Source: Aldrovandia affinis
Lineage: Eukaryota; Chordata; Actinopteri; Notacanthiformes; Halosauridae
DNA: 64,000 nucleotides
Direction of reading: 5' to 3'
Assembly (NCBI GenBank): GCA_029706075.1
Contig: JAINUG010000208.1
Coordinates: 372,001 to 436,000 of the forward strand
Shown here: positions 1-64,000 of the stretch, in pieces
Layout: each line of letters opens with the position of its first letter
How positions within the stretch are numbered: position 1 is the stretch's first letter
Made by a program: the position numbers and the translations under genes
The notes under the pieces: model-generated
What the model saw: only the letters and a program-made list of their open reading frames with translations
What the model was told of the DNA's origin: nothing
Database searches by the model: none

Positions 1-41
<41 letters not shown>

Positions 42-570
42 ATCGTCTTTCATTATTACACTCAGTCTTTTCCAGCTCTCAGACCATAATAATGATAATA
101 TCCACCACGGCGATGAAGCTGAAGATGAAGATAGGGAGTGACATCAGTAGACGCTGTGCTAGTGACAGGTCGCTCTAATGAGGACAAAGCTGGCAGCTCA
201 GTTATCAGCCCTAACGATGAGGGTTGATGTGTGATGAGTGAAAGGCAGCATAGAAAGGAGAGGAGATGGGGAGAGAAGAGGAGAGGAAAAAAAGCAATGA
301 AAAACTTTTATGAAACGAGTAAATGAAATTGCAGCAAACAAAAATGGACTCTGTGTGGGGTGTCACTGGATCAAGAGAGAGAGACAGAGAGAGAGAGAGA
401 GAAAAATAGGAAGAGAGAAGGCAGAGGGGAGGGGTAGAGAGGATGAGGGATTCATCAGTAATTAGTTAATTAAGTTCTGTCTGTGATGTAATTAACCAGA
501 AAAATCCAAAGCCTCTGATGACTGTTCAAGTGTGGGGGCTGTGTTTCCAACAGGAGAGAGTGGATCATTT

Positions 571-734
571 GTGTTACTGGACTGGACTCTCTCAGTGTTA
601 CTGGACTGGACTCTCTCAGTGTTACTGGACTGGACTCTCAGTGTTACTGGACTGGACTCTCTCAGTGTTACTGGACTGGACTCTCAGTGTTACTGGACTG
701 GACTCTCTCAGTGTTACTGGACTGGACTCTCAGT
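571..734. repeat. Minisatellite, 22/24-bp units, 7 copies
   Basis: Seven copies of a unit built on GTTACTGGACTGGACTCTC start at about 571, 595, 619, 641, 665, 687 and 711. Spacing is 24 or 22 bases, set by one CT dinucleotide. It stays open in more than one frame only because it is repetitive. It is not a gene. Confidence 0.9.
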
Positions 735-1913
735 GGTTCTCGTCCTGGCTGATACGGTCGTGTTCCCTAGCCCGGGTGGTCCAGACCCCTCAAAGCCAGC
801 ATCCGGTTGTGGAGAGAGTTTCCACCCTGTGAATTTACTGTGTCTCTACAGCTTACCCCTATAAACCACTTGCCCACCCCACTAGATTCAGGAGTACTTC
901 ACCTGGGAAAAGGGGGAGGGATGGAGGGGCAGACACTACAGATCTGTCTCTCATCCACATACGCTGTGAACAAGCTACACGCCAGCTAATGAGGTCAAAC
1001 ATGCTGGGAACATGCTAACAACATCTCACATCAGACACAGCCTTTGAACAGGATAACAGCTACCTCATGCCCTGAGCAGAAACAAACAGCAGTTCCTGTT
1101 TCCGGGGTGAGAACGTGAACACGTGCTCCTTACATGGGAATGAGTGGTACAGGATGGACGGGGGTGAGGGGGAAGGGCATATGAGCCTTAGAGAGAATTT
1201 TTTTTTTTTTTTTAAATGAAATAGATACAGACAAAAACATTCAGAGAGAGAGGGAGAGAGGGAAAACGGCAGACGGAGAGAGGGGTGGAGATGAATATTG
1301 ATGAGCTGGTGTTAATGCGTGTTGGTAAAGTGCAGTGGCGGAACACACCATTATATATAAGTGCAGGAATCCTCGGGACCAAAACAGGGTTCGAGCCAGA
1401 GAAGAAAAAGGGAGGGCGGAGGGAGTGGGCTCTTGTTTTGGAGAGGAATACAGGGTACGCCCGCCGCGCTCTCTCTCTCTCTCTCCCCACACCGGGGGAT
1501 GGTGCGTGTCCACTGTGCTTTCGCGCGAGCTGAACTTGGCCACCGCTCGCCTCCCGCTCGCCTCGCAGAAAAAAGCATTTTCTGCCCCCCCAACATCCCC
1601 CCCACCTTTATTAATTGTTTTTATTTTCTTGCTCTTTCTAACGGGTTTGCCATGCACTCTTTATGTGACTCTGTACCTGCATGATAACACCTGCCCCCTG
1701 CTGCTCCCAGGGCCTGCCAGTCCATGACGCCAGCCCACGATTGATTTTTTAATAAAACACCTAGCTTTTTTTTTAAAGACATTAATGGATTGGCCAAGTT
1801 CCAGGAATTAATTTCAGTAATTAATTTCTGGAACCACAAATCTCAAATCACATAAATGCTTGTCAGAATTTTGATGGAACGGCAGGACAATACTTCAAAC
1901 ACCGGCACTGTAT

Positions 1914-1931
1914 TGAGAGAGAGAGAGAGAA

Positions 1932-2012
<81 letters not shown>
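1914..2012. repeat. (GA)n microsatellite
   Basis: A nearly pure GA run of about 100 bases with one short AAGAA interruption near 1931. The Arg-Glu and Ser-Leu open frames across it on the two strands are artefacts of the repeat. Confidence 0.95.
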
Positions 2013-2015
<3 letters not shown>

Positions 2016-2817
2016 GGGAAAGAGGGGTTGTAGAGAGAATGAGAGAGAGCAGACAGAAGGAGAAAAAGAGCAGTAGAGTAGACAATTTGAGAAGGTGTGT
2101 GATTGTGCACTTGTACAGTAAACTCTCATGATCAGAAATACAAACAGCCTCTCTGTACCTAACCGCCTCTAAAAAAATCAGGACACAATTAACAACGTAA
2201 ATGATTTTTTTTCTTCCCTTTTCACTCCCTCTTAGAAACATAATATCTGGATCAATTAACCAGCCTACTAAGAGCAATAGGGAGGTCTGTCTATGTAACC
2301 CTCCATTGTTCAGTTTGCATGTTTAATGAATGGGTTTTGAAGTAAAATTTCAGAAGTTTTAATTGTTTTTGGGAAGTGGGGGGAAGGGGGGAGTGGCAGT
2401 TGGAGTGTGGTAATTATTAAGAAAAGAAGGCTTTAAAGTGTGGAGGATTTCGATTTTTAATTAAAAAGGAATTTGTAACTACTAGCACTTTGGAGAGACT
2501 CTGTTCAAATGCACTGTAATCCTGCATAATCATTTGCCATTTCTTTCTCTCCCTCTGTCTCCACCACTCTGTTTCTCTCCCTTTATCTCTCCCTCCCTCT
2601 CTCTCTCTCTCTCACTCCCTTTCTGAATGTCTCTGCTCCTTTGGGTCTGGGGTGTCAGAGGTTCTTTGACTCTGAGGACTGACCCACTGGGTGAGGGGGG
2701 TAAATTAATTAATTTCAGATGGGTTTCAAAAGATTAAAGCACTGGAGGCTAGAGGGGTAAGCAACAGCGCTAACATCGCTCTCTCTCTCACTCTCTCAAT
2801 CTCTCTCTAATGATTGC

Positions 2818-3500
2818 TTGGGTGTTTGTGCTGGATGTTTGTGTATGATTGTGGGTGATTGTGGATTATTGTGGATGATTGTGCTGGATGATTATGGATG
2901 ATTGTGCTGGATTATTGTTGATGATTGTGCTGGATGATTGTGAAGATTGTGCTGGATGATTGTTAGATGATTGTTAGATGATTGTGAAGATTGTGCTGGA
3001 TGATTGTTAGATGATTGTTACATGATTGTGGATGATTGTGCTGGATGATTGTGAATGATTGTGCTGGATGATTGTGAATGATTGGGCTGGATGATTGTGG
3101 ATGATTGGGTTGGATGATTGTGGATGATTGTGCTGGACGATTGTGGATGATTGGGCTGGATGATTGTGGATGATTGTGCTGGATGATTGTGGATGATTGG
3201 GCTGGATGATTGTGGATGATTGTGCTGGATGATTGTGAATGATTGTGCTGGATGATTGTGAATGATTGGGCTGGATGATTGTGGATGATTGGGTTGGATG
3301 ATTGTGGATGATTGTGCTGGACGATTGTGGATGATTGGGCTGGATGATTGTGGATGATTGTGCTGGATGATTGTGGATGATTGGGCTGGATGATTGTGGA
3401 TGATTGTGCTGGATGATTGTGAATGATTGTGCTGGATGATTGTGGATGATTGGGTTGGATGATTGTGGATGATTGTGCTGGACGATTGTGGATGATTGCA
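2818..3500. repeat. 23-bp minisatellite with higher-order structure
   Basis: The array is built from a 23-base unit containing GATGATTGTGCTGGATGATT. Variants carry GGGCTGG, GGGTTGG, GTGAATG or GGACGATT. The rare GGACGATT variant recurs at 3136, 3320 and 3481, so spacings are 184 (8 x 23) and 161 (7 x 23) bases. This shows multi-unit duplication on top of the basic repeat. Two long minus-strand frames (His/Ser/Ile-rich) cross it because 23 is not a multiple of 3 and the unit lacks stops. No gene is supported. Confidence 0.92.
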
Positions 3501-3570
3501 CTGGATCACGCAGTGATGTAGTGCTGACTCCCGGGGGTTCCACTCTCATAATGAATCACTTAACACAGTA

Positions 3571-4272
3571 ATGCTTTACTGCTTTTCTGCAACACAGGCA
3601 ATAACAGGCTTTAACTACAATATTTTAATAGAAGGAAAGCCCCTTCACTGGAAATCTTTCACTGCGAGACATATTTATTTTCTTAATGATGTGGATGATA
3701 TAAATGGAAATATCTATACTCATAACATGTTCAAAGACAAATATGCAGATATATGTACGAAACACTCTTACAGACAATTAGTGTCTGCAATACTTCACTG
3801 TGGCCTGTCCTAGTATGAAGAATCATATGTGGCTTTCGAATTGTGAAATTAATTATATAAAATATTGTCAACAAAAAGGATGCTACACATATGGAAAATG
3901 GAAAATGATGCTATTGTAGATTTTGCAATGAAGAAGAGGAGGATATCATGCATCTGTTTTGGTATTGTCCTGTAGTGGCCCCCTTTTGGCTACAGGCCAT
4001 TAGCTTACCGTTTGAATCCTTTCATGATTATTTTGGGGGGGGGGATCACTGACTCACAATACGTTGTTGAATACCATTGTCTTGCTTGGAAAGATTTTTA
4101 TTTTTAAAGCCTCAAAACCTGAATTATTATTTCTGAGTGCTTTTGAACAATTTCTTAAACATTCTTACATACTAGAAAGAATAATTGCCACTAGAAGAGG
4201 AAAGGAGTTCATTGTGTTAGAAAATAAAAGATGCTGTGTAAAGTTCAGAAATTAGCCCTTAACATACAGTAT
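3571..4272 (+). pseudogene. LINE (L1/Tx1-type) ORF2 3' end, 5' piece of a split copy
   Basis: The + strand translates to the C-terminal part of a non-LTR retrotransposon protein. It includes HWKSFTARHIYFLNDV near 3650 and a cysteine/histidine segment FCNEEEEDIMHLFWYCPVV near 3930-3970, typical of the extreme C-terminus of L1-like reverse transcriptases. Stops and shifts interrupt it. A hAT element inserted at 4281 separates it from its 3' tail at 6024-6235. The L1/Tx1 assignment is inferred from the C-terminal motif and the A-rich tail. Confidence 0.65.
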
Positions 4273-4280
4273 AACACACG

Positions 4281-6015
4281 CAGGGCCGTCTTTAGGGGGC
4301 GGCAACCAATGCGGCCGCACCAGGCCCCGCCCTTCACAGGGCCCTGCAGTGAGAAGGGAAATGAATGAATGAATTGTATTGTTATTATAATTTTTATATA
4401 TAAAATAATATATGTAAAAATATATGTATGTTTGTGACACAGGGAATACATAGCTTAAGCTTATGGCGTTTTTGAAAGTTTACGTTATAGGAAGTAGGAA
4501 GTAGTGATCCCTATGCTGCTCACGTGCAGACAGTCTGCAGGTGCAACCCGTAGCCAAGCCTGACTGCGTGGTAAAATGGCAAGCAACAGCAGAGATTGAG
4601 ACAAATTTAGAAAGTATGAGTTGGGAGCTAAAAAAATAATAAAGAAAAAGAAAAGAGAAGAAATAAATGCCAACTTGAAAGGTTCCTTGGATCGAAGAAG
4701 AGGACGACGACAACGAGGAAGAGGAAAACGGTGCTGAAGTCATCTTAGCTGAGGAGGGGGGTGCTGATTTCAGCTTAGCTGAGGGGGCTAGTGCTGCTGA
4801 CGAGAACAAACATGCTAACGCAGACCCAAACCCGAACCATGAGTCAAGTGCACCCAAAGGAGCTGACCTATTGATTATTAAAATATTTTAATTCAATGGG
4901 CAGAGTAATGGCATATTAATTATTCAATCAGTTTGCTATAGCTGGTTTGTGCGTGGTCTTGTCTGAGTATGTAAAACTTTAGCTCAGCTATTATTGTCAT
5001 CCGACTAAAACAAACCATTATGTGTCTGTGCTGCTGAGTTGTTCCATTGGCTGTTTAGGCCCACTATGCAAAGTAGACATGTGCTTTTTATGCAAATCAC
5101 AAGGCTATTCGTTGTCTTATTTCTGTATTTATGTAGGCCTAGTGTCGTGATGACTGCATGTGTTCACTGAAAGACTAAACAAAACAAAAAAAGCTATTTT
5201 GTAAATAGTTTACTCTTGTGATCAAAACATTGATATGAGACAGAATTCTGAGGCTGTTCTGTATCAAACGCCAGACAGCTCATAATCCATACACGTAGTC
5301 TTATTATGATACATGTATTGTTTTATGATACGTGTATTGTTTTTTTATGTCGTCATACATCCGTATGATCCAGTCAGATAACAGAGTTGGATACGCATAT
5401 GCTTAGTAATTTCTGTGTATATGTCACCACCACATAATAGTGACAAACTATGACAGTAACACTAACCTCTGGTTTGTCATCTGTAACATGCGTTCACGTA
5501 TTATGACAGTAACACTAACCTCTGTCTTGTCATCTGTAACATGCATTCACGTAGTAGTGACTAATGGTGAAATCACCGTTTTTCACGAAACTGGTAGCAT
5601 AAGCATTCAGTTATTCACATGATATATTCAAGAATGGCGTCGAGAAGAAATTTTCTCCAGACCTGTATCCAACTTCGTTGCAACAGTTTGGGGAATGCCC
5701 TTTTCTGAACAGAACATGCCTAAAAAATATGTGTGATGGTGTCATAAAAAACTGTGTATCGATGCACGTATCATAAAACATACGTGTAACATAACAATGC
5801 GTGTATTCATTTAATACACGTATCATAAAACAATACGTGTATCATAATAAGAATATGTGAATGGATTATGAGCTGTCTGGCGTTCGATAGTTCTGTAGTA
5901 GTGTTACTGTGACCAACAAAATAACAAAACATTGGGGTTGGCTATGATAGTTAACAGCTTGGCCCCGTGTGGGTTTACTTGCCCCAGGCCCCGCCCACCC
6001 CTTGAGACGGCCCTG
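4281..6015 (+). mobile_element. hAT DNA transposon, non-autonomous or decayed, with 8-bp target duplication
   Basis: The ends are inverted: CAGGGCCGTCTTTAGGGGG at 4281 and its near complement CCCCTTGAGACGGCCCTG ending at 6015. The flanks carry an identical 8-base duplication, AACACACG, at 4273-4280 and 6016-6023, as expected for hAT. Near 4600-4700 the + strand encodes KYELGAKKIIKKKKREE followed by NANLKGSLD, like the basic start of fish hAT (ZMYM-type) transposases. An acidic Glu/Asp stretch follows, with no intact transposase. A second element sits inside at 5262-5889. Confidence 0.85.
5262..5889. mobile_element. Long-inverted-repeat element nested in the hAT copy
   Basis: Arms of about 78 bases are inverted copies. 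The left arm (5262-5340) begins TATCAAACGCCAGACAGCTC and the right arm (5813-5889) ends with GAGCTGTCTGGCGTTCGATA. A 6-base GTTCTG flanks both sides (5256-5261 and 5890-5895) and may be the target duplication. The interior has no coding capacity but contains a 52-base tandem duplication (starts at 5451 and 5503). This looks like a foldback or MITE-type DNA element. The superfamily is not recognised. Confidence 0.75.
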
Positions 6016-6023
6016 AACACACG

Positions 6024-6235
6024 TGGTATATAGAAAAAGGTCATATAAAAGAGAACAATAAAATGTGTAATAGAGTGAATATTGGGATTTATATTTAACA
6101 CTGCTATAGTGGTGGATATATTCTTATTTGTGTTTTGTACTTTTTCGTTTGCATGTCTTTTTAAACTTTATGTTAATTGTTTCCTGTTGTATCTGTCTTA
6201 CTGTGTTGTTAATAAAAAAAAAGAAAAACTTTTTT
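6024..6235 (+). mobile_element. 3' tail of the L1-type LINE split by the hAT insertion
   Basis: Directly after the right AACACACG duplication the sequence continues as an AT-rich 3' untranslated tail. It ends in AATAAAAAAAAAAGAAAAAC, a poly(A)-like end. Together with 3571-4272 it reconstitutes one LINE copy, interrupted after it had integrated. Confidence 0.6.
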
Positions 6236-7141
6236 TAACATAGCACTCATAACATTCAGAAAATGTGTACAGTGCAACGGTCAAAGCACAGGACAAAATA
6301 AGAACTATGGTTACGGAATAACTATTCAGTTTTCGAAAATGGCTGACTCGTCAGTTTTATGGCATAAACCTGCAATTTGGTAGGCAAATAAAAGCCATGT
6401 ACACATACACACAAGCCTATACATATAGACACACAGGGAGGAAAAGCAATTAATGAAAAAAAACCAAAAACAATTAATGACTAATATTTCACCAGGCCTG
6501 AATACAGACTCACACAGTGGATCTATGGCCCGAACAACACATCCATATGTACATGGCATACTTTATCTGCCCATGAAGTAGATCGCAAATTGTTATAAAA
6601 TAATAACAAGAATAATAATATTTATTCTCTCTCTGTCTCTCTCTCTCTCTCTCCCTCTCTCCCTTTCTCTCTCTATCATTCTCCCTCTCTCCCTCTCACA
6701 CTCTCCCTCCCTCTCTGTCTTTCTCTCTCTTTCTTATACACAGTATTCTCTTGTTTATTGCGCAGCAGAAACTATCGACCTCTCCCTTATTCAGTATCTT
6801 GTAAACAGTATTATGTTTATAGGAAGAGCGGGGGGGGACAGACACTCGACAGCAAGTAATACCGTCTCTCTCTCCTCTCTCCCCTCTTGGTCCCTCTCTC
6901 CATCTTTCCCTCAGAACACACGGATTACCTCTTATCTCCTTTGAATCGCTCTGCTCATCCCTCGTTCTTTTCCACTCTATTCCTCCAGTCATATGGTCCT
7001 TCTCCCTCATCTGTTTATCCTTTGCCCTCCATATCCATCTTTCTTTATTTCTCTCCATCCCTCCATCCTGCTCTGCTAATGCAGTTTCTTGCTATTATTT
7101 TAATCTCTCCCTTTCTTGCTGTATAACACGTTTAATGTGTG

Positions 7142-7360
7142 CATTCAGTGTATATACTGTATTAACCCTCTCTCTCAGTGCAGTGTTAATATACTGGAGT
7201 GTCCAGTCAGTCAGTGTGTGTGTACTGTATTAACCCCCTCTCTCTCAGTGCAGTGTTAATGTACTGCAGTGTGCAGTCAGTGTGTATATACTGTATTAAC
7301 ACTCAATCTCAGTGCAGTGAAAATGTACTGTAGTGTCCAATAAGTCAATGTGTAAATACC
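7142..7360. repeat. Minisatellite of the TGCAGTGTTAATGTACTG family, locus A
   Basis: About three and a half copies of a 65-75 base unit carry CTCTCAGTGCAGTGTTAATGT, then GTGTGCAGTCAGTGTGT and TATACTGTATTAACCC. The same unit recurs at 40598-40645 and 57057-57170, so this is a dispersed family with local tandem growth. Nothing suggests coding. Confidence 0.8.
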
Positions 7361-8499
7361 ATCTCTCAATGTTAATTCCAATCAGTCCATGTTCTCCTCT
7401 CCATCTCTCTTTACATCTTGACAGGATAAGACAGCACTCTGTACTTGACAGGGCGTCAGAGTAAGACTGGCAGGTTAATACAGACAATCTCATAGACTGG
7501 ACTCTCCAGGGGGGGGGGGAGGGTGGAAGAGATTGATGAAAGAGAGTGAGAAACTAATTCTCACTTCACTCTGGGCTGGAAGATTAAGGAAGATTAGAGA
7601 GATAGAGCGAGGGAGAATGGGAGGGAGAGATGGAGTGATAACTTTTCCTACGTGCAGCAGCGATCTTCGAATACCTAATACCCCAAGAGAGACAGTGAAG
7701 GATAGAGAGATAAATGGATGGAGAGATAAAGAGACAGGGAGAGAGGAAGAGAAAAAGAAAATTTAGTGTCAGAAACTCATAAATTTCATCGAAAATAAGT
7801 CAAATGTGTGTGTATATGTGTGCACGTGTGTGTACACGTGTGCGTGTGTGTGTGTACCTCTATCAACCTGAGCCTCCTCCACTGTGTTCCCCCCTGACCC
7901 ATGGCCTCCCCACATAACAGGGAGCCATTTCTTGTGGTCACCTTGCAGAGGACTGTGGAGTTGTGTCCACTACACACTACACACAACACACTGCTACACA
8001 CTACACTCCACTCCACTGGTGCCACAGCAATAACTTTCCCACAAATCAGACCCCCAGTGGAGGTGATGCATGTTTGTCTCAGCAAAGCTCCAAACACAAT
8101 CTCACAAATGCAGGGAGCAGAGGAGAGGCCGTGGGCCATTCTCCATGGAACGCAGCTGCCAGAAGGCCCGTGGCGATAAACCGCTAAAATGCTCCCAGCA
8201 TGCCCCTGTGGAAAAGCTCCCAGCATGCCCTGCTTCGCTCAGGCGCCACCCCACTTAACCCAAAACACCAGGGTCAAGGCGTGGGCCGCAGATGGCCTGC
8301 TGTCCCGCCACCGGCCTGCTGTCCCACTGCTAATCTCCGAAACCCAGTTGAGAGGCTGCTCCCATACCCTTCGGCAAGGTCCCTTACCTCAGGTGCACCC
8401 CCCAAAAAATACAGCCTCTCTGACTGGCCATGGAAACTTTCTCTCGCACTTATCGAAATCTATGTTACTTATATTTCTGTTCACAAATGTACCCATATA

Positions 8500-8760
8500 C
8501 AGTGGATATAAAAGGTATTCACCCCCTTCGGCATTTTTCACATTTTATTTTCTTACTTCATGGAACCAAAATGTATTTAATTGTGATTCCTTGCCACTGA
8601 TCAAATCAAAAACAGACAGTAATTGATTGCATAAGTATTCACCCCCTTGACTTAATGCTTGGTAGAAGCACCTTTTCTCTCTTTGAATGACTCACAGCCG
8701 TAACAGCACACGACTCCGCCTTACTTACCTGTTCATGGATCTGTGTAGAGCACTCATGAT
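8500..8760. mobile_element. Tc1/mariner-like fragment
   Basis: The segment starts with TATAAAAGGTATTCACCCCC, the terminal repeat type of a common fish Tc1-like family, and repeats AAGTATTCACCCCCTTGA near 8634. It matches the start of the longer copy at 35509 over the following AT-rich stretch. No transposase reading frame remains. Confidence 0.55.
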
Positions 8761-10134
8761 TATGAGTCGCAATAAATCTGCATATATGGTATGGTTGGGA
8801 TGATAGACCAAGGTCATTGTGCAATATGTTTCACAGTACAGAGACCCAAGGTACAATAAACATCACGATATGGTCTCTTAATACATACGTATAACATTTC
8901 TACAATATGACAAAAAAATAAAATAATATTCAGTTAAAGAAAATGCACAAATATGCTGTAATTATCGTCATAGTGGTCATTATCACCATTGTCACACAGT
9001 TACTCTTCATTTTCAAATCAGTCACTTCTGTTTCTTCTTTATAGAAATAGCAAATGTAAAAAAGCAGATTGTGGAATATCAAAATAACTTTTACACATTA
9101 CACATTCTTTCCAGAAATGATCTTTTTTGATGCTTGATGAAGATCTTCATCAAATGATTGATGAAGATCTTATCTTCATCCGCTCTGTATTTTAGTTTTG
9201 GTACTCTGCGAGTATGCGCAAAACCACAATTTGCCACAGTCAATTGTAGAAACATAGACAGGCACCTAATTTTTATTTTTGCATACATTTCTATGGTTGC
9301 TATCATTATACCATTTAAAATTGCTTGTGTTTTCTTTTATTAATTGCTATTCATATATTTATTTATTCTTTATATATTATTTTCTGCATAAAGTGGATGA
9401 ACGTTATTGTGTTTGTACATGTATTTTGTATTTTGTTTGTTTTTATTATTTGATACATACTTTTGGTTTTCTGTAGTTTATTGGGGACAGGTGTTGGAAA
9501 TTAGCCTTTGGCTGTAAATACTTAATACAATGCATCTGATGCCTGTTTTTAACATTGTAACAATGCTTTTTGGTATGTCCCTGACAAATAAGTAAATATA
9601 ACAAACACACAAATAATAAATATTATAGTTACTGCTACTTTCATCTGCGGTTGTTTTTATAGCTTATGGAGAGCTAGTTAACTACATAGCCAGCTAGCTA
9701 TCTAACATCAGATTATTATCATAGATAAGTTATTGTTAAATTATAAATAGTTTTACACATTATATTCCAAACTGATATTTCTGATTTTTGTCTCATGCCA
9801 CATAAATAGGATTGATCTGTAAGTGTCAAATAGACAGAACGGGATGCTAATCGCATGCTTATCAGAAACCCAGAGCACGTACAGGGTCAAGGTAAGGGTA
9901 AGGCTTTCTGCTTGTATTAAGCTATAAGCACTATTACAATATTTATTGTAATCAGATTAGGAGAATGGCACTACTATTTGGTTGAGGGTATAGATGGTGG
10001 GGGGGCAGTCAGTGCAATAGATACTGTATGTCGAGGTCTTCCATTACAACATGACAATTTTGGGCCTTGCTGTAACGTAACTGCTGCGACTGTACACAAG
10101 AGCTGTCTGGTGGGAGTTGGTCCTCTGTGGGCAC

Positions 10135-10490
10135 CGTGGGATTTTTGAAGTAGACTGGTCTGTTTCCATGGTTACTGTATATATATATATTTTTAAATGG
10201 ACTGGTCTGATCCCACAGTGACTGTGTTATTTTTGAGGTAGACTGGTATTTTTCCATCGTTCCTGTGGTATTTTTGAGGTAGACTGGAGTTTTACCATGG
10301 CTACTGTGGTATTTTTGAGATAGACTGGTGTTTTCCCATGGTTACTGTGGTATTCTTGAGGTAGACTGGTGTTTTTCCATGTTACTGTGGTATTTTTGAA
10401 GTAGACTGGTACTTTCCCATGGTTGCTGTGGTATTTTTGAAGTAGAATGGTCTGCTTCCGCATGTACTGTGGGATTATGAAGTAGACTTG
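10135..10490. repeat. Minisatellite, about 41-bp unit
   Basis: About nine diverged copies of a unit containing TTTTTGAGGTAGACTGGTGT followed by TTTCCCATGGTTACTGTGGTA. One unit near 10170-10200 is broken by a short TA run. Minus-strand open frames here are repeat artefacts. Confidence 0.85.
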
Positions 10491-11055
10491 TGTGTCTCTG
10501 AGTCTTTACCCTGGGGAGGGTATTATGACTGAGACAAGGTCTATCCAACTTAAGCTCATCTTTCCCCCTGCTGCTTTTCTTTGTTTCTTTTCTTTAATCT
10601 GCACACAGAGACGTTAAAATGGATGAAGCTCTGCAGCACTTTGGAAATGTGCAATTCATCTGGAATTATTTTTGATAACACTTTATTTTACAGATATAAA
10701 TGGGTAATAATAGGGTAAAAACATGGTAACAATGAGTAATTGCCAGTAAAAAGAAAGACAATTACAAGAATAGTTATTATTAGGTTAGACAGACTCTAGT
10801 TTCTGCATAATTACTTAAAATAACCGCCTGATAACCATGCTTTTAACATAAAACTTGCCCACTAGAAAGGTAAGGTTATTACCATGCAGGGTGCACTGTT
10901 ATTGCTTCCCAACTACACCATACAAATACGATTGTGGTTTGTTACCCAGTAAATGAGACAGTAGTTACACTGAAACTCATCAGGACAGGAAAATGCAATA
11001 TAAACTATACACAACTATGCGATACAGATATGAATGTGTTTTTTTACCCAGTAAC

Positions 11056-11747
11056 TGTTACGTGCGGTAAATGCAGACCTGGACCCAAAAGCGGACTCGA
11101 CACGGAGATGGTAATTGCGCTCCGCTCAGGAGGCGTTTAATCAAGGAACAAATAAAAGTGACGGAAACAAGCCGTCCAAAAACAAACAGGCAAAACAGGA
11201 TTAGCCGTGCGGCTAAATAAACAAGAAACAGGGAATCCAAAAACAACCGGCAAAAAACAGGAAAGCCGTGCGGCTACTAAACAAGAAACAAAATAAACAC
11301 AGGCAGATTCAGGAATATTCGCGAAGTCAGGAACAGGTAACCAAATGAAAGCAGTGCTAGAAAAACTAGTACGCAAAGGCAATGGGCTAAACGAGTGCCG
11401 GGTTTAAATAGGCAAAAGCATTAACTAATAAGGGCAGCGTGCAGAATGTGTAGGGGAAAACAAATGTGACAGGCTGAAACGAAAACGAGGGAACAAGAAA
11501 CAGATTGGGGCAGCGTGCAGAATGTGCAGGGAACAACAATTGTGACAGGCTAAACGAAACGAGGGAACAAGAAACAGATTGGGGCAGCGTGCAGAATGTG
11601 CAGGGAAAAACAATAGACAGATTGCGGCGAAGCCGCGCCCCGCAACACAGACAACCCAGGGAGAACGCAAAAACCAGACATGACACGCAAGGAACAAAGT
11701 GGCAGAAAAACACAAGGAAAGTGAACAGGGCGGACAGCGATGTAACA
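11056..11747 (-). mobile_element. Solo LTR, family 1 copy A, with 5-bp target duplication
   Basis: The element begins TGTTACG and ends GTAACA (inverted TGTTAC...GTAACA). It is flanked by GTAAC at 11051-11055 and 11748-11752. On the minus strand a TATA-like CTATTTAAAC lies near 11405 and an ATTAAA polyadenylation-type hexamer near 11140, giving the orientation. The homologous copy at 27477-28084 shares the same landmarks. No internal retroelement genes adjoin it, so it is a solo LTR left by recombination. Long minus-strand frames inside are not genes. Confidence 0.85.
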
Positions 11748-12319
11748 GTAACAGAGATAGTAGTTGCATTAAAATTGAGTGGTGTCAGGGCTGAAAAATG
11801 CAAGACAATCCATTTCCATTTTATTCTCACGTTGTAACCAGTCAACACCATACAATCTAGACACACATAAAATACATAACATGATTTCCTCTATCAATGC
11901 AAATACAACAGTATTACGAATTTTATTACCCACAAACAATACATATGGTTTGTGGGTACCCACATCAGTACCCACGAACAATACATATAGTCAATGCAAA
12001 GTTGAATAGAGCACAGACAATAGAGTTTAAGCTTTTGGCAATTGCAAACATCTTAGTGGTGTACTATGTATATTATTATATTATTACTATGTAATTTTGT
12101 ACAAAAATTTATCAAATAAATAAAACTTTGTTATTTGCTGCAATTTCCTGTTGCATTACATATGACAATATATGAACAATATAACCCTACAAAGCCAAAC
12201 ATAACCTTGTGAATTCTATTTTTTTCCCTTTACACAGAAGGTTCCAGTTGGAAAAATTGAGTTTCCTGGTGTTATATTACAATTTTCCACCACACAGCAT
12301 GGTATGCAATCCGTGATCC

Positions 12320-12665
12320 CATGTTTTGTCGCTTTTTCCACTGCCAAGCGAACCGTACCGAACCTAAGTATCCGTGCTGAATTTAGTTACTGCTCTTGCC
12401 AGGGTACTAGCGAGCCGAACAGGGAGCTAAGGGTGGAGCTAGCAATACTGTAGACCATTGATGGGTCAAGTGCAATCGTTACAGAACCATCACACTAAAT
12501 AGACTAGCTCAGACACAACCGCCATTTTTAGATATCACAATACCAGGAGAAGATTGCGTTCCAGAACAAGAAGAAGAAACATGGAAAGTTCAGTTTGGTC
12601 TGTTCTTGAGGTGCAAGCCCTCATCAGTGTTTGGTTGGAAGATAAAAGCAAAATCCTGATGAAAA
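12320..12665 (+). mobile_element. PIF/Harbinger- or ISL2EU-like fragment
   Basis: It opens with TTTTTCCACTGCCAAGCGAA followed by CCGTACCGAACC, resembling ends of fish PIF/Harbinger-type elements. At about 12580 a short frame starts MESSVWSVLEVQALISVWLE and stops after 29 codons. It resembles the first helix of Myb/trihelix proteins carried by such transposons. The other end was not located. The call rests on pattern memory. Confidence 0.4.
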
Positions 12666-13488
12666 AATAAATCACAGTTGTGACATTGTTGCTGGACTGT
12701 GTACAGTGTTGTGTGAGAAGTTATGTCACCCCAGCAGTTGCATTATTTTTTGTCACTTCAGATAACTCCTCCTATCTTCACGGTTATGTTGTGCGATGGA
12801 AAGATGACACAGGGACTCGATCCGGGAAGGGGATAGTTACAGATTCGGATTGTTGCTGTATCATACTACGTTCATTAAGACAGAACCATCCATTGCCACT
12901 GTGTTCACTTTGGGCACACCTCTTCATGAATATTCATAACAAGGCATCACATAGGAGCTTTTACCCAGCTTCAAGGGTACAGAGACAGAACTTACAATGT
13001 TGAGATTATGGAGCTGACCATCTGGTTACTGTATCGAATCTGTGGTGAGATGAACGGATCAGTACTCGCATGTCCTTTAATGTGCATCTCCTGCCCGCAG
13101 AGGGGAATGGCCATGGGGTCACAAGAGAGACCTTTTACTCACAGGCAAGGCCAAGAACCACCTCACGAAAACATGGAAACGGCAGCATGAAGCCAGTCAT
13201 TTACTCCAGTCATTCTGCTGGTCTCTCATTCAGATTGGTCAGTTCATACTGAAACAGTACACAGTGAACCTTTTTGTTTTGGTTTGACTGATGATCTTAT
13301 TCACTGCATTAATAATCCTCTTTCAGGCAGGCATGGTGTTAAACCGCAGATCCCTGCCTGGCTCTGGCTCTGAAGCTGACTGAAATATTGGTACAGCCAC
13401 ACAGACAGCCACACATATTTCCCTTATTGCTTTATAAGAGCTTTGTAAAAGATCCCTTTAAACACATAATAATGAATACTATTATAAG

Positions 13489-13745
13489 GCATAGTGGGGT
13501 AGCCAACCCTGGTCCTGGAGAGCTGCAGGGTATGCTGGTTTTTGTTGTAACTTTTTGTTGTTTTTTTGTTGTTGTTGTTATTCATTTACTGATTTACCAG
13601 TAGATTTTCCTGTTTCAATTTCTGCCTCCAATTGGAGCCCCACCTACATGAGATTGTGATTTGTCAGAAGTAGTAACTGCCCATTAGTTTATGAACAAAG
13701 CACATCCCAGGAAGGGCTTCAGTGTGTCAACCTCACCCCACTCAG
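13489..13745. mobile_element. hAT-like MITE fragment
   Basis: It begins GTAGCCAACCCTGGTCCTGG followed by AGAGCTGCAGGGTATGCTGG, the familiar terminal sequence of a small fish hAT-type MITE. A related stretch, TACTGGAGAGCCATAGGGTC, lies near 22102 inside the larger hAT element. The right end is unclear. Confidence 0.45.
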
Positions 13746-13801
13746 TGGAATGCACTTGTTGTAAATCACGCTGCATGACTTGAATGAAATTAATTGTAAT
13801 T

Positions 13802-13858
13802 GGTCAGGTTCATAGTACAGAAGTGTTATGAGTAGCCTGGTCAGGCTCAAAGTACCAT
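13802..13858. repeat. 37-bp minisatellite, left part
   Basis: One and a half units of GTTATGAGTAGCCTGGTCAG followed by GCTCAAAGTACCAT. These are the same units as the array at 14546-14905, from which an inserted element separates them. Confidence 0.75.
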
Positions 13859-14545
13859 TTGCTGCATTTACATTTTAAACATTTAACAGACGCTCTTATA
13901 CAGAGCGACTTACAAGATGTGCATTAATACATGGTAAGATCAATCATTGTTCGCCCAAGAGATCAGTGTAGTGATACAGTAATAGACATAAATGTTGGCA
14001 GCTGCATACCGTACCTGTAACACAGGGAAGGAAAAGGTTAGTCGATTTTTTATTGTTATTTTTTGAAGACAGTCTTCAACATAGATGCATATTACAAAAT
14101 GCAGTATTAAACATGTAAGCAGTGGTGATGACAATTAGTTAAATGTACAGAGTCAGTGGTAGTGGGGTCTGAAGAGGTGGGTTTTGAGTCTCATGCAGAA
14201 GATTGCCAGTGATTCCATGATCCTGACCAAGTGCGGAAGATCGTTCAACCACCAAGGGGTCAGGACAGAGAAGAGGCGAGACTGCGAGGAGTGGGTGCCT
14301 GGGGCCTGGAGGGATGGGACAGTCAGTTTGCCAGAGGAGGCAGAGCGGAGGGGTCTCACTGGGGTGTAGGGTGTGATGAGTGTCTGGAGGTAGGAGGGAG
14401 CAGTTCCTCTAGCGGCTCGATAAGTGATTTAAATTTGATGCATGCTGCGATAGGGAGCCAGTGCAGAGAGGTGAGTAGATGTTGTGGAGGGAGAATCGGC
14501 AGGTCCGGGTGATCGCTGCGATGTAGCCGGGGTGATTGCTGCTCA
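13859..14545 (-). mobile_element. Retroelement inserted in the 37-bp minisatellite
   Basis: The left end contains AACAGACGCTCTTATACAGA followed by GCGACTTACAAG. This is the complement of the L2-type 3' tail shared by many fish SINEs and LINEs, and the same tail appears forward at 19985. The flanks CTCAAAGTACCAT (left) and CTCATACCAT (right) look like a diverged target duplication from within one minisatellite unit. The body near 14160-14520 is a dispersed fish repeat of a class I cannot name. Its open frames are not a known protein. Confidence 0.55.
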
Positions 14546-14905
14546 TACCATAAGGTCATGAGCAGCCTTATCAAGCTCATAGTACCATAAAGTTATGAAC
14601 TGGTCAGGCTCATAGTGCAGTAGGGTTATGAGCAGGATGGTCAGGCTCAATGTGCCATGAGGTTATGAGTAGCCTGGTTAGGCTCACAGTACCGTAAGGC
14701 TATGGGAAGCCTGTTCAGGCTCATAGTTCCATAAGGTTATGGGAAGCCTCGTCAGGCTCATAGTTCTGTAAGGTTATGAGCAGCCTAGTCAGGCTCATAG
14801 TTCCATAAGGTTATGGGCAGCCTGGTCAGGCTCATAGTACTGTAAGGTTATGAGCAGGCTTGTTAGGCTCACAGTACCATAAGGTTATGAGCCAGATGGG
14901 TAAGG
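14546..14905. repeat. 37-bp minisatellite, main array
   Basis: About nine or ten units of AGGTTATGAGCAGCCTGGTC followed by AGGCTCATAGTACCATA, a 37-base period. The last unit decays near 14905. Confidence 0.88.
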
Positions 14906-15675
14906 CTACCCTATGACCAATCGTGTGCTGCCTCGCGGGGCTGCCAGCCACAGCCGATGCTGGCACGGTAATAATTTGATTCCGGAACATGTAGCATACA
15001 GGCCAATGAACTGAGAATGTGTTATTTAGCTGGATGCAACTATCTGACAGCCCCACAAATGAACCATTCTCTCCAACACCTACAATCATTAATAACATTC
15101 GAGTCTTACCTGCATAAGCCAGATAATCACCTGGTCTCTCAACTCACCACCTGCCGGAGAGTGGGAACGCAAGGCAGAGTGGGACTTCAAAGCTAACTTT
15201 GAAGGCCATGTTCTTTTGTGCATCGCTCTAATGAATGCAAAGCAGAAACAGGTGCCTTTTCGGTTTGTGTTAGCTGGTTCCTGTCTTTGATGGCAAAACC
15301 AGACAGAAAATTCTCGTTATACGCATTTATGGCTCGGTAAACTACAGAATCTATGTTCTTGTGTTCTCTAGCATCATGACAAACTTTTATGCATATACTG
15401 CAGTGCAGCACAAATGCCCAGTGTGAATTTTTAGGATGTTTTTTTTCCTTCTAATAACCACTGTTAAAATATTACACAAAGGAATGTTGAGCTATTTCAG
15501 AAGCTGTTCGTTTCAGCTCAAGGTTCCCTTGCACAATTGGTTTTCAGACATGCTGCTTGGACAGGAGTTGCTCCATGGTGCCGTTGTGGTCTCTTTGTCA
15601 GCTCTCTCTGTCAGCTCGCGGTTGGAGCTGCTGCGATCCTCTCTGGCTGATTTTCCCCCCAAACCCTCAGTGAAG

Positions 15676-15740
15676 AAATAAGTTTGAAATAAGTTTGAAA
15701 TAAGTTTGAAATAAGTTTGAAATAAGTTTGAAATCAGTTT
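15676..15740. repeat. 11-bp tandem repeat
   Basis: Six tandem copies of AAGTTTGAAAT. The minus-strand Phe/Lys/Leu-rich frame across it is repeat-driven. Confidence 0.9.
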
Positions 15741-15834
15741 GGCATCTCCTCCCGGTCTGCCAAGCCCCAGAGCTGTGGAAAGTGCGTATCCAAGCATAAT
15801 GGGCCTGCAAGATACCTGTGCAGAGATGAACTTG

Positions 15835-15950
15835 TGCGTACGCAAGCATGTGTGTGCATGCAGGCATGTGTCTATGTGTATGCGTGAGTGTGTGCATGCT
15901 TGTGTGTTTACGCACGCGTGAATGCGTGTGGTTGTGTGTGTGTGTCTGAA
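15835..15950. repeat. TG-rich compound microsatellite
   Basis: An irregular alternating purine-pyrimidine tract (TGTGTGCATGCA types, GTGTGTGTG at the end). No coding signal. Confidence 0.7.
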
Positions 15951-17027
15951 AGAGAGGGAGACAGCCAGTATGGGGGTGAATTGTAATTAAAATTTTCAGT
16001 CTCGTTAAGTTGGTGACAGGCCGCACTGTGCCAGCCCCTTAGATGGATGACTGAGATCTGCCTTTAATACTAACGAACCAAAGATCGTTTAAGTTCAGGC
16101 CAAGAAAGGAAAAATTAATTAAGATATTTATGGTTCCAATTAATCAGTTCAGTGAGAGATGTCTAAAGCCTGCAGGGTTTATGGAACGGTGCATGCAGGA
16201 AGAAAATAATAGCTTTCTATCACTGGAAGACAATGGATTTTACCTACTCGTTTACCAAAACTAACTGCATTCACTGAGGGTCAGACCTAGGGTCAATACT
16301 AAGACCCCACCAATACTCAGCCCTCAGACCCATGGCCCTCCCATGACTCCAGCTCTGACCAGTTATATGACATAATCAATGCACTGATTGTGACGGGAGG
16401 GGGGCATTAGACATGTTTGGCACATCCGGCCAAACTCAGTTCCTGGGTTTCAGCTTCTCATATATAAGCCCTAGCTATGTGTGTGTGTGTGTCTGCACAA
16501 GTGTGTGTGAGAGAGAGTGAGTGTATGTGCCTGTGTGCATATGTGTGTTAGTGTGTGAGTATCTGTCAGTCACAGGGGCATCCAAAATGACTGCCTATAT
16601 AAAATGTGGGAAGACAGAGATAGAGTGATGTGGAAGGTGGAGGGGGAGACAGAGGAAAAGAGAGAGATATTTGAAAAGAGACAAACAAACCCACTGAGAG
16701 AGAAGGAGAGAGAGAAGGGACATCTACAGGGGATATTCAGACTTCAGTCAGGCCTGAATGACTTCAGCATTCTGACAGGGTGCTATAGAATGGGGCATTA
16801 AAGCACTGCACTGATACTATGCAACACAACACTGCACGGACTCACACTATGCAACACAGTGCTATGATTCACAACCCACTGACTCACACTTCACGACACT
16901 GCCATGTGTCTTTTTCCTGAGTGTCTTTGGCTGTCTGTCCATCCATTTGGTAAAAGGATTTATCCGTTTGATGGCTAATTTGCGACATCACTCTGTGTAA
17001 TTAACTCACCACCATGATAGCTCTAAT

Positions 17028-17048
17028 TATCTTTCTTTTCTCTCAAAG
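17028..17048 (+). other. Candidate 3' splice acceptor before the start-codon exon
   Basis: A pyrimidine tract TTATCTTTCTTTTCTCTCAAAG ends at 17048, about 215 bases before the ATG. Classical cadherin genes commonly put the start codon in exon 2 after a non-coding exon 1, so this may open the first coding exon. An in-frame TAA at 17191-17193 lies between it and the ATG, so the leader would be untranslated. No matching upstream donor was identified. Confidence 0.4.
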
Positions 17049-17262
17049 GCTGCTGATACTGAGACCTACAGTGAAAAGGAGAAAAGAAGAGGAGAAAAGG
17101 GATTGTGGGATAATGGAGGGGTGAGAGGGAGGGATGGAACTAAAGAAGGGGTGGTGAAAAGAATGAAGAAAACAAGAGAACTTCTCCCCCTAAACGGTAG
17201 CTCTTGCCACATCTACCACCAGCCAAACCAGATTTTGGTCTAAAATCCTACCCCAAAACCTC

Positions 17263-18672
17263 ATGGCTGCCAGAACTCTGATCCTATTGGTCATCCTGTG
17301 CCTTCGGGAGGGGCTTTGGGGAGGGGCGTCTATCTCCAAGGTTGTCAGGAGAAGAGGTATACGAGCTCATGCACCAATGGCGAGTGAGAAGAAACCAGTG
17401 GATCAATGGGATCCGAGCATTAAAGTGAACATGGTGTCACAGGTGAAACCCAGCAGCCTGATTGGACACCCTCCTGGAGCCGATGCTCGGCTGGTCATTC
17501 ACACAGAAACAGTGCCAGGCAATAGCGCAGCCCTGGTAGCCAATGGGAAAGGCATTGCTCCTGAAAATACCAAGACTGTGCCGCAGCTAGAACAGAAACC
17601 AGTTTCTAATCAGGATTTGGCCAGTCACACAGCGGCTGAGAGAGGTGGAGACGCTCTGGATTGGAGCGAGGCCCAGAATGGCAGTAAGCTGGAGCAAAAT
17701 GATAGAGCGCTCTTCCTCCGCATGCCAGACCTCGGTAACCATGGCAACAAAATCAGATTCAGACCCTTGGTTAGATCCAGAGTGAGACCAAATCTGACCA
17801 TTCTTACCACGGTGGTTCAAGGAAGACGGTTCCCCTTGGATTTGCCCGAGACGTCAAACCTGACTGAGAATGACGGTCTGCCACCTGTTTTGGCGGCAAA
17901 AGAGAGCCCAGATCGAGCGGCGAAAGCCCAGCTGCAGAGAAAGAGCACTGCAGGACTGAGCTCTCGCCCTGGGGCTGGACGGAGCAGGAAGCCAGATCCC
18001 CTCCTTTTGGGTCACGGCCAATCAGATACGAGCATCTCTACAGAGCCAGGGCCGGACGGGGCAGTCACTCCAGGCCTTGTCCTTGCGGGCGCTCAGACAG
18101 CGCGTCCAGATTCCAGCCTGGTTACAAATCCCGACTCTGATTCAGATCGGAGCGTGCAGACTCACTGGAGTCAGGTGGGCAAAGCCACCTTATATTCTGG
18201 AGACAGAGCTGAGCCTTGGGTACAGAGGCAGTCTACCGTTCACACCACACTGACCGTGCAGAGTGAAGGGAGCTGGAACACGGTCTCTAGCGCTCTGCAG
18301 ACGGATCTTCCTCTTCCGCCCGTGGTCAAGGTGGATCCCCAGGCCAAGAGGAGCCGGAGCAGCGGCAGAGAGGGCAAAGGAAAGGAACCAGAATCTGAAA
18401 TTACTCTGGATTCCATGAAAGGAGAAGCCAAACCAGACAGCAGCCGTGTTCTCAAGCTCCAGCCCAACCCCGATCCGGATTGGGAGAAGGCAGAAAATAG
18501 TGTGACGGTAGATTCATGGCTGGAAAACAGGGGCCTGGTGTTTGAGGAAGAGGAGGATGGGCAGGACCAGGGAGGAGCGGAGACTCGGTCGCGGAGTAGG
18601 CGGAGCTGGATCTGGAACCAGTTCTTTGTGATCGAGGAGTACAGTGGACCTGAACCTGTGCTTATCGGCAGG
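17263..18672 (+). CDS. cdh24: Type II cadherin (cadherin-24-like), coding exon 1: signal peptide, giant prodomain, start of EC1
   Basis: This exon encodes residues 1-470 of a calcium-dependent cell-cell adhesion receptor. The start ATG is the first after an in-frame TAA at 17191. Residues 1-22 form a signal peptide with core LILLVILCL. Residues about 23-447 form a prodomain. It is hydrophilic, has no cysteine, is rich in Ser/Pro/Asp/Lys, has sequons at N139, N177 and N199, an acidic EEEED at 428-432 and basic patches (RRR at 29-31, KRSR at 362-365). RSRSRR ends at 447, followed by SWIWNQFFVIEEYSGPEPV, the type II EC1 start with Trp2 and Trp4. The exon ends AGG|GTAAGA, phase 0. Prodomains of classical cadherins are normally a few dozen residues long, so this one is about ten times larger. 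GPEPVLIG and the exon 2 motifs favour cdh24 over cdh8, cdh11 and cdh22. Confidence 0.93.
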
Positions 18673-18678
18673 GTAAGA

Positions 18679-18875
18679 ATGTGTGTGTGTGTGTGTGTGA
18701 GCAGATGTGTGTGTGTGTATGTGTGAGGGGGTGCATGTGTCTGTGTGTGAGTGCGTGTGTGTGTGTGTGAGTGTGTGTGTGGGTGAGGGTGTGTGTGTAA
18801 GTATGAGTTTGTTTGAGTGTGTGTGTATGTGTGCGTGTAGGTGTGTGAGAGTGCGTGTCTGTGTCAGTATGTGTA
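18679..18875. repeat. TG-rich microsatellite just inside intron 1
   Basis: GTGTGTGTG tracts start seven bases after the exon 1 donor and continue for about 200 bases. They let the exon's reading frame run on for 17 more codons before a stop. Those codons are intronic. Confidence 0.9.
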
Positions 18876-19858
18876 TGCATGCATTGCTTATCGTTGTTGC
18901 ATCACACCAAGAATATTCTGCATTGTTGCATTATAACAGCAACATTCAGCATTTTAAAATTATACCACCTACATTCAGCATTGTTGCGTTATATTGTCAG
19001 TATTGAATTTGTTTTTTTGCAGTCCTTTTTTCGCAGGGTTCAGCAGGGGCTGTGCACCACACTGGTTTCTGCTTTTGTCCGCCCTAAGATTTTTAACGGT
19101 TCAATAACATTTCTCAGGCGAGTTGGAGGAAGTGGGGTTATCTGGGGTATTTCCTTCTGACTAAGTCTCTTGTATTAGAGGAAAGAGTGAAACCGGAAGG
19201 GGAAGAGGACTGCAGTGTGAACGGTAACGGGGAGATAATAACAGCAATTAATATTAATGCAGTACTTAAATAAAACATGCAAAGGACAATAAGGAAAAGA
19301 GGAGAACAAAATTATAATAACAACAGTACAGTAAGTAATAGATGAAGTAGAATAATAAGGAGAAAAATATTAAGAAGCACACCCCCTCGCAGTGCACTCT
19401 CTGTGTGCCCATCACAGATTCCAGAGTGAATATGGAGCGCAGCCAAGCTCTCGGGCTGCCAGGAATTTCAACTGACACCTCTGCGAGCTCTCCCCGCATG
19501 TTCTGTGTCCGCATATGTATAATTCTCTTACACAGTATAATGCTCTTATAAATCTTTAATCTCCCCTTCAGCCAGAGCGAGTCCGTGCCTTGCAGCGAGG
19601 ATCAATGCTGATGTTGTTGCTGCTACTGCTGTTTGTCACGAAAATAAAATAATAATAGATGAAGGAAAAGCGATGGAAAGCAAGCACTTGAGCCCCGCAG
19701 CAGCAGCGGGGGGAAACCCCTGCCCCCCCGATGCGATGTGCACCGCGCTGAGCACGCAGGTCACGAGGCGCGCCGCAAGGGTCAATTACACTCGATGCAT
19801 GGTGCAGAGGATGTGCGGGCCAAATGTGGGCCAAACATAAATGTGGAAACGTAAATGT

Positions 19859-20034
19859 GGTTCTGTGTGCCTCAGTAGGTAGAGCATGGCGTTGGCAACG
19901 CTTAGGTTTTGGGTTCGATTCCCACTGGAACCACATATACTGGCAAAAAACCCCACAAAAAAACAAATGTGTGCATTCATTACTGTAAGTCGCTTTGGAT
20001 AAAAGCGTCTGCTAAATGGCATACATACATATAA
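19859..20034 (+). mobile_element. tRNA-derived SINE with L2-type tail
   Basis: A polymerase III box A-like TGCCTCAGTAGG is at 19868-19879 and a box B GGTTCGATTCC at 19912-19922, within a tRNA-like head. The 3' tail contains GTCGCTTTGGATAAAAGCGT followed by CTGCTAAATGGCA, the tail shared by many fish SINEs and their partner LINEs. The head lacks a convincing full cloverleaf, so it is a SINE and not a tRNA gene. Confidence 0.8.
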
Positions 20035-21514
20035 ATGCACGGTTGTTGAAATCGGAGTCTGCGCTGCACACCTCTCAAATTTAGAAAAAATGTGTACACG
20101 CCACGGAAGCCGCGTTTCATACACGGGAGATGAATGGTTGACTAGCAAGATGGGCGAGGCGTTTCCGGTAGTTTACTTCGCCTCCTTCGTAAATCATCTA
20201 TACTACATCTATAACGCACTCCGTGCTTTACAGATCAATAGCCATGAATAACTTGACGTTTACAAAGACCGGGCGCACCGCTTGTGACCACGAATGTTGT
20301 GGATGCCGGATCACGTATAATTCACCCCATGTTGTTTATTATATGAGGTCGTTACCTTGAGCTCTGCCGCGAGGCCCTTTCGGACTGCACATATGCTCAA
20401 CTTTACATATGCTCAAAAAGCCGTTTCACTTTCCACCAGGACAAACTCAGAGAATGTTGTCACTATTTGGCAACTCTGACCAGTTATGAGCACATGGTTG
20501 AGCTAGCTAATCTCAGGATAAGTCAAAGATCAGTCCTATATTTTTAAATAAACTAAAAAGTGGATATTATTGCAAGAAGTCATTTAGCTTTCAGACTTTT
20601 CTACTGGCAGACTGTCCGCCATCTTGTTAAGATATTTTGTGCTTCTCAATTCGATCGTGATTGGTCGGTCTCACCCACGCCATCAAACGCAACAATGAAA
20701 GTAAAAATATTGTAACTTTGGCACACCACATGGCTCTATGTACAGCTCATGAGCATCCGGGCATTTCTCTCCGTTGAAAACAATGAAGGGAAAGTCGCAA
20801 TTGCCCGACTGCGCTTTCGGTGTGAAAGACCCAGGATCCGGATTGCGGTGTGATGGCGTGGATTTATGAGGGTGAACCCGTGCCTTAATGAAGTTTTAGC
20901 AGGGGTCAGGGAGACGTTGGCCAGCTGCTGGCCGAGAGTAATGATGAAGTGTCGGTGACCCGCCTTGGAGCAAAAGACCAGCACGCCACTGAACGCCGTT
21001 AACAGTGGAGACCGGGGCAAGCAGCGTGTGGTATATTAACCTCATACACAGAGTCTCTGTGTTGATACGATGAACCAGGGTAGCAGTATGGGGTATATTA
21101 ACCTTGCTCCGGTTCAGCGAGCATGTGCGTCTTTGTCAACTCTCATCCCCGGAAGGTATATGTTTCAATCGTGAGTCATATCTTTTTTGTGTGCATGCAT
21201 TAGTGGGGGGCACTTGCTCCTTATATCTGTCAGGATGACACAATCTTTACCCTTACTCACCTGGATAATGTTTTTCAGCCAGCAGTTTTACCCATGAGGA
21301 AATTATTTTTGGTAATTGTGCAGGGCTTTCATGCACTTGTTTATTATACCATACCAGTGGAGAGACAGTGTTGGATTAGGGCAGGGACGAGGGGAAATGC
21401 GCTTCTCCTAGCGTCTCCCTGGCCAGAGCTGTCTGGCTGTGGCTGGGGGACGGCAGTGTGACAGACAGAGCTGCATGTCCCTGGCAGCTTAGAGAGCCCA
21501 CTACTGTGCTCCCA

Positions 21515-21712
21515 AACACACTCACACACACGATACACTCATGCACACAACGAATCACTCACACAAGCACACACACACACAGACTCATGCATACACTAAC
21601 ACACACACCGACTCCTGCAGACACTCTCACACTGACTCACTCACACACACAGACTCACGCATGCACTAACACACGCAATGACTCCTGCACACGCTTACAC
21701 ACACACACACCA
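21515..21712. repeat. AC-rich microsatellite
   Basis: An irregular CACACA tract with CACTCA and GACTCA variants. The Thr/His-rich frame across it is an artefact. Confidence 0.85.
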
Positions 21713-21860
21713 CACAATTTAATTCAATTCAAATGGAGCTTCATTGTGTTTCATTTGTGTTGCCAAAGCATAGTACACATGTTCACAAACAAAAATAACA
21801 ATATGATTTCAACAACAATAAGTTATTGTATGTTGATAAACACAAGCATGTATATATACA
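21713..21860. repeat. TTCAATTCAA dispersed repeat, copy 1
   Basis: Contains AATTTAATTCAATTCAAATG, then GTTGCCAAAGCATAGTACAC. Three related copies lie at 37693, 52880 and 63843. All share the TTCAATTCAA start and, where well preserved, GCTTTATTGGCA and TTGCCAAAGC. The family is common in fish. I cannot assign its class. Confidence 0.55.
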
Positions 21861-21897
21861 TGTATGCACATACATACACATACACACACATACTTAC

Positions 21898-23154
21898 CAG
21901 TGGCGGCTGGTGAGCTGGAAACAGGGGAGGCATAAACCTTACCTTTAAACCAATGATTATCCCAGCCTATTTCCACTTATTTCCTGGATTTTCAATCAAG
22001 AAATTAATTACCTGAGTAATTAATACCAATTGGTATAGTGTTCCAATTTTGTTTTGTGATAGCATTGTTTTTCTTTACATCAGCGTTAGGGATGTTGGTA
22101 CTGGAGAGCCATAGGGTCTGCTGTTTTTTTTTGTTACTCAGCACTTATTTGATTGATTAAAGCAGTTGATTACACAGCTAACTGGCCTCACCTGGTTTGA
22201 TGTTTAGGGTGAACACAAAAATCATAAAAACATCATAGTAGCATTTTCCTTATGTCTACAGATTATCTGAACTTGTGCATAAATGCAATCAGCGTTCTCC
22301 GTGCCTCAATTCAAGGAGCATTAAAGACTTAAGTATCTGTTCATCTGATCTGTGCAGATCAAGAAGTTTATTGTTCGTGAAGAAGGACCGTTTTCATAGA
22401 ACTGAAGTTTGTTTGCTAGGTTTCGTTACTAGTTGCGCTCAAAGGTAGTGAGCTCCGCAGTTAACGGAGGGACTTATATTAATAAGTAGCCTACTCTTTG
22501 AAATGATTTCATTGATTTTTACTCAATTAAAGCCCATGTTGTCATTTACATTCTCTATCGTGCCATGAAGAAAAAGAACACTACAACAAGAGACACGATT
22601 AGTAGAAAGCTTTGGGATTGCCAGTTAATTATTCAGATAATTGCCATCCTTGTTAATCAAACAATCTCACGTTATAGCTTTCTCTTTCTTCACATCACAT
22701 TACAGAATGCAAATTCTAAGATGGAATTGAACAAAAACAGTGTAATAGCTTTAGGAGGAATTCCTTTCCTTAAATGTGTATGGCAGCAGCTTTGAGTGCA
22801 ACATGCAAAAAAAGGCTAGCAAACAACCTTCAGGAAGTCTGTGTGCTGTTTCATGTGAATTTAAGTTGCAGAATCTTGCAGATCAGTTTAATGCCTTTTA
22901 TGTCTTCAATATTCCCTGAATTCAGACAGCGAACAAAGAGTAATTATCCCCAAGTTCAAATAATATGTGATATAGGAAAACTCTATAAAAAACAATTATC
23001 ACAAAATACAATTGGCAATCATCATACCTATTGATGTTGGTTATTCAGCAAATTAATTGTTGTTACCCGAGGAAAGTAAACAGACACAGGTGAGAGTAAT
23101 GACTGGTTTAAAAGGTGTGTGCCTCCTCTGTTTCCAGCTCACCAGCCACCACTG
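21898..23154. mobile_element. hAT-like DNA transposon with about 60-bp inverted repeats
   Basis: The left end CAGTGGCGGCTGGTGAGCTG and the right end CAGCTCACCAGCCACCACTG are inverted. The match continues inward through GAAACAG, GGAGGCA and CTTTAAACCA. The flanks ATACTTAC and ATACATAC match at 7 of 8 bases, as expected for a hAT duplication. The interior (1.1 kb) has no recognisable transposase. The frame at 22774-23034 matches nothing I know. A decayed terminal piece of the same family lies at 38340-38550. Confidence 0.75.
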
Positions 23155-23270
23155 ATACATACATACTCACACTCACTCACACACAATCATTAACACTAAC
23201 GCACACACATACAAAATGACACACACATACACATGCAAACAATGCACATACACACACACACCCTAACCCA

Positions 23271-23471
23271 CAGGTGTCAAACTCATTCCATCGAGGGCCG
23301 AGTGTATGCAGGTTTTTGTTGCAACCAATGCACTACACCAGGTGATTTCACTAATTAGCTCACCTCTTCAACCAAGGAGGGAACCTAATTGAAATCACCT
23401 GATGTAATGCATTGGTTACAACAGAAACCTGCACACACTCGGCCCTCGATGGAATGAGTTTGACACCCCTG
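23271..23471. mobile_element. Palindromic hAT-type MITE (201 bp)
   Basis: Almost the whole element is an inverted repeat: CAGGTGTCAAACTCATTCCA on the left and TGGAATGAGTTTGACACCCC on the right, with CATCGAGGGCCGAGTGT next to the left end. The flanks CCCTAACCCA at 23261-23270 and 23472-23481 are identical, which covers an 8-base hAT duplication. It could form a long hairpin in RNA or single-stranded DNA. Confidence 0.85.
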
Positions 23472-25077
23472 CCCTAACCCAACACACACAAACACCAACC
23501 TAAGCACACACACCAACCAAAGAACACACAAGCAGACAATGCACACACACAAGCACACAAGCAACACACACACACACAGCTGAGTGAGCTGTGGAAAGCT
23601 GAGCTGACAGGGAGACAAAGTGATATAAAGAGAGGAAGGGGTGGCGAGCGAGAGATATGTAGCTGGGGAGGAGGAGATTGGGACAGAACCGAGCAGAGGG
23701 AATGCGGGAAAAAGACGGGAAAGGGATAGAAAGTGAGAATGAATCAGTAAAGGGGGAAAGAGAAAGTTTGTGCGAGAGAAGGAGTGTGTGTGTGTGAGAG
23801 GGTGCACAGGATGCACCTGCTGAGAATGGGATTCTCTCAAATAATGTGAACAAGGCTTCTCTGCTTCAGTTTTGTTTTCGTGGAGAAGTTGCTGTTTTTA
23901 TCTTGCAGAGAAAATCATTTTGCCTGCAGGCTGCCGCTCAGTGGGAGAGAGAGCAATTAAAGAGAGAGAGAGCGATGGAAGGAGAAACAGAGGAGGGGGG
24001 GTAGCGGGTGAAGGTTAATGCAGAAAGTTTGACTGAAGAGGACTACATGGTGTGTTAGAGACAAAGAGGGGGTTAATGTAATATACATGAATGTTGTCTG
24101 GCTGACTTAACAGCACATCAACCCTGCAGAGAGAGACAGAGGGAGAGGAGAGAGAAGAGAGAAAATAAATGGCAGGTGTGAAGAAGAGAGGGAGGGAGAG
24201 GCAGGGAGAATTTTTTAAAATGCAACTCATCTTAGTCACATCTTATGCCCACCAAAAAAGAAATCTCAGTTGCAAACCAATGTATCACCTACACAGGAAT
24301 GAGATTGTGCTGTTCATGCCAGGAATCAGGCAGTGCCAACCCACTATTGTTCAAAAATGTGATGTGTGGTTGTACATATTTTAATTTGAATTAAAATCAT
24401 ACCTCCAAAGCCATAATATCTAATCAAAAGACTTCTAAAATCTAATCGAAGGACGTGTGTTTAAAATTGGACATTGTTCGCCACAAATTTCATTTGTGTT
24501 TAAAATCAGTCTCGACAGTTTCTGGTGGGTCCCTTCACCCTATTTCAGATGTTATTTCAGTATTGTTTGTTTTTTGTTCAGCCTCATCAACACTCCTAAG
24601 AAACTAGCCCCACCCTGCGCCAGTGCTGTTGCGAGAATCACTCAGGATAAACCGCTCTCTGGTCAAATTTATTCAGTGTCCTATGAAAAGGTCAGACAGT
24701 TGATTACTCAAACAGAGTTGTTAGTAAAGCATGCTCATTACAAAAAACAATCAGAAATATATATTTTTGGGCTCTCTGGGGACAAAAAAAAGGATGTTTA
24801 TCATTCGTACTTTCACTTTGCAATAGATACAAGTGCAGTGGCAGCCATCATTCTGTGCACAGGTCTCTTGTGCTCTCAAATGACAGGGGGTTATTTCCAT
24901 GCCAGCATGCAATCTGAGAGAGAGAGGGCGAAAAAGAGAGGGAGAGCCCGAGAGGGAAAGTGAGAGAAGGAGAGAGAAAGAACAAGACTGGTTAAATGCC
25001 ATTTTATTACAAACCCCTTCAGAAGTGAGAGTGGGGACTGATTCACACAACAATACAGAGAAGGAGAGAGAATTTTG

Positions 25078-25114
<37 letters not shown>

Positions 25115-25623
25115 CAGAGACACAGAGGGAGGCACAGAAGTGATCACAGGTGATATTACCCCCCTCCTCTCTCCTCTTTCGTTTTCTCTCACTTACAATT
25201 CTTTGCAATTTCAAGGTTCTTTATCAAGATGAAACATGCTTCCCCTTCTTTCTTTCTCTCTCTCACCCCATTGGCCCCCCTCCACCACCCTAACACACAT
25301 TAGGCCACTATTTTAAGCACAAAATTCTTATAATGGCACAAAAAACTAAAAGAACATTACATGGCAACCCATGTGTCCATGACCTGCCTTTTCCCCTTGC
25401 TTTTCTTTTTTTTAAATGTGTTGTGAAATATACAATAAAACCTGAAAAAGGGCACCACATTTTAGTGCGCTACGTAAGCCAACCCTGCTCAAAACCTGGC
25501 CCAGATTCACATTTCTGGGGCAAACAGATTTTTTTTGCATAATAAATAATAATGGCTGTGCAAGATAACAATTAATATTAAACAGATTGTCATAATAATG
25601 CACATGATAATTATGAATAATGA

Positions 25624-26322
25624 TGTAGTGTGGGTCGAGGATGGAAGAGCCACTCGCAGATGTCACGAATATCTAAAAGCTAACTACGAGTAGTCAGCCA
25701 CTAAGTCTGCAAACAGGTAAGGGAGCAGGGGAAAAAATGGATAGACAAAGAAAAATAAACTCCGGGCATAAAGTCCACGGAAAATAATAATAAAACAGAA
25801 AACAACCCAAGGGTTGAGGACTCTTCAACAAAGAGGTAAGAAACTCAAATGATTTTAGAGACTTTAGCTCTGGGAGTTTTTAAACCCAAAAACAAAGAAT
25901 GAATCTCGAAAAGGAAACGCCACCGGAGTGACGAGCAATAAACCTATAGCTAGAAAGGAAATAATCCTCCTAGAAAGGTAACCACAGAGTGGTAACGCTG
26001 ACCCTTTTAAATGAGATGCTAAATAGTACCTTCTCTCTTTAACTGAGAGACCACAGGGTGGAAAACTAATACCTAGTTCTTAGTACCGGCTAGAGTGTAA
26101 CAATGGTTTACACAGAAGCGTTTGTATGAGGTAAACGCAGACCTTAAATAGTAGGCGGAATAAACACTGATAATCCACAGCTGGCCGTGATTGGAAAATA
26201 CACCGACAAAAGACCATATAAGGAAAATGGAAATGACAATGATTCCTCACACAAAACAAAAGAAAACAGACCATCACATGGTCAAGCGCCCTCCAGCGGG
26301 TGAACAAGGTAAAACCATAACA
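25624..26322 (-). mobile_element. Solo LTR, family 2, with 5-bp target duplication
   Basis: It begins TGTAGTG and ends ATAACA, flanked by AATGA at 25619-25623 and 26323-26327. Read on the minus strand it starts TGTTATGG and has a TATA-like TATTTAAGG near 26133. It shows no clear sequence match to the other LTRs apart from this layout. No retroviral genes adjoin it. Confidence 0.72.
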
Positions 26323-26479
26323 AATGAATGTTAGCAGGCCAGCCCAGGGGTGGTAGCGATGGGAGAAAAAATAATTCCAACAGAATAAGAGCACCAGAGT
26401 CAAGAGAGACAGAGAGAAAGAGAAGGGGGGAGAGGGAGAGAAAAAGATGGAGAATGAGAGAGAGAAAGAGAGACAGGCC

Positions 26480-26990
26480 TGGCCTTACCCTAAACCATAG
26501 GGAAGATACATTTCTGCTCTATGTGGATGACCTGTTGCTGCTGTCACCCAAAGAACAGGGGCTACAGCAGCATCTGGATCTGCTGGAGCAATACTGTTAG
26601 AACTGGGCCCTGGCAAAAATCATAATCTTCCAATAAAATCCCAGATCTAAGGAAGGCAGACACCTTTTCACTCTAGGCACCATTGCCCTACAGTAATGTT
26701 ACCTATTAAGTTATGATTACCTTGGACTGAAAATCAGTGCCTCTGGGAACTTTTGTCTGGCAGTGAATGCATTAAAAGACAAAGACCGTAGAGCTTGCTA
26801 TACAATCAAAACAAAATTCTACAAAATAGACATCCCCATTAAAATTTTGTCAGAAATCTCTGACAGTATGGGGCTCACTCAGTCAGCAAGACTACACTAG
26901 ATGGGATAAGCATCCAATAGAACCCTGCATGCAGAATTTGGTCAAAATATACTGTTTGAGTACACCTTCCGTCTGGACTATGGCTAACTG
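26480..26990 (+). pseudogene. LINE reverse transcriptase fragment
   Basis: It encodes LLYVDDLLLLSPKEQGLQQH, holding the YVDD catalytic box of reverse transcriptases, then HLDLLEQYC and a stop. Further on are YLGLKISASGNFCLAVNALK and FYKIDIPIKI in shifted frames. Its 5' side abuts a GA-rich tract and its 3' side is replaced by a Tc1 fragment near 26995. It is truncated and inactive. Confidence 0.75.
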
Positions 26991-26999
26991 GGCACTCCT

Positions 27000-27476
27000 T
27001 CATTTTTTAGCAAGATAACGACCCGAAACACACCTTGAAGTTGTGCAAGAACTATCTGGTGAAGGGGGAACGTGAAGGGCAATTCAAACTAAGGACCTGG
27101 CCTGCCCAGTGTCCAGACCTCAATCCCATAGAACTTGTATGGGATGAACTGGACAGAAGAGTCAAAGCAAAACAACCCATAAGTGTGTCTGGGAATTGCT
27201 GCAGGAGAGCTGGGAAGACATGTCGGGTGATTTCCTACTGAAACTTATTAACTGAAATGCCAGTGTTTGTGAGGCTGTTATCACAGCAAAGGGTGGCTAT
27301 TTTAAGGAATAAAAGATTCAATTTTCAATTATATTTTATTGAGCATTGCTTTGATGTTCCTTTTGTTTATTGTTTCATGTGTTTTTTGTAAATTTGTTGC
27401 AAATATGGTGTAAAACATTGTCAATTATGAGATAAACCTAGTTTCCAGCAGGTGTACTCAAACTTTTGACTGGTAC
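27000..27476 (+). pseudogene. Tc1/mariner transposase C-terminus and terminal repeat
   Basis: QDNDPKHTLKLCKNYLVKG, then WPAQCPDLNPIELVWDELDR, match the last part of Tc1-like DDE transposases, including the third catalytic region. A TAG stands where the family has Gln before QDNDPKH, and the frame is lost after about 27190. A terminal repeat, GTACTCAAACTTTTGACTGG, follows near 27453 and is cut by the solo LTR at 27477. It resumes at 28090. Confidence 0.82.
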
Positions 27477-28084
27477 TGTTATGTTGAGTGGATGCAGACC
27501 TGGACCCAAATGCAGACTCGAAACGTAGATGGATTTGCGCTCCACACAGGAGGCGTTTAATGCGCGGATAAACAAAAGGATGACGGGAGAACACCGTCAA
27601 AACACTGGCAAACAGAATTAGCCGGGTGGCTACAAAACTAGAGAACAGGTAAAATAATAAACGAACAAAACCAAAAGTAAAACAGGCAGCGAACGAACAG
27701 GCAAACTAGAGAACAGATAAAATAATAAACGAACAAAACCAAAAATAGAACAGGCAGCGAACGAACAGGCAAGACTAACAGACTAGGGAAACGAACGACA
27801 GCCATACAAGAGTAACAAGTACGGATTGGCACTGAAGTGAGTGCGTGCTCAACATAAATAGGCAAAGTGAAATAACTAAATTGACACAGCGTGCGGAATG
27901 TGTAAGGGAGTGGTTGTGACAGGCTGAGACTAAACGAGGAACAGAAAACAGAATGCGGAAGCGGCGAAGCCGCGCCCCGCAAAACACACGACACAGGGTG
28001 AAAGCAAAAACAAGACATGACACGCAAGGAAAGAACTGGCAGGAAACACAAGGGAGATGGACAGGACGGGACGGCGATGTAACA
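27477..28084 (-). mobile_element. Solo LTR, family 1 copy B, inside a Tc1 terminal repeat
   Basis: It runs from TGTTATG to GTAACA and is flanked by GGTAC at 27472-27476 and 28085-28089. It shares with copy A (11056-11747) GCAGACCTGGACCCAAA, CAGGAGGCGTTTAAT, AGCCGCGCCCCGCAA and GACATGACACGCAAGG. Minus-strand landmarks are a CTATTTATG TATA-like box near 27854 and ATTAAA near 27560. A stretch containing GAACAAAACCAAAA is duplicated in tandem at about 27655-27770. Confidence 0.85.
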
Positions 28085-28469
28085 GGTACTGTATTAAAAA
28101 GAAAAAGAAAAACACCAGCCAGGTTAGGCAGCTGGTAATAAATGTCAAAAACAGAGCACAAAACAGTATAAATCTTAAGTCAATTCCCAATGATACATTG
28201 CAATGTAAGGCACTTAAAACCCAAGAACTAAGCCCAAAAAAGAGCCCCTTCAGTCACCTGGTTCTGAACCTAACTAACCCTGTAACAACAGTTAGTAGTT
28301 AGTAGCATGCAGGCAGTGGTCAAAATGTGAACTCACCAATAAGATACAACTATGGTATCCTGCTCTGTAGAGTTTTTGATTAAACTGCCTGCTCACCCCC
28401 CATATTGAAATTCGCAGTCAATTGACTTAGAGTTGCTCACCTGTTTATCCTTGCACCTTAAACTAATGC

Positions 28470-28760
28470 ATTGACACCATGATCCAGGAGTATGTGCTTC
28501 TGACCACAGTTGCCCCTAGTTGATGATGTCTTTCCATGACGACATCGCCTTAAGACACTGTTCCTCATGAAAAATCAGCAAGTTGAGCTGTCTTCATCAC
28601 TGAAGCTCCTGCCAAGCATGCCCCGACAATCACCCCTCTTTCAAAGACACTGAAATCTCTTCTTCTAGCCATGGTGGCTATAATTATTGGCATAATTATG
28701 TAGCATTTTTGTACATGACCCTGAACATGCTGGAATATTAATTGCTTAATAGAGAGAGAG
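28470..28760. mobile_element. Probable Tc1/mariner fragment
   Basis: Contains TCTTCATCACTGAAGCTCCT, ACATGACCCTGAACATGCTG and ATTAATTGCTTAAT, which I associate with a non-autonomous fish Tc1-like element. Neither terminal repeat was found. The call is from memory. Confidence 0.4.
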
Positions 28761-30878
28761 TAAATTGTAAAAATATGACATTTTTTTTACAAAATTGTAC
28801 AGCTTCGCTCAAATGTTCTAAACCTAGACAGACTTCCAATTCAGCTAGGGAGGAAGAAAGTGTGTGACCTGGAAGAACAATATATTCCTGCCTGCCTCAG
28901 CATGAGATACAGTGAATGACACTAAGACAGCACATTTATTATATTATTAGTGATTGTGGCCCTTGTGTTAATTTATGAGAAGAAAACTTGCAAGTAACAT
29001 TTGTGACTTCTTATTTTGTATTTTGTTATTTAGTTGTTGCTTTTTTTGGTAATATCTATTTATTTTATGCCATGTCCATTAAGCACTTGAAGTGAAAAAG
29101 AAAGACAGGCAGAGGAAAAAAACAGAGAGAGAGGAATACACTCAGGTTTATAGTTCCTTAGAGAGAGAGAATAAAAGTGCCTCCTGTACTGGTAATGGCC
29201 CTGGAGCAATACTGTCAGAACTGGGGCCTGGCAGGAGATGGGGGGCGGTAGAGAGTTATGGAAGGAGAGAGAAAGATAAAGATAATTATTTGGGTAGATT
29301 CCTCTGCAGGGTCTGATCTGATTGTTGTAGAGACTGATAGCTGTGGTGTTAAGCTGTGTCAAGAGAGGCTGCAGAGGAGTGCTACAGTAGTAAAACCTGA
29401 ACAGCGTCTCCAGCTGACTCCTCTAAATATAAATATGCAAATAGGTCTCACAGTGTCACAACTTATTTTGATTTCTGATATGTGAACCATATTGTTATGA
29501 TGAAACCACTTCGACCAGGAAACCCCTGCAAAATGCCACAGCTATGGCTAAAACTGGAGCCAATGCTGCATAAGGGGTAGCCTGGTGTAGGTACTGCATA
29601 GCATGATGAAACCAAAACAAAATAGGGGAGTACAAGTACACACAATACAAATCAGTAAAATGGATTCACCTCGCCTGAGGGAAACTGTTTTCATGCCATG
29701 ACCAGCCGAGCCTTCTGGCCACAGGCCACTGGCTTTGTATCCTCCATTTTTTTTTTACCAGGATCTGTTTGCTTTGTTTGGGGACAAAGAAACATTTGAA
29801 ACAAAATGCAGATATGGGCAGAGCTTTAGCCAAATCAAACAGGATTGCTCTAAAACAAAAGAGAGATGACTCTTCTCCGCTAGTGTATGGCATAGTAAAA
29901 AGGTGTCTTTTTACTTTTGACTCCAATAAGCAGTTTGAAATCAGCAGAGGTTCAAGCTACACAAATGGATGTTTAAGTATAAAACAACAAAGTAGGATGA
30001 CATACAAAGCCAAATTCATCCCTCAGTGTTGTACATCAAAAACCTGGACTCCAAACCAAACATGTTTGTGTGTATCAAAATATTCAAACCACACGAGATG
30101 TCAGGAAGCAAATAAACAACCTTGATCTTCAACTTGCTGCCATAAAACATTATTCCTTTTTTCTTTCTTTTTCTAGAACTCCTCCTCTTCTGACAAGTGT
30201 GCTCATATTTACGAAACTTGAGGATATTCACTAAACACACACAGTGGATTTTGCGTGCATAAAACATGAGAGAAATGTGGATATTTTCTGACAAAGCGGC
30301 TGCTAAATGTGGGAGTAGATTAATGCAAATCATAATCCAATGAGACCTGATGAGATTTATCAAAACTTGCTATACCTACTCGAGGCATGGCTGTTGCGTC
30401 TGAAAGATTTGAAAGCCAGGAATAAAACTTTGCTAGCTATATTGAAAGTGAAGGTTTGCGGCTATGTTTGTTAAAATAACTCATTTTAGTGCATACCCTG
30501 TTAACCCAAGAACAACAGCACACACAATATTTCACAAGACGCACAGTAATTTGCAGCCACTAAGGCCTCTCTTGGTATATTCAAATCCTTAGAGGTTGAC
30601 ACAAATTATTGTTGTATGGTTTATGATTTATGGTTTTGCAAAAATGCTGAACGGAGTGTGATTAAGAGTTTGTAACAAATGTCAATACAAATGACAAGGC
30701 TTCCAGGAACAGCCCACCACTCAGGGATCACAGAGCAGTTTTCCACAATGATACTGCATTGTCAGGCTGGCTGATGGTTCTGTCTGTTTTGATCTGCCAT
30801 CCTGAAAGGAAATGTAAGGACCTCCTAATGGGCAGAAGCACAGCATCTTTTGTTGTATTTAAGAAGTATATCCTTCCC

Positions 30879-31508
30879 TGTCACGTCTCGTGTTCGTGTT
30901 CCCCGCAAATAGATGATTTGGTTCATTTCATGTTTTCCTGGTTGTCCAGTCCGTGTTTTCACTGTCGCTTACCTGTTTCCAGTCTCATCATTGTATTATT
31001 GTTTTCACCTGTTCCTCATGTGTTTGATTGCAGCAAGCTGCATCCATGTTAATTCCTGATTGTTTCTCGTTATGTTTGCTGTATATAAGCTGTGAGTTTT
31101 CCCATGTTTGTTGCCAGATTGTCTTGTGCTTTGCTTATGCTTCCATAACTTTCCAGCGGTTTCTTTGGTTACCCATGTTTTGTTTCCTCGTGTTCGTGCT
31201 TCCGTGTTCATTCGTGTCTCAGTCTCGTTCCCGATCCACCTGTTCGTGCTCCTCGTGGTTCCAGCCCCACTCCTCTCTGTGTTCCCCGGACTGATTTCCT
31301 GATACCGACCTCCGCCTGCCCATTGACCACGTCTTGCCTGCCTGTGACACAGCTGGAGCCTGAAACGAACTTTGCCTGTCCCCGACTACTCTCTGGATTC
31401 CTGTATTGCCCTGATTGCTCCCGTTTGACCATTGCCTATTGTTTTTGCAATAAAGAACATTATTGCATTCTTGGGTCCGCGCCTGGTTTTCCGACACCAT
31501 ACCTGACA
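30879..31508 (+). mobile_element. Solo LTR, family 3, with 6-bp target duplication
   Basis: It begins TGTCACGTCTCG and ends CCTGACA, flanked by CTTCCC at 30873-30878 and 31509-31514. A TATA-like GTATATAAG lies near 31081 and an AATAAA at 31449-31454, in the order expected for a + oriented LTR. No internal genes adjoin it. Open frames on both strands are incidental. Confidence 0.82.
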
Positions 31509-31739
31509 CTTCCCAGTACAACCACTCCAGTCCTTTTTGACTAGCTGCAAGAGCAGCTGTGCACACATTTGATTCTGAGATTCAAATCCAACATATGTTT
31601 AAGTGGAGGCCTCTGCTCAGGCACAGTATTAACAGTAACACACACACACATACACAATCTTACACACTCTCTCTTGGTAGTCCATCGCATCTGAAGTTGA
31701 CCTCCTCCTCTGCTTTATCAGTGTGTTCTCATGTGGCTA

Positions 31740-33480
31740 TAGAGTCACCTATCTGTGATGCACACTGATTTTTGCATATTGTGGACACATAGTCTGGTTT
31801 GGCAGGCCAGGCATGCCTCTTCTCCCATTCCTTGTGCGCTGGATGGATCTATTTTCCTCAAAGTGTTGTAGCCCTTACAGACAATGCTGTTGGCAGGTGT
31901 GAGTTGCTCCAGGTGGGATGGGCTAATGCTGCATTTTTTCATTGTATAATTTATTCTGGCCTCCGACGTCTTCTCTGATGTTCCTTTTGCCAGAACATCT
32001 CTCCCCAAGTGCAGTTAGCCATAGAAGATTTTCAGGGGCAGGCACACTTGTCAGATGCCCGAACCAACGGAGTTAGTGCTAGATGACAGTTGCCTCAGTG
32101 CTTGTGCATTTATCTCTCTGAAGCACGTCTGTGTGGGGTATATGGTCACTCCAGGTGATCCCGAGACAAGGATTTGCCCGAGACACCTGATGTGAAAGGC
32201 CTCCAGCAGCTTGATGTGGCAGCTGTACGTAGTCCATGCGTCACAGCTATAGAGGACTGTTGAAATGCAGACTGCTTGATATACTGCTATTTTTGTTTTG
32301 AGGTTGAGGTTGTTGTTTTGGAACACTCAACGAAGCTTGTTTTAGCCAGTTCTGAACCTCAGAATTGTAGCATGAACAGCTGCTGAAAGGGAACATTGGA
32401 GGGCCGCTGGTGTATGTGCCACAAGGGCACAGTCATCAGCATTCTGTAGCTCAAGAATATGCTCTGGTGTCAATTTAGTGGCAGCCTGCAGTCTTCTGAT
32501 GTTAAAAAGACTTCCATCCAGTTTGAAATCAATAGCTACCATACTGTTGTCTTGTATTTCACTGCACAGTAGTGATGTAACACACAAAAGATAGATGTTC
32601 AAGAGTGCTGGTGCAAGCACAGAGCCTTGTCTTACCCCAGTGCTTACTCTGTTCTGATCCTTGGCCCCCCACAGTCACACGGGCCATCACACTTTCATGA
32701 AGCTGATGCAGGATGTTCACAAACTTTGGCGGACAACCGTACGTCAGGAGAATATCTCACAGGTAGCTCTCGGTTGATGGAGTCAAAGGCCTTGGACAGG
32801 TTCTGATGTTGTTCTCTGCATCTCTCTTGCAGTTGCTGTGCAGTAAAAAATGTTTTTGCATCTTACCACTGTTGGGGTATGTGTTTCTGCTTCCATGCTT
32901 CCAGAGTGAAGAAGTGAAATGTCCTGCTGCTGCAAAGATAGTTGTCCTATCACTCTCTTCCAGATGTGTTGGTTCTTCCCCACACTGGCATTAAAGTCGC
33001 CCATTAGGATGATCTTGTCATTCCTTGGAATACGTCTCAGGACCTTGCCTACAGATTGGTAGAAGAGGTATTTTGTCTTATTCTCTGTTGTTAGGCTGGA
33101 AGCATAGACACTGAGGATAGTAGCATATCAACTTGTTCCCAGAGGAATAATGAGTGACATACATCTTTCACTTATACTAATTGGTGTTTCTGTGAAACTG
33201 GGTAGGAGACCAGTTAGGGTTTTTTATTGCAAAGCCAATTCCATGCAGGTATTGTCCTCCAGGGGGATATCCTTTCCAGAATAAAGTATAATCTTCACCT
33301 TCTTCCTTGAGTGATCCTTTGCCAAGGAACCTGGTTTCACCGGAGGTGTCGATACTAATGTTAGCATCTGAGTTGTGCAGCTACAAGTGCGGTTCTTTGC
33401 TTGGGTCTGTCAGAATTTTCATTAATATCCAGCAAGGTTTTTGATATTCCATGTTGTGAATCTTAGTGAGAGGTCTTTTA
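31740..33480 (-). pseudogene. LINE remnant: endonuclease and reverse transcriptase on the minus strand
   Basis: The minus strand reads MGDFNASVGKNQHIWKRV near 33000, the AP-endonuclease GDFN motif. LQNADDCALVAHTPAAL near 32400 follows, with the ADD box of the reverse transcriptase, then YQAVCISTVLYSCDAWTTYS near 32250, the thumb or C-terminal region. Stops and frameshifts separate these blocks. Residual similarity may extend to 34300 as 5' sequence. The clade is uncertain; the motif spellings suggest an RTE-like element. Confidence 0.75.
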
Positions 33481-34461
33481 AAATTTTTGCATTTGATTTT
33501 TAATTTTCATTTTTAAAAAAGTATATTTCATGTCCCGTTTCAGTGTGAGTAATGCAGTCCTAAACAGGGCTGCTTAGTCGCACGGGGGTCTGCCGAAAGC
33601 AGCTGACACTCTAATACACGCTGCTAGCGACCATAATAGCCCTGTGCCGCTGATGTGCAGGGGTCAGGTGGGGAGCTCCCAGAGCATTCATTCCTGCTTC
33701 CGTCACCAGACTCCCCATTGTCACCAGAATTTAAAATGTCCAAATCAGTACTTCACTGACTCACAGACGTGGATACCTGCTCATAGAAGTTGTTTAGATT
33801 GCCATTGCAGTAGTGCTTGCCCCAGCTCCACTATCTTCATTGTGATAAAGTTGACTCCAACAGCAAGGGAAAGACCCAGGATAATCATTGAAGCATCTTC
33901 AAACAACTGCAGGTAGCTGCCAGAGCTCTTGTGTGCCACTAGCTTAAGGAGTGCCACTAGAAACTGCTTTGATCGTAGGGTGTGCTTCCTTAGCCTTTGT
34001 CTCCTTACCCACAAGGCAGTGGGGCAATGGATGGCAGGCCCCGGTCTGGACACCATACCTCTGGGGCCCATTGCTACCCCAAGATCCCCTACTAGTTTAG
34101 TCTGAGGTCGCGAGACCACCAGTTACCGTGTGTGGCCACGAGGAGGCATAATAGAAGTCTTGCTGTGGGAGAGGTTCTGTACTGGCAGGGTGGAAAAGTT
34201 AAGCACTTGGCTTTCCTTTTCACCACATGGGCTAGCCAGTAGCAGTACCTGGAAGTGAAAAGTAGTGAGCAAGCAAGTAAGCAAGCATGCACTAGACGTG
34301 TCACTATACCCTATGGGACAAAGCCCACTCACTCACACTCACTCACACACACGCAAACATGCGTGGTATGTCGTGGCAGTGCCGTGTTGATGGTGGAGAC
34401 AGGCGACAAGATCATAGGCAGGTGTTTAACGTTGAGGACACATCTCTGGAGAGGGGGAAAA

Positions 34462-34463
<2 letters not shown>

Positions 34464-34511
<48 letters not shown>
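34464..34511. repeat. (CT)n microsatellite
   Basis: A pure CT run of about 46 bases in intron 1. Confidence 0.95.
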
Positions 34512-34512
<1 letters not shown>

Positions 34513-35333
34513 CCTGTGTCCCTCTTTCTCTCTTCCCTTTCATCCTCCTCTCAGCACTGTGGGAGATGTTCTGGCTTCATTAATGCAAGATGCTGTGATC
34601 CATCATTAAGGTTCTGGGTGTGAGCCTGATGCAGAGCAGGAGCCCATCTAACTGTGCCGCTGTGTCGGCAAGCATTTCCCTGAATCAAAGGCCCAGAATC
34701 CAGTGCACTGGTCTCTCGGCAACCCAGCACTGGGCCAGGGTTCCACTCCACTCTCTTCAAGCCACACAAATAACAAAACCATGCACAGTGCCCATGGCAT
34801 ATAAATTAGCTGGATGTAGACCAGCAAGGTGACACTTCTATGCATAGTGTGATTGAAATATTAATTCAGTCCTGTCTAAAATGGCAACTAAATAATAAAT
34901 ATATATAAATTAGGTGGGGAGGGCTTGCAGGATTGCAGTTTAATGATGTCTGTATTTGTTGATTAAATTAAAGCAGAGGACTTAGTACTATGATGACAGC
35001 TGCGCTCTAACTGTCAGGGTGCCAGATTTTAAAACAGCCTGAAGGCAGCGTGTTTGAGACACAGCCCAGGGGGGGTGGCATCAGGTGGACTCTCTCTGCC
35101 CTCTCAACCTCCAATTTACAATCTAGGTCACAGGAAATTTGCTGTGGTCTTGGTCGGCATCCGATTCAGAGTAACACATGAAGTACAGTACATGCACATG
35201 ATACTATCAGCCTAATCACATTCACAGTTATACATGAGGTGCATGCACATTCATTCCATCTAATCCCTGCATCTCCTTGACTTCGAGACACAAGTCTGAA
35301 CCAGGCCTACATCAGGATTATCTATGGCTATAC

Positions 35334-35460
35334 CAGGGGTTCCCAAACTTTTTTAAGGCCCCAAAAAAAAAAAAAAAAAAAAAGACCACCTTCTGGCAAA
35401 GGATTCTCATCTCAATAAAATTGTTGATGTTAGACACTGTTGAGTAACACAATAGTAGAT
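35334..35460. mobile_element. hAT-like terminal fragment with poly(A) run
   Basis: CAGGGGTTCCCAAACTTTTT is a typical hAT (Charlie-like) end. It is followed by a run of about 20 A residues at 35363-35384. No partner terminal repeat was found. Confidence 0.4.
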
Positions 35461-35504
35461 GGAAGAATGTTTAAATTGGTAATTATATATATAGTTATGT
35501 ACAT

Positions 35505-36310
35505 AGTGTGTATAAAAAGTATTCACCCCCTTGGACTTTTTACACATTTTATTTTGTTACAACATGGAATCAAAATTAATTTAATTGGGATTTATTGCTA
35601 CTGATCAATACAAAATAGTAAATGTCAAAGTAAAAAAAATACTCTAAAGCCCTTTCTAAATGATTTACAAATAAAAAACAGACAATAATTGATTCCAAGT
35701 ATTCATGCCTTTTGCTAAGGCACACCTTGTCTTCAGAGGTCACATAATTATTTGATTGGAGCCCACCTGTACAGTATACAACTGAGGTGTTTGGAGTGAT
35801 TTCTAATTAAATACACCTGTCTGTGACAGGTCCCACAGTTAGTTAGTGCATTTCCAAACAACAGCTTCAAGACCAAAGAACATTGAAAGCAAATCTGAGA
35901 AAGGTTTCTCCGAAAGCACCAATAAAGGGAAGGATATAAGAAGATTCCAAAGACTTTGAATATCCCCTGGAGCACCGTTAAGTCCATCATAAAGAAATGG
36001 AGAGAATTCTTGCCAAGAACAGACCGTCCTCCAAAACTGAGCATCCGTGCATGAAGTGCACTTATTCGATCTATGACCAAGAGGTCTATGGAGACTCTGA
36101 TAGAGTTACAGTCTTCCATGGCAGAAATGGGAAAAACTGTCCATGGAACAAAAATAGCCCAAGCACTTGACAAATTTGCTATTTATGGGAGGGTGGCAAA
36201 AAGAAAAACACTGTTAAGGAAAACATGAAAATCTTGCCTAGAGTTTGCCATAAGGAATGTTGGAGACTTTCAAACCAAGTAGTGGAAGATTCTATAGTCT
36301 GATGACACCA
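35505..36310 (+). pseudogene. Decayed Tc1/mariner element
   Basis: It starts with TGTATAAAAAGTATTCACCC. The + strand shows remnants of the Tc1 DNA-binding region (AAGACCAAAGAACATTGAAA, then GCAAATCTGAGAAAGGTTTC) and of the transposase, with many stops. The far terminal repeat is missing or too diverged. It is related to the shorter copy at 8500. Confidence 0.65.
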
Positions 36311-36564
36311 TAGTGGAGAAATTCCACTGAAGCAAGAAATTCCACTGAAATCCATTTTGATGGATTGGAAATTTGTACTTCATTTGATTTCATGAAGTGC
36401 AAAATAAAATGTGTAATATAATGTACAATGATCACAATTTTACCAAGAATGTGCAATGGTTTATCTGAAAGTCTAAAACATGTTGTTTCTCAGAGGTGCC
36501 CCCTGTGACCAGACCAACACATCTGTTATATCATATGACATCACATGATATCATATCATATCAC

Positions 36565-36986
36565 ATGTTATATCATACACTGTTCCAAATACAAGAACAG
36601 AGTTGGGTAAAAGGGCTTTTAGTTATGCTGCTCCATCAGCCTGGAAAATACTGCAAAAGGACCTGAAACTTGACCGTTTTATATCAATTGGTTGTTTTAA
36701 AACCCGGATTGGAGAATTGTTTGGGGAAGCAGAATGCACATGTTTAAAAAAAAATGTTTGTATAGACCAATGATTGGGAAGCCTGTTCTTTTAAGTTCTC
36801 TGATGCTTTTTTTGCACTGTTTTAATTTGACTCATTTGTATCTTATGTGTTGTGCTGTTTTTATTGTATGTGCTGTATTGTATTGTAAATTGGATTTGCT
36901 TCCTTCTTGGCCAGGGCTCACTTGAAAAAGAGATGCAAATCTCAATGTCGACTCCCTGGTTAAATAAAGGATAAATACAAATAAAA
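36565..36986 (+). pseudogene. LINE 3' end (ORF2 C-terminus and tail)
   Basis: RTELGKRAFSYAAPSAWKIL and then FISIGCFKTRIGELFG match the terminal segment of fish L2/Jockey-like reverse transcriptase proteins. The 3' tail has GAAAAAGAGATGCAAATCTC and ends in GGTTAAATAAAGGATAAATA. It is a 5'-truncated copy. Confidence 0.7.
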
Positions 36987-37037
36987 TCTGCCTACTGATT
37001 AAACAGCACAGTGCAATGACATCTGCAATGAACTCTC

Positions 37038-37292
37038 AGAGCAGGAACCAGGCTGGCTCATCATACCTCCTTTCCCACTGTAGAGCTGGAACCAGGCTGG
37101 CTCATCATACCTCCTTTCCCACTGTAGAGCTGGAACCAGGCTGGCTCATCATACCTCCTTTCCCACTGTAGAGCTGGAACCAGGCTGGCTCGTCGTACCC
37201 CCTTTCCCACTGTAGAGCTGAAACCAGGCTGGCTCATCATACGCCCTTTCCCACTGTAGAGCTAGAGCCAGGCTGGCTTATTATACCCCACC
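37038..37292. repeat. 44-bp minisatellite
   Basis: About five and a half copies of GAGCTGGAACCAGGCTGGCT followed by CATCATACCTCCTTTCCCAC and TGTA. Spacing of 44 bases was checked between starts at 37083 and 37127. Confidence 0.9.
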
Positions 37293-37692
37293 TTGCTCTC
37301 CCCTTCACATTAAACAGCCAAACGCAGATAGCAGTTTTGTTATTTTCCTTTCATTTCTTGGAAAAACCTTGAGCTGCAGATGAGGGAGTCCAAGTAATTG
37401 TCTCAGTCTGGGTCGACGCCAATGCCTGTAGGAGTTGAGGTTTTAGGGCCATCTAAATAAAATGTGGGCACATTTTCATTAGTCCATGGATGTTACATAA
37501 TAGATCTAAACACAGCATGCAGTGAGCCTGGAAGCGTATATTTGCCATTTGTATATATATATTCTCTCTCTCTCACTCTTTCTCTTTCTCTCTCTCTTTC
37601 TCGCTCTCTCCCCCTCTCATTGTCTCTGTCTCTTAATTCAATTATATCATCTGTCTCTCTCTTTCTGTCTTTCCCTCTCTTGCTGTCTCTCA

Positions 37693-37800
37693 GGTCTATT
37701 CAGTTCAGTTAAATTCAATGCTCTATTGGTACTGCATACATTTAGCAAATATTGTCAAAATGCATTGTATACAATACATAAAACCAACAACTCTCGGTCT
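37693..37800. repeat. TTCAATTCAA dispersed repeat, copy 2
   Basis: AGTTCAGTTAAATTCAATGC, CTCTATTGGT and ATATTGTCAAAATGCATTGT correspond to copies at 21713, 52880 and 63843. It lies directly 5' of exon 2, whose acceptor is 24 bases further on. Confidence 0.45.
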
Positions 37801-37823
37801 CTCTTTCCCTTTCTCTCCCCCAG

Positions 37824-38118
37824 CTGCACACAGACATGGATAGGGGTGACGGACGAACAAAGTACATTTTACGAGGGGAAGGGGCAGGGTCCGTGTTCGT
37901 GATCGACGAGAAGACTGGCAACATCCACGTCACGAAACCACTGGACCGTGAGGAGAAGGACGAGTACCGCCTGATCGCCACAGCGACGGACCGGCAGACG
38001 GAACGCGCCCTGGAGCCTTCCTCCCAATTCATTATCCGGGTGCAGGACATTAACGACAACCCACCTATCTTCCAGGACGGGCCCTATAGCGCCACTGTGC
38101 CGGAGATGGCCAACATAG
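37824..38118 (+). CDS. cdh24: Cadherin coding exon 2: body of EC1 and start of EC2
   Basis: This 295-base exon equals the usual length of the corresponding type II cadherin exon. It encodes residues 471-568 plus the first base of codon 569. Visible motifs are [29 protein letters not shown], the calcium-binding LDRE at 510-513, and the EC1-EC2 linker DINDNPPIF at 545-553. The acceptor is CCCCCAG at 37817-37823. The donor is ATAG|GTACTG, a weak but GT-type site. VFVIDE with TGNIHVTK and INDNPPIF are the best evidence for cdh24 among type II members. It joins exon 1 in phase 0. Confidence 0.96.
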
Positions 38119-38339
38119 GTACTGCACGAGGGGTGCGAGGGAGGGGCGTGTTGTGCCATTAGAATAACTCTTTAGAATACTGTAGAATTTGGGCCCCCTG
38201 GGGAGCAGCAGATGGAGGGAGTTGGGGTTGGGGGCTGTGGTTTCCACTTCCCTTAATTGTTTGATTGCCATACGCTCAAGCCTAAATTAATGGGTAATTC
38301 TCCTCTAATAGACCTCACATCCTCTGTTTATCTCTTTCA

Positions 38340-38550
38340 GAGGAGTGAGGGATGTTAATAGTTATTTATTTCTTGTGATGCTATCACAAAATAAAATCGG
38401 GAGGCTTTACCCTTTGGTATTGATTATTCAGCTAAGAAATTACTTCATTGATAATCAAGGAATGTTAATCCAAACAGGATGAAAGTAATCATCAGTTTAA
38501 AGGTATGGGGTTCAGCCTCCTTTATTTTAAGCTGATGAATCACTACTGAT
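38340..38550 (-). mobile_element. Terminal fragment of the hAT family seen at 21898
   Basis: In reverse orientation it matches the left part of that element: TGATGCTATCACAAAATAAA, GATTATTCAGCTAAGAAATTA, ATCAGTTTAAAGGTATGGGG, GCCTCC, and the end CACTACTGATAG (compare CACCACTG). Many substitutions make it an older copy. Confidence 0.6.
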
Positions 38551-38561
38551 AGTGTGTGTAT

Positions 38562-38573
38562 ATACAGTATATA

Positions 38574-38627
<54 letters not shown>

Positions 38628-38630
38628 TAA
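38562..38630. repeat. (TA)n microsatellite
   Basis: A TATATA run of about 65 bases with one CTGTA interruption near its start. Confidence 0.92.
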
Positions 38631-39389
38631 TGCTTGGAGCAGTGCTAAAATATGATGATTATAGTCAGGGTCAATACTTTAGCAGCCTGTCTGTGTGAAC
38701 GTGCCTGTTGCAGTCATTCTATGCATGTATTCAAATGTATTTTTGTTCTGCCTGATTATTTGTTTTCTAATGTTCAGTTACTTTCTGTCACCCTCCCTCT
38801 CTGCATGTCAGCCTGTCTCTTTAAGTACCAGTGACAGGTCACAGATCAGGGCATGGTATCATCTGCTCACCGCAGCTTCTCTCTCTCACACACTTGCTCT
38901 GGCTCTCTCTTCATCTCTCTCCCTTCATCTCTCCCCTCTTTCTTCCTCTCTCTCTCTCAGTGACACTGTCAGCACTTTGATGTCAAATACAGCAACAGCT
39001 GCTCCCACAAACCCCCTCTTCCCTCAGAGCTTGTCAGGCAATGCCCCATAGGAAACATAGCTCTTTTTTAACTGTATATATATTTTTCCAACAATTTAAA
39101 TCTTTCAGAGGAGGTTGGTGGTCTTTGATTTATTGTGGGGGGACATATGTGCCAGGAGAGGAAATGATTCAGGAAGGGTGGGAGATGGGGGGTGCACAGA
39201 CAGACAGAGAAATTGAGGGAGCGATAGGGAACTGAAGAGAGAGGTGACGAGATGGAAAGATACATGGAAAACATGGAAAGAAAGAATATAAACACTGGTG
39301 AGAGAGAGAGAGAAAGAAGAGAGAGTGCTGCTGCAACAGGCGGGAGGAGAGAAATATTACACTGGGATATTGTACATCAAGTTAATTTA

Positions 39390-39522
39390 ACTGCAATCCA
39401 GTAGCCAGTTACTACAGTTATACTTTATTACTGTGGTTATTACTACAATAATACTATATTACTGTGGTTATTACTACAGTTATACTCTATTACTGTGGTT
39501 ATTACTACAGTTATACTCTATC
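39390..39522. repeat. About 32-bp tandem repeat
   Basis: Three to four copies of GTTATACTCTATTACTGTGG followed by TTATTACTACA. Confidence 0.8.
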
Positions 39523-39667
39523 AAACAAGGTTGGGGCTCTTTTCATAATGGAAACAGTTAAGTAGATTAATGCAACCATACGTAAATACTACATGTATTT
39601 ACACAGCGACAGCTTTAAGCCCAACCTCAAATGAAATGATAAGCTCGTTCTTATAAAAAATAAATAC

Positions 39668-39835
39668 TAATAACCACACATACAATTATGTCTGGGATCC
39701 AAACAGGAAAACTCTTTATAGCGATCAAATTCCCCTTCCACATTTCCATGCTTATAAAAATAGGCTAATAACCAGCTACAATTATGTCTGGGATCCAAAC
39801 AGGAAAACCTGAATGTTCCACATTTCCACACTTCA
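39668..39835. repeat. Tandem duplication of about 100 bases
   Basis: ACAATTATGTCTGGGATCCA followed by AACAGGAAAAC occurs at about 39681 and 39778. CCACATTTCCA follows each at different distances. An old direct duplication. Confidence 0.7.
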
Positions 39836-40597
39836 ACATCTGACAGTAGGGGAACGATCACTGTTCCATTTGAATTCTAGGTGTGTGCGTGACCATGAAC
39901 GAAGTGAATTTATGAATAGTAAATCCTGGAATGTCGCCAGTCCTTTTCCCTGACTATATCGACAATGGGGTGGCTGTTTTGTGCATATGATAGGATTCCA
40001 GTCCAGTCGCACATGATTTTGATCAACTTCAATTTCAAGACGGGAAATAAATAAATTGTTATTTGGACAACATGCATTTCTTAAACTGTTTGCCAATATA
40101 ACTATACAATTACAGAAAACTCAATATTTCTCAGCAAGCAAAGAAAAATATCAATAGGCAAAGTCTAAATAAAATCGTATTTGATAGGCTGAGTCATCTA
40201 GGTTCCATGAAATATTCCTTTCAATCACAAGTCATATTTAAATCAAGGAGTAGAGTGACAATTATAAATCAGAAAATATTAGGTTTATAATAGCTCAATG
40301 CAGTTGCAAGTCATGGACAGGTATGGAGCTTTTTTCATAATTCGTGTGGCTTTTAATGCAGGTAATTTTGTGTCCACAGATGTCATATATTTTAGCCAAA
40401 CTCCTTTGGGCAGAGACTCCTCATACTTCCAGAGTTGTACCAGTACACAAATTCTTGTTTCATGTTTTCCTCACCCAAACACTATTTCAGATGAAAATAA
40501 CATGACGCAGTGCAGCTTATTTTACAAGAACATATTTTAAACAGCCAAAGGTATTAAAGATAGAAATATCAAAGATAAAAGTGGAGCATATAATCCA

Positions 40598-40645
40598 ATG
40601 TTAATGTACTGTAGTGTGCAGTCAGTGTATATGTACTACAAGTAA
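40598..40645. repeat. TGTTAATGTACTG minisatellite family, locus B
   Basis: A single unit, AATGTTAATGTACTGTAGTG followed by TGCAGTCAGTGTATATGTACT, matches the arrays at 7142 and 57057. Confidence 0.6.
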
Positions 40646-40904
40646 TTCATTTCAGTAGATGATGAATGATAAACCTATTAAAATGATTAATTTAGTAAAC
40701 CCTAGAGTAGAGTTTGTGCTTGGCCCATGCATGTCTCTCCCTGTCTGTATATCTTACTGTAAGTACAGTGCAGAGCAACATTCATTTTATTATAATACAT
40801 GTCTTTTATATATTTGTATCTTCATGTAATGAAGTGAAGCTCTGTTTCAACTTCCTTTTGATCACAGTGTGAGTACTGCCTGTCCTCCCTAGAGAGTCAG
40901 GTTT

Positions 40905-41098
40905 GCCTATGTCAGCTGGTCTCATTGGTCAGGCTGTGCCAGGTCTGCCTGTGTTGGCTGATCTCATTGGTCAGGCTGTGCCAGGTTTGCCTATGTCGGC
41001 TGGTATCATTGGTCAGGTTGTGCCAGGTTTTCCTATGTCGGCTGGTCTCATTAGTCAGGCTATGCCAGGTTTGCCTGTGTCGGCCGGTCTCATTGACC
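40905..41098. repeat. 42-bp minisatellite
   Basis: Nearly five copies of TGGTCTCATTGGTCAGGCTG followed by TGCCAGGTTTGCCTATGTCG. The period is a multiple of three, so 14-residue repeating frames appear on both strands. They lack any other coding evidence. Confidence 0.9.
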
Positions 41099-41334
41099 AC
41101 AATGTGCTCAGTTTGTACTTTTTTTTGCCACATAGTACTGTCTGTATTGGCCCAGAGTGTGAATGGAGTATTCCTTGTGTTGTGTCATAACTGATTTGTC
41201 TCTAGTTGTATGTGTTTGTAAGCCTCTTTCCTGGGGCTGCTTGGTGTTAGCAGCAGTTAGCACTGTCACCTCAGGTGACAGATGGCTTAGGGGCCTCATC
41301 AGCTCTCTCTCTCACTCTCTGTCTCTTCTCTCAG

Positions 41335-41454
41335 GTACATCTATAATCCAGGTGACAGCAACAGATGCAGATGACCCTACCTATGGGAATAGTGCCAGGC
41401 TGGTTTACACACTTGTCCAGGGTCAGCAGTTCTTCTCAGTGGACCCTCAGACAG
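41335..41454 (+). CDS. cdh24: Cadherin coding exon 3: first half of EC2
   Basis: A 120-base exon, the standard size for this position in type II cadherins. It encodes codon 569 (completed) to 608 plus one base of codon 609. It carries the calcium-binding DADDP at 579-583 and the family motif [18 protein letters not shown]. It ends with FFSVDPQTG. The acceptor is CTTCTCTCAG and the donor CAGACAG|GTCAGA. Both junctions are phase 1. The frame is exact across both. Confidence 0.95.
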
Positions 41455-43136
41455 GTCAGAATCTCACAATAATCTTTATCCCTCTCTCAGTCTTCCCTCT
41501 TTCCCCGAAGTTAACCTGTGACAGTTCACTCACGACACCTGCAATTTTCTAACTGTGCTTCTGTGCCAGAATTGCTGAATGTGTATGATTTTGGTCATAC
41601 ACATTCAGCTGGTCATTTGATTGGTTTGATAAGCTGCTGATGCATTCATATCCTTGGAGGGTAAAAATTGTTAAGTGACGTGGCAGAAATTGCACCAAGC
41701 TGGGTGATCGTGCAGAAGGGGAAAAGTCACGAGGGAACAGTGGGGGAGCTGCACAATTGATTTTAATGGAATGCGACTGTATTTTTTTTAGACACTGAGG
41801 AAATCGCCCTTTGGTGAGGAATGCTTGAAATCATCCCCACAGACTTTCTTTCTATTCATGTGCCCTCCCCCCGAAGTACAAAAAGCTCAGTATGATTGCT
41901 CTTTCAGTTTGTTCATTGTCCAAGTTGAAGCTTGCGGCTGACTTATATTTAGTACTAGAAACAACATGTACTATGAGCTGTTTTCCAGTGTTTGATTTTG
42001 TGTGAATTTATATTTGTTTAGCTTAGGTTTTCTGAAATATAATAATTCATGTTCCCTTAATATTTACTGCCAGGGTCCAGGTCTGACAGAATTTCTCAAG
42101 CAGAGCCAGTTGCAAAGCTTCTTATGCGGCCATAAGCATACAGTACAGCACTGTAGGCAACATCTTCTCTCTTTCTCTCTGTCTCTTTCTCTGAATGATT
42201 GTGTTTCTCTAGGCAGGTTTATCTCAAGCTAAAACACAGAGATGAGTTGATTTTAGGTTCCCACTTCCTTGATGTGATTGAATGTGATGCTTTCTCTCCC
42301 CATCTCTCTCTTTCTCTCTCTCTCTCTCCTTTTTCTTTTTCTTTTCCTATTTGGTTAGGAGCTAGAAGGATGTTGATTTGTTTCCTGCTGTTGCCTGTCT
42401 TTTGTTTGCTAATTTTTAGTGTATATTGTTCATATGCTTTTAAACTTTCTAAACTGACCAAATAAAAGTCAAACATAAAAAATATTTCCCTCTATCCCTC
42501 TCTTTCTCTCCCTGATTCAAATGTAAAATCTTTAAATTCAAAAGAAGCTTACCATGGAATCAAATAAACCATTTAGTTCACAAAGTAGACACAAACAACA
42601 ATATATGCTGATGCACTATATATGTTTTGTAACTTTTCAAATACTTTGTTTGGATGTATTATATTTTGAACGGTATAACAGGAAGTGCATGTCAGTCTGT
42701 CTATTGCACTCTCACTGCACAGTATTTGCCCTCTAAATAACCAAGATAGATTTTTTCTCCTATTTTCAGCAGTAAGGCTGTGGTCGCTGAGTCTGTACTC
42801 TGTGACCACGGTAGTCTGTATGAATTTGTCTTTCTCTTGAGTGATTTATGGTGCAGTGTTCTGTCAAAGTAAAGCCTCTGTCTAGCGCCTGATGTCATTG
42901 AGCTTTCGAGGGTAGTGGTCTGGTAGAGTCTGTCTGGTTTAAGTGGCTCTAGAACTTGAACACAAGAAGGGATAAATCAAGCTCACCTCTGCAAGGGGAA
43001 ATTCAGCATTATGAGTGGTGTTTGTGTGACCCTGCAGGGTTTGTTGGGGGGTAAAATCAGGTTGAAAGATCTTTCTCCCTCCCTCTTTCTCTCACACACA
43101 CAATTATTCTCATTTTGAATGTGTGTGTGCATGGTG

Positions 43137-43138
<2 letters not shown>

Positions 43139-43172
<34 letters not shown>
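43139..43172. repeat. (GT)n microsatellite
   Basis: A pure GT run of about 34 bases, extended by GT-rich sequence to 43210. Confidence 0.95.
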
Positions 43173-43173
<1 letters not shown>

Positions 43174-43339
43174 ATGTGTAAGAGAGTTTGTGTGAGGGTG
43201 TGTATGTATAATACTGTGGAGGGCGTCGGTCTCGGCAACATGGGAGTGGCATGGTTGCCTTTGTTTTTACATGCTGTGGAGGCCTTTGGAGCAGGGAGAC
43301 TTTCCGGGGGCAGGTTTGGCACTCTCACAGGGTGTGAGA

Positions 43340-44660
43340 GTGAACTGTCGCCCCGGAGGTTGCTCCAAAGGCCATAATTGATTTAATTATTATTTAATTG
43401 GTGTCAGTCAGGTAATTGATGCGGAATTCAATTGACTGATTGGGTTTATGTGTGAGAATGTGAATTGTTTGGTGTTGAGTGATTGTGATTGGGTGAGTGA
43501 ATGATAGACGGGTGATTGCATCATGAGTCCCACCTGAGCCAGGCAGAAAGTAAGCCTATTTAAGAGCAGGTGGGGCAAGTGGGGAATCAATTAGTCTTGT
43601 CATGTCATTGATGTGTGTGTCTTGAGAATTTTGTCTTTGTCATTGATGTGTGTATATCATGGAGAGTTAGTCTTTGTCTGGTCATTTGTGTGTGTGAGTG
43701 CACATGCACGTATATTGTGGATTATTGTGGATTATTGTGGAGTGTTTGATGTTTGATGTGACTCTGTCGGGCATGGTGGCGCGTGTCTGTAATCCAAGCT
43801 TCTGTGTGCGTTTGTCGAAAGTGACTGAGTAGAGTGCTTCCTGTGTGTGTGGGAAAGGGGGAGAGAGGGCGCACTAAGAGTGTCCACCTCTTTCCCTCAG
43901 TGTAATCATGAAAGAGAGCGAGAGGGCGCCCTGAAAGAGGGTCCGCCTCTCGCCCTCTGTGTGATTGGGAGAATGAGAGGGCGCTCTGAAATAGGGTCCG
44001 CCTCTCGCCCTCGGTGTGATTGGAGAACTCGCACTCGGGCAGTGGAGAGTGTTTCTGGACAACGGCCCGAGAACTCTCACTGAAAGAGTGGAGAGTGTCT
44101 CCGGGCTGGTTGCCAGAGAACTCTCCCTGTGGGGAGTGGCGAGGGTCTCTGTGTGTTTGGGGTAAAAGAGAACTCGGACTGAAAAGTTTGAGTGTCTCTG
44201 TGTGCATGGGTTTGGGAAGCACTTGAAAAGTAATTGGATATGTGTGTGCCTGGGGAGGTTCTAGGAGAACTCCGGTCTGAGGAGGCGCGGTGTCTTGAGA
44301 TGTGTGTGTCGGGACAGTGCGTAGAGTTCTACCCTGCAGGGTAGTGTCCCGGTGAGTGTTGATGTGGGTTTAATGTGAACGTATGAAGGCGGTGTGGAAA
44401 GCCGCTGACTGTCTGTGTTGTGTGTTCCCTGAAAGGGGATTCCCCCCTCGGAGGAGGCGGGCTTTCGTTGAGTTTTGATTATTTTTTAGTTAATTGTTTT
44501 TGCCCGAAAGCTTCGCGGCAAGTAGGGTGAAGACTTTGTGTTTGTGTTTGTTTTATTTTAACCTGCTCTCCCACTGTCTCTCTCCTGTGTATGGGGGGAG
44601 AGACAGAAAAAAATAAAGATGCCAGTTATTACCATCGGCTGCTCTGCTCCAGTCCAGGGA
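43340..44660 (+). mobile_element. LTR-like block with internal tandem modules (uncertain)
   Basis: The + strand has a TATA-like CTATTTAAGAGC near 43556 and an AATAAAG near 44612, as in an LTR. Between them are two sets of imperfect tandem modules. Three copies start at 43863, 43920 and 43975 (GAGAGGGCGC, then GTCCGCCTCTCGCCCTC). About four copies start near 44025, built on AGAACTC and GTGGAGAGTGT. I could not find matching ends or a target duplication. The boundaries are estimates and it may not be an LTR. Confidence 0.35.
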
Positions 44661-44785
44661 TTGTCACATGGCGTGTGGCAAATACATACGCATATTATGA
44701 GTGTGAGGGTGTGTGTGTATGCCTGTGTTTGTGTGTATGCGTGTGTATATGGGAGTACTGAATTTATTCTGGTTCTCTTTCTCAG

Positions 44786-44953
44786 GGATCTTGCGTACAG
44801 CGGTACCAGACTTGGACAGAGAGACACTGGATCAGCACCTGGTGGTTCTGCAGGCCAAGGACATGGGGGGCCACCTGGGGGGCTTGTCAGGCACCACCAC
44901 CGTCACAGTGAAGCTGACCGATGTCAACGACAACCCCCCACGCTTCATTCAGA
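44786..44953 (+). CDS. cdh24: Cadherin coding exon 4: second half of EC2, start of EC3
   Basis: A 168-base exon, again the usual type II length. It encodes codons 609-664 plus one base of codon 665. Motifs are the calcium-binding LDRE at 618-621, [20 protein letters not shown] at 631-650 (the type II EC2 signature) and the linker DVNDNPPRF at 654-662. The acceptor is TTTCTCAG. The donor CAGA|GTAAAG makes a serine with exon 5. The codon split matches other family members. Confidence 0.96.
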
Positions 44954-46197
44954 GTAAAGCCTGCTTCTGCTGCTTACAATGAGACTGTGTGTGAGTGTGA
45001 GTCTGAGTGTGGAAAGGAGAGGAGAGTGGTGGGAGACGAAATAATAATTGTGTGTGTGTGTGTACAGAGGAAAGGGGGCTGGAGGAATTGTAAGAACAGG
45101 CTGTGCTGTAGTGCTGTTTGTTGCTTTATAGTCTGTTAAATACTATTGGGATTAAGAATATAAGGCTTAATTTCCTGCTCCACCACAGTGACAATAGCTA
45201 AAGTTTGACATGGATCTTAACAGCCTCCATTCCTCCAGCTCGTTCAGGGATTCAGCTGCTCTTGGTTAGAGAGCACAGTCGGGCTCACTGCTCTTCCTCT
45301 CTCGTCATCCTCTTCTCTCTCAGGCTAAGTCTTCATCTACCCCAGCATGGCCCCCTCCATGTTTCCCTGTTTCATAATTTCTTCCATACTCCTGGATCCC
45401 AGACAGTCAGATCTGTAGAGACTCTCGACTTTCTAATTGGGAACAGCACTTTCAGCAGCAGCAGAGAGGTAGTAGTTTTAATTGGTCAAATTCTCAGAGG
45501 GCGGTTCGCAGAAGTGTGATGTATTTGCCACACATCTCCTTTTGCTATTCAACCACTTTCCTTCATATCACCGTTTATGTTCCCGGAGCAGCGTTATTCC
45601 TTGGTGAGCTAGCTTAACTACAGAATTTGTTGAATTACACTGGTGAAACTGAGTGAGAAGATTGAAACATGAATGACAAATATGTCTCTGCAGACCATTT
45701 CCCAGCCTAACACCGTTAGATCCTCCAGAGCAATCGTAATTTCTGGTTTTACAGAGAAATCTCTACCTTGCAGAACATAGTTTTTATCTTTTTGATAAAT
45801 ATTCCTCCCCACTTACTCTACATACATCCAGGATTGGTTTTGATTATGTTTTTCCTGATGATTGGTGAGCCACTTACAGGAAGACTAGATTGCTGTTTCT
45901 TCCACAGCAAGCTAGACTGAAGCAGGTATGACATTATTTACATTAATGTCTTCTTGACGTCTTCTTGACTCTCCGGTTTGAGTCACCACCTCCACCTGTA
46001 GACTCGCCTTCACTGAGATGATGTGATACATCAGAAGAATATGGGTTAAATTCCCAAAATCCAGGTGCTATATCTCTCAGAATTTTGCCAGACTTATAGC
46101 TGAGAGGAATAAGACTCACGCTGATCTGAAAACCCCAAGATGGTAGGCCCTGTGTCTCTGAACCAGGTACATTAGCTTTCCACAGCTTGATAGGCAG

Positions 46198-46980
46198 ATA
46201 CATGGCAGATGACATTCAATATTGCTAAATGTAAAGTTATGCATGTGGGAAATAAAAACATTAGACAGGAGTATGTTATGGGATGAGAAAAGTTAGTAGG
46301 TGTTCAATTTGAAAAGGAATTGTAGTTGATCAAAGCCTATCTGCATCAAAGCAGTGTGCTACAGCAGTGAAAAAAGCCAACAGGATGCTGGGATACATAG
46401 CAAAAAGTATTGAGTATAAATCAAAGGAGGTTATATTAATGTTATATAATGCCTTTGTCAGACCCCACTTAGAATACTGTGTGCAGTTCTGGGCACCGCA
46501 CTACAAGAAAGATATAGAAGCTCTTGAAAAAGTCCAAAGAAGGGCAACTAAACTGATACCTGGTATGAAAGGTAAAAGTTATGATGATAGACTTAAGACT
46601 CAATCTATTTAAACTTAGCAAACTGAGACTTAGGGGGGATTTGATTGAGGTTTTTAAATTCCTAAAAGGGATTAACAAAGTAAAATACCAAAGATTTTTT
46701 AAGATAAGTGGGGTCAGCAGAACAAGAGGCCACAGGTGGAAATTAGTTAAAGGCAAATTCCACACAGATATTAGGAAGTTTTTCTTTACACAGAGAGTTG
46801 TCAATGTCTGGAACAGCTTGCCAGGTCGGGTAGTAGAGGCAGAAATGCTTGGGCTATTCAAGTCCAGGCTAGATGTAGTACTAGACACTCTTTAGATTAG
46901 GACATGATGAGCCTAGATGGGCTGAACGGCCTGTTCTCATCATTATGTATTCTTATGTTCTTATGTTCTTATATACTGTA
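46198..46980 (+). pseudogene. LINE remnant, reverse transcriptase C-terminal part and 3' tail
   Basis: KKANRMLGYIAKSIEYKSKE, then NAFVRPHLEYCVQFWAPHYK and RRATKLIPGMK, are in one frame (46367-46612). After a shift, GDLIEVFKFLKGINKVKYQR and FFTQRVVNVWNSLPGRVVEA follow to 46895. The tail is a TTCTTATG microsatellite near 46948-46972, typical of this group. It is 5'-truncated with at least one frameshift and no activity. Confidence 0.82.
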
Positions 46981-47959
46981 TATGCTAAATATACTAGCTG
47001 GCTCAAATATTAGTACAGACACACAACACTCTGGGTCAACTTAGCTCGCTAACAAGCTTTTCTTTCAAAGCGGCATTCACGTAGCCACATGTTTAATCAC
47101 ATCAGACGTGACACGATTATAATGGACGGCCTCTGTGTGTATCTAAACAGTCTGTGCCAAACAGGAATGGATTTTCTCGGTCAGCTTTGATCTTTTAACA
47201 TCATGCTTCACAGCTGCAGCGCTAGACCCTCAAGTCCCCCTCTCATTTGGCCCGGCCATTTCTCCACCAGCCAACTTGCAATCTGGTTGGCTGTCTGTAT
47301 GCCATGGGCATGACTAATTAGCATATCTTTCAAAAGATTTAAACCAAAGATTTTAGATATAACTAAATAATTAGCTTGCAATCCATAATTTAAGATATCC
47401 GCTAAATATTTATTGTACGAGCTAAGATTTAATATTTTTTTAAAAATTTTGCTCAATATTTAACTGTTACACTCAGATACATGATCAATTAAGTAAATGT
47501 TAAATGTTATGGAAAAACCAAGATTTAAGATATAAGATACATTTCTTTTTTACCATTGTTTTTTTTTTACGTTTTAAGATTGAGGTCTGCTGGTGTGGAT
47601 GTGCAAAAACTGGAACAGTTACTGCATCATAGAGGAGTGCCCAATTTACAGATTCAGTGGAGACCTGGCTACACTCCACTCAGCAGGACCAGAAGCAACT
47701 GCTTGGCTTAGGGACTTTGCATTCGCTAAATAAAAATAAGATTTAAGTTAAATATTCATTTTTTTATAAATATTTATTTTTGAAAATCAGAGTCAACATA
47801 TATTTAGAAAGTATTTATATATTTAGAGATTTTATTGAAATAAATCTGAATATATGGATTAAAAGGTGTATTCAGAATATTGACTCAGATTTAGCCCAAA
47901 TCTTGTGGAAAATACAAGATTAAGACCAAAACTGAGGAAAAAATACATGAAAAATGTGC

Positions 47960-49504
47960 TATCTAGTTGCGCTGGCCCATTACATGTCCGGAAACTAAAG
48001 TAGAACACAGGACCGGCAACCAATTAGCTACACCAGAAACCAACTTCTTGACATTAAATGGAGCAGTGAACAGACAACTTTCTACAAACATTCTACCACC
48101 AGAGCTTAATAAAACCACCTTGGATGAAAAAACAACAACAACGATATGATATGGCTGACTGTGGAAAAGGGGCAAGAGAGGAACTTAAAAGAACTGCTTC
48201 CCACTATTGCTTATGTGAGGTCAATGAGAAACAAAATTGATTAAATTAATTCAAATGTCAGCTTTGTGAACGATTACAGAGACGCTTGCATACGTTGCTT
48301 TACGGAGACATGGTTATTTGAAGACATTCCTAATGACGCGCTTAAAGTAAATGGATTTCATGGTCCCATTCACGCAGACCGTGATTAGTCAATAACTGGG
48401 GGAGGAGTGTGTTTTTACATTAATGAATGCTGGTGCTCAGCAATAAATGCAAAGGACACTGTTTGCACAAAATATGCAAATATGTAAAACTGTGCATCTC
48501 ATTATGCCCACTCTCCCTACCCAGAGAGTTTAGCTAAGTGTTTGTGGCAGTTGTGTATGCAGACACTAAAAACACCCTCAGCAGACACTAAAAATGTTCC
48601 CCAAACTATTGCTCAGTATATGAATAAATTGGCCTTTCCCTAGATGCACAATAAAATTATAGGCTAATAGGTGATTTTAACTCCTGTTCGCTTCATACTG
48701 TCGTGCCAAACTATGAATAATATATAACCTGTAACACAAGAGGAGAGTGGCGATTGGTGCTGTGGTAATATTAAAGAGGTCTACAGTCACTGCAGAAACT
48801 CCCAGTGAGCACATCAGGCCAGTATGCTGTTCAGCTACTGCCAACACACAGGCAGAAACTAAAGCAGGAGAAAGCAAATGAAAAAGAAGGATGGCGACGG
48901 AGAGCCTGCAGGGGCCGTTTTTCATGCACGGACTGGAAGATGTTCACTATGGAGCACACCTTACAGGAGTCTGTATCAGTGGTAGCTGAATGCACTGGCT
49001 TCTGCGAGGACATGCGGGTACCTACAAAGATGGTTCAATGATGGCCCAAATAATAAACCTTGGGTTACATTGGACCTTAAACAAACACTGAAAAGACTGG
49101 ACAGCAAATGGAAGGGAAAGCAGTGTAGAGAACATTACGGCAGCTGATTACCCAGGGTAAGGAGGAGTGGAAGGAGGAGAATAACTTCAGCCCAGAAGCA
49201 GAAAGCCTGAGGAACCAACTGGAACACCGGGTCCTGGCTGACAGGGAGGTGCCAATCATCATGGAGGAGGAGGTCAATGGGGTCATGGTGGGGGTGAAGT
49301 CAAACAAAGTACAGCGGACCTGACCACATCAAGGGACGGGTGCTTAAAGAGTGCTCAATTGAAGTTGCGGGCATTTTTTGCAATCTGTTTAACCGCTCAG
49401 CCACTGAACATAGGGCGCCTTCACTGTGAAAGAGCTCTGAAATCCGGCCAATTCCCAAGAAGAACGACTGTCACCCTGTGGCGTTAATATCCGTCATTGT
49501 AAAG
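47960..49504 (+). pseudogene. Rex1-like LINE remnant, 5' (endonuclease) part
   Basis: VRSMRNKID near 48218 and CFTETWLFEDIPNDALKVNG near 48296-48355, then GFHGPI, match the AP-endonuclease domain start of Rex1/CR1-like elements. More shifted and stopped blocks follow to about 49500 (WVTLDLKQTLKRLDSKWKGK near 49060). The element resumes at 51190. The material between is foreign to it or too diverged. Confidence 0.68.
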
Positions 49505-51189
49505 TGCCCGGAGCACTTACTTCCCGGCCCCCTAGTGGTTTATCCGGTACCCGTCAAATAATTATGACTCAGTGAATCCATAATGCATAAAATCATATCT
49601 GACAAACATGCCGCAACTTCGCGCTCACAGTTTACACTCGACTAGCCTACAGCTAACACTGTTTTGAGCCTGATCAGCTGTTCCTCCAGCTCCAGCTGAT
49701 CAGCTGTTCCCCCCGAGCCCTTATTACACCTTGTACCGCTTCATAATTTTTTCCCCTCTAATTTCTACAGTCACCACATCTCATATGCATTTCCATCCAA
49801 AGATCAGATACCATTTCAGCTTTCAGAACAGTGCGTTCAAACGCTTCAGAGCGTCCAATAAAATATTTCATAATAATGTTCTTCAAAGTAATTATTTTTC
49901 ATCCACATCCGGTGTGTCCACAACATCAAGCTTTGTATGATTGTTTTATTTAGAAATATGATTATTATCCACATCAAATGCTTGTCGCAACACTGGGGGT
50001 GGGGCATGCTCACCATGAGCAAGACAAATCACCCAAGGAAACGAGAATAAGGGAAAAAAATAAGGATTTAATTTCTCACCCAAAAAAACCATACTAAGGG
50101 AAAAGCAAACTGTCTTGTTCCGGGGGCTCTAACTGTCTAACTAATATTTTTTTAACAAATTTAGTCAATTTCCTCCTCTGTCAGAGGTTCGACCCCTCAG
50201 GGGGCATTGGCTGGACCTTGGGGAGCGGGGTGATGAGTTCCTGTGGCCAGGTGTCACAGTTCGTGCTTGTGAGGGAATTGGCGCTGTAGTCCGTCTCTGC
50301 GGGGAGAGAGAGAGAGAAAGAAAGGAGAAAGGGATAAGCTTTGGCCCACTGCATGTAGGCACTTCTCCTCCTCCTCGAGACACTGTATGCAGCACCTCCT
50401 GATTATGAAATGGGAGACAGCTGTCCGTTGGAGGGACTGGCCACAGCTGTTTCCCTGGTTCAGCACCAGACAGCTGCCTTGCTTTGGGCCGCCAGCTTCC
50501 TTCACTTGATTTGCCACCTCTTCTGGGGAGCTGTCCTTGGTCCTGGAGGCCCCCCCCCGTTCCCATACCACACTGCTGTAAAAGGAAACCATGAAACCCA
50601 CACGGCTTTTTACTTCCATGATTTCAGAAAAAGAAAATTATAGAAGGAAGGACATGTCAAAGTACCAATTGTGTTGCTATACACAAGTGACGGAGGGTTG
50701 GGGTATGCGTTTTGTACTCTGGGCAACAATTGGTTAAATTGCATGTAAAGTCAGGTAGTTGGATGAATCTGACACCCTTGTAAGTTTAAACACCCCACAC
50801 ACTTAGGCTTGTTTAACCCCTTCCATTCACAATAGGTTCAGAAGTGTGGATGCACACGCAGCCTTTTTCAGAAACTATTTAGCCGACATCTTTAGAGACA
50901 AATCGTTTCCATAGGATTGGGCAACGGTTTCACCTCAGACGCATTCTTTTGGCTGGGGGAGGGGTAAAATAGACAGTAAAATAGAAGCCAAACAGAGGGC
51001 CAGTTGGACAAACCCTTGTAGAATTGTATAGCTTTTAACGGTGTACTATAATTTATCCCCTGATTTAAGTGGAATTTGCCAAAATAAAAATTACAGTAAG
51101 CACACTACAAAGATTCATGTTTTTTTAAACATTTTTATGTACATTATGTGTATACCATGAATAACAGGTCTTTTTTAGTGCTTGGGGGT

Positions 51190-52290
51190 GAAGGGTACTG
51201 ACAGGTCTAAAGTCTCATATGGATGGAGCCCTTGATATAGTGCAGTTTGCAGTTTGCAGACAGAACCGGTTAGTGGAGGATACAGTCCTGACTGCGCTGC
51301 ACAGTACCACATTCTTATGTATGTATCCTCTTCCTGGACTTTCCTCCTCAGCATTTAATTGCATGCAGCTTCAAAACCCCCTTCTCTGTGACAAACCTCT
51401 ACAACTGAAGGTAAACCCCAGCATTACCTTGTGGCTGACGTACTAAACCGGGGACAATACATCAAGAAGAACGACTCCTACATCATCCTTCCTGCACACA
51501 CACACAGGGTGTATGGCTGGTGCGAAAGCAACTATCTACAGTTAAACATCAAGAAAAGGAAAGAGTTGCCTGTCGATTTACACAAAGAACCCAAACCCCG
51601 CGAGACAGCTGGACCTCAGGGGTGAACATGTGGAGAGGGTGTAGAGTTTCAGGTACCTCAGCACCACTCTCTTTCCTTCAGAGACAACACACAGCACGTC
51701 AACAACGAATGCACCTCCTGTGCAGGCCGGTGCGACTTAACATCGACCGGAGATACTCAACACCTGCTATATGTGCCACGTAGAGAGTGCGCTCACCTTC
51801 TCGTTCCTGGCTTGGCGCGGTGGACTGTCAGAGGGCAACAAGGGCAGGCAAATTGCCAACCTGGGCTCCTGGGCTCTGTGGCCATGTAGGGGGCTTTAGG
51901 GGCTTTATGACAGCAGGCCAAGACAAAAGGCCAAACGGATCAGCAAAGACCAGACACATAGCAGCACACAATTTCTCAAACTGCTACCCTCTAGGGAAGA
52001 GGCACAAGGTACCAACGTTTAAAACAAACAGAGGCAGCGGAAGCTTTATCCCGTCGGCTGTCAGGCCTTGTTAACAAGGGAGACATGTGGCCTGGACAGC
52101 ATGTACAATCACTGGTGATATGTGTGTAACCTAATGTGTACTGTGTATATGTATGGTGTGTTACTTATGTCCATTTTAATGCCAGTTGACTTTTGACTAT
52201 GTATGTGTTTGTTGTTTGTTATGCGCTGACCTAGCAAAATACATTTTCATGTAAATGGACTGATAAAGATGTTGTCTTATTGTATCATAG
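51190..52290 (+). pseudogene. Rex1-like LINE remnant, reverse transcriptase 3' part and tail
   Basis: MDGALDIVQFAVCRQNRLVE (51219), a diverged SSAFNCMQLQNPLLCDKPLQ, WCESNYLQLNIKKRKELPVD (51515) and AAHNFSNCYPLGKRHKVPTF (51970) occur in order on the + strand in several frames. The end near 52075 reads SFIPSAVRPC and stop. The untranslated tail ends in GGTACAGGTA-type repeats near 52290. The YxDD core is missing, so a stretch of the domain has been deleted. Confidence 0.75.
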
Positions 52291-52689
52291 GTACAGGTAT
52301 TGATGGTACAGGTACAGGTTGAGCATGAGACTGATGGAGATACAGGTAGAGACCTGTTCGAATCACCGCTCTATACCACGACAAGATAAGGGACAGAGAT
52401 ACAGGGAGAGGTTTCATCATAAATATTATTAATTCATTTCCTCTGGGGCTGCCAGGGGGAGAGAAGAAAGAAGAGAGAGAGAAGAATAATCTTGTATGAC
52501 CTATTATCTAATTTGTCCTTTGAGTGTGAGAGAAAGGGGGAGACAGAGATGTAGAGAGGGAGAGACAGAATGATAAACACGGTAATTTGTCCTTGTAGGC
52601 AGTGAGGGAACAAGAGAGCGAGAGAGAAAGGAAGGGGACTGCAGGGAGCAGACAGAGTGATAGAGAGAGAGCGAGGCAGATAACAAGGA

Positions 52690-52691
<2 letters not shown>

Positions 52692-52720
<29 letters not shown>

Positions 52721-52803
52721 CTGTGTGTATACATGTCTGTAAGTGTGTGCTCACACTAATGCATGCCCACATACACAGACACACACAAATACACACATGC
52801 ATG

Positions 52804-52834
<31 letters not shown>

Positions 52835-52974
52835 AGTCTCACAAACACACACAATCTCATATAAACAGAAAACACAAAATTTCAATTCAATTCAATTCAA
52901 GATGCTTTATTGGCAGGAAATACATTCGTAAATATTGCCAAAGCGTAAACAATAGGCACTCTCTCTCACACACA

Positions 52975-53012
<38 letters not shown>
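52692..53012. repeat. (GT)n and (AC)n microsatellites
   Basis: GT runs at 52692-52722 and AC runs at 52806-52832 and about 52975-53010. The first GT run and the AC runs are inverted relative to each other and could pair. The TTCAATTCAA repeat copy 3 sits between the AC runs. Confidence 0.92.
52880..52955. repeat. TTCAATTCAA dispersed repeat, copy 3
   Basis: TTCAATTCAATTCAATTCAA, GATGCTTTATTGGCAGGAAA and ATATTGCCAAAGCGTAAACA. It is the clearest of the four copies together with 63843. Confidence 0.6.
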
Positions 53013-53013
<1 letters not shown>

Positions 53014-53371
53014 CAGCAGGGCTTGGCAGTTGATGAACGTGGTGGGGGGGAGGGCATTGAGTGAGGGGCTGAGAGGTGACTGCCGGCTTTGTCATATTCC
53101 TTCAGGGTCCTGTCCTCTTCCTGCCCTGCTTCTCTCCCTCTATTAATCCCTCTCTCTCTCTATCGGTCTACCTCTCATCTCTCCCCACTCTACCCGTCTA
53201 CCTATCTTTATCTCTATCTCTCTCTCTCCTACTCTCTTCTAATCTCAGTCTCATATCTAATTTGCCTCTACATCTCTCCCTCTCCCCCCTCTCTCATTTC
53301 GTTTCCCTCTCTGTCTCTTTCTGTCTCCCCCCATGTCTCTCAGTCCAAACCTTGCTGACCATTATATAACT

Positions 53372-53740
53372 CAATCCTTTCTCAAATGGTGATATTCCCA
53401 GACCAGACACGGTTCAGGACTGGTCAATATAGCACTCGGCCCTTTCTCAAACGGTTATATTCTCAGACACGGTTCTGGTCTGTTCAGTATAACAATCGGT
53501 CCTTTCCCAAATGGTTATATTCTCAGACATGGTTCAGGTCTGGTCAATATTGCACTCGGTCCTTTCTCAAAGGGTAATGTTGTCAGGCATGGTTCAGGTC
53601 TGGTCAGTATAACATGTGGTCCTTTCTTAAATGGTTATATTCTCAGACAAGGTTCTGGTCTGGTCAGTATAGCACTCAGTCCTTTCTCAAAACGGTTATA
53701 TTCTCAGACACGGATCAGGTCTGGCCATATCAAATATTAA
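53372..53740. repeat. 60-bp minisatellite
   Basis: About six copies of TCCTTTCTCAAACGGTTATA, TTCTCAGACACGGTTCTGGT and CTGGTCAGTATAGCACTCGG. The period of 60 is a multiple of three and gives a spurious frame. Confidence 0.9.
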
Positions 53741-54104
53741 ACTGCTTTTAGAGTGTACAAGCGAAATCTCCTATAACAGGCTCCAGTTAACCCAGGGCTT
53801 CATACACCATGCATGATGCATTATTAAATGATTATAAAACTATTCCAGGTCTATTTTCTGCTTGTATAGAGAAATAGCAATGCCAGGCCCCTCTCCACGC
53901 CCTGGAACCTTCTGGAGGCCTGTTGTCTTGCTAGAACCACTTGGTGAAATTTCACCACTAATTCGTACCAGTCACTGAATTAAACAGCAGTGCTTTTTTC
54001 TGCCTGTATGGGCTCGACTGGGCCTGTCACTGCTATGGTCTGCCTCTCCTGAGGGGTTCACAGCTCTGATTCATAAGCAGGCTTCCACTTTTCACAGATT
54101 TTCA

Positions 54105-54270
54105 CAGATTTTGGCTAACAGCCAAACGCCGCCCTCGATCGGGGCTCCCCACCGGGGCCGGTCTGGTACAGTCGGGTTTTCGAACCGCGACCGTGATAGG
54201 CAGCTCACACTCTTAAAGGACCAGTCAATACGGGTGCACTAGACTGCTACGCTATCGGATACCGCCCCAG
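54105..54270 (-). mobile_element. tRNA-derived SINE
   Basis: On the minus strand a box A-like TATCCGATAGCGTAGCAGTC is followed by a box B GGTTCGAAAACC and then CCGGTGGGGAGCCCCGATCG and GGCGGCGTTTGGC. A partial relative on the + strand is at 60050. The anticodon arm is not intact. Confidence 0.65.
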
Positions 54271-54339
54271 AATTTTTCAGCTAAGTTTCTGTTCTTGTGT
54301 TCCACCCACAACATAACGTTTCCAAATACTGCGAAATAA

Positions 54340-55081
54340 AAAATAAAATACCATTTAACGGTGAGTGGAGACCCAGGAGGGTCCAGTGGCTTGGAGAGCA
54401 GTGGGGGCTAGTGGTGCACTGGAAGCCTGTAGAGTTCTGGTGGCCTGGGCATCAGGGTCTGGCTGTGGTGTGGTGGTCTGTTGATGGGCGTGGGCTGGCC
54501 TAAGGGACTTCATCTCCTCCTCAGTCAGGGACAGCAGGAGCTGATGAACAGGACCACACGTGGGCTCTGGGCATTGGCTCCAGTGGTGCCCATGGCATGA
54601 ACAGCTCCAACACCAGTCATGGTACTTCAGTAGGCAGCCGGACCAGTGATGGTAGGGGCCCCCACACCAGTCGCACCACAAAAAGACACCGTCCAGCTGT
54701 GCCCAGGCCTCTAAGATAAGTGATGCCGTGGCCCCTTCCTGCTCCCAGTGTACACGTCTGAGTCCTGGCTGTGTTGGGGTGCAGCCAATGGGTATACTCC
54801 CAAATCACTGGCCCCTGGGTAGGCTGTTGCCCCCAGGCACAGCAGTTCAGCCAGGTGCCCCCTTGGGCAGGCGTCCAGGTCCTCCCAGGTAATGGCCTGG
54901 TTGTCCTGGAGCCATTCGCAGGACCTGGGAGCTGCCTGCCTCTTAGCCTGGTGGGACCTTTAAGAAATGTTCTTCCGTATCTTTGGAAGGAAGGAGAAAA
55001 CCATGGGGGAGAAGAAAAAACTCAAATAAAGATTTCTACCCACTCAATCCACCAGGGGCGGTGCCCACATTCACCACCTTA
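54340..55081 (-). pseudogene. LTR-retrotransposon internal remnant with two CCHC zinc knuckles
   Basis: The minus strand at about 54600-54680 encodes CDWCGGPYHHWSGC and, 8 residues on, CWSCSCHGHHWSQC. Both fit C-x2-C-x4-H-x4-C, the nucleic-acid-binding knuckle of Gag-like proteins. They are followed by LLSLTEEEMKSL. Upstream coding is frameshifted. It lies immediately 3', in minus orientation, of the LTR at 55082-55528, as a gag region would. No protease or polymerase was found. A different source for the knuckle protein is possible. Confidence 0.6.
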
Positions 55082-55528
55082 TGTAACAGGGTGCAGGGGT
55101 GGCCACCTTGCCAGTAGGTGAGTTTGAGGACAAAACACAAGGGAAAAAGGGTTGTGGTAAGCCAATGGCCTTTTTATTTCCCCCTTCTGGGGGTAGTCAA
55201 AACAAGCAAATGAAATGTCAGGAAAGAAAGTCAAACTAAATGCTGTGACTGAGTGTAAGAACGGAAGAAAAAAAACTGTCCTCCATGTACCAAAACAAAG
55301 ACTTCCTCCAGGCATGGCAAGCTGTGCTTTTATAGAAGGCCTAATGAAGGCAATAGGCAACACCTGGGCTAATTACTGATCAGCCTCAGGTGACCATGCC
55401 TGCGTGTGAGACCGCCGCTCTCCAAGGTCCTGTAGGCTCCCAGCTTTGGGAGGGAACAGCACACCGACAGGAGCCAAAGAGCAGCCCTCTCTACTCCTCC
55501 CTCCACCCCTCCCGGCATCACAGTTACA
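55082..55528 (-). mobile_element. LTR adjoining the zinc-knuckle remnant
   Basis: The ends are TGTAAC and GTTACA. On the minus strand a TATAAAA box lies near 55331 and an AATAAA near 55173, in LTR order. No target duplication could be confirmed because the other end of the element is missing. With 54340-55081 it forms the 5' part of a decayed LTR retrotransposon. Confidence 0.62.
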
Positions 55529-56569
55529 ATTTGTAAAGAATTGTGACCAAATGTCATGTTAGTTCTGTTTCTACACATACTGCTCACACAAGTACCTTTT
55601 TCTTACACTAATAGTGTAAACATGCTTCAGTTAAGAAATTGTTTTGCAACCTGATCTTTCTGTGATTGTGGTTGTTTCCCAATTTGGCTTTTCAGCGAAC
55701 GAGGGTGCCGGCATCCGCTGAGTGTTTCTTGTTCCTTGCTCTCTCCTGGTGAGCACCTGCCTTAACCAGCCCCCTCCCCTCACCTCCCGTCACCTCCCCC
55801 TCCATCATGACCCCCCCATGCAGGACAAACTGAGTTAAAACCTCCGTTTCTTTCTGCAGAGCCATCATTCTGAAGCCAGCGAATAAAAAGTGATTTCCAT
55901 GCAAATGGAAACGTCTCCGGCGGCTCCCCCCCCGGCTGATGGATGTGGGTCGTAGACTGTGGGCGTGTGGGGGGTGCGGTCTATCAGTGACAGATGTGGA
56001 GCGCGAGTGGGCACGAATGCAGGGCAAGGGTCGTGTCGCACTGCTTATGGCCCCCAGGGTTGTGGGCCAAGCGTTTACCGGTTCTGAGGGACACTGACAC
56101 CACAATCATTCCTGTTGAAAAGAGAAAGAAAAAATGCAGGAACAAATGCAGTATGAATGAGTTCCATCGCATGTGGGCTGTATGCTTCTCTGTGTGTGTG
56201 TGTGTGTTTTGTGTGTGCGTGTGGGCGTATGTGTGTGTGTGTGTGTAGATGTGTGTGTGCATGCGTTTGGTGCGTGCGTGTTTATTAAGTTTATTAACAC
56301 ATTATTATTGTTTTCGCGTGGCTGTGGATGAGAATTGGGTGCAGCACTGTCATGGTCAGTGTGGATCAGGTTTGGAGAAAGCACATTTCCATTTGTGGGT
56401 GAAACACAGAAGAAGATCCCCTCAAACTGTCTCAACACCTCTGTCCCCCCTCTGTTCTTCCCCCCCCATTCCTGGAAGGACTTGTATCCCTCATAAAACA
56501 CTGCATAATTCTCAGATAGGGTTTGCACATGGAGCCCTTCACCCCTTTAAGGTATGCAGTGTTAATTAG

Positions 56570-56880
56570 GTGTGACCTAAAAACTCAGCGCCGCTGTGAC
56601 AGCCCGTGTTTTGACTAATTAAGCAGAATTTTTCATAAAGTGTGGCAATTACGGCAATAATGATAATGACGATAATAATGAATGGAATTGGGCAACGGGG
56701 GAGAATTCTAATTACCGTTTCTGCTAATAAAGTTTTGCGTCTTCAAAAAAACATTCATAATTAAAAATGGTACGGGTTATTATTGCTTTTCTTTTATCCT
56801 TTATTTTTGTCCACGTTTTTTCCCCCTTCCTTTTCCATTAATATTTCATCTAAAGTTCAGCGTTTCTGCTTCAATAGACA
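56570..56880. other. AT-rich, non-repetitive block; possible conserved element
   Basis: Unlike its surroundings this block is not simple repeat. It is dense in TAATTA-like homeodomain core sites (GACTAATTAAGC, TTCTAATTACCG, CATAATTAAAAA). That is the look of a developmental enhancer, but nothing else supports it. Conservation cannot be judged from one sequence. Confidence 0.2.
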
Positions 56881-57056
56881 GTAAAATCACTGCTGGAAGA
56901 ATCGCTCTCAGACACGGCTCTCTCTCTGTCTCTCAACCCCCCCCATCTCCCTCTTTCCTCTATCACTCTGTTACTCCCTCTCTCTCTCATTTGTTTTCCA
57001 TCCCTCAACCCTAAACTAAGTATTTTTTTCCTCTGTCATACCTTCTCATGCTCTCT

Positions 57057-57170
57057 CAATGCAGTGTTAATGTACTGTAGTGGGCAGTCAGTGTGTATAT
57101 ACTGTATTAACCCTCTCTCTCTCAGTGCAGTGTTAATGTACTGCAGTGTGCAGTCAGTCAGTGTGTATTT
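57057..57170. repeat. TGTTAATGTACTG minisatellite family, locus C
   Basis: About one and a half units, AGTGTTAATGTACTGTAGTG, then GCAGTCAGTGTGTATATACT and GTATTAACCCTCTC, near-identical to units at 7142-7360. Confidence 0.8.
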
Positions 57171-59074
57171 ATGCTATTACGTCTCGCTCTCTGTCTCTCT
57201 ATTGTTCTCATTGCTCGCAATACACGCTCTGTATTTCTGAATGTCTGAATGAAGTTCTCTCCACAGTAACATATGCAGATTTTATGCAGATGGTTTTTAT
57301 CCAGAGCTCTCCAGTTTGCTCTGTAGACGTTTTTTTAATGACCCTCCAACCCAGTCGCCTTTCTCTCCTAAAGACAGGTAGCGAAAGAAAGATAAGAGTT
57401 CTTCTCCAGCTCATTCTCTCTCTCTCTATCCCCCTTTTTTCTCTTCCTAGGTTGCCTCACTCTCTTTCCAAGAGCAGTGCTATTGTAGAACTGTCACTAC
57501 ACTTTTACAGTCACCTTCGTCTGCCCTCTCTCCCTCACTGCTCCCTCTCTCTCTCCTGTCTTCATGTTACACTTCTCTATATATTACAAAGCTCTTTTAG
57601 GCAAATTCGTTTTTAGACAATTTCCAACAATGTTGTTCCATTATGTCATGCTAAAAGGGGAGGTGGGGGGCAACAATATTTTTTACTTAGGTACAAATAC
57701 AGCCGTGCTTCTTGTGTAAAGTGATATAACTACTCCCCCCTGTCTTATACCATTAGCTCCTGCTCTCTGTCTCTATGAAGGAGAAAGAGAGTGGGATAGT
57801 ATTTTTTATGTACTTTTCTCTGTGAAACTGGGTGGCTGGTATTTTATAGCGATTTCAGCTATCAAATTTTCTTTTTCTTTTGAAAATGCGTGACAGTGTT
57901 CAGATTATATTCTTTTGGGATTCTGCACCAGCTCTGTGCCTGTGAGTTTCCGTGTGATGTTGTGTAAGAGGTTGGGGCCAGGTTCCAAGCCAGCGGCTTC
58001 CACGCTGGAAGTGTTGGTGCGGTGCATCGCCGGGTGCGTCTTTGGGGCCTGTGGGCACACCTGTGGGCGCTCTCTGAAAGGGAAGGGAGTGGCTAGTTAG
58101 CATAGCGTAGAGTTCCAGTGTCATTACCCGGGCGTCCGGTTACACTCAGTTTTGCACATTTCTTGACCTCCATACCTTCCCTTTTATATCTTTGGGGGAG
58201 AGGGGGTGTATGTGCAAGTGTGTGTGTGGGGGGGTCCAGTATTTTTGAGCTTCAAATTTAGTAACCATTGAGAGTAGTAATCCATGAAAGAAATGAATAG
58301 GAAATGATTTTGGGGGATGGATTTGTTTCTGTGTGCTGCGTTTTCTCTCCCCCTTTTTTATTCTGTTTGTCAGTGCATTTTCAGCCTGAACCTGTGAAAA
58401 CGTGGCTCCTAATTTATCCTCCTGTTTTGCCGCCTCAACTCTCTGTCACTAATCCACCTTGGAGTCAGGCTGCAACCAATCACAGGGCTTCTCAGGTGAC
58501 GCTACAGCCAATCAAGTGGCAATAAACAAATGGCATGGGGATGAAACGAGCGTGTTATCTCCAAGGAGAGGGGGAAGGTGGTGAGCGTGTTGGGAGAAGC
58601 AGGGACCGCTGAGGCCTGCCGTTCCCTGCACGTCACATGTGGATGAAAACTGTGCATCGCACGCAGAGGAAAGAGTACACCTCAGGTCCCTGATAACAGG
58701 CAGAGAAAACGTCTCCGGTCGGGAAATCTCAGGAAACGGGAAGTCTCATGTCCCGCATGGATCTTAACTCTAAAAAAGAAAGGTACAATTAGGGTACACT
58801 TTTGTTCCTCAGGGTATAAATGTGTTCATTGCATTTCGTTGTATCTTCAAAGGTGCACATAAGATCCTTCATGATACGGTTTGAGGAAAGGTACAGATAT
58901 GCACCATGGTAGGGTAATGAATCCTTATTCGCACTGACAGACATGTTGGAATGAAAATGAGGCTGGCTGCCATGGAGAGCCCAGTGTCCCAGCTCAAATC
59001 GCTCTGTGAGGCAGGGTGTGCCTGTCACAGCTCGTTTCCTTTCTACAGTGGCCGGGTCTACACACCTGTATGTA

Positions 59075-59077
<3 letters not shown>

Positions 59078-59124
<47 letters not shown>
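59078..59124. repeat. (GT)n microsatellite
   Basis: A pure GT run of about 46 bases, 165 bases before the exon 5 acceptor. Confidence 0.95.
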
Positions 59125-59126
<2 letters not shown>

Positions 59127-59222
59127 TGTCAGTGAGTGAGTGAGTGTGTAATTACTAGATTAGAAGTGGTAAGTCTAAGCAGGCATGCACACACTTTATT
59201 GTGTTAATTAATTTCACTTTAA

Positions 59223-59224
<2 letters not shown>

Positions 59225-59288
<64 letters not shown>
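59225..59288. repeat. (TC)32 microsatellite forming the exon 5 pyrimidine tract
   Basis: Sixty-four bases of perfect TC lead straight into the AG at 59289-59290. The tract contains no A, so the branch point must be upstream. CTTTAAC at 59217-59223 puts a plausible branch A about 69 bases from the exon. Confidence 0.97.
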
Positions 59289-59290
<2 letters not shown>

Positions 59291-59472
59291 GTGTATGGTC
59301 ATTCTCAGTGTCTGAGCTAGCCATGCCTGGGGTGGAGGTGGGGCGTGTCTCGGCATCAGATGCAGATTTGGGGGAGAACGCTGAGCTGGAGTACAGCATC
59401 CTAGAGGGGGATTCTGGGGACACTTTCAACATCAGCACATCCGAGAGAGAGGCCATCATCTCCCTCAATAAG
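59291..59472 (+). CDS. cdh24: Cadherin coding exon 5: first half of EC3
   Basis: This 182-base exon completes codon 665 and encodes up to Lys725. It shows SFSVSELAMPGVEVGRV, the calcium-binding DADLGENA and a sequon at N711 (FNIST). The corresponding exon in other type II genes is about 188 bases, so two codons are missing in the loop before the REAIISLNK strand. The donor is AAG|GCAAGA, a GC site in phase 0, as the family phase requires. The nearest GT after it would add unrelated Gly/Arg-rich codons. The next exon, finishing EC3, was not found before base 64000. Confidence 0.93.
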
Positions 59473-60049
59473 GCAAGAGAACGGGGCGGGGCTGGGAGGG
59501 GTTAAGAGGGAGCTGGGGCGGGGCTGCTGAGGCGCGGGGGGGGCGAGAGGGGGGAAAAAAATGGATACCTTTTTCAACATTCACTTTATCTAGCTAGCTA
59601 CTTCATTTGTTCAGTAAAACCAAATCATTATATTAAATGTTTTGGCAAGACCTTTTTGTGAATCAGTTGAACCCACCTTACAGTACCCACACAGTTTGCT
59701 GGCTAACCTACGGTACCTAGCTATGGTCTAGTATAGTGATTAATAGCTAGGTAGCTTATGGAAAGCTTGCCGAGTCACAAAACATCAAGCCTAGTACTCA
59801 CATTTATTACACAACCGTATTATATTTAAAACGTAAGTACATCAAGTTATTGATCCATATATAACTCCTCTGCCTTCGCCACTGGCATCACTGCCTGACT
59901 AGTGACACCAGCCACCATTGTTTCAGTGGAAATGAAGTTGTCATGGAGATATATGGGATATCCCACCTGCCGAAGGATACAGAATCGGCCGCAAGGCCCC
60001 TTGAAAGGATGCATTTCTGTTTGAAAGGACAGATGGACAAATGCTGCCT

Positions 60050-60145
60050 TAAAACTCTGCAGTTCGAAACCAAACTGTACCAGACTGGCCCTGGTGGGGA
60101 GCCCTGAACGGGGGCGGCGTTTGGCAGTCCGCCCCAGGGGGAAGG
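60050..60145 (+). mobile_element. SINE fragment related to 54105-54270
   Basis: AGTTCGAAACC, CTGTACCAGACTGGCCCTGG, TGGGGAGCCCTGAA and GGGGGCGGCGTTTGGCAGTC match the box B and downstream half of the SINE at 54105, on the opposite strand. The head is degraded. Confidence 0.6.
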
Positions 60146-61874
60146 GGGAGGGTGAGCCGACACGAATTTGCCGAGAAGCGCATAAGGGTGTCTCCAGAAC
60201 GTGAGTGGGCGAATTCTGTCTCGAAGGAAGCAGAGTTTGCTGCCTTCGGGAGAATTAGCTTGCCTTGTAGAGACGAGTGGCAAAAAATATATAGAGGGTA
60301 TAATTGCTCACTAAATAGGGAGAAAAGCTGGAAAAAATCTGAAACAAAACATTTGAAAAAACGCTGTCTTCACCGGCAGCTGCCTTGCAATTGAAACACA
60401 TCCAGAGACCGCATTTCTGATAATTGTTCCAGGCTGGTGTGTGTGTGAGTGTGCATTTGTGTAAGAGAGAGAGGGAGGGAGGGAGAGACTGCCACTGCCT
60501 CTTCCCCCTGGTTTGTGAAAAAGTGTTAAAACAGCTTGGCTGCAGGCGAGATTGGCAGGAGCTACCAGGCCAGGCGAGCTTGATGGTGTGAGCATAATCG
60601 AGAGAGAGAGAGAGGGAGGGAGGGAGGGAGGGAGGGAGGGGGAGTTAATCATCGTACGTTTTTTTCTCTCCCCCTGTGTGTCATGATCTATATATTTAGT
60701 GCTTTTTCAACACAAGTTCTCTTGTTGTGCAAATAGGGCATACTTGAATTTGAATTTGAATCTAGAGGGACAATAATTCTGCACATGCCCTTTGCCAAAC
60801 TGACTGAAAAAATCTGCATCTACATTGGGGATTCCACCTGCTGTAAATAACCATCTGCGCCATACTGCATATGGAGTGAACCCCTTCATAAACAAATGAA
60901 GATGTCTTTCTGATTAAAGGATTTACATTTTTCAGAGCTTATACTTTATTATACAAACAAACGAAAACGATGGCCAACTTGTAACCCTCCATCCTGTCCC
61001 CTAGCTGAAAGCAGAGTGCATTCTGGGACTATGGCACAGGGCCGCTCGCATTAATTAGAGCACAAAAGCTCCCTGTGCTGGTGCTGCTGGCAGGAAAACG
61101 AGTGCCGTTTAAAAGGATGTGCCGTTTGGAGAACCCATGCGCAATTAATTGAAAACATGAAAGATACCACTCTAACAGAATTAAAACAAACAAACCGGAA
61201 AATTAGCAGTAAGCTTCCTAGTTTCTGCCTTGCTGAACAAATATAAAAAGCAGCCATGTTGCATTTATTTACACGGTCGTGCTGTTACCTTCCTTCCCTC
61301 GTTCGTTCGTTTGTATGATGCATTTTAAAAGTCTTTCCTTTGCCTTTTATTTATTCTTCTGTTAAAGCACCAATCAGTGGTTAAGGCTGTGTGGGTGCAG
61401 GGTCTGTCTTAAAGAGAGACTCTTGAGTAAACGAGTGGTGGATGTTTGCATTTACTGCAATCTCCTATCGCACGCTGAGGGCAATGATAGCAGTGCGGAC
61501 GTCCAGGTACTGCAGCTGACCAGCAGAGGGCGGCACCTCCTGCAAAGCCCAGTAACAGAGCAGTTCAGTGGCTGACTGTAGCTCGTCTCATGGACCGCTC
61601 AAGGTTCGACTCCTGTGTGGAGCAGGCGACATGCCACCGGGGAGTTTTTAACATCGATGACGTCAGTTAAACAATCCTGCGCTCAGAGCCCCTTTGAACA
61701 TGACTTATTGATGCCGTGTGCGTTTCACAGGCAATTTGGTGCTTTTGTCTGAGTTACTGTGTGGGGGTTATCTTTAGAAATTGGGTGCAGGATAGGGGCC
61801 GAGGTCTGCCCCACAGCGTTAAATGGCTCTGCATTATTTACTGGACTCTGCAGTGAGTATCCCACAGCTCACGC

Positions 61875-61985
61875 TCTGGGAGGGGAGGCTGGTTCCTTTG
61901 GCTGAGTGGACTTGAACCCACAACCCTCCTGGGACCCCAGCCCAGAAGCCCAGCAGACCAGAGCTCTCGCCGCTCAGGCACAGGG
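61875..61985 (-). mobile_element. tRNA-like SINE fragment
   Basis: On the minus strand GTGCCTGAGCGGCGAGAGCT resembles a tRNA 5' arm with box A, and GGGTTCAAGTCCACTCAGCC resembles a T-arm with box B. The spacing between them is far too long for a tRNA gene, so a SINE is more likely. Confidence 0.5.
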
Positions 61986-62394
61986 GAGGGCGACGAGATT
62001 AACTTCTGTTAACAAGCCCATTTACTGTGCTCTCCGTCGCCATAGTAACGGGGCTCCCAGGCGACAGTTTGTTTATGACGGCCCAGGTGCTGCGTGCTGC
62101 GCGTTCGTACCAGAGGCGGGTAACGCGGGCCACTGCGGGGTGAGTCTGTGGGTTCTGCTGCATGCTACCACAGAAATTGTGCAAACTGTGTGCCAGAAGT
62201 CAAGCCACGCTGGATGAATCCATAGCCGGGAGACGGTTACATGTCAACAGCAGGAGTAAAGATGGTTGTCTGTTACGGGACGTTTGTTTTGTTTTAGTTT
62301 TTGGTTGGTGTGCAAGCCCTGTACAGCAACACTTCATAAGCAGTGTTGCTACTGTACCTGTGGGACTTTTGTCACGGCTCTCCAAATGCACACA

Positions 62395-62692
62395 CACACT
62401 CCAATACTCTGTCCTCTACTGCTACTACTGCCATTCATACTACTGCTGCTACTAATACTACTATTATCCCCCTTCTATTTCTTTGCTGATACTGCTACTG
62501 TTACTACTATGGGAACTGCCACTGTCAGTACTACTACAACTTTAGTACTGCCACTATTACTACTACAACTAATATTATTACTACTACTACTACTACTACT
62601 ACTGCTACTACTACGACTACTGCTACTGCTACTACTACAACTATTGCTACTACAATACTACTGCCACTGCACTGCTTTACTCTGAAATACTG
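62395..62692. repeat. (TAC)n / CTG-containing trinucleotide repeat
   Basis: ACTACTACT with interspersed CTGCTA and ACAAC units over about 300 bases. The resulting Leu-rich and Val-rich frames are artefacts. Confidence 0.92.
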
Positions 62693-63107
62693 CTCTACAA
62701 TACTGCCACCTACTGAGAAAAATATTTCTTGCACAAATGCACACATTCACGCACACATGCAGCTACGCACTCACACACTCGCAAAGTAGGCTGTGTGTAA
62801 TTTCTTGTGTGATAAAAAGATACACTGTGACTCTGACAGAGGCCAGACAATGCAATCACATAGAAAATGAGATGCCTTATCATTATTAGTCGTTTTGTCC
62901 TGATCGTTATCCATTACATTGGTGTTTTTACTTTATACCAGAATTAATAGGGGTGTTTTCACTCACATAAAGGAGTTCCAGTGAAAACAAAGTTTTTGTA
63001 CTGTTGATTTTAATTAAATTGTAATTAATAAGTAATGTAAGTAATAATGTTTTTTCACACTGTTTTATCTCAGGTGTTGTACTTTAGCAACCTCATCATG
63101 GTTTGGA

Positions 63108-63442
63108 ATGCATTCTAAGCCTGAATCAGTATCAGAATATACATCTGAGCCAGAACCCGAATCAGAATCAGAATCTACATCTGATACAGAGCCTGAACCA
63201 GAATCTGAATTTACATCTGAGCCAGAACCTGAACCAGAATCTGAATCTACATGTGAGCCAGAAGCCAAACCAGAATCTGAATCTACATCTGAGCCAGAAC
63301 CTGAACCAGAATCTGAATCTATATGTGAGCCAGAAGCAGAACCAGAATCTGAATCTACATCTGAGCCAGAACCTGAACCAGAATCTGAATCTACATCTGA
63401 GCCAGAACCTGAACCAGAATCTGAATCTACATCTAAAAGGAT
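63108..63442. repeat. 36-bp minisatellite, open in several frames on both strands
   Basis: About nine copies of GAATCTGAATCTACATCTGA followed by GCCAGAACCTGAACCA. The period is a multiple of three and the unit has few stops, so several frames stay open (Ser/Glu/Pro-rich on +, Ser/Asp/Gly-rich on -). Two unit types alternate in the middle (ACATGTGAGCCAGAAGC and ACATCTGAGCCAGAACC). No cadherin homology and no good splice sites flank it. Confidence 0.9.
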
Positions 63443-63842
63443 GTGGGTGAATAAAAAGAGCAGGGCAAGTTGACAGAGAAAGAGAGAGAGGGAGACAGAA
63501 AGGGGGAGGGGAGGGGGAGTGAGAGGGAAAGACAGAGGGGGGAGGTGATGAGTGTTGGTTGTAAGCATGAGTGAGGGAGAAGGATGAGTGTGTGTTTTGG
63601 GTGTCAGAGGTGGACAAAGTCGGGGGAGGGGAGGAGTGCCAGTGATGGACTGCAGAGACAGAGGGAGGGAGAGGGTGATAAGTGTGCCTTCGTAGTGTAA
63701 GTGACATCGCTCCTCCTTAGACAGATTGTCTCTCTTAGCCTCTAATGGGCTCCAGGGAAAGAGCCTTTCTATCCCCCTGACCCTCTCCGCATATGTCTCT
63801 CTTCCCTCCTCTCTCTCTCTGTCCCTCTCCCTCTCCCTTTAT

Positions 63843-63945
63843 CAAATTAAACTTCAAATTGCTTTATTGGCATGACAAGAGGCATCTTACATTGGCAAAG
63901 CACAGATACTTATACAAGCATAACAAGCATAAAATCATAAAATCT
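63843..63945. repeat. TTCAATTCAA dispersed repeat, copy 4
   Basis: ATCAAATTAAACTTCAAATT, GCTTTATTGGCATGACAAGA and ACATTGGCAAAGCACAGATA match the copies at 21713, 37693 and 52880. It follows a CT-rich tract. Confidence 0.55.
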
Positions 63946-64000
63946 CAATCCCTCTCTCTCTTTGTCCTTTCAGTTTATTTTTTATTTTTGTTTGGTAAGC

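Follow-up and report, generated by a model that had tools for sequence, protein, structure and literature searches.

A long, probably unfolded prodomain in a cdh24b-type cadherin of Aldrovandia affinis and its occurrence in ray-finned fishes

Introduction

In the deep-sea fish Aldrovandia affinis, a single exon of a cdh24b-type gene encodes a signal peptide, a prodomain of 425 residues, a convertase site and the start of the first extracellular cadherin repeat (EC1). The exon was identified in a stretch of 64,000 nucleotides, which is referred to here as the window. Cadherin prodomains are usually regarded as removable caps. The one described here is about ten times as long as those of sister cadherins and has long counterparts in many other ray-finned fishes, an observation that hints at a function not yet described. 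Overall, it is probably best explained as a largely unfolded, N-glycosylated propeptide which would be cut off by a furin-like convertase to arm EC1. The masking role in this explanation is carried over by analogy from other cadherins, and the reading of exon 1 for Aldrovandia was made from the sequence alone. Among the explanations considered, masking combined with an additional function of short conserved motifs was rated highest.

The First Coding Exon

The exon at 17263-18672 (+) was translated in a single open frame into 470 residues, in the order of signal peptide, prodomain, RSRR↓SW (the arrow marks the cut), type II EC1 start and GT donor. Its frame extends without a stop from 17194 to 18726, over 510 codons, with the ATG at 17263 as the earliest in-frame ATG of this stretch. 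The following features were assigned, where the end of the signal peptide at residue 22 is a putative one, set without a predictor:

17263..17328 (+), signal peptide, residues 1-22; from the translation, an AlphaFold helix at residues 2-19 and the common hydrophobic start of the homologues
17329..18603 (+), prodomain, residues 23-447, 425 aa, without Cys, rich in Ser and Pro; from translation, composition and homologues
17677..17685 (+), sequon N139-G-S, with the Asn column at least 90% conserved in a 52-row alignment
17791..17799 (+), sequon N177-L-T
17857..17865 (+), sequon N199-L-T, with N199 and L200 at least 90% conserved in the 52-row alignment
17980..17997 (+), RSRKPD, residues 240-245, the position occupied in many teleosts by SRSRKR↓DLID, with the KR pair missing
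18439..18465 (+), SSRVLKLQP motif, residues 393-401, with L399 invariant in the 52 rows
18532..18549 (+), GLVFEE motif, residues 424-429, with F427 invariant in the 52 rows
18592..18603 (+), RSRR convertase site, residues 444-447, cut after 18603; from the sequence pattern and homologues
18604..18672 (+), EC1 start S-W2-I-W4, residues 448-470; from matches to cadherin-11 and cadherin-8 chains
18673..18674 (+), splice donor GT of intron 1 (18673-37823)
37824..38118 (+), coding exon 2 (EC1/EC2); from tblastn and splice sites, as for exons 3 to 5
41335..41454 (+), coding exon 3 (EC2)
44786..44953 (+), coding exon 4 (EC2)
59291..59472 (+), coding exon 5 (EC3), followed by GC instead of GT

The original prediction of a prodomain of about 425 residues, contained in one open exon before a canonical EC1, was correct in coordinates and content and is backed by homologues. 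Its description of the region as free of cysteine, rich in Ser and Pro and with three sequons agrees with residues 23-447, which contain 0 Cys, 10.6% Ser, 8.5% Pro and the three sequons at N139, N177 and N199. For the internal basic patches of the prodomain, a scan of the exon for R-X-[K/R]-R revealed no furin consensus, the final RSRR being the sole match. On the DNA level, one weak pair of repeats was identified within exon 1. Directly behind its donor, at 18680-18864, a long TG-rich repeat is located, and a CA-rich one is present at the same place in a second gene of this type.

From residue 448 onward, the protein continues with SWIWNQFFVIEEYSGPEPVLIGR; this beginning of a type II EC1 matches the solved chains of cadherin-11 and cadherin-8 in the PDB. 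The Trp residues at positions 2 and 4 of mature EC1 are present (S448-W449-I450-W451), with RSRR↓SW directly preceding EC1, as in type II classical cadherins. A deposited hypothetical protein from Aldrovandia affinis, P0149, is identical to window exon 1 over its first 470 residues and represents the same gene. In P0149, Pfam identified five stretches of PF00028 and the catenin region PF01049, so that five EC repeats and a catenin-binding cytoplasmic region are present by way of the deposited record. Judged from the sequence, this exon begins the coding part of a cdh24b-type gene for a type II classical cadherin, whereby the assignments to cadherin-24 and to the a or b copy rest on hit names and on ectodomain similarity and identity rather than on a tree.

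The window covers EC1 to EC3, and no exons beyond exon 5 were found within it. The apparent GC donor after exon 5 is located at 59473-59474 (AAG↓GCAAGA). P0149 contains 16 additional residues, QDNDPKHTLKLCKNYL, between exons 1 and 2, encoded at 27011-27058 (+) within intron 1, where a stop codon immediately precedes them. We take this segment to resemble a piece of a Tc1/mariner-type transposase, and the insertion is probably a gene-model error. The cytoplasmic tail of Cdh24b contains 369-407 residues between FDI[T/A]AL and EFLRLRL in the four fish records measured. In P0149, this stretch corresponds to residues ~1100-1470, which lie beyond the window, and the model P0121 omits most of it.

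Occurrence in Fishes and Sister Genes

In three protein searches, the best 120 of 259, 314 and 412 matches were collected, resulting in 232 proteins and, with the window exon, a set of 233. Among these listed matches, the EC1 motif was present in 232 of the 233, and 183 of the 233 start with Met and contain 381 or more residues before the cut. The length before the cut ranges from 381 to 536 residues, with an additional value of 572 for P0125, the start of which looks like a mis-predicted extension. The 183 long prodomains do not represent 183 species, since the window exon and its deposited copy P0149 are both counted, some starts lie downstream of the signal peptide, a few models are faulty, and unnamed contigs may come from species already represented. 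The remaining 49 motif-bearing proteins are shorter; they have truncated starts, are shorter eel-type duplicates, are models skipping inner parts, or are unclear.

The named sources among the listed matches include a mormyrid, arowana, arapaima, tarpon, bonefish, eels, herring relatives, carps, zebrafish, characins, catfishes, pike, salmonids, cod relatives and many percomorphs. Long prodomains span osteoglossomorphs to percomorphs, and a gar in addition. For zebrafish, the record P0214 contains 465 residues before the cut. For gar P0226, 421 residues were counted and for the partial bowfin record P0229, 242; both are long and of low complexity with recognizable ends. This would place the expansion before the teleosts, if these models are right. 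R-X-[K/R]-R is present at the cut in all 183 long prodomains, the last two residues having belonged to the selection pattern. Absence of Cys was seen in 142 of the 183 and hence is not a general feature.

The search against fish cdh24 predictions thus found the long N-terminus in many deposited fish proteins, and the possibility that the frame might not be conserved in related fishes was answered by the many species that keep it. A downstream start giving a short prodomain, which had also been named as a possible objection, is unlikely, since the signal peptides of different fishes can be aligned with each other and, just behind them, R30 and G32 show at least 90% conservation in the 52 rows. 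A strict RRRG-like pattern from residue 21 on was identified in 134 of the 183, with truncated starts accounting for part of the misses.

Within the genome of Aldrovandia affinis, a second cdh24-type gene has the same one-exon design, with a Met-to-cut length of 298 residues and an identical donor position. For records resembling this second gene, the residues before the cut number 447 in Paramormyrops, 433 in Arapaima, 381 in Albula and 264-307 in eels. In five other type II genes, comprising the loci returned from the same genome, the cut is reached 53-62 residues after the first Met. These genes, which we take to be cdh11- and cdh8-like by their EC1 letters, share with the window gene the exon position, a basic convertase site directly before G-W-x-W of EC1 and the donor position, and differ from it in length (447 residues in the window gene). 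Five weaker matches without a locus, with open frames of 110-145 residues, were left out of this comparison. As internal controls, the values of 298 and 447 against 53-62 indicate that the exon itself is long in cdh24-type genes. In human CDH24, the prodomain consists of about two dozen residues.

Disorder and Proposed Role of the Prodomain

A search of the prodomain against Pfam gave nothing above the cut-off, the sole hit being unrelated, below the cut-off and of E 0.1. In the PDB, no match inside the prodomain was identified, with all 10 hits confined to residues 448-470. Neither database thus provided a profile or structure match of the Cadherin_pro type, the family of the folded type I prodomain.

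The TOP-IDP mean is 0.193 for the prodomain versus 0.089 for EC1-3, and the Uversky charge-hydropathy test places the prodomain on the boundary (0.414 versus 0.415). In an AlphaFold model of the window exon, the signal helix was the sole structured element and the mean pLDDT of the prodomain was 48.3. A second model, of P0022 from Lucifuga, comprising prodomain and EC1-EC3, was poor throughout (38.7), cadherin repeats included. Because that model failed also on the cadherin repeats, the low pLDDT of the prodomain is weak evidence for disorder. From composition, disorder propensity and the absence of Pfam and PDB matches, the prodomain is likely a largely unfolded chain. The earlier impression of a disordered region is therefore upheld by composition and TOP-IDP, whereas the structure models give no proof of it and the Uversky test lies on the boundary.

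For other cadherins, passages in three papers describe that furin-like convertases remove the prodomain and thereby expose the adhesive N-terminus (PMC8783681, PMC8325961, PMC10235514). By analogy, the Cdh24 precursor would enter the ER and become N-glycosylated there. The prodomain would stay largely unfolded and sterically block the strand swap of Trp2 and Trp4, until furin or a related convertase cuts after RSRR on the way to the surface and leaves an ordinary Cdh24. Additional tasks are probably performed by the short conserved motifs, such as trafficking, presentation of the cleavage site or release as a secreted fragment, and the remainder of the prodomain would be a fast-evolving spacer. 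Since 53-62 residues, signal peptide included, are sufficient in sister cadherins, the greater part of the length would not be required for masking. The surplus would require another reason, which might be convertase or transport control, a secreted product, or a tolerated expansion.

A Conserved Block in Many Teleosts

The second of these reasons is addressed by a block which is present in many teleosts. For its analysis, 161 teleost sequences were chosen for RKR-[D/E]-L-[I/V], by which the site columns are partly conserved through the choice itself; Megalops P0146 and P0147 were removed from this set by hand. Apart from the cleavage site and EC1, no other segment of these sequences reaches the conservation of the block that runs from NLTGSYGVLKLL to SRSRKRDLIDV. 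Over residues 201-250 in the numbering of P0006 (NLTGSYGVLKLLSKENLVRIVNSQ...SRSRKRDLIDV), the mean majority frequency is 0.74-0.93 per ten residues, as compared to 0.38-0.77 in the remaining prodomain up to the cleavage site and 0.99-1.00 in EC1. The site [K/R]R-[D/E]-L-[I/V] was found in 164 of the 183 long prodomains.

These frequencies and the wide occurrence of the site argue for the prodomain as a precursor of one or more secreted peptides, with a cut at RSRR and, for many teleosts, a further one at SRSRKR↓DLID. The gene would then yield an adhesion receptor and a secreted factor acting on its own. A conserved peptide flanked by convertase sites, as in hormone precursors, is present in the set of 161. 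In the window, however, such an arrangement was not found: its equivalent, NLTENDGLPPVLAAKESPDRAAKAQLQ...RSRKPDP, has kept the sequon and is devoid of both the hydrophobic core and the KR pair. Furthermore, a GVLKLLSKENLV-like core was identified in 141 of the 183 and is also absent from the rows of tarpon, bonefish and osteoglossomorphs, so that it may be a later gain. In tarpon, RSRKRDLI is present without the core, and in the osteoglossomorph rows neither is complete. The block may have been gained in other teleosts or lost in the Aldrovandia lineage; both fit the sequences.

Two candidate properties of the block were rejected. SRSRKR↓D is not a furin-type site, since P4 is Ser and R-X-[K/R]-R-[D/E]-L occurs in 0 of the 183. 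As a helix, the block is not amphipathic, its helical moment being reached by 0.83 of the shuffles. Both results also speak against the secreted peptide. This explanation, which overlaps with the preferred one, is thus put forward tentatively as an unlikely alternative. A shade more doubtful is the specific form in which cdh24 of ray-finned fishes would be a dual-product gene, its prodomain giving rise to a conserved secreted peptide of ~50 residues which ends in SRSRKR, has its own function, and either arose in many teleosts or disappeared in the Aldrovandia lineage.

Rates and Repeats within the Prodomain

In the 52-row alignment, L399 and F427 are invariant, and at least 90% conservation was identified for R30, G32, N139, N162, T164, R165, N199, L200, Q223, Q225, S241, K243, D245, H395, L397, P401, L425, V426 and E429. 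The window departs from the conserved columns at some places, for example, with I164 and R395. By strict patterns, SSHVLKLxP was counted in 157 and GLVFEE in 170 of the 183 long prodomains, and both are more widely shared than the SRSRKR block.

The prodomain has evolved fast. In nine pairs with a gap-free ectodomain alignment, the distance in the prodomain is 5.0-12.9 times that in the ectodomain; in the other seven of the 16 pairs, which have gaps or partial models, the ratio is 1.5-8.8. Such rates would also be expected from an expansion under low constraint, in which repeats and slippage lengthened a short ancestral prodomain and the extra length has no function. Tandem repeats are visible in the prodomains of gar P0226 and Megalops atlanticus P0147, and a PDxSVHT-like unit recurs. 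With a profile of four gar and bowfin units, 19 prodomains yielded 6 hits scoring at least 4 bits, where 0.06 were expected; one of them, a short one, lies in the window. A regular expression, made after the sequences had been viewed, was applied to 21 prodomains and matched more often than in shuffles in those of gar, bowfin and two eels, with 0 matches in the window. An origin of the growth from internal repeats is accordingly no more than a lead from sequence comparison. The frame has nevertheless been retained in all 183 long prodomains, and the invariant and nearly invariant positions, among them R30, G32, N139, N199, Q223 and Q225, as well as the strongly conserved block of the 161 sequences are at odds with a functionless stretch. 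An expansion whose extra length has no function is considered rather improbable.

Transcripts and Splicing

Two contigs were identified which lead through the prodomain without interruption. P0190 (6895 bp) encodes 1579 aa including the signal peptide, and proceeds from the prodomain through the cadherin repeats to the catenin region, both regions being confirmed by a Pfam run. P0213 (6874 bp) encodes 1552 aa with a listed start after the signal peptide and is uninterrupted from the prodomain to the catenin region. Their source label, lgn, is taken to mean contigs assembled from public reads. Since intron 1 alone comprises 19 kb in the window, both are best read as spliced mRNA. A segment spliced out of the exon, which the original prediction had named as a finding that would speak against it, is thereby countered in these two other fishes, the answer not extending to Aldrovandia affinis.

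Several fish gene models omit inner parts of the exon, so that an alternatively spliced short form is conceivable. For example, P0109, P0127, P0128, P0131, P0132, P0133, P0141 and P0218 join an earlier to a later part of the exon, as would be the case for an exonic intron with a short-prodomain isoform as the main product and the long form as a minor or retained one. Yet Esox and Denticeps also have contiguous models, P0157 and P0206, which are 100% identical over the shared first stretch, the contigs P0190 and P0213 are contiguous, and the inner motifs are conserved at the protein level. An exonic intron is therefore considered very unlikely.

Three uncharacterized proteins from other fishes, P0010, P0026 and P0039, stop a few dozen residues or fewer past exon 1. 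Judged by their lengths, these ends probably lie in intron 1; if real transcripts, they would code for a soluble prodomain.

The longest open stretch in any of 1000 dinucleotide shuffles of 16763-19172 was 306 codons, as compared to the 510 observed, and frame 1 stayed open in 0 of 2000 shuffles of 17263-18600, in agreement with the claim that an open frame of this length is very unlikely to be chance; the existence of homologues makes this question irrelevant. A chance frame, a wrong or downstream start, or a gene-prediction artefact, in favour of which nothing but the unusual length can be named, was ruled out by the homologues, deposited proteins, long contigs and shuffles, and its probability is close to nil.

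Comparison to Known Cadherin Prodomains

Among the titles and abstracts listed in searches of open-access literature, none dealt with a long prodomain in Cdh24. The protein is thus known as a database prediction, and the long cadherin prodomain of the cdh24 type is undescribed in the literature searched. The gene name cdh24b was found in at least two papers. A passage in PMC10281987 lists cdh24b among the up-regulated epithelial markers in goldfish fin cells. With a cap that is several-fold longer in two cdh24-type genes and in many teleosts, the processing of adhesion proteins may carry an extra layer of regulation or a second product. Since zebrafish P0214 has a long prodomain, this can be tested in a laboratory animal.

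The prodomain of the type I N-cadherin is likewise N-terminal, is removed by a convertase and holds the cadherin in a non-adhesive state, according to passages in PMC10235514 and PMC8783681. It has a cadherin-like fold, as described in parts of PMC10235514 and PMC8325961, whereas the window prodomain has no Pfam or PDB match. The general statement in the original prediction that prodomains of classical cadherins are a few dozen residues long and fold as a small domain was too strong, since a cadherin-like fold applies to N-cadherin and the five type II genes are merely short. For the type III DN-cadherin of Drosophila, cleavage of a large prodomain likewise takes place at a furin site preceding the mature ectodomain; there it consists of two EC repeats, as stated in a passage of PMC8325961, while in the window prodomain no EC repeat was found by Pfam. 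Deposited fish predictions also belong to this comparison, including P0149, P0142, P0150 and P0214. They are titled cadherin-24, cadherin 24 type 2b, hypothetical or uncharacterized, the prodomain appearing in none of the listed names, and represent the same protein or its orthologues, long N-terminus included.
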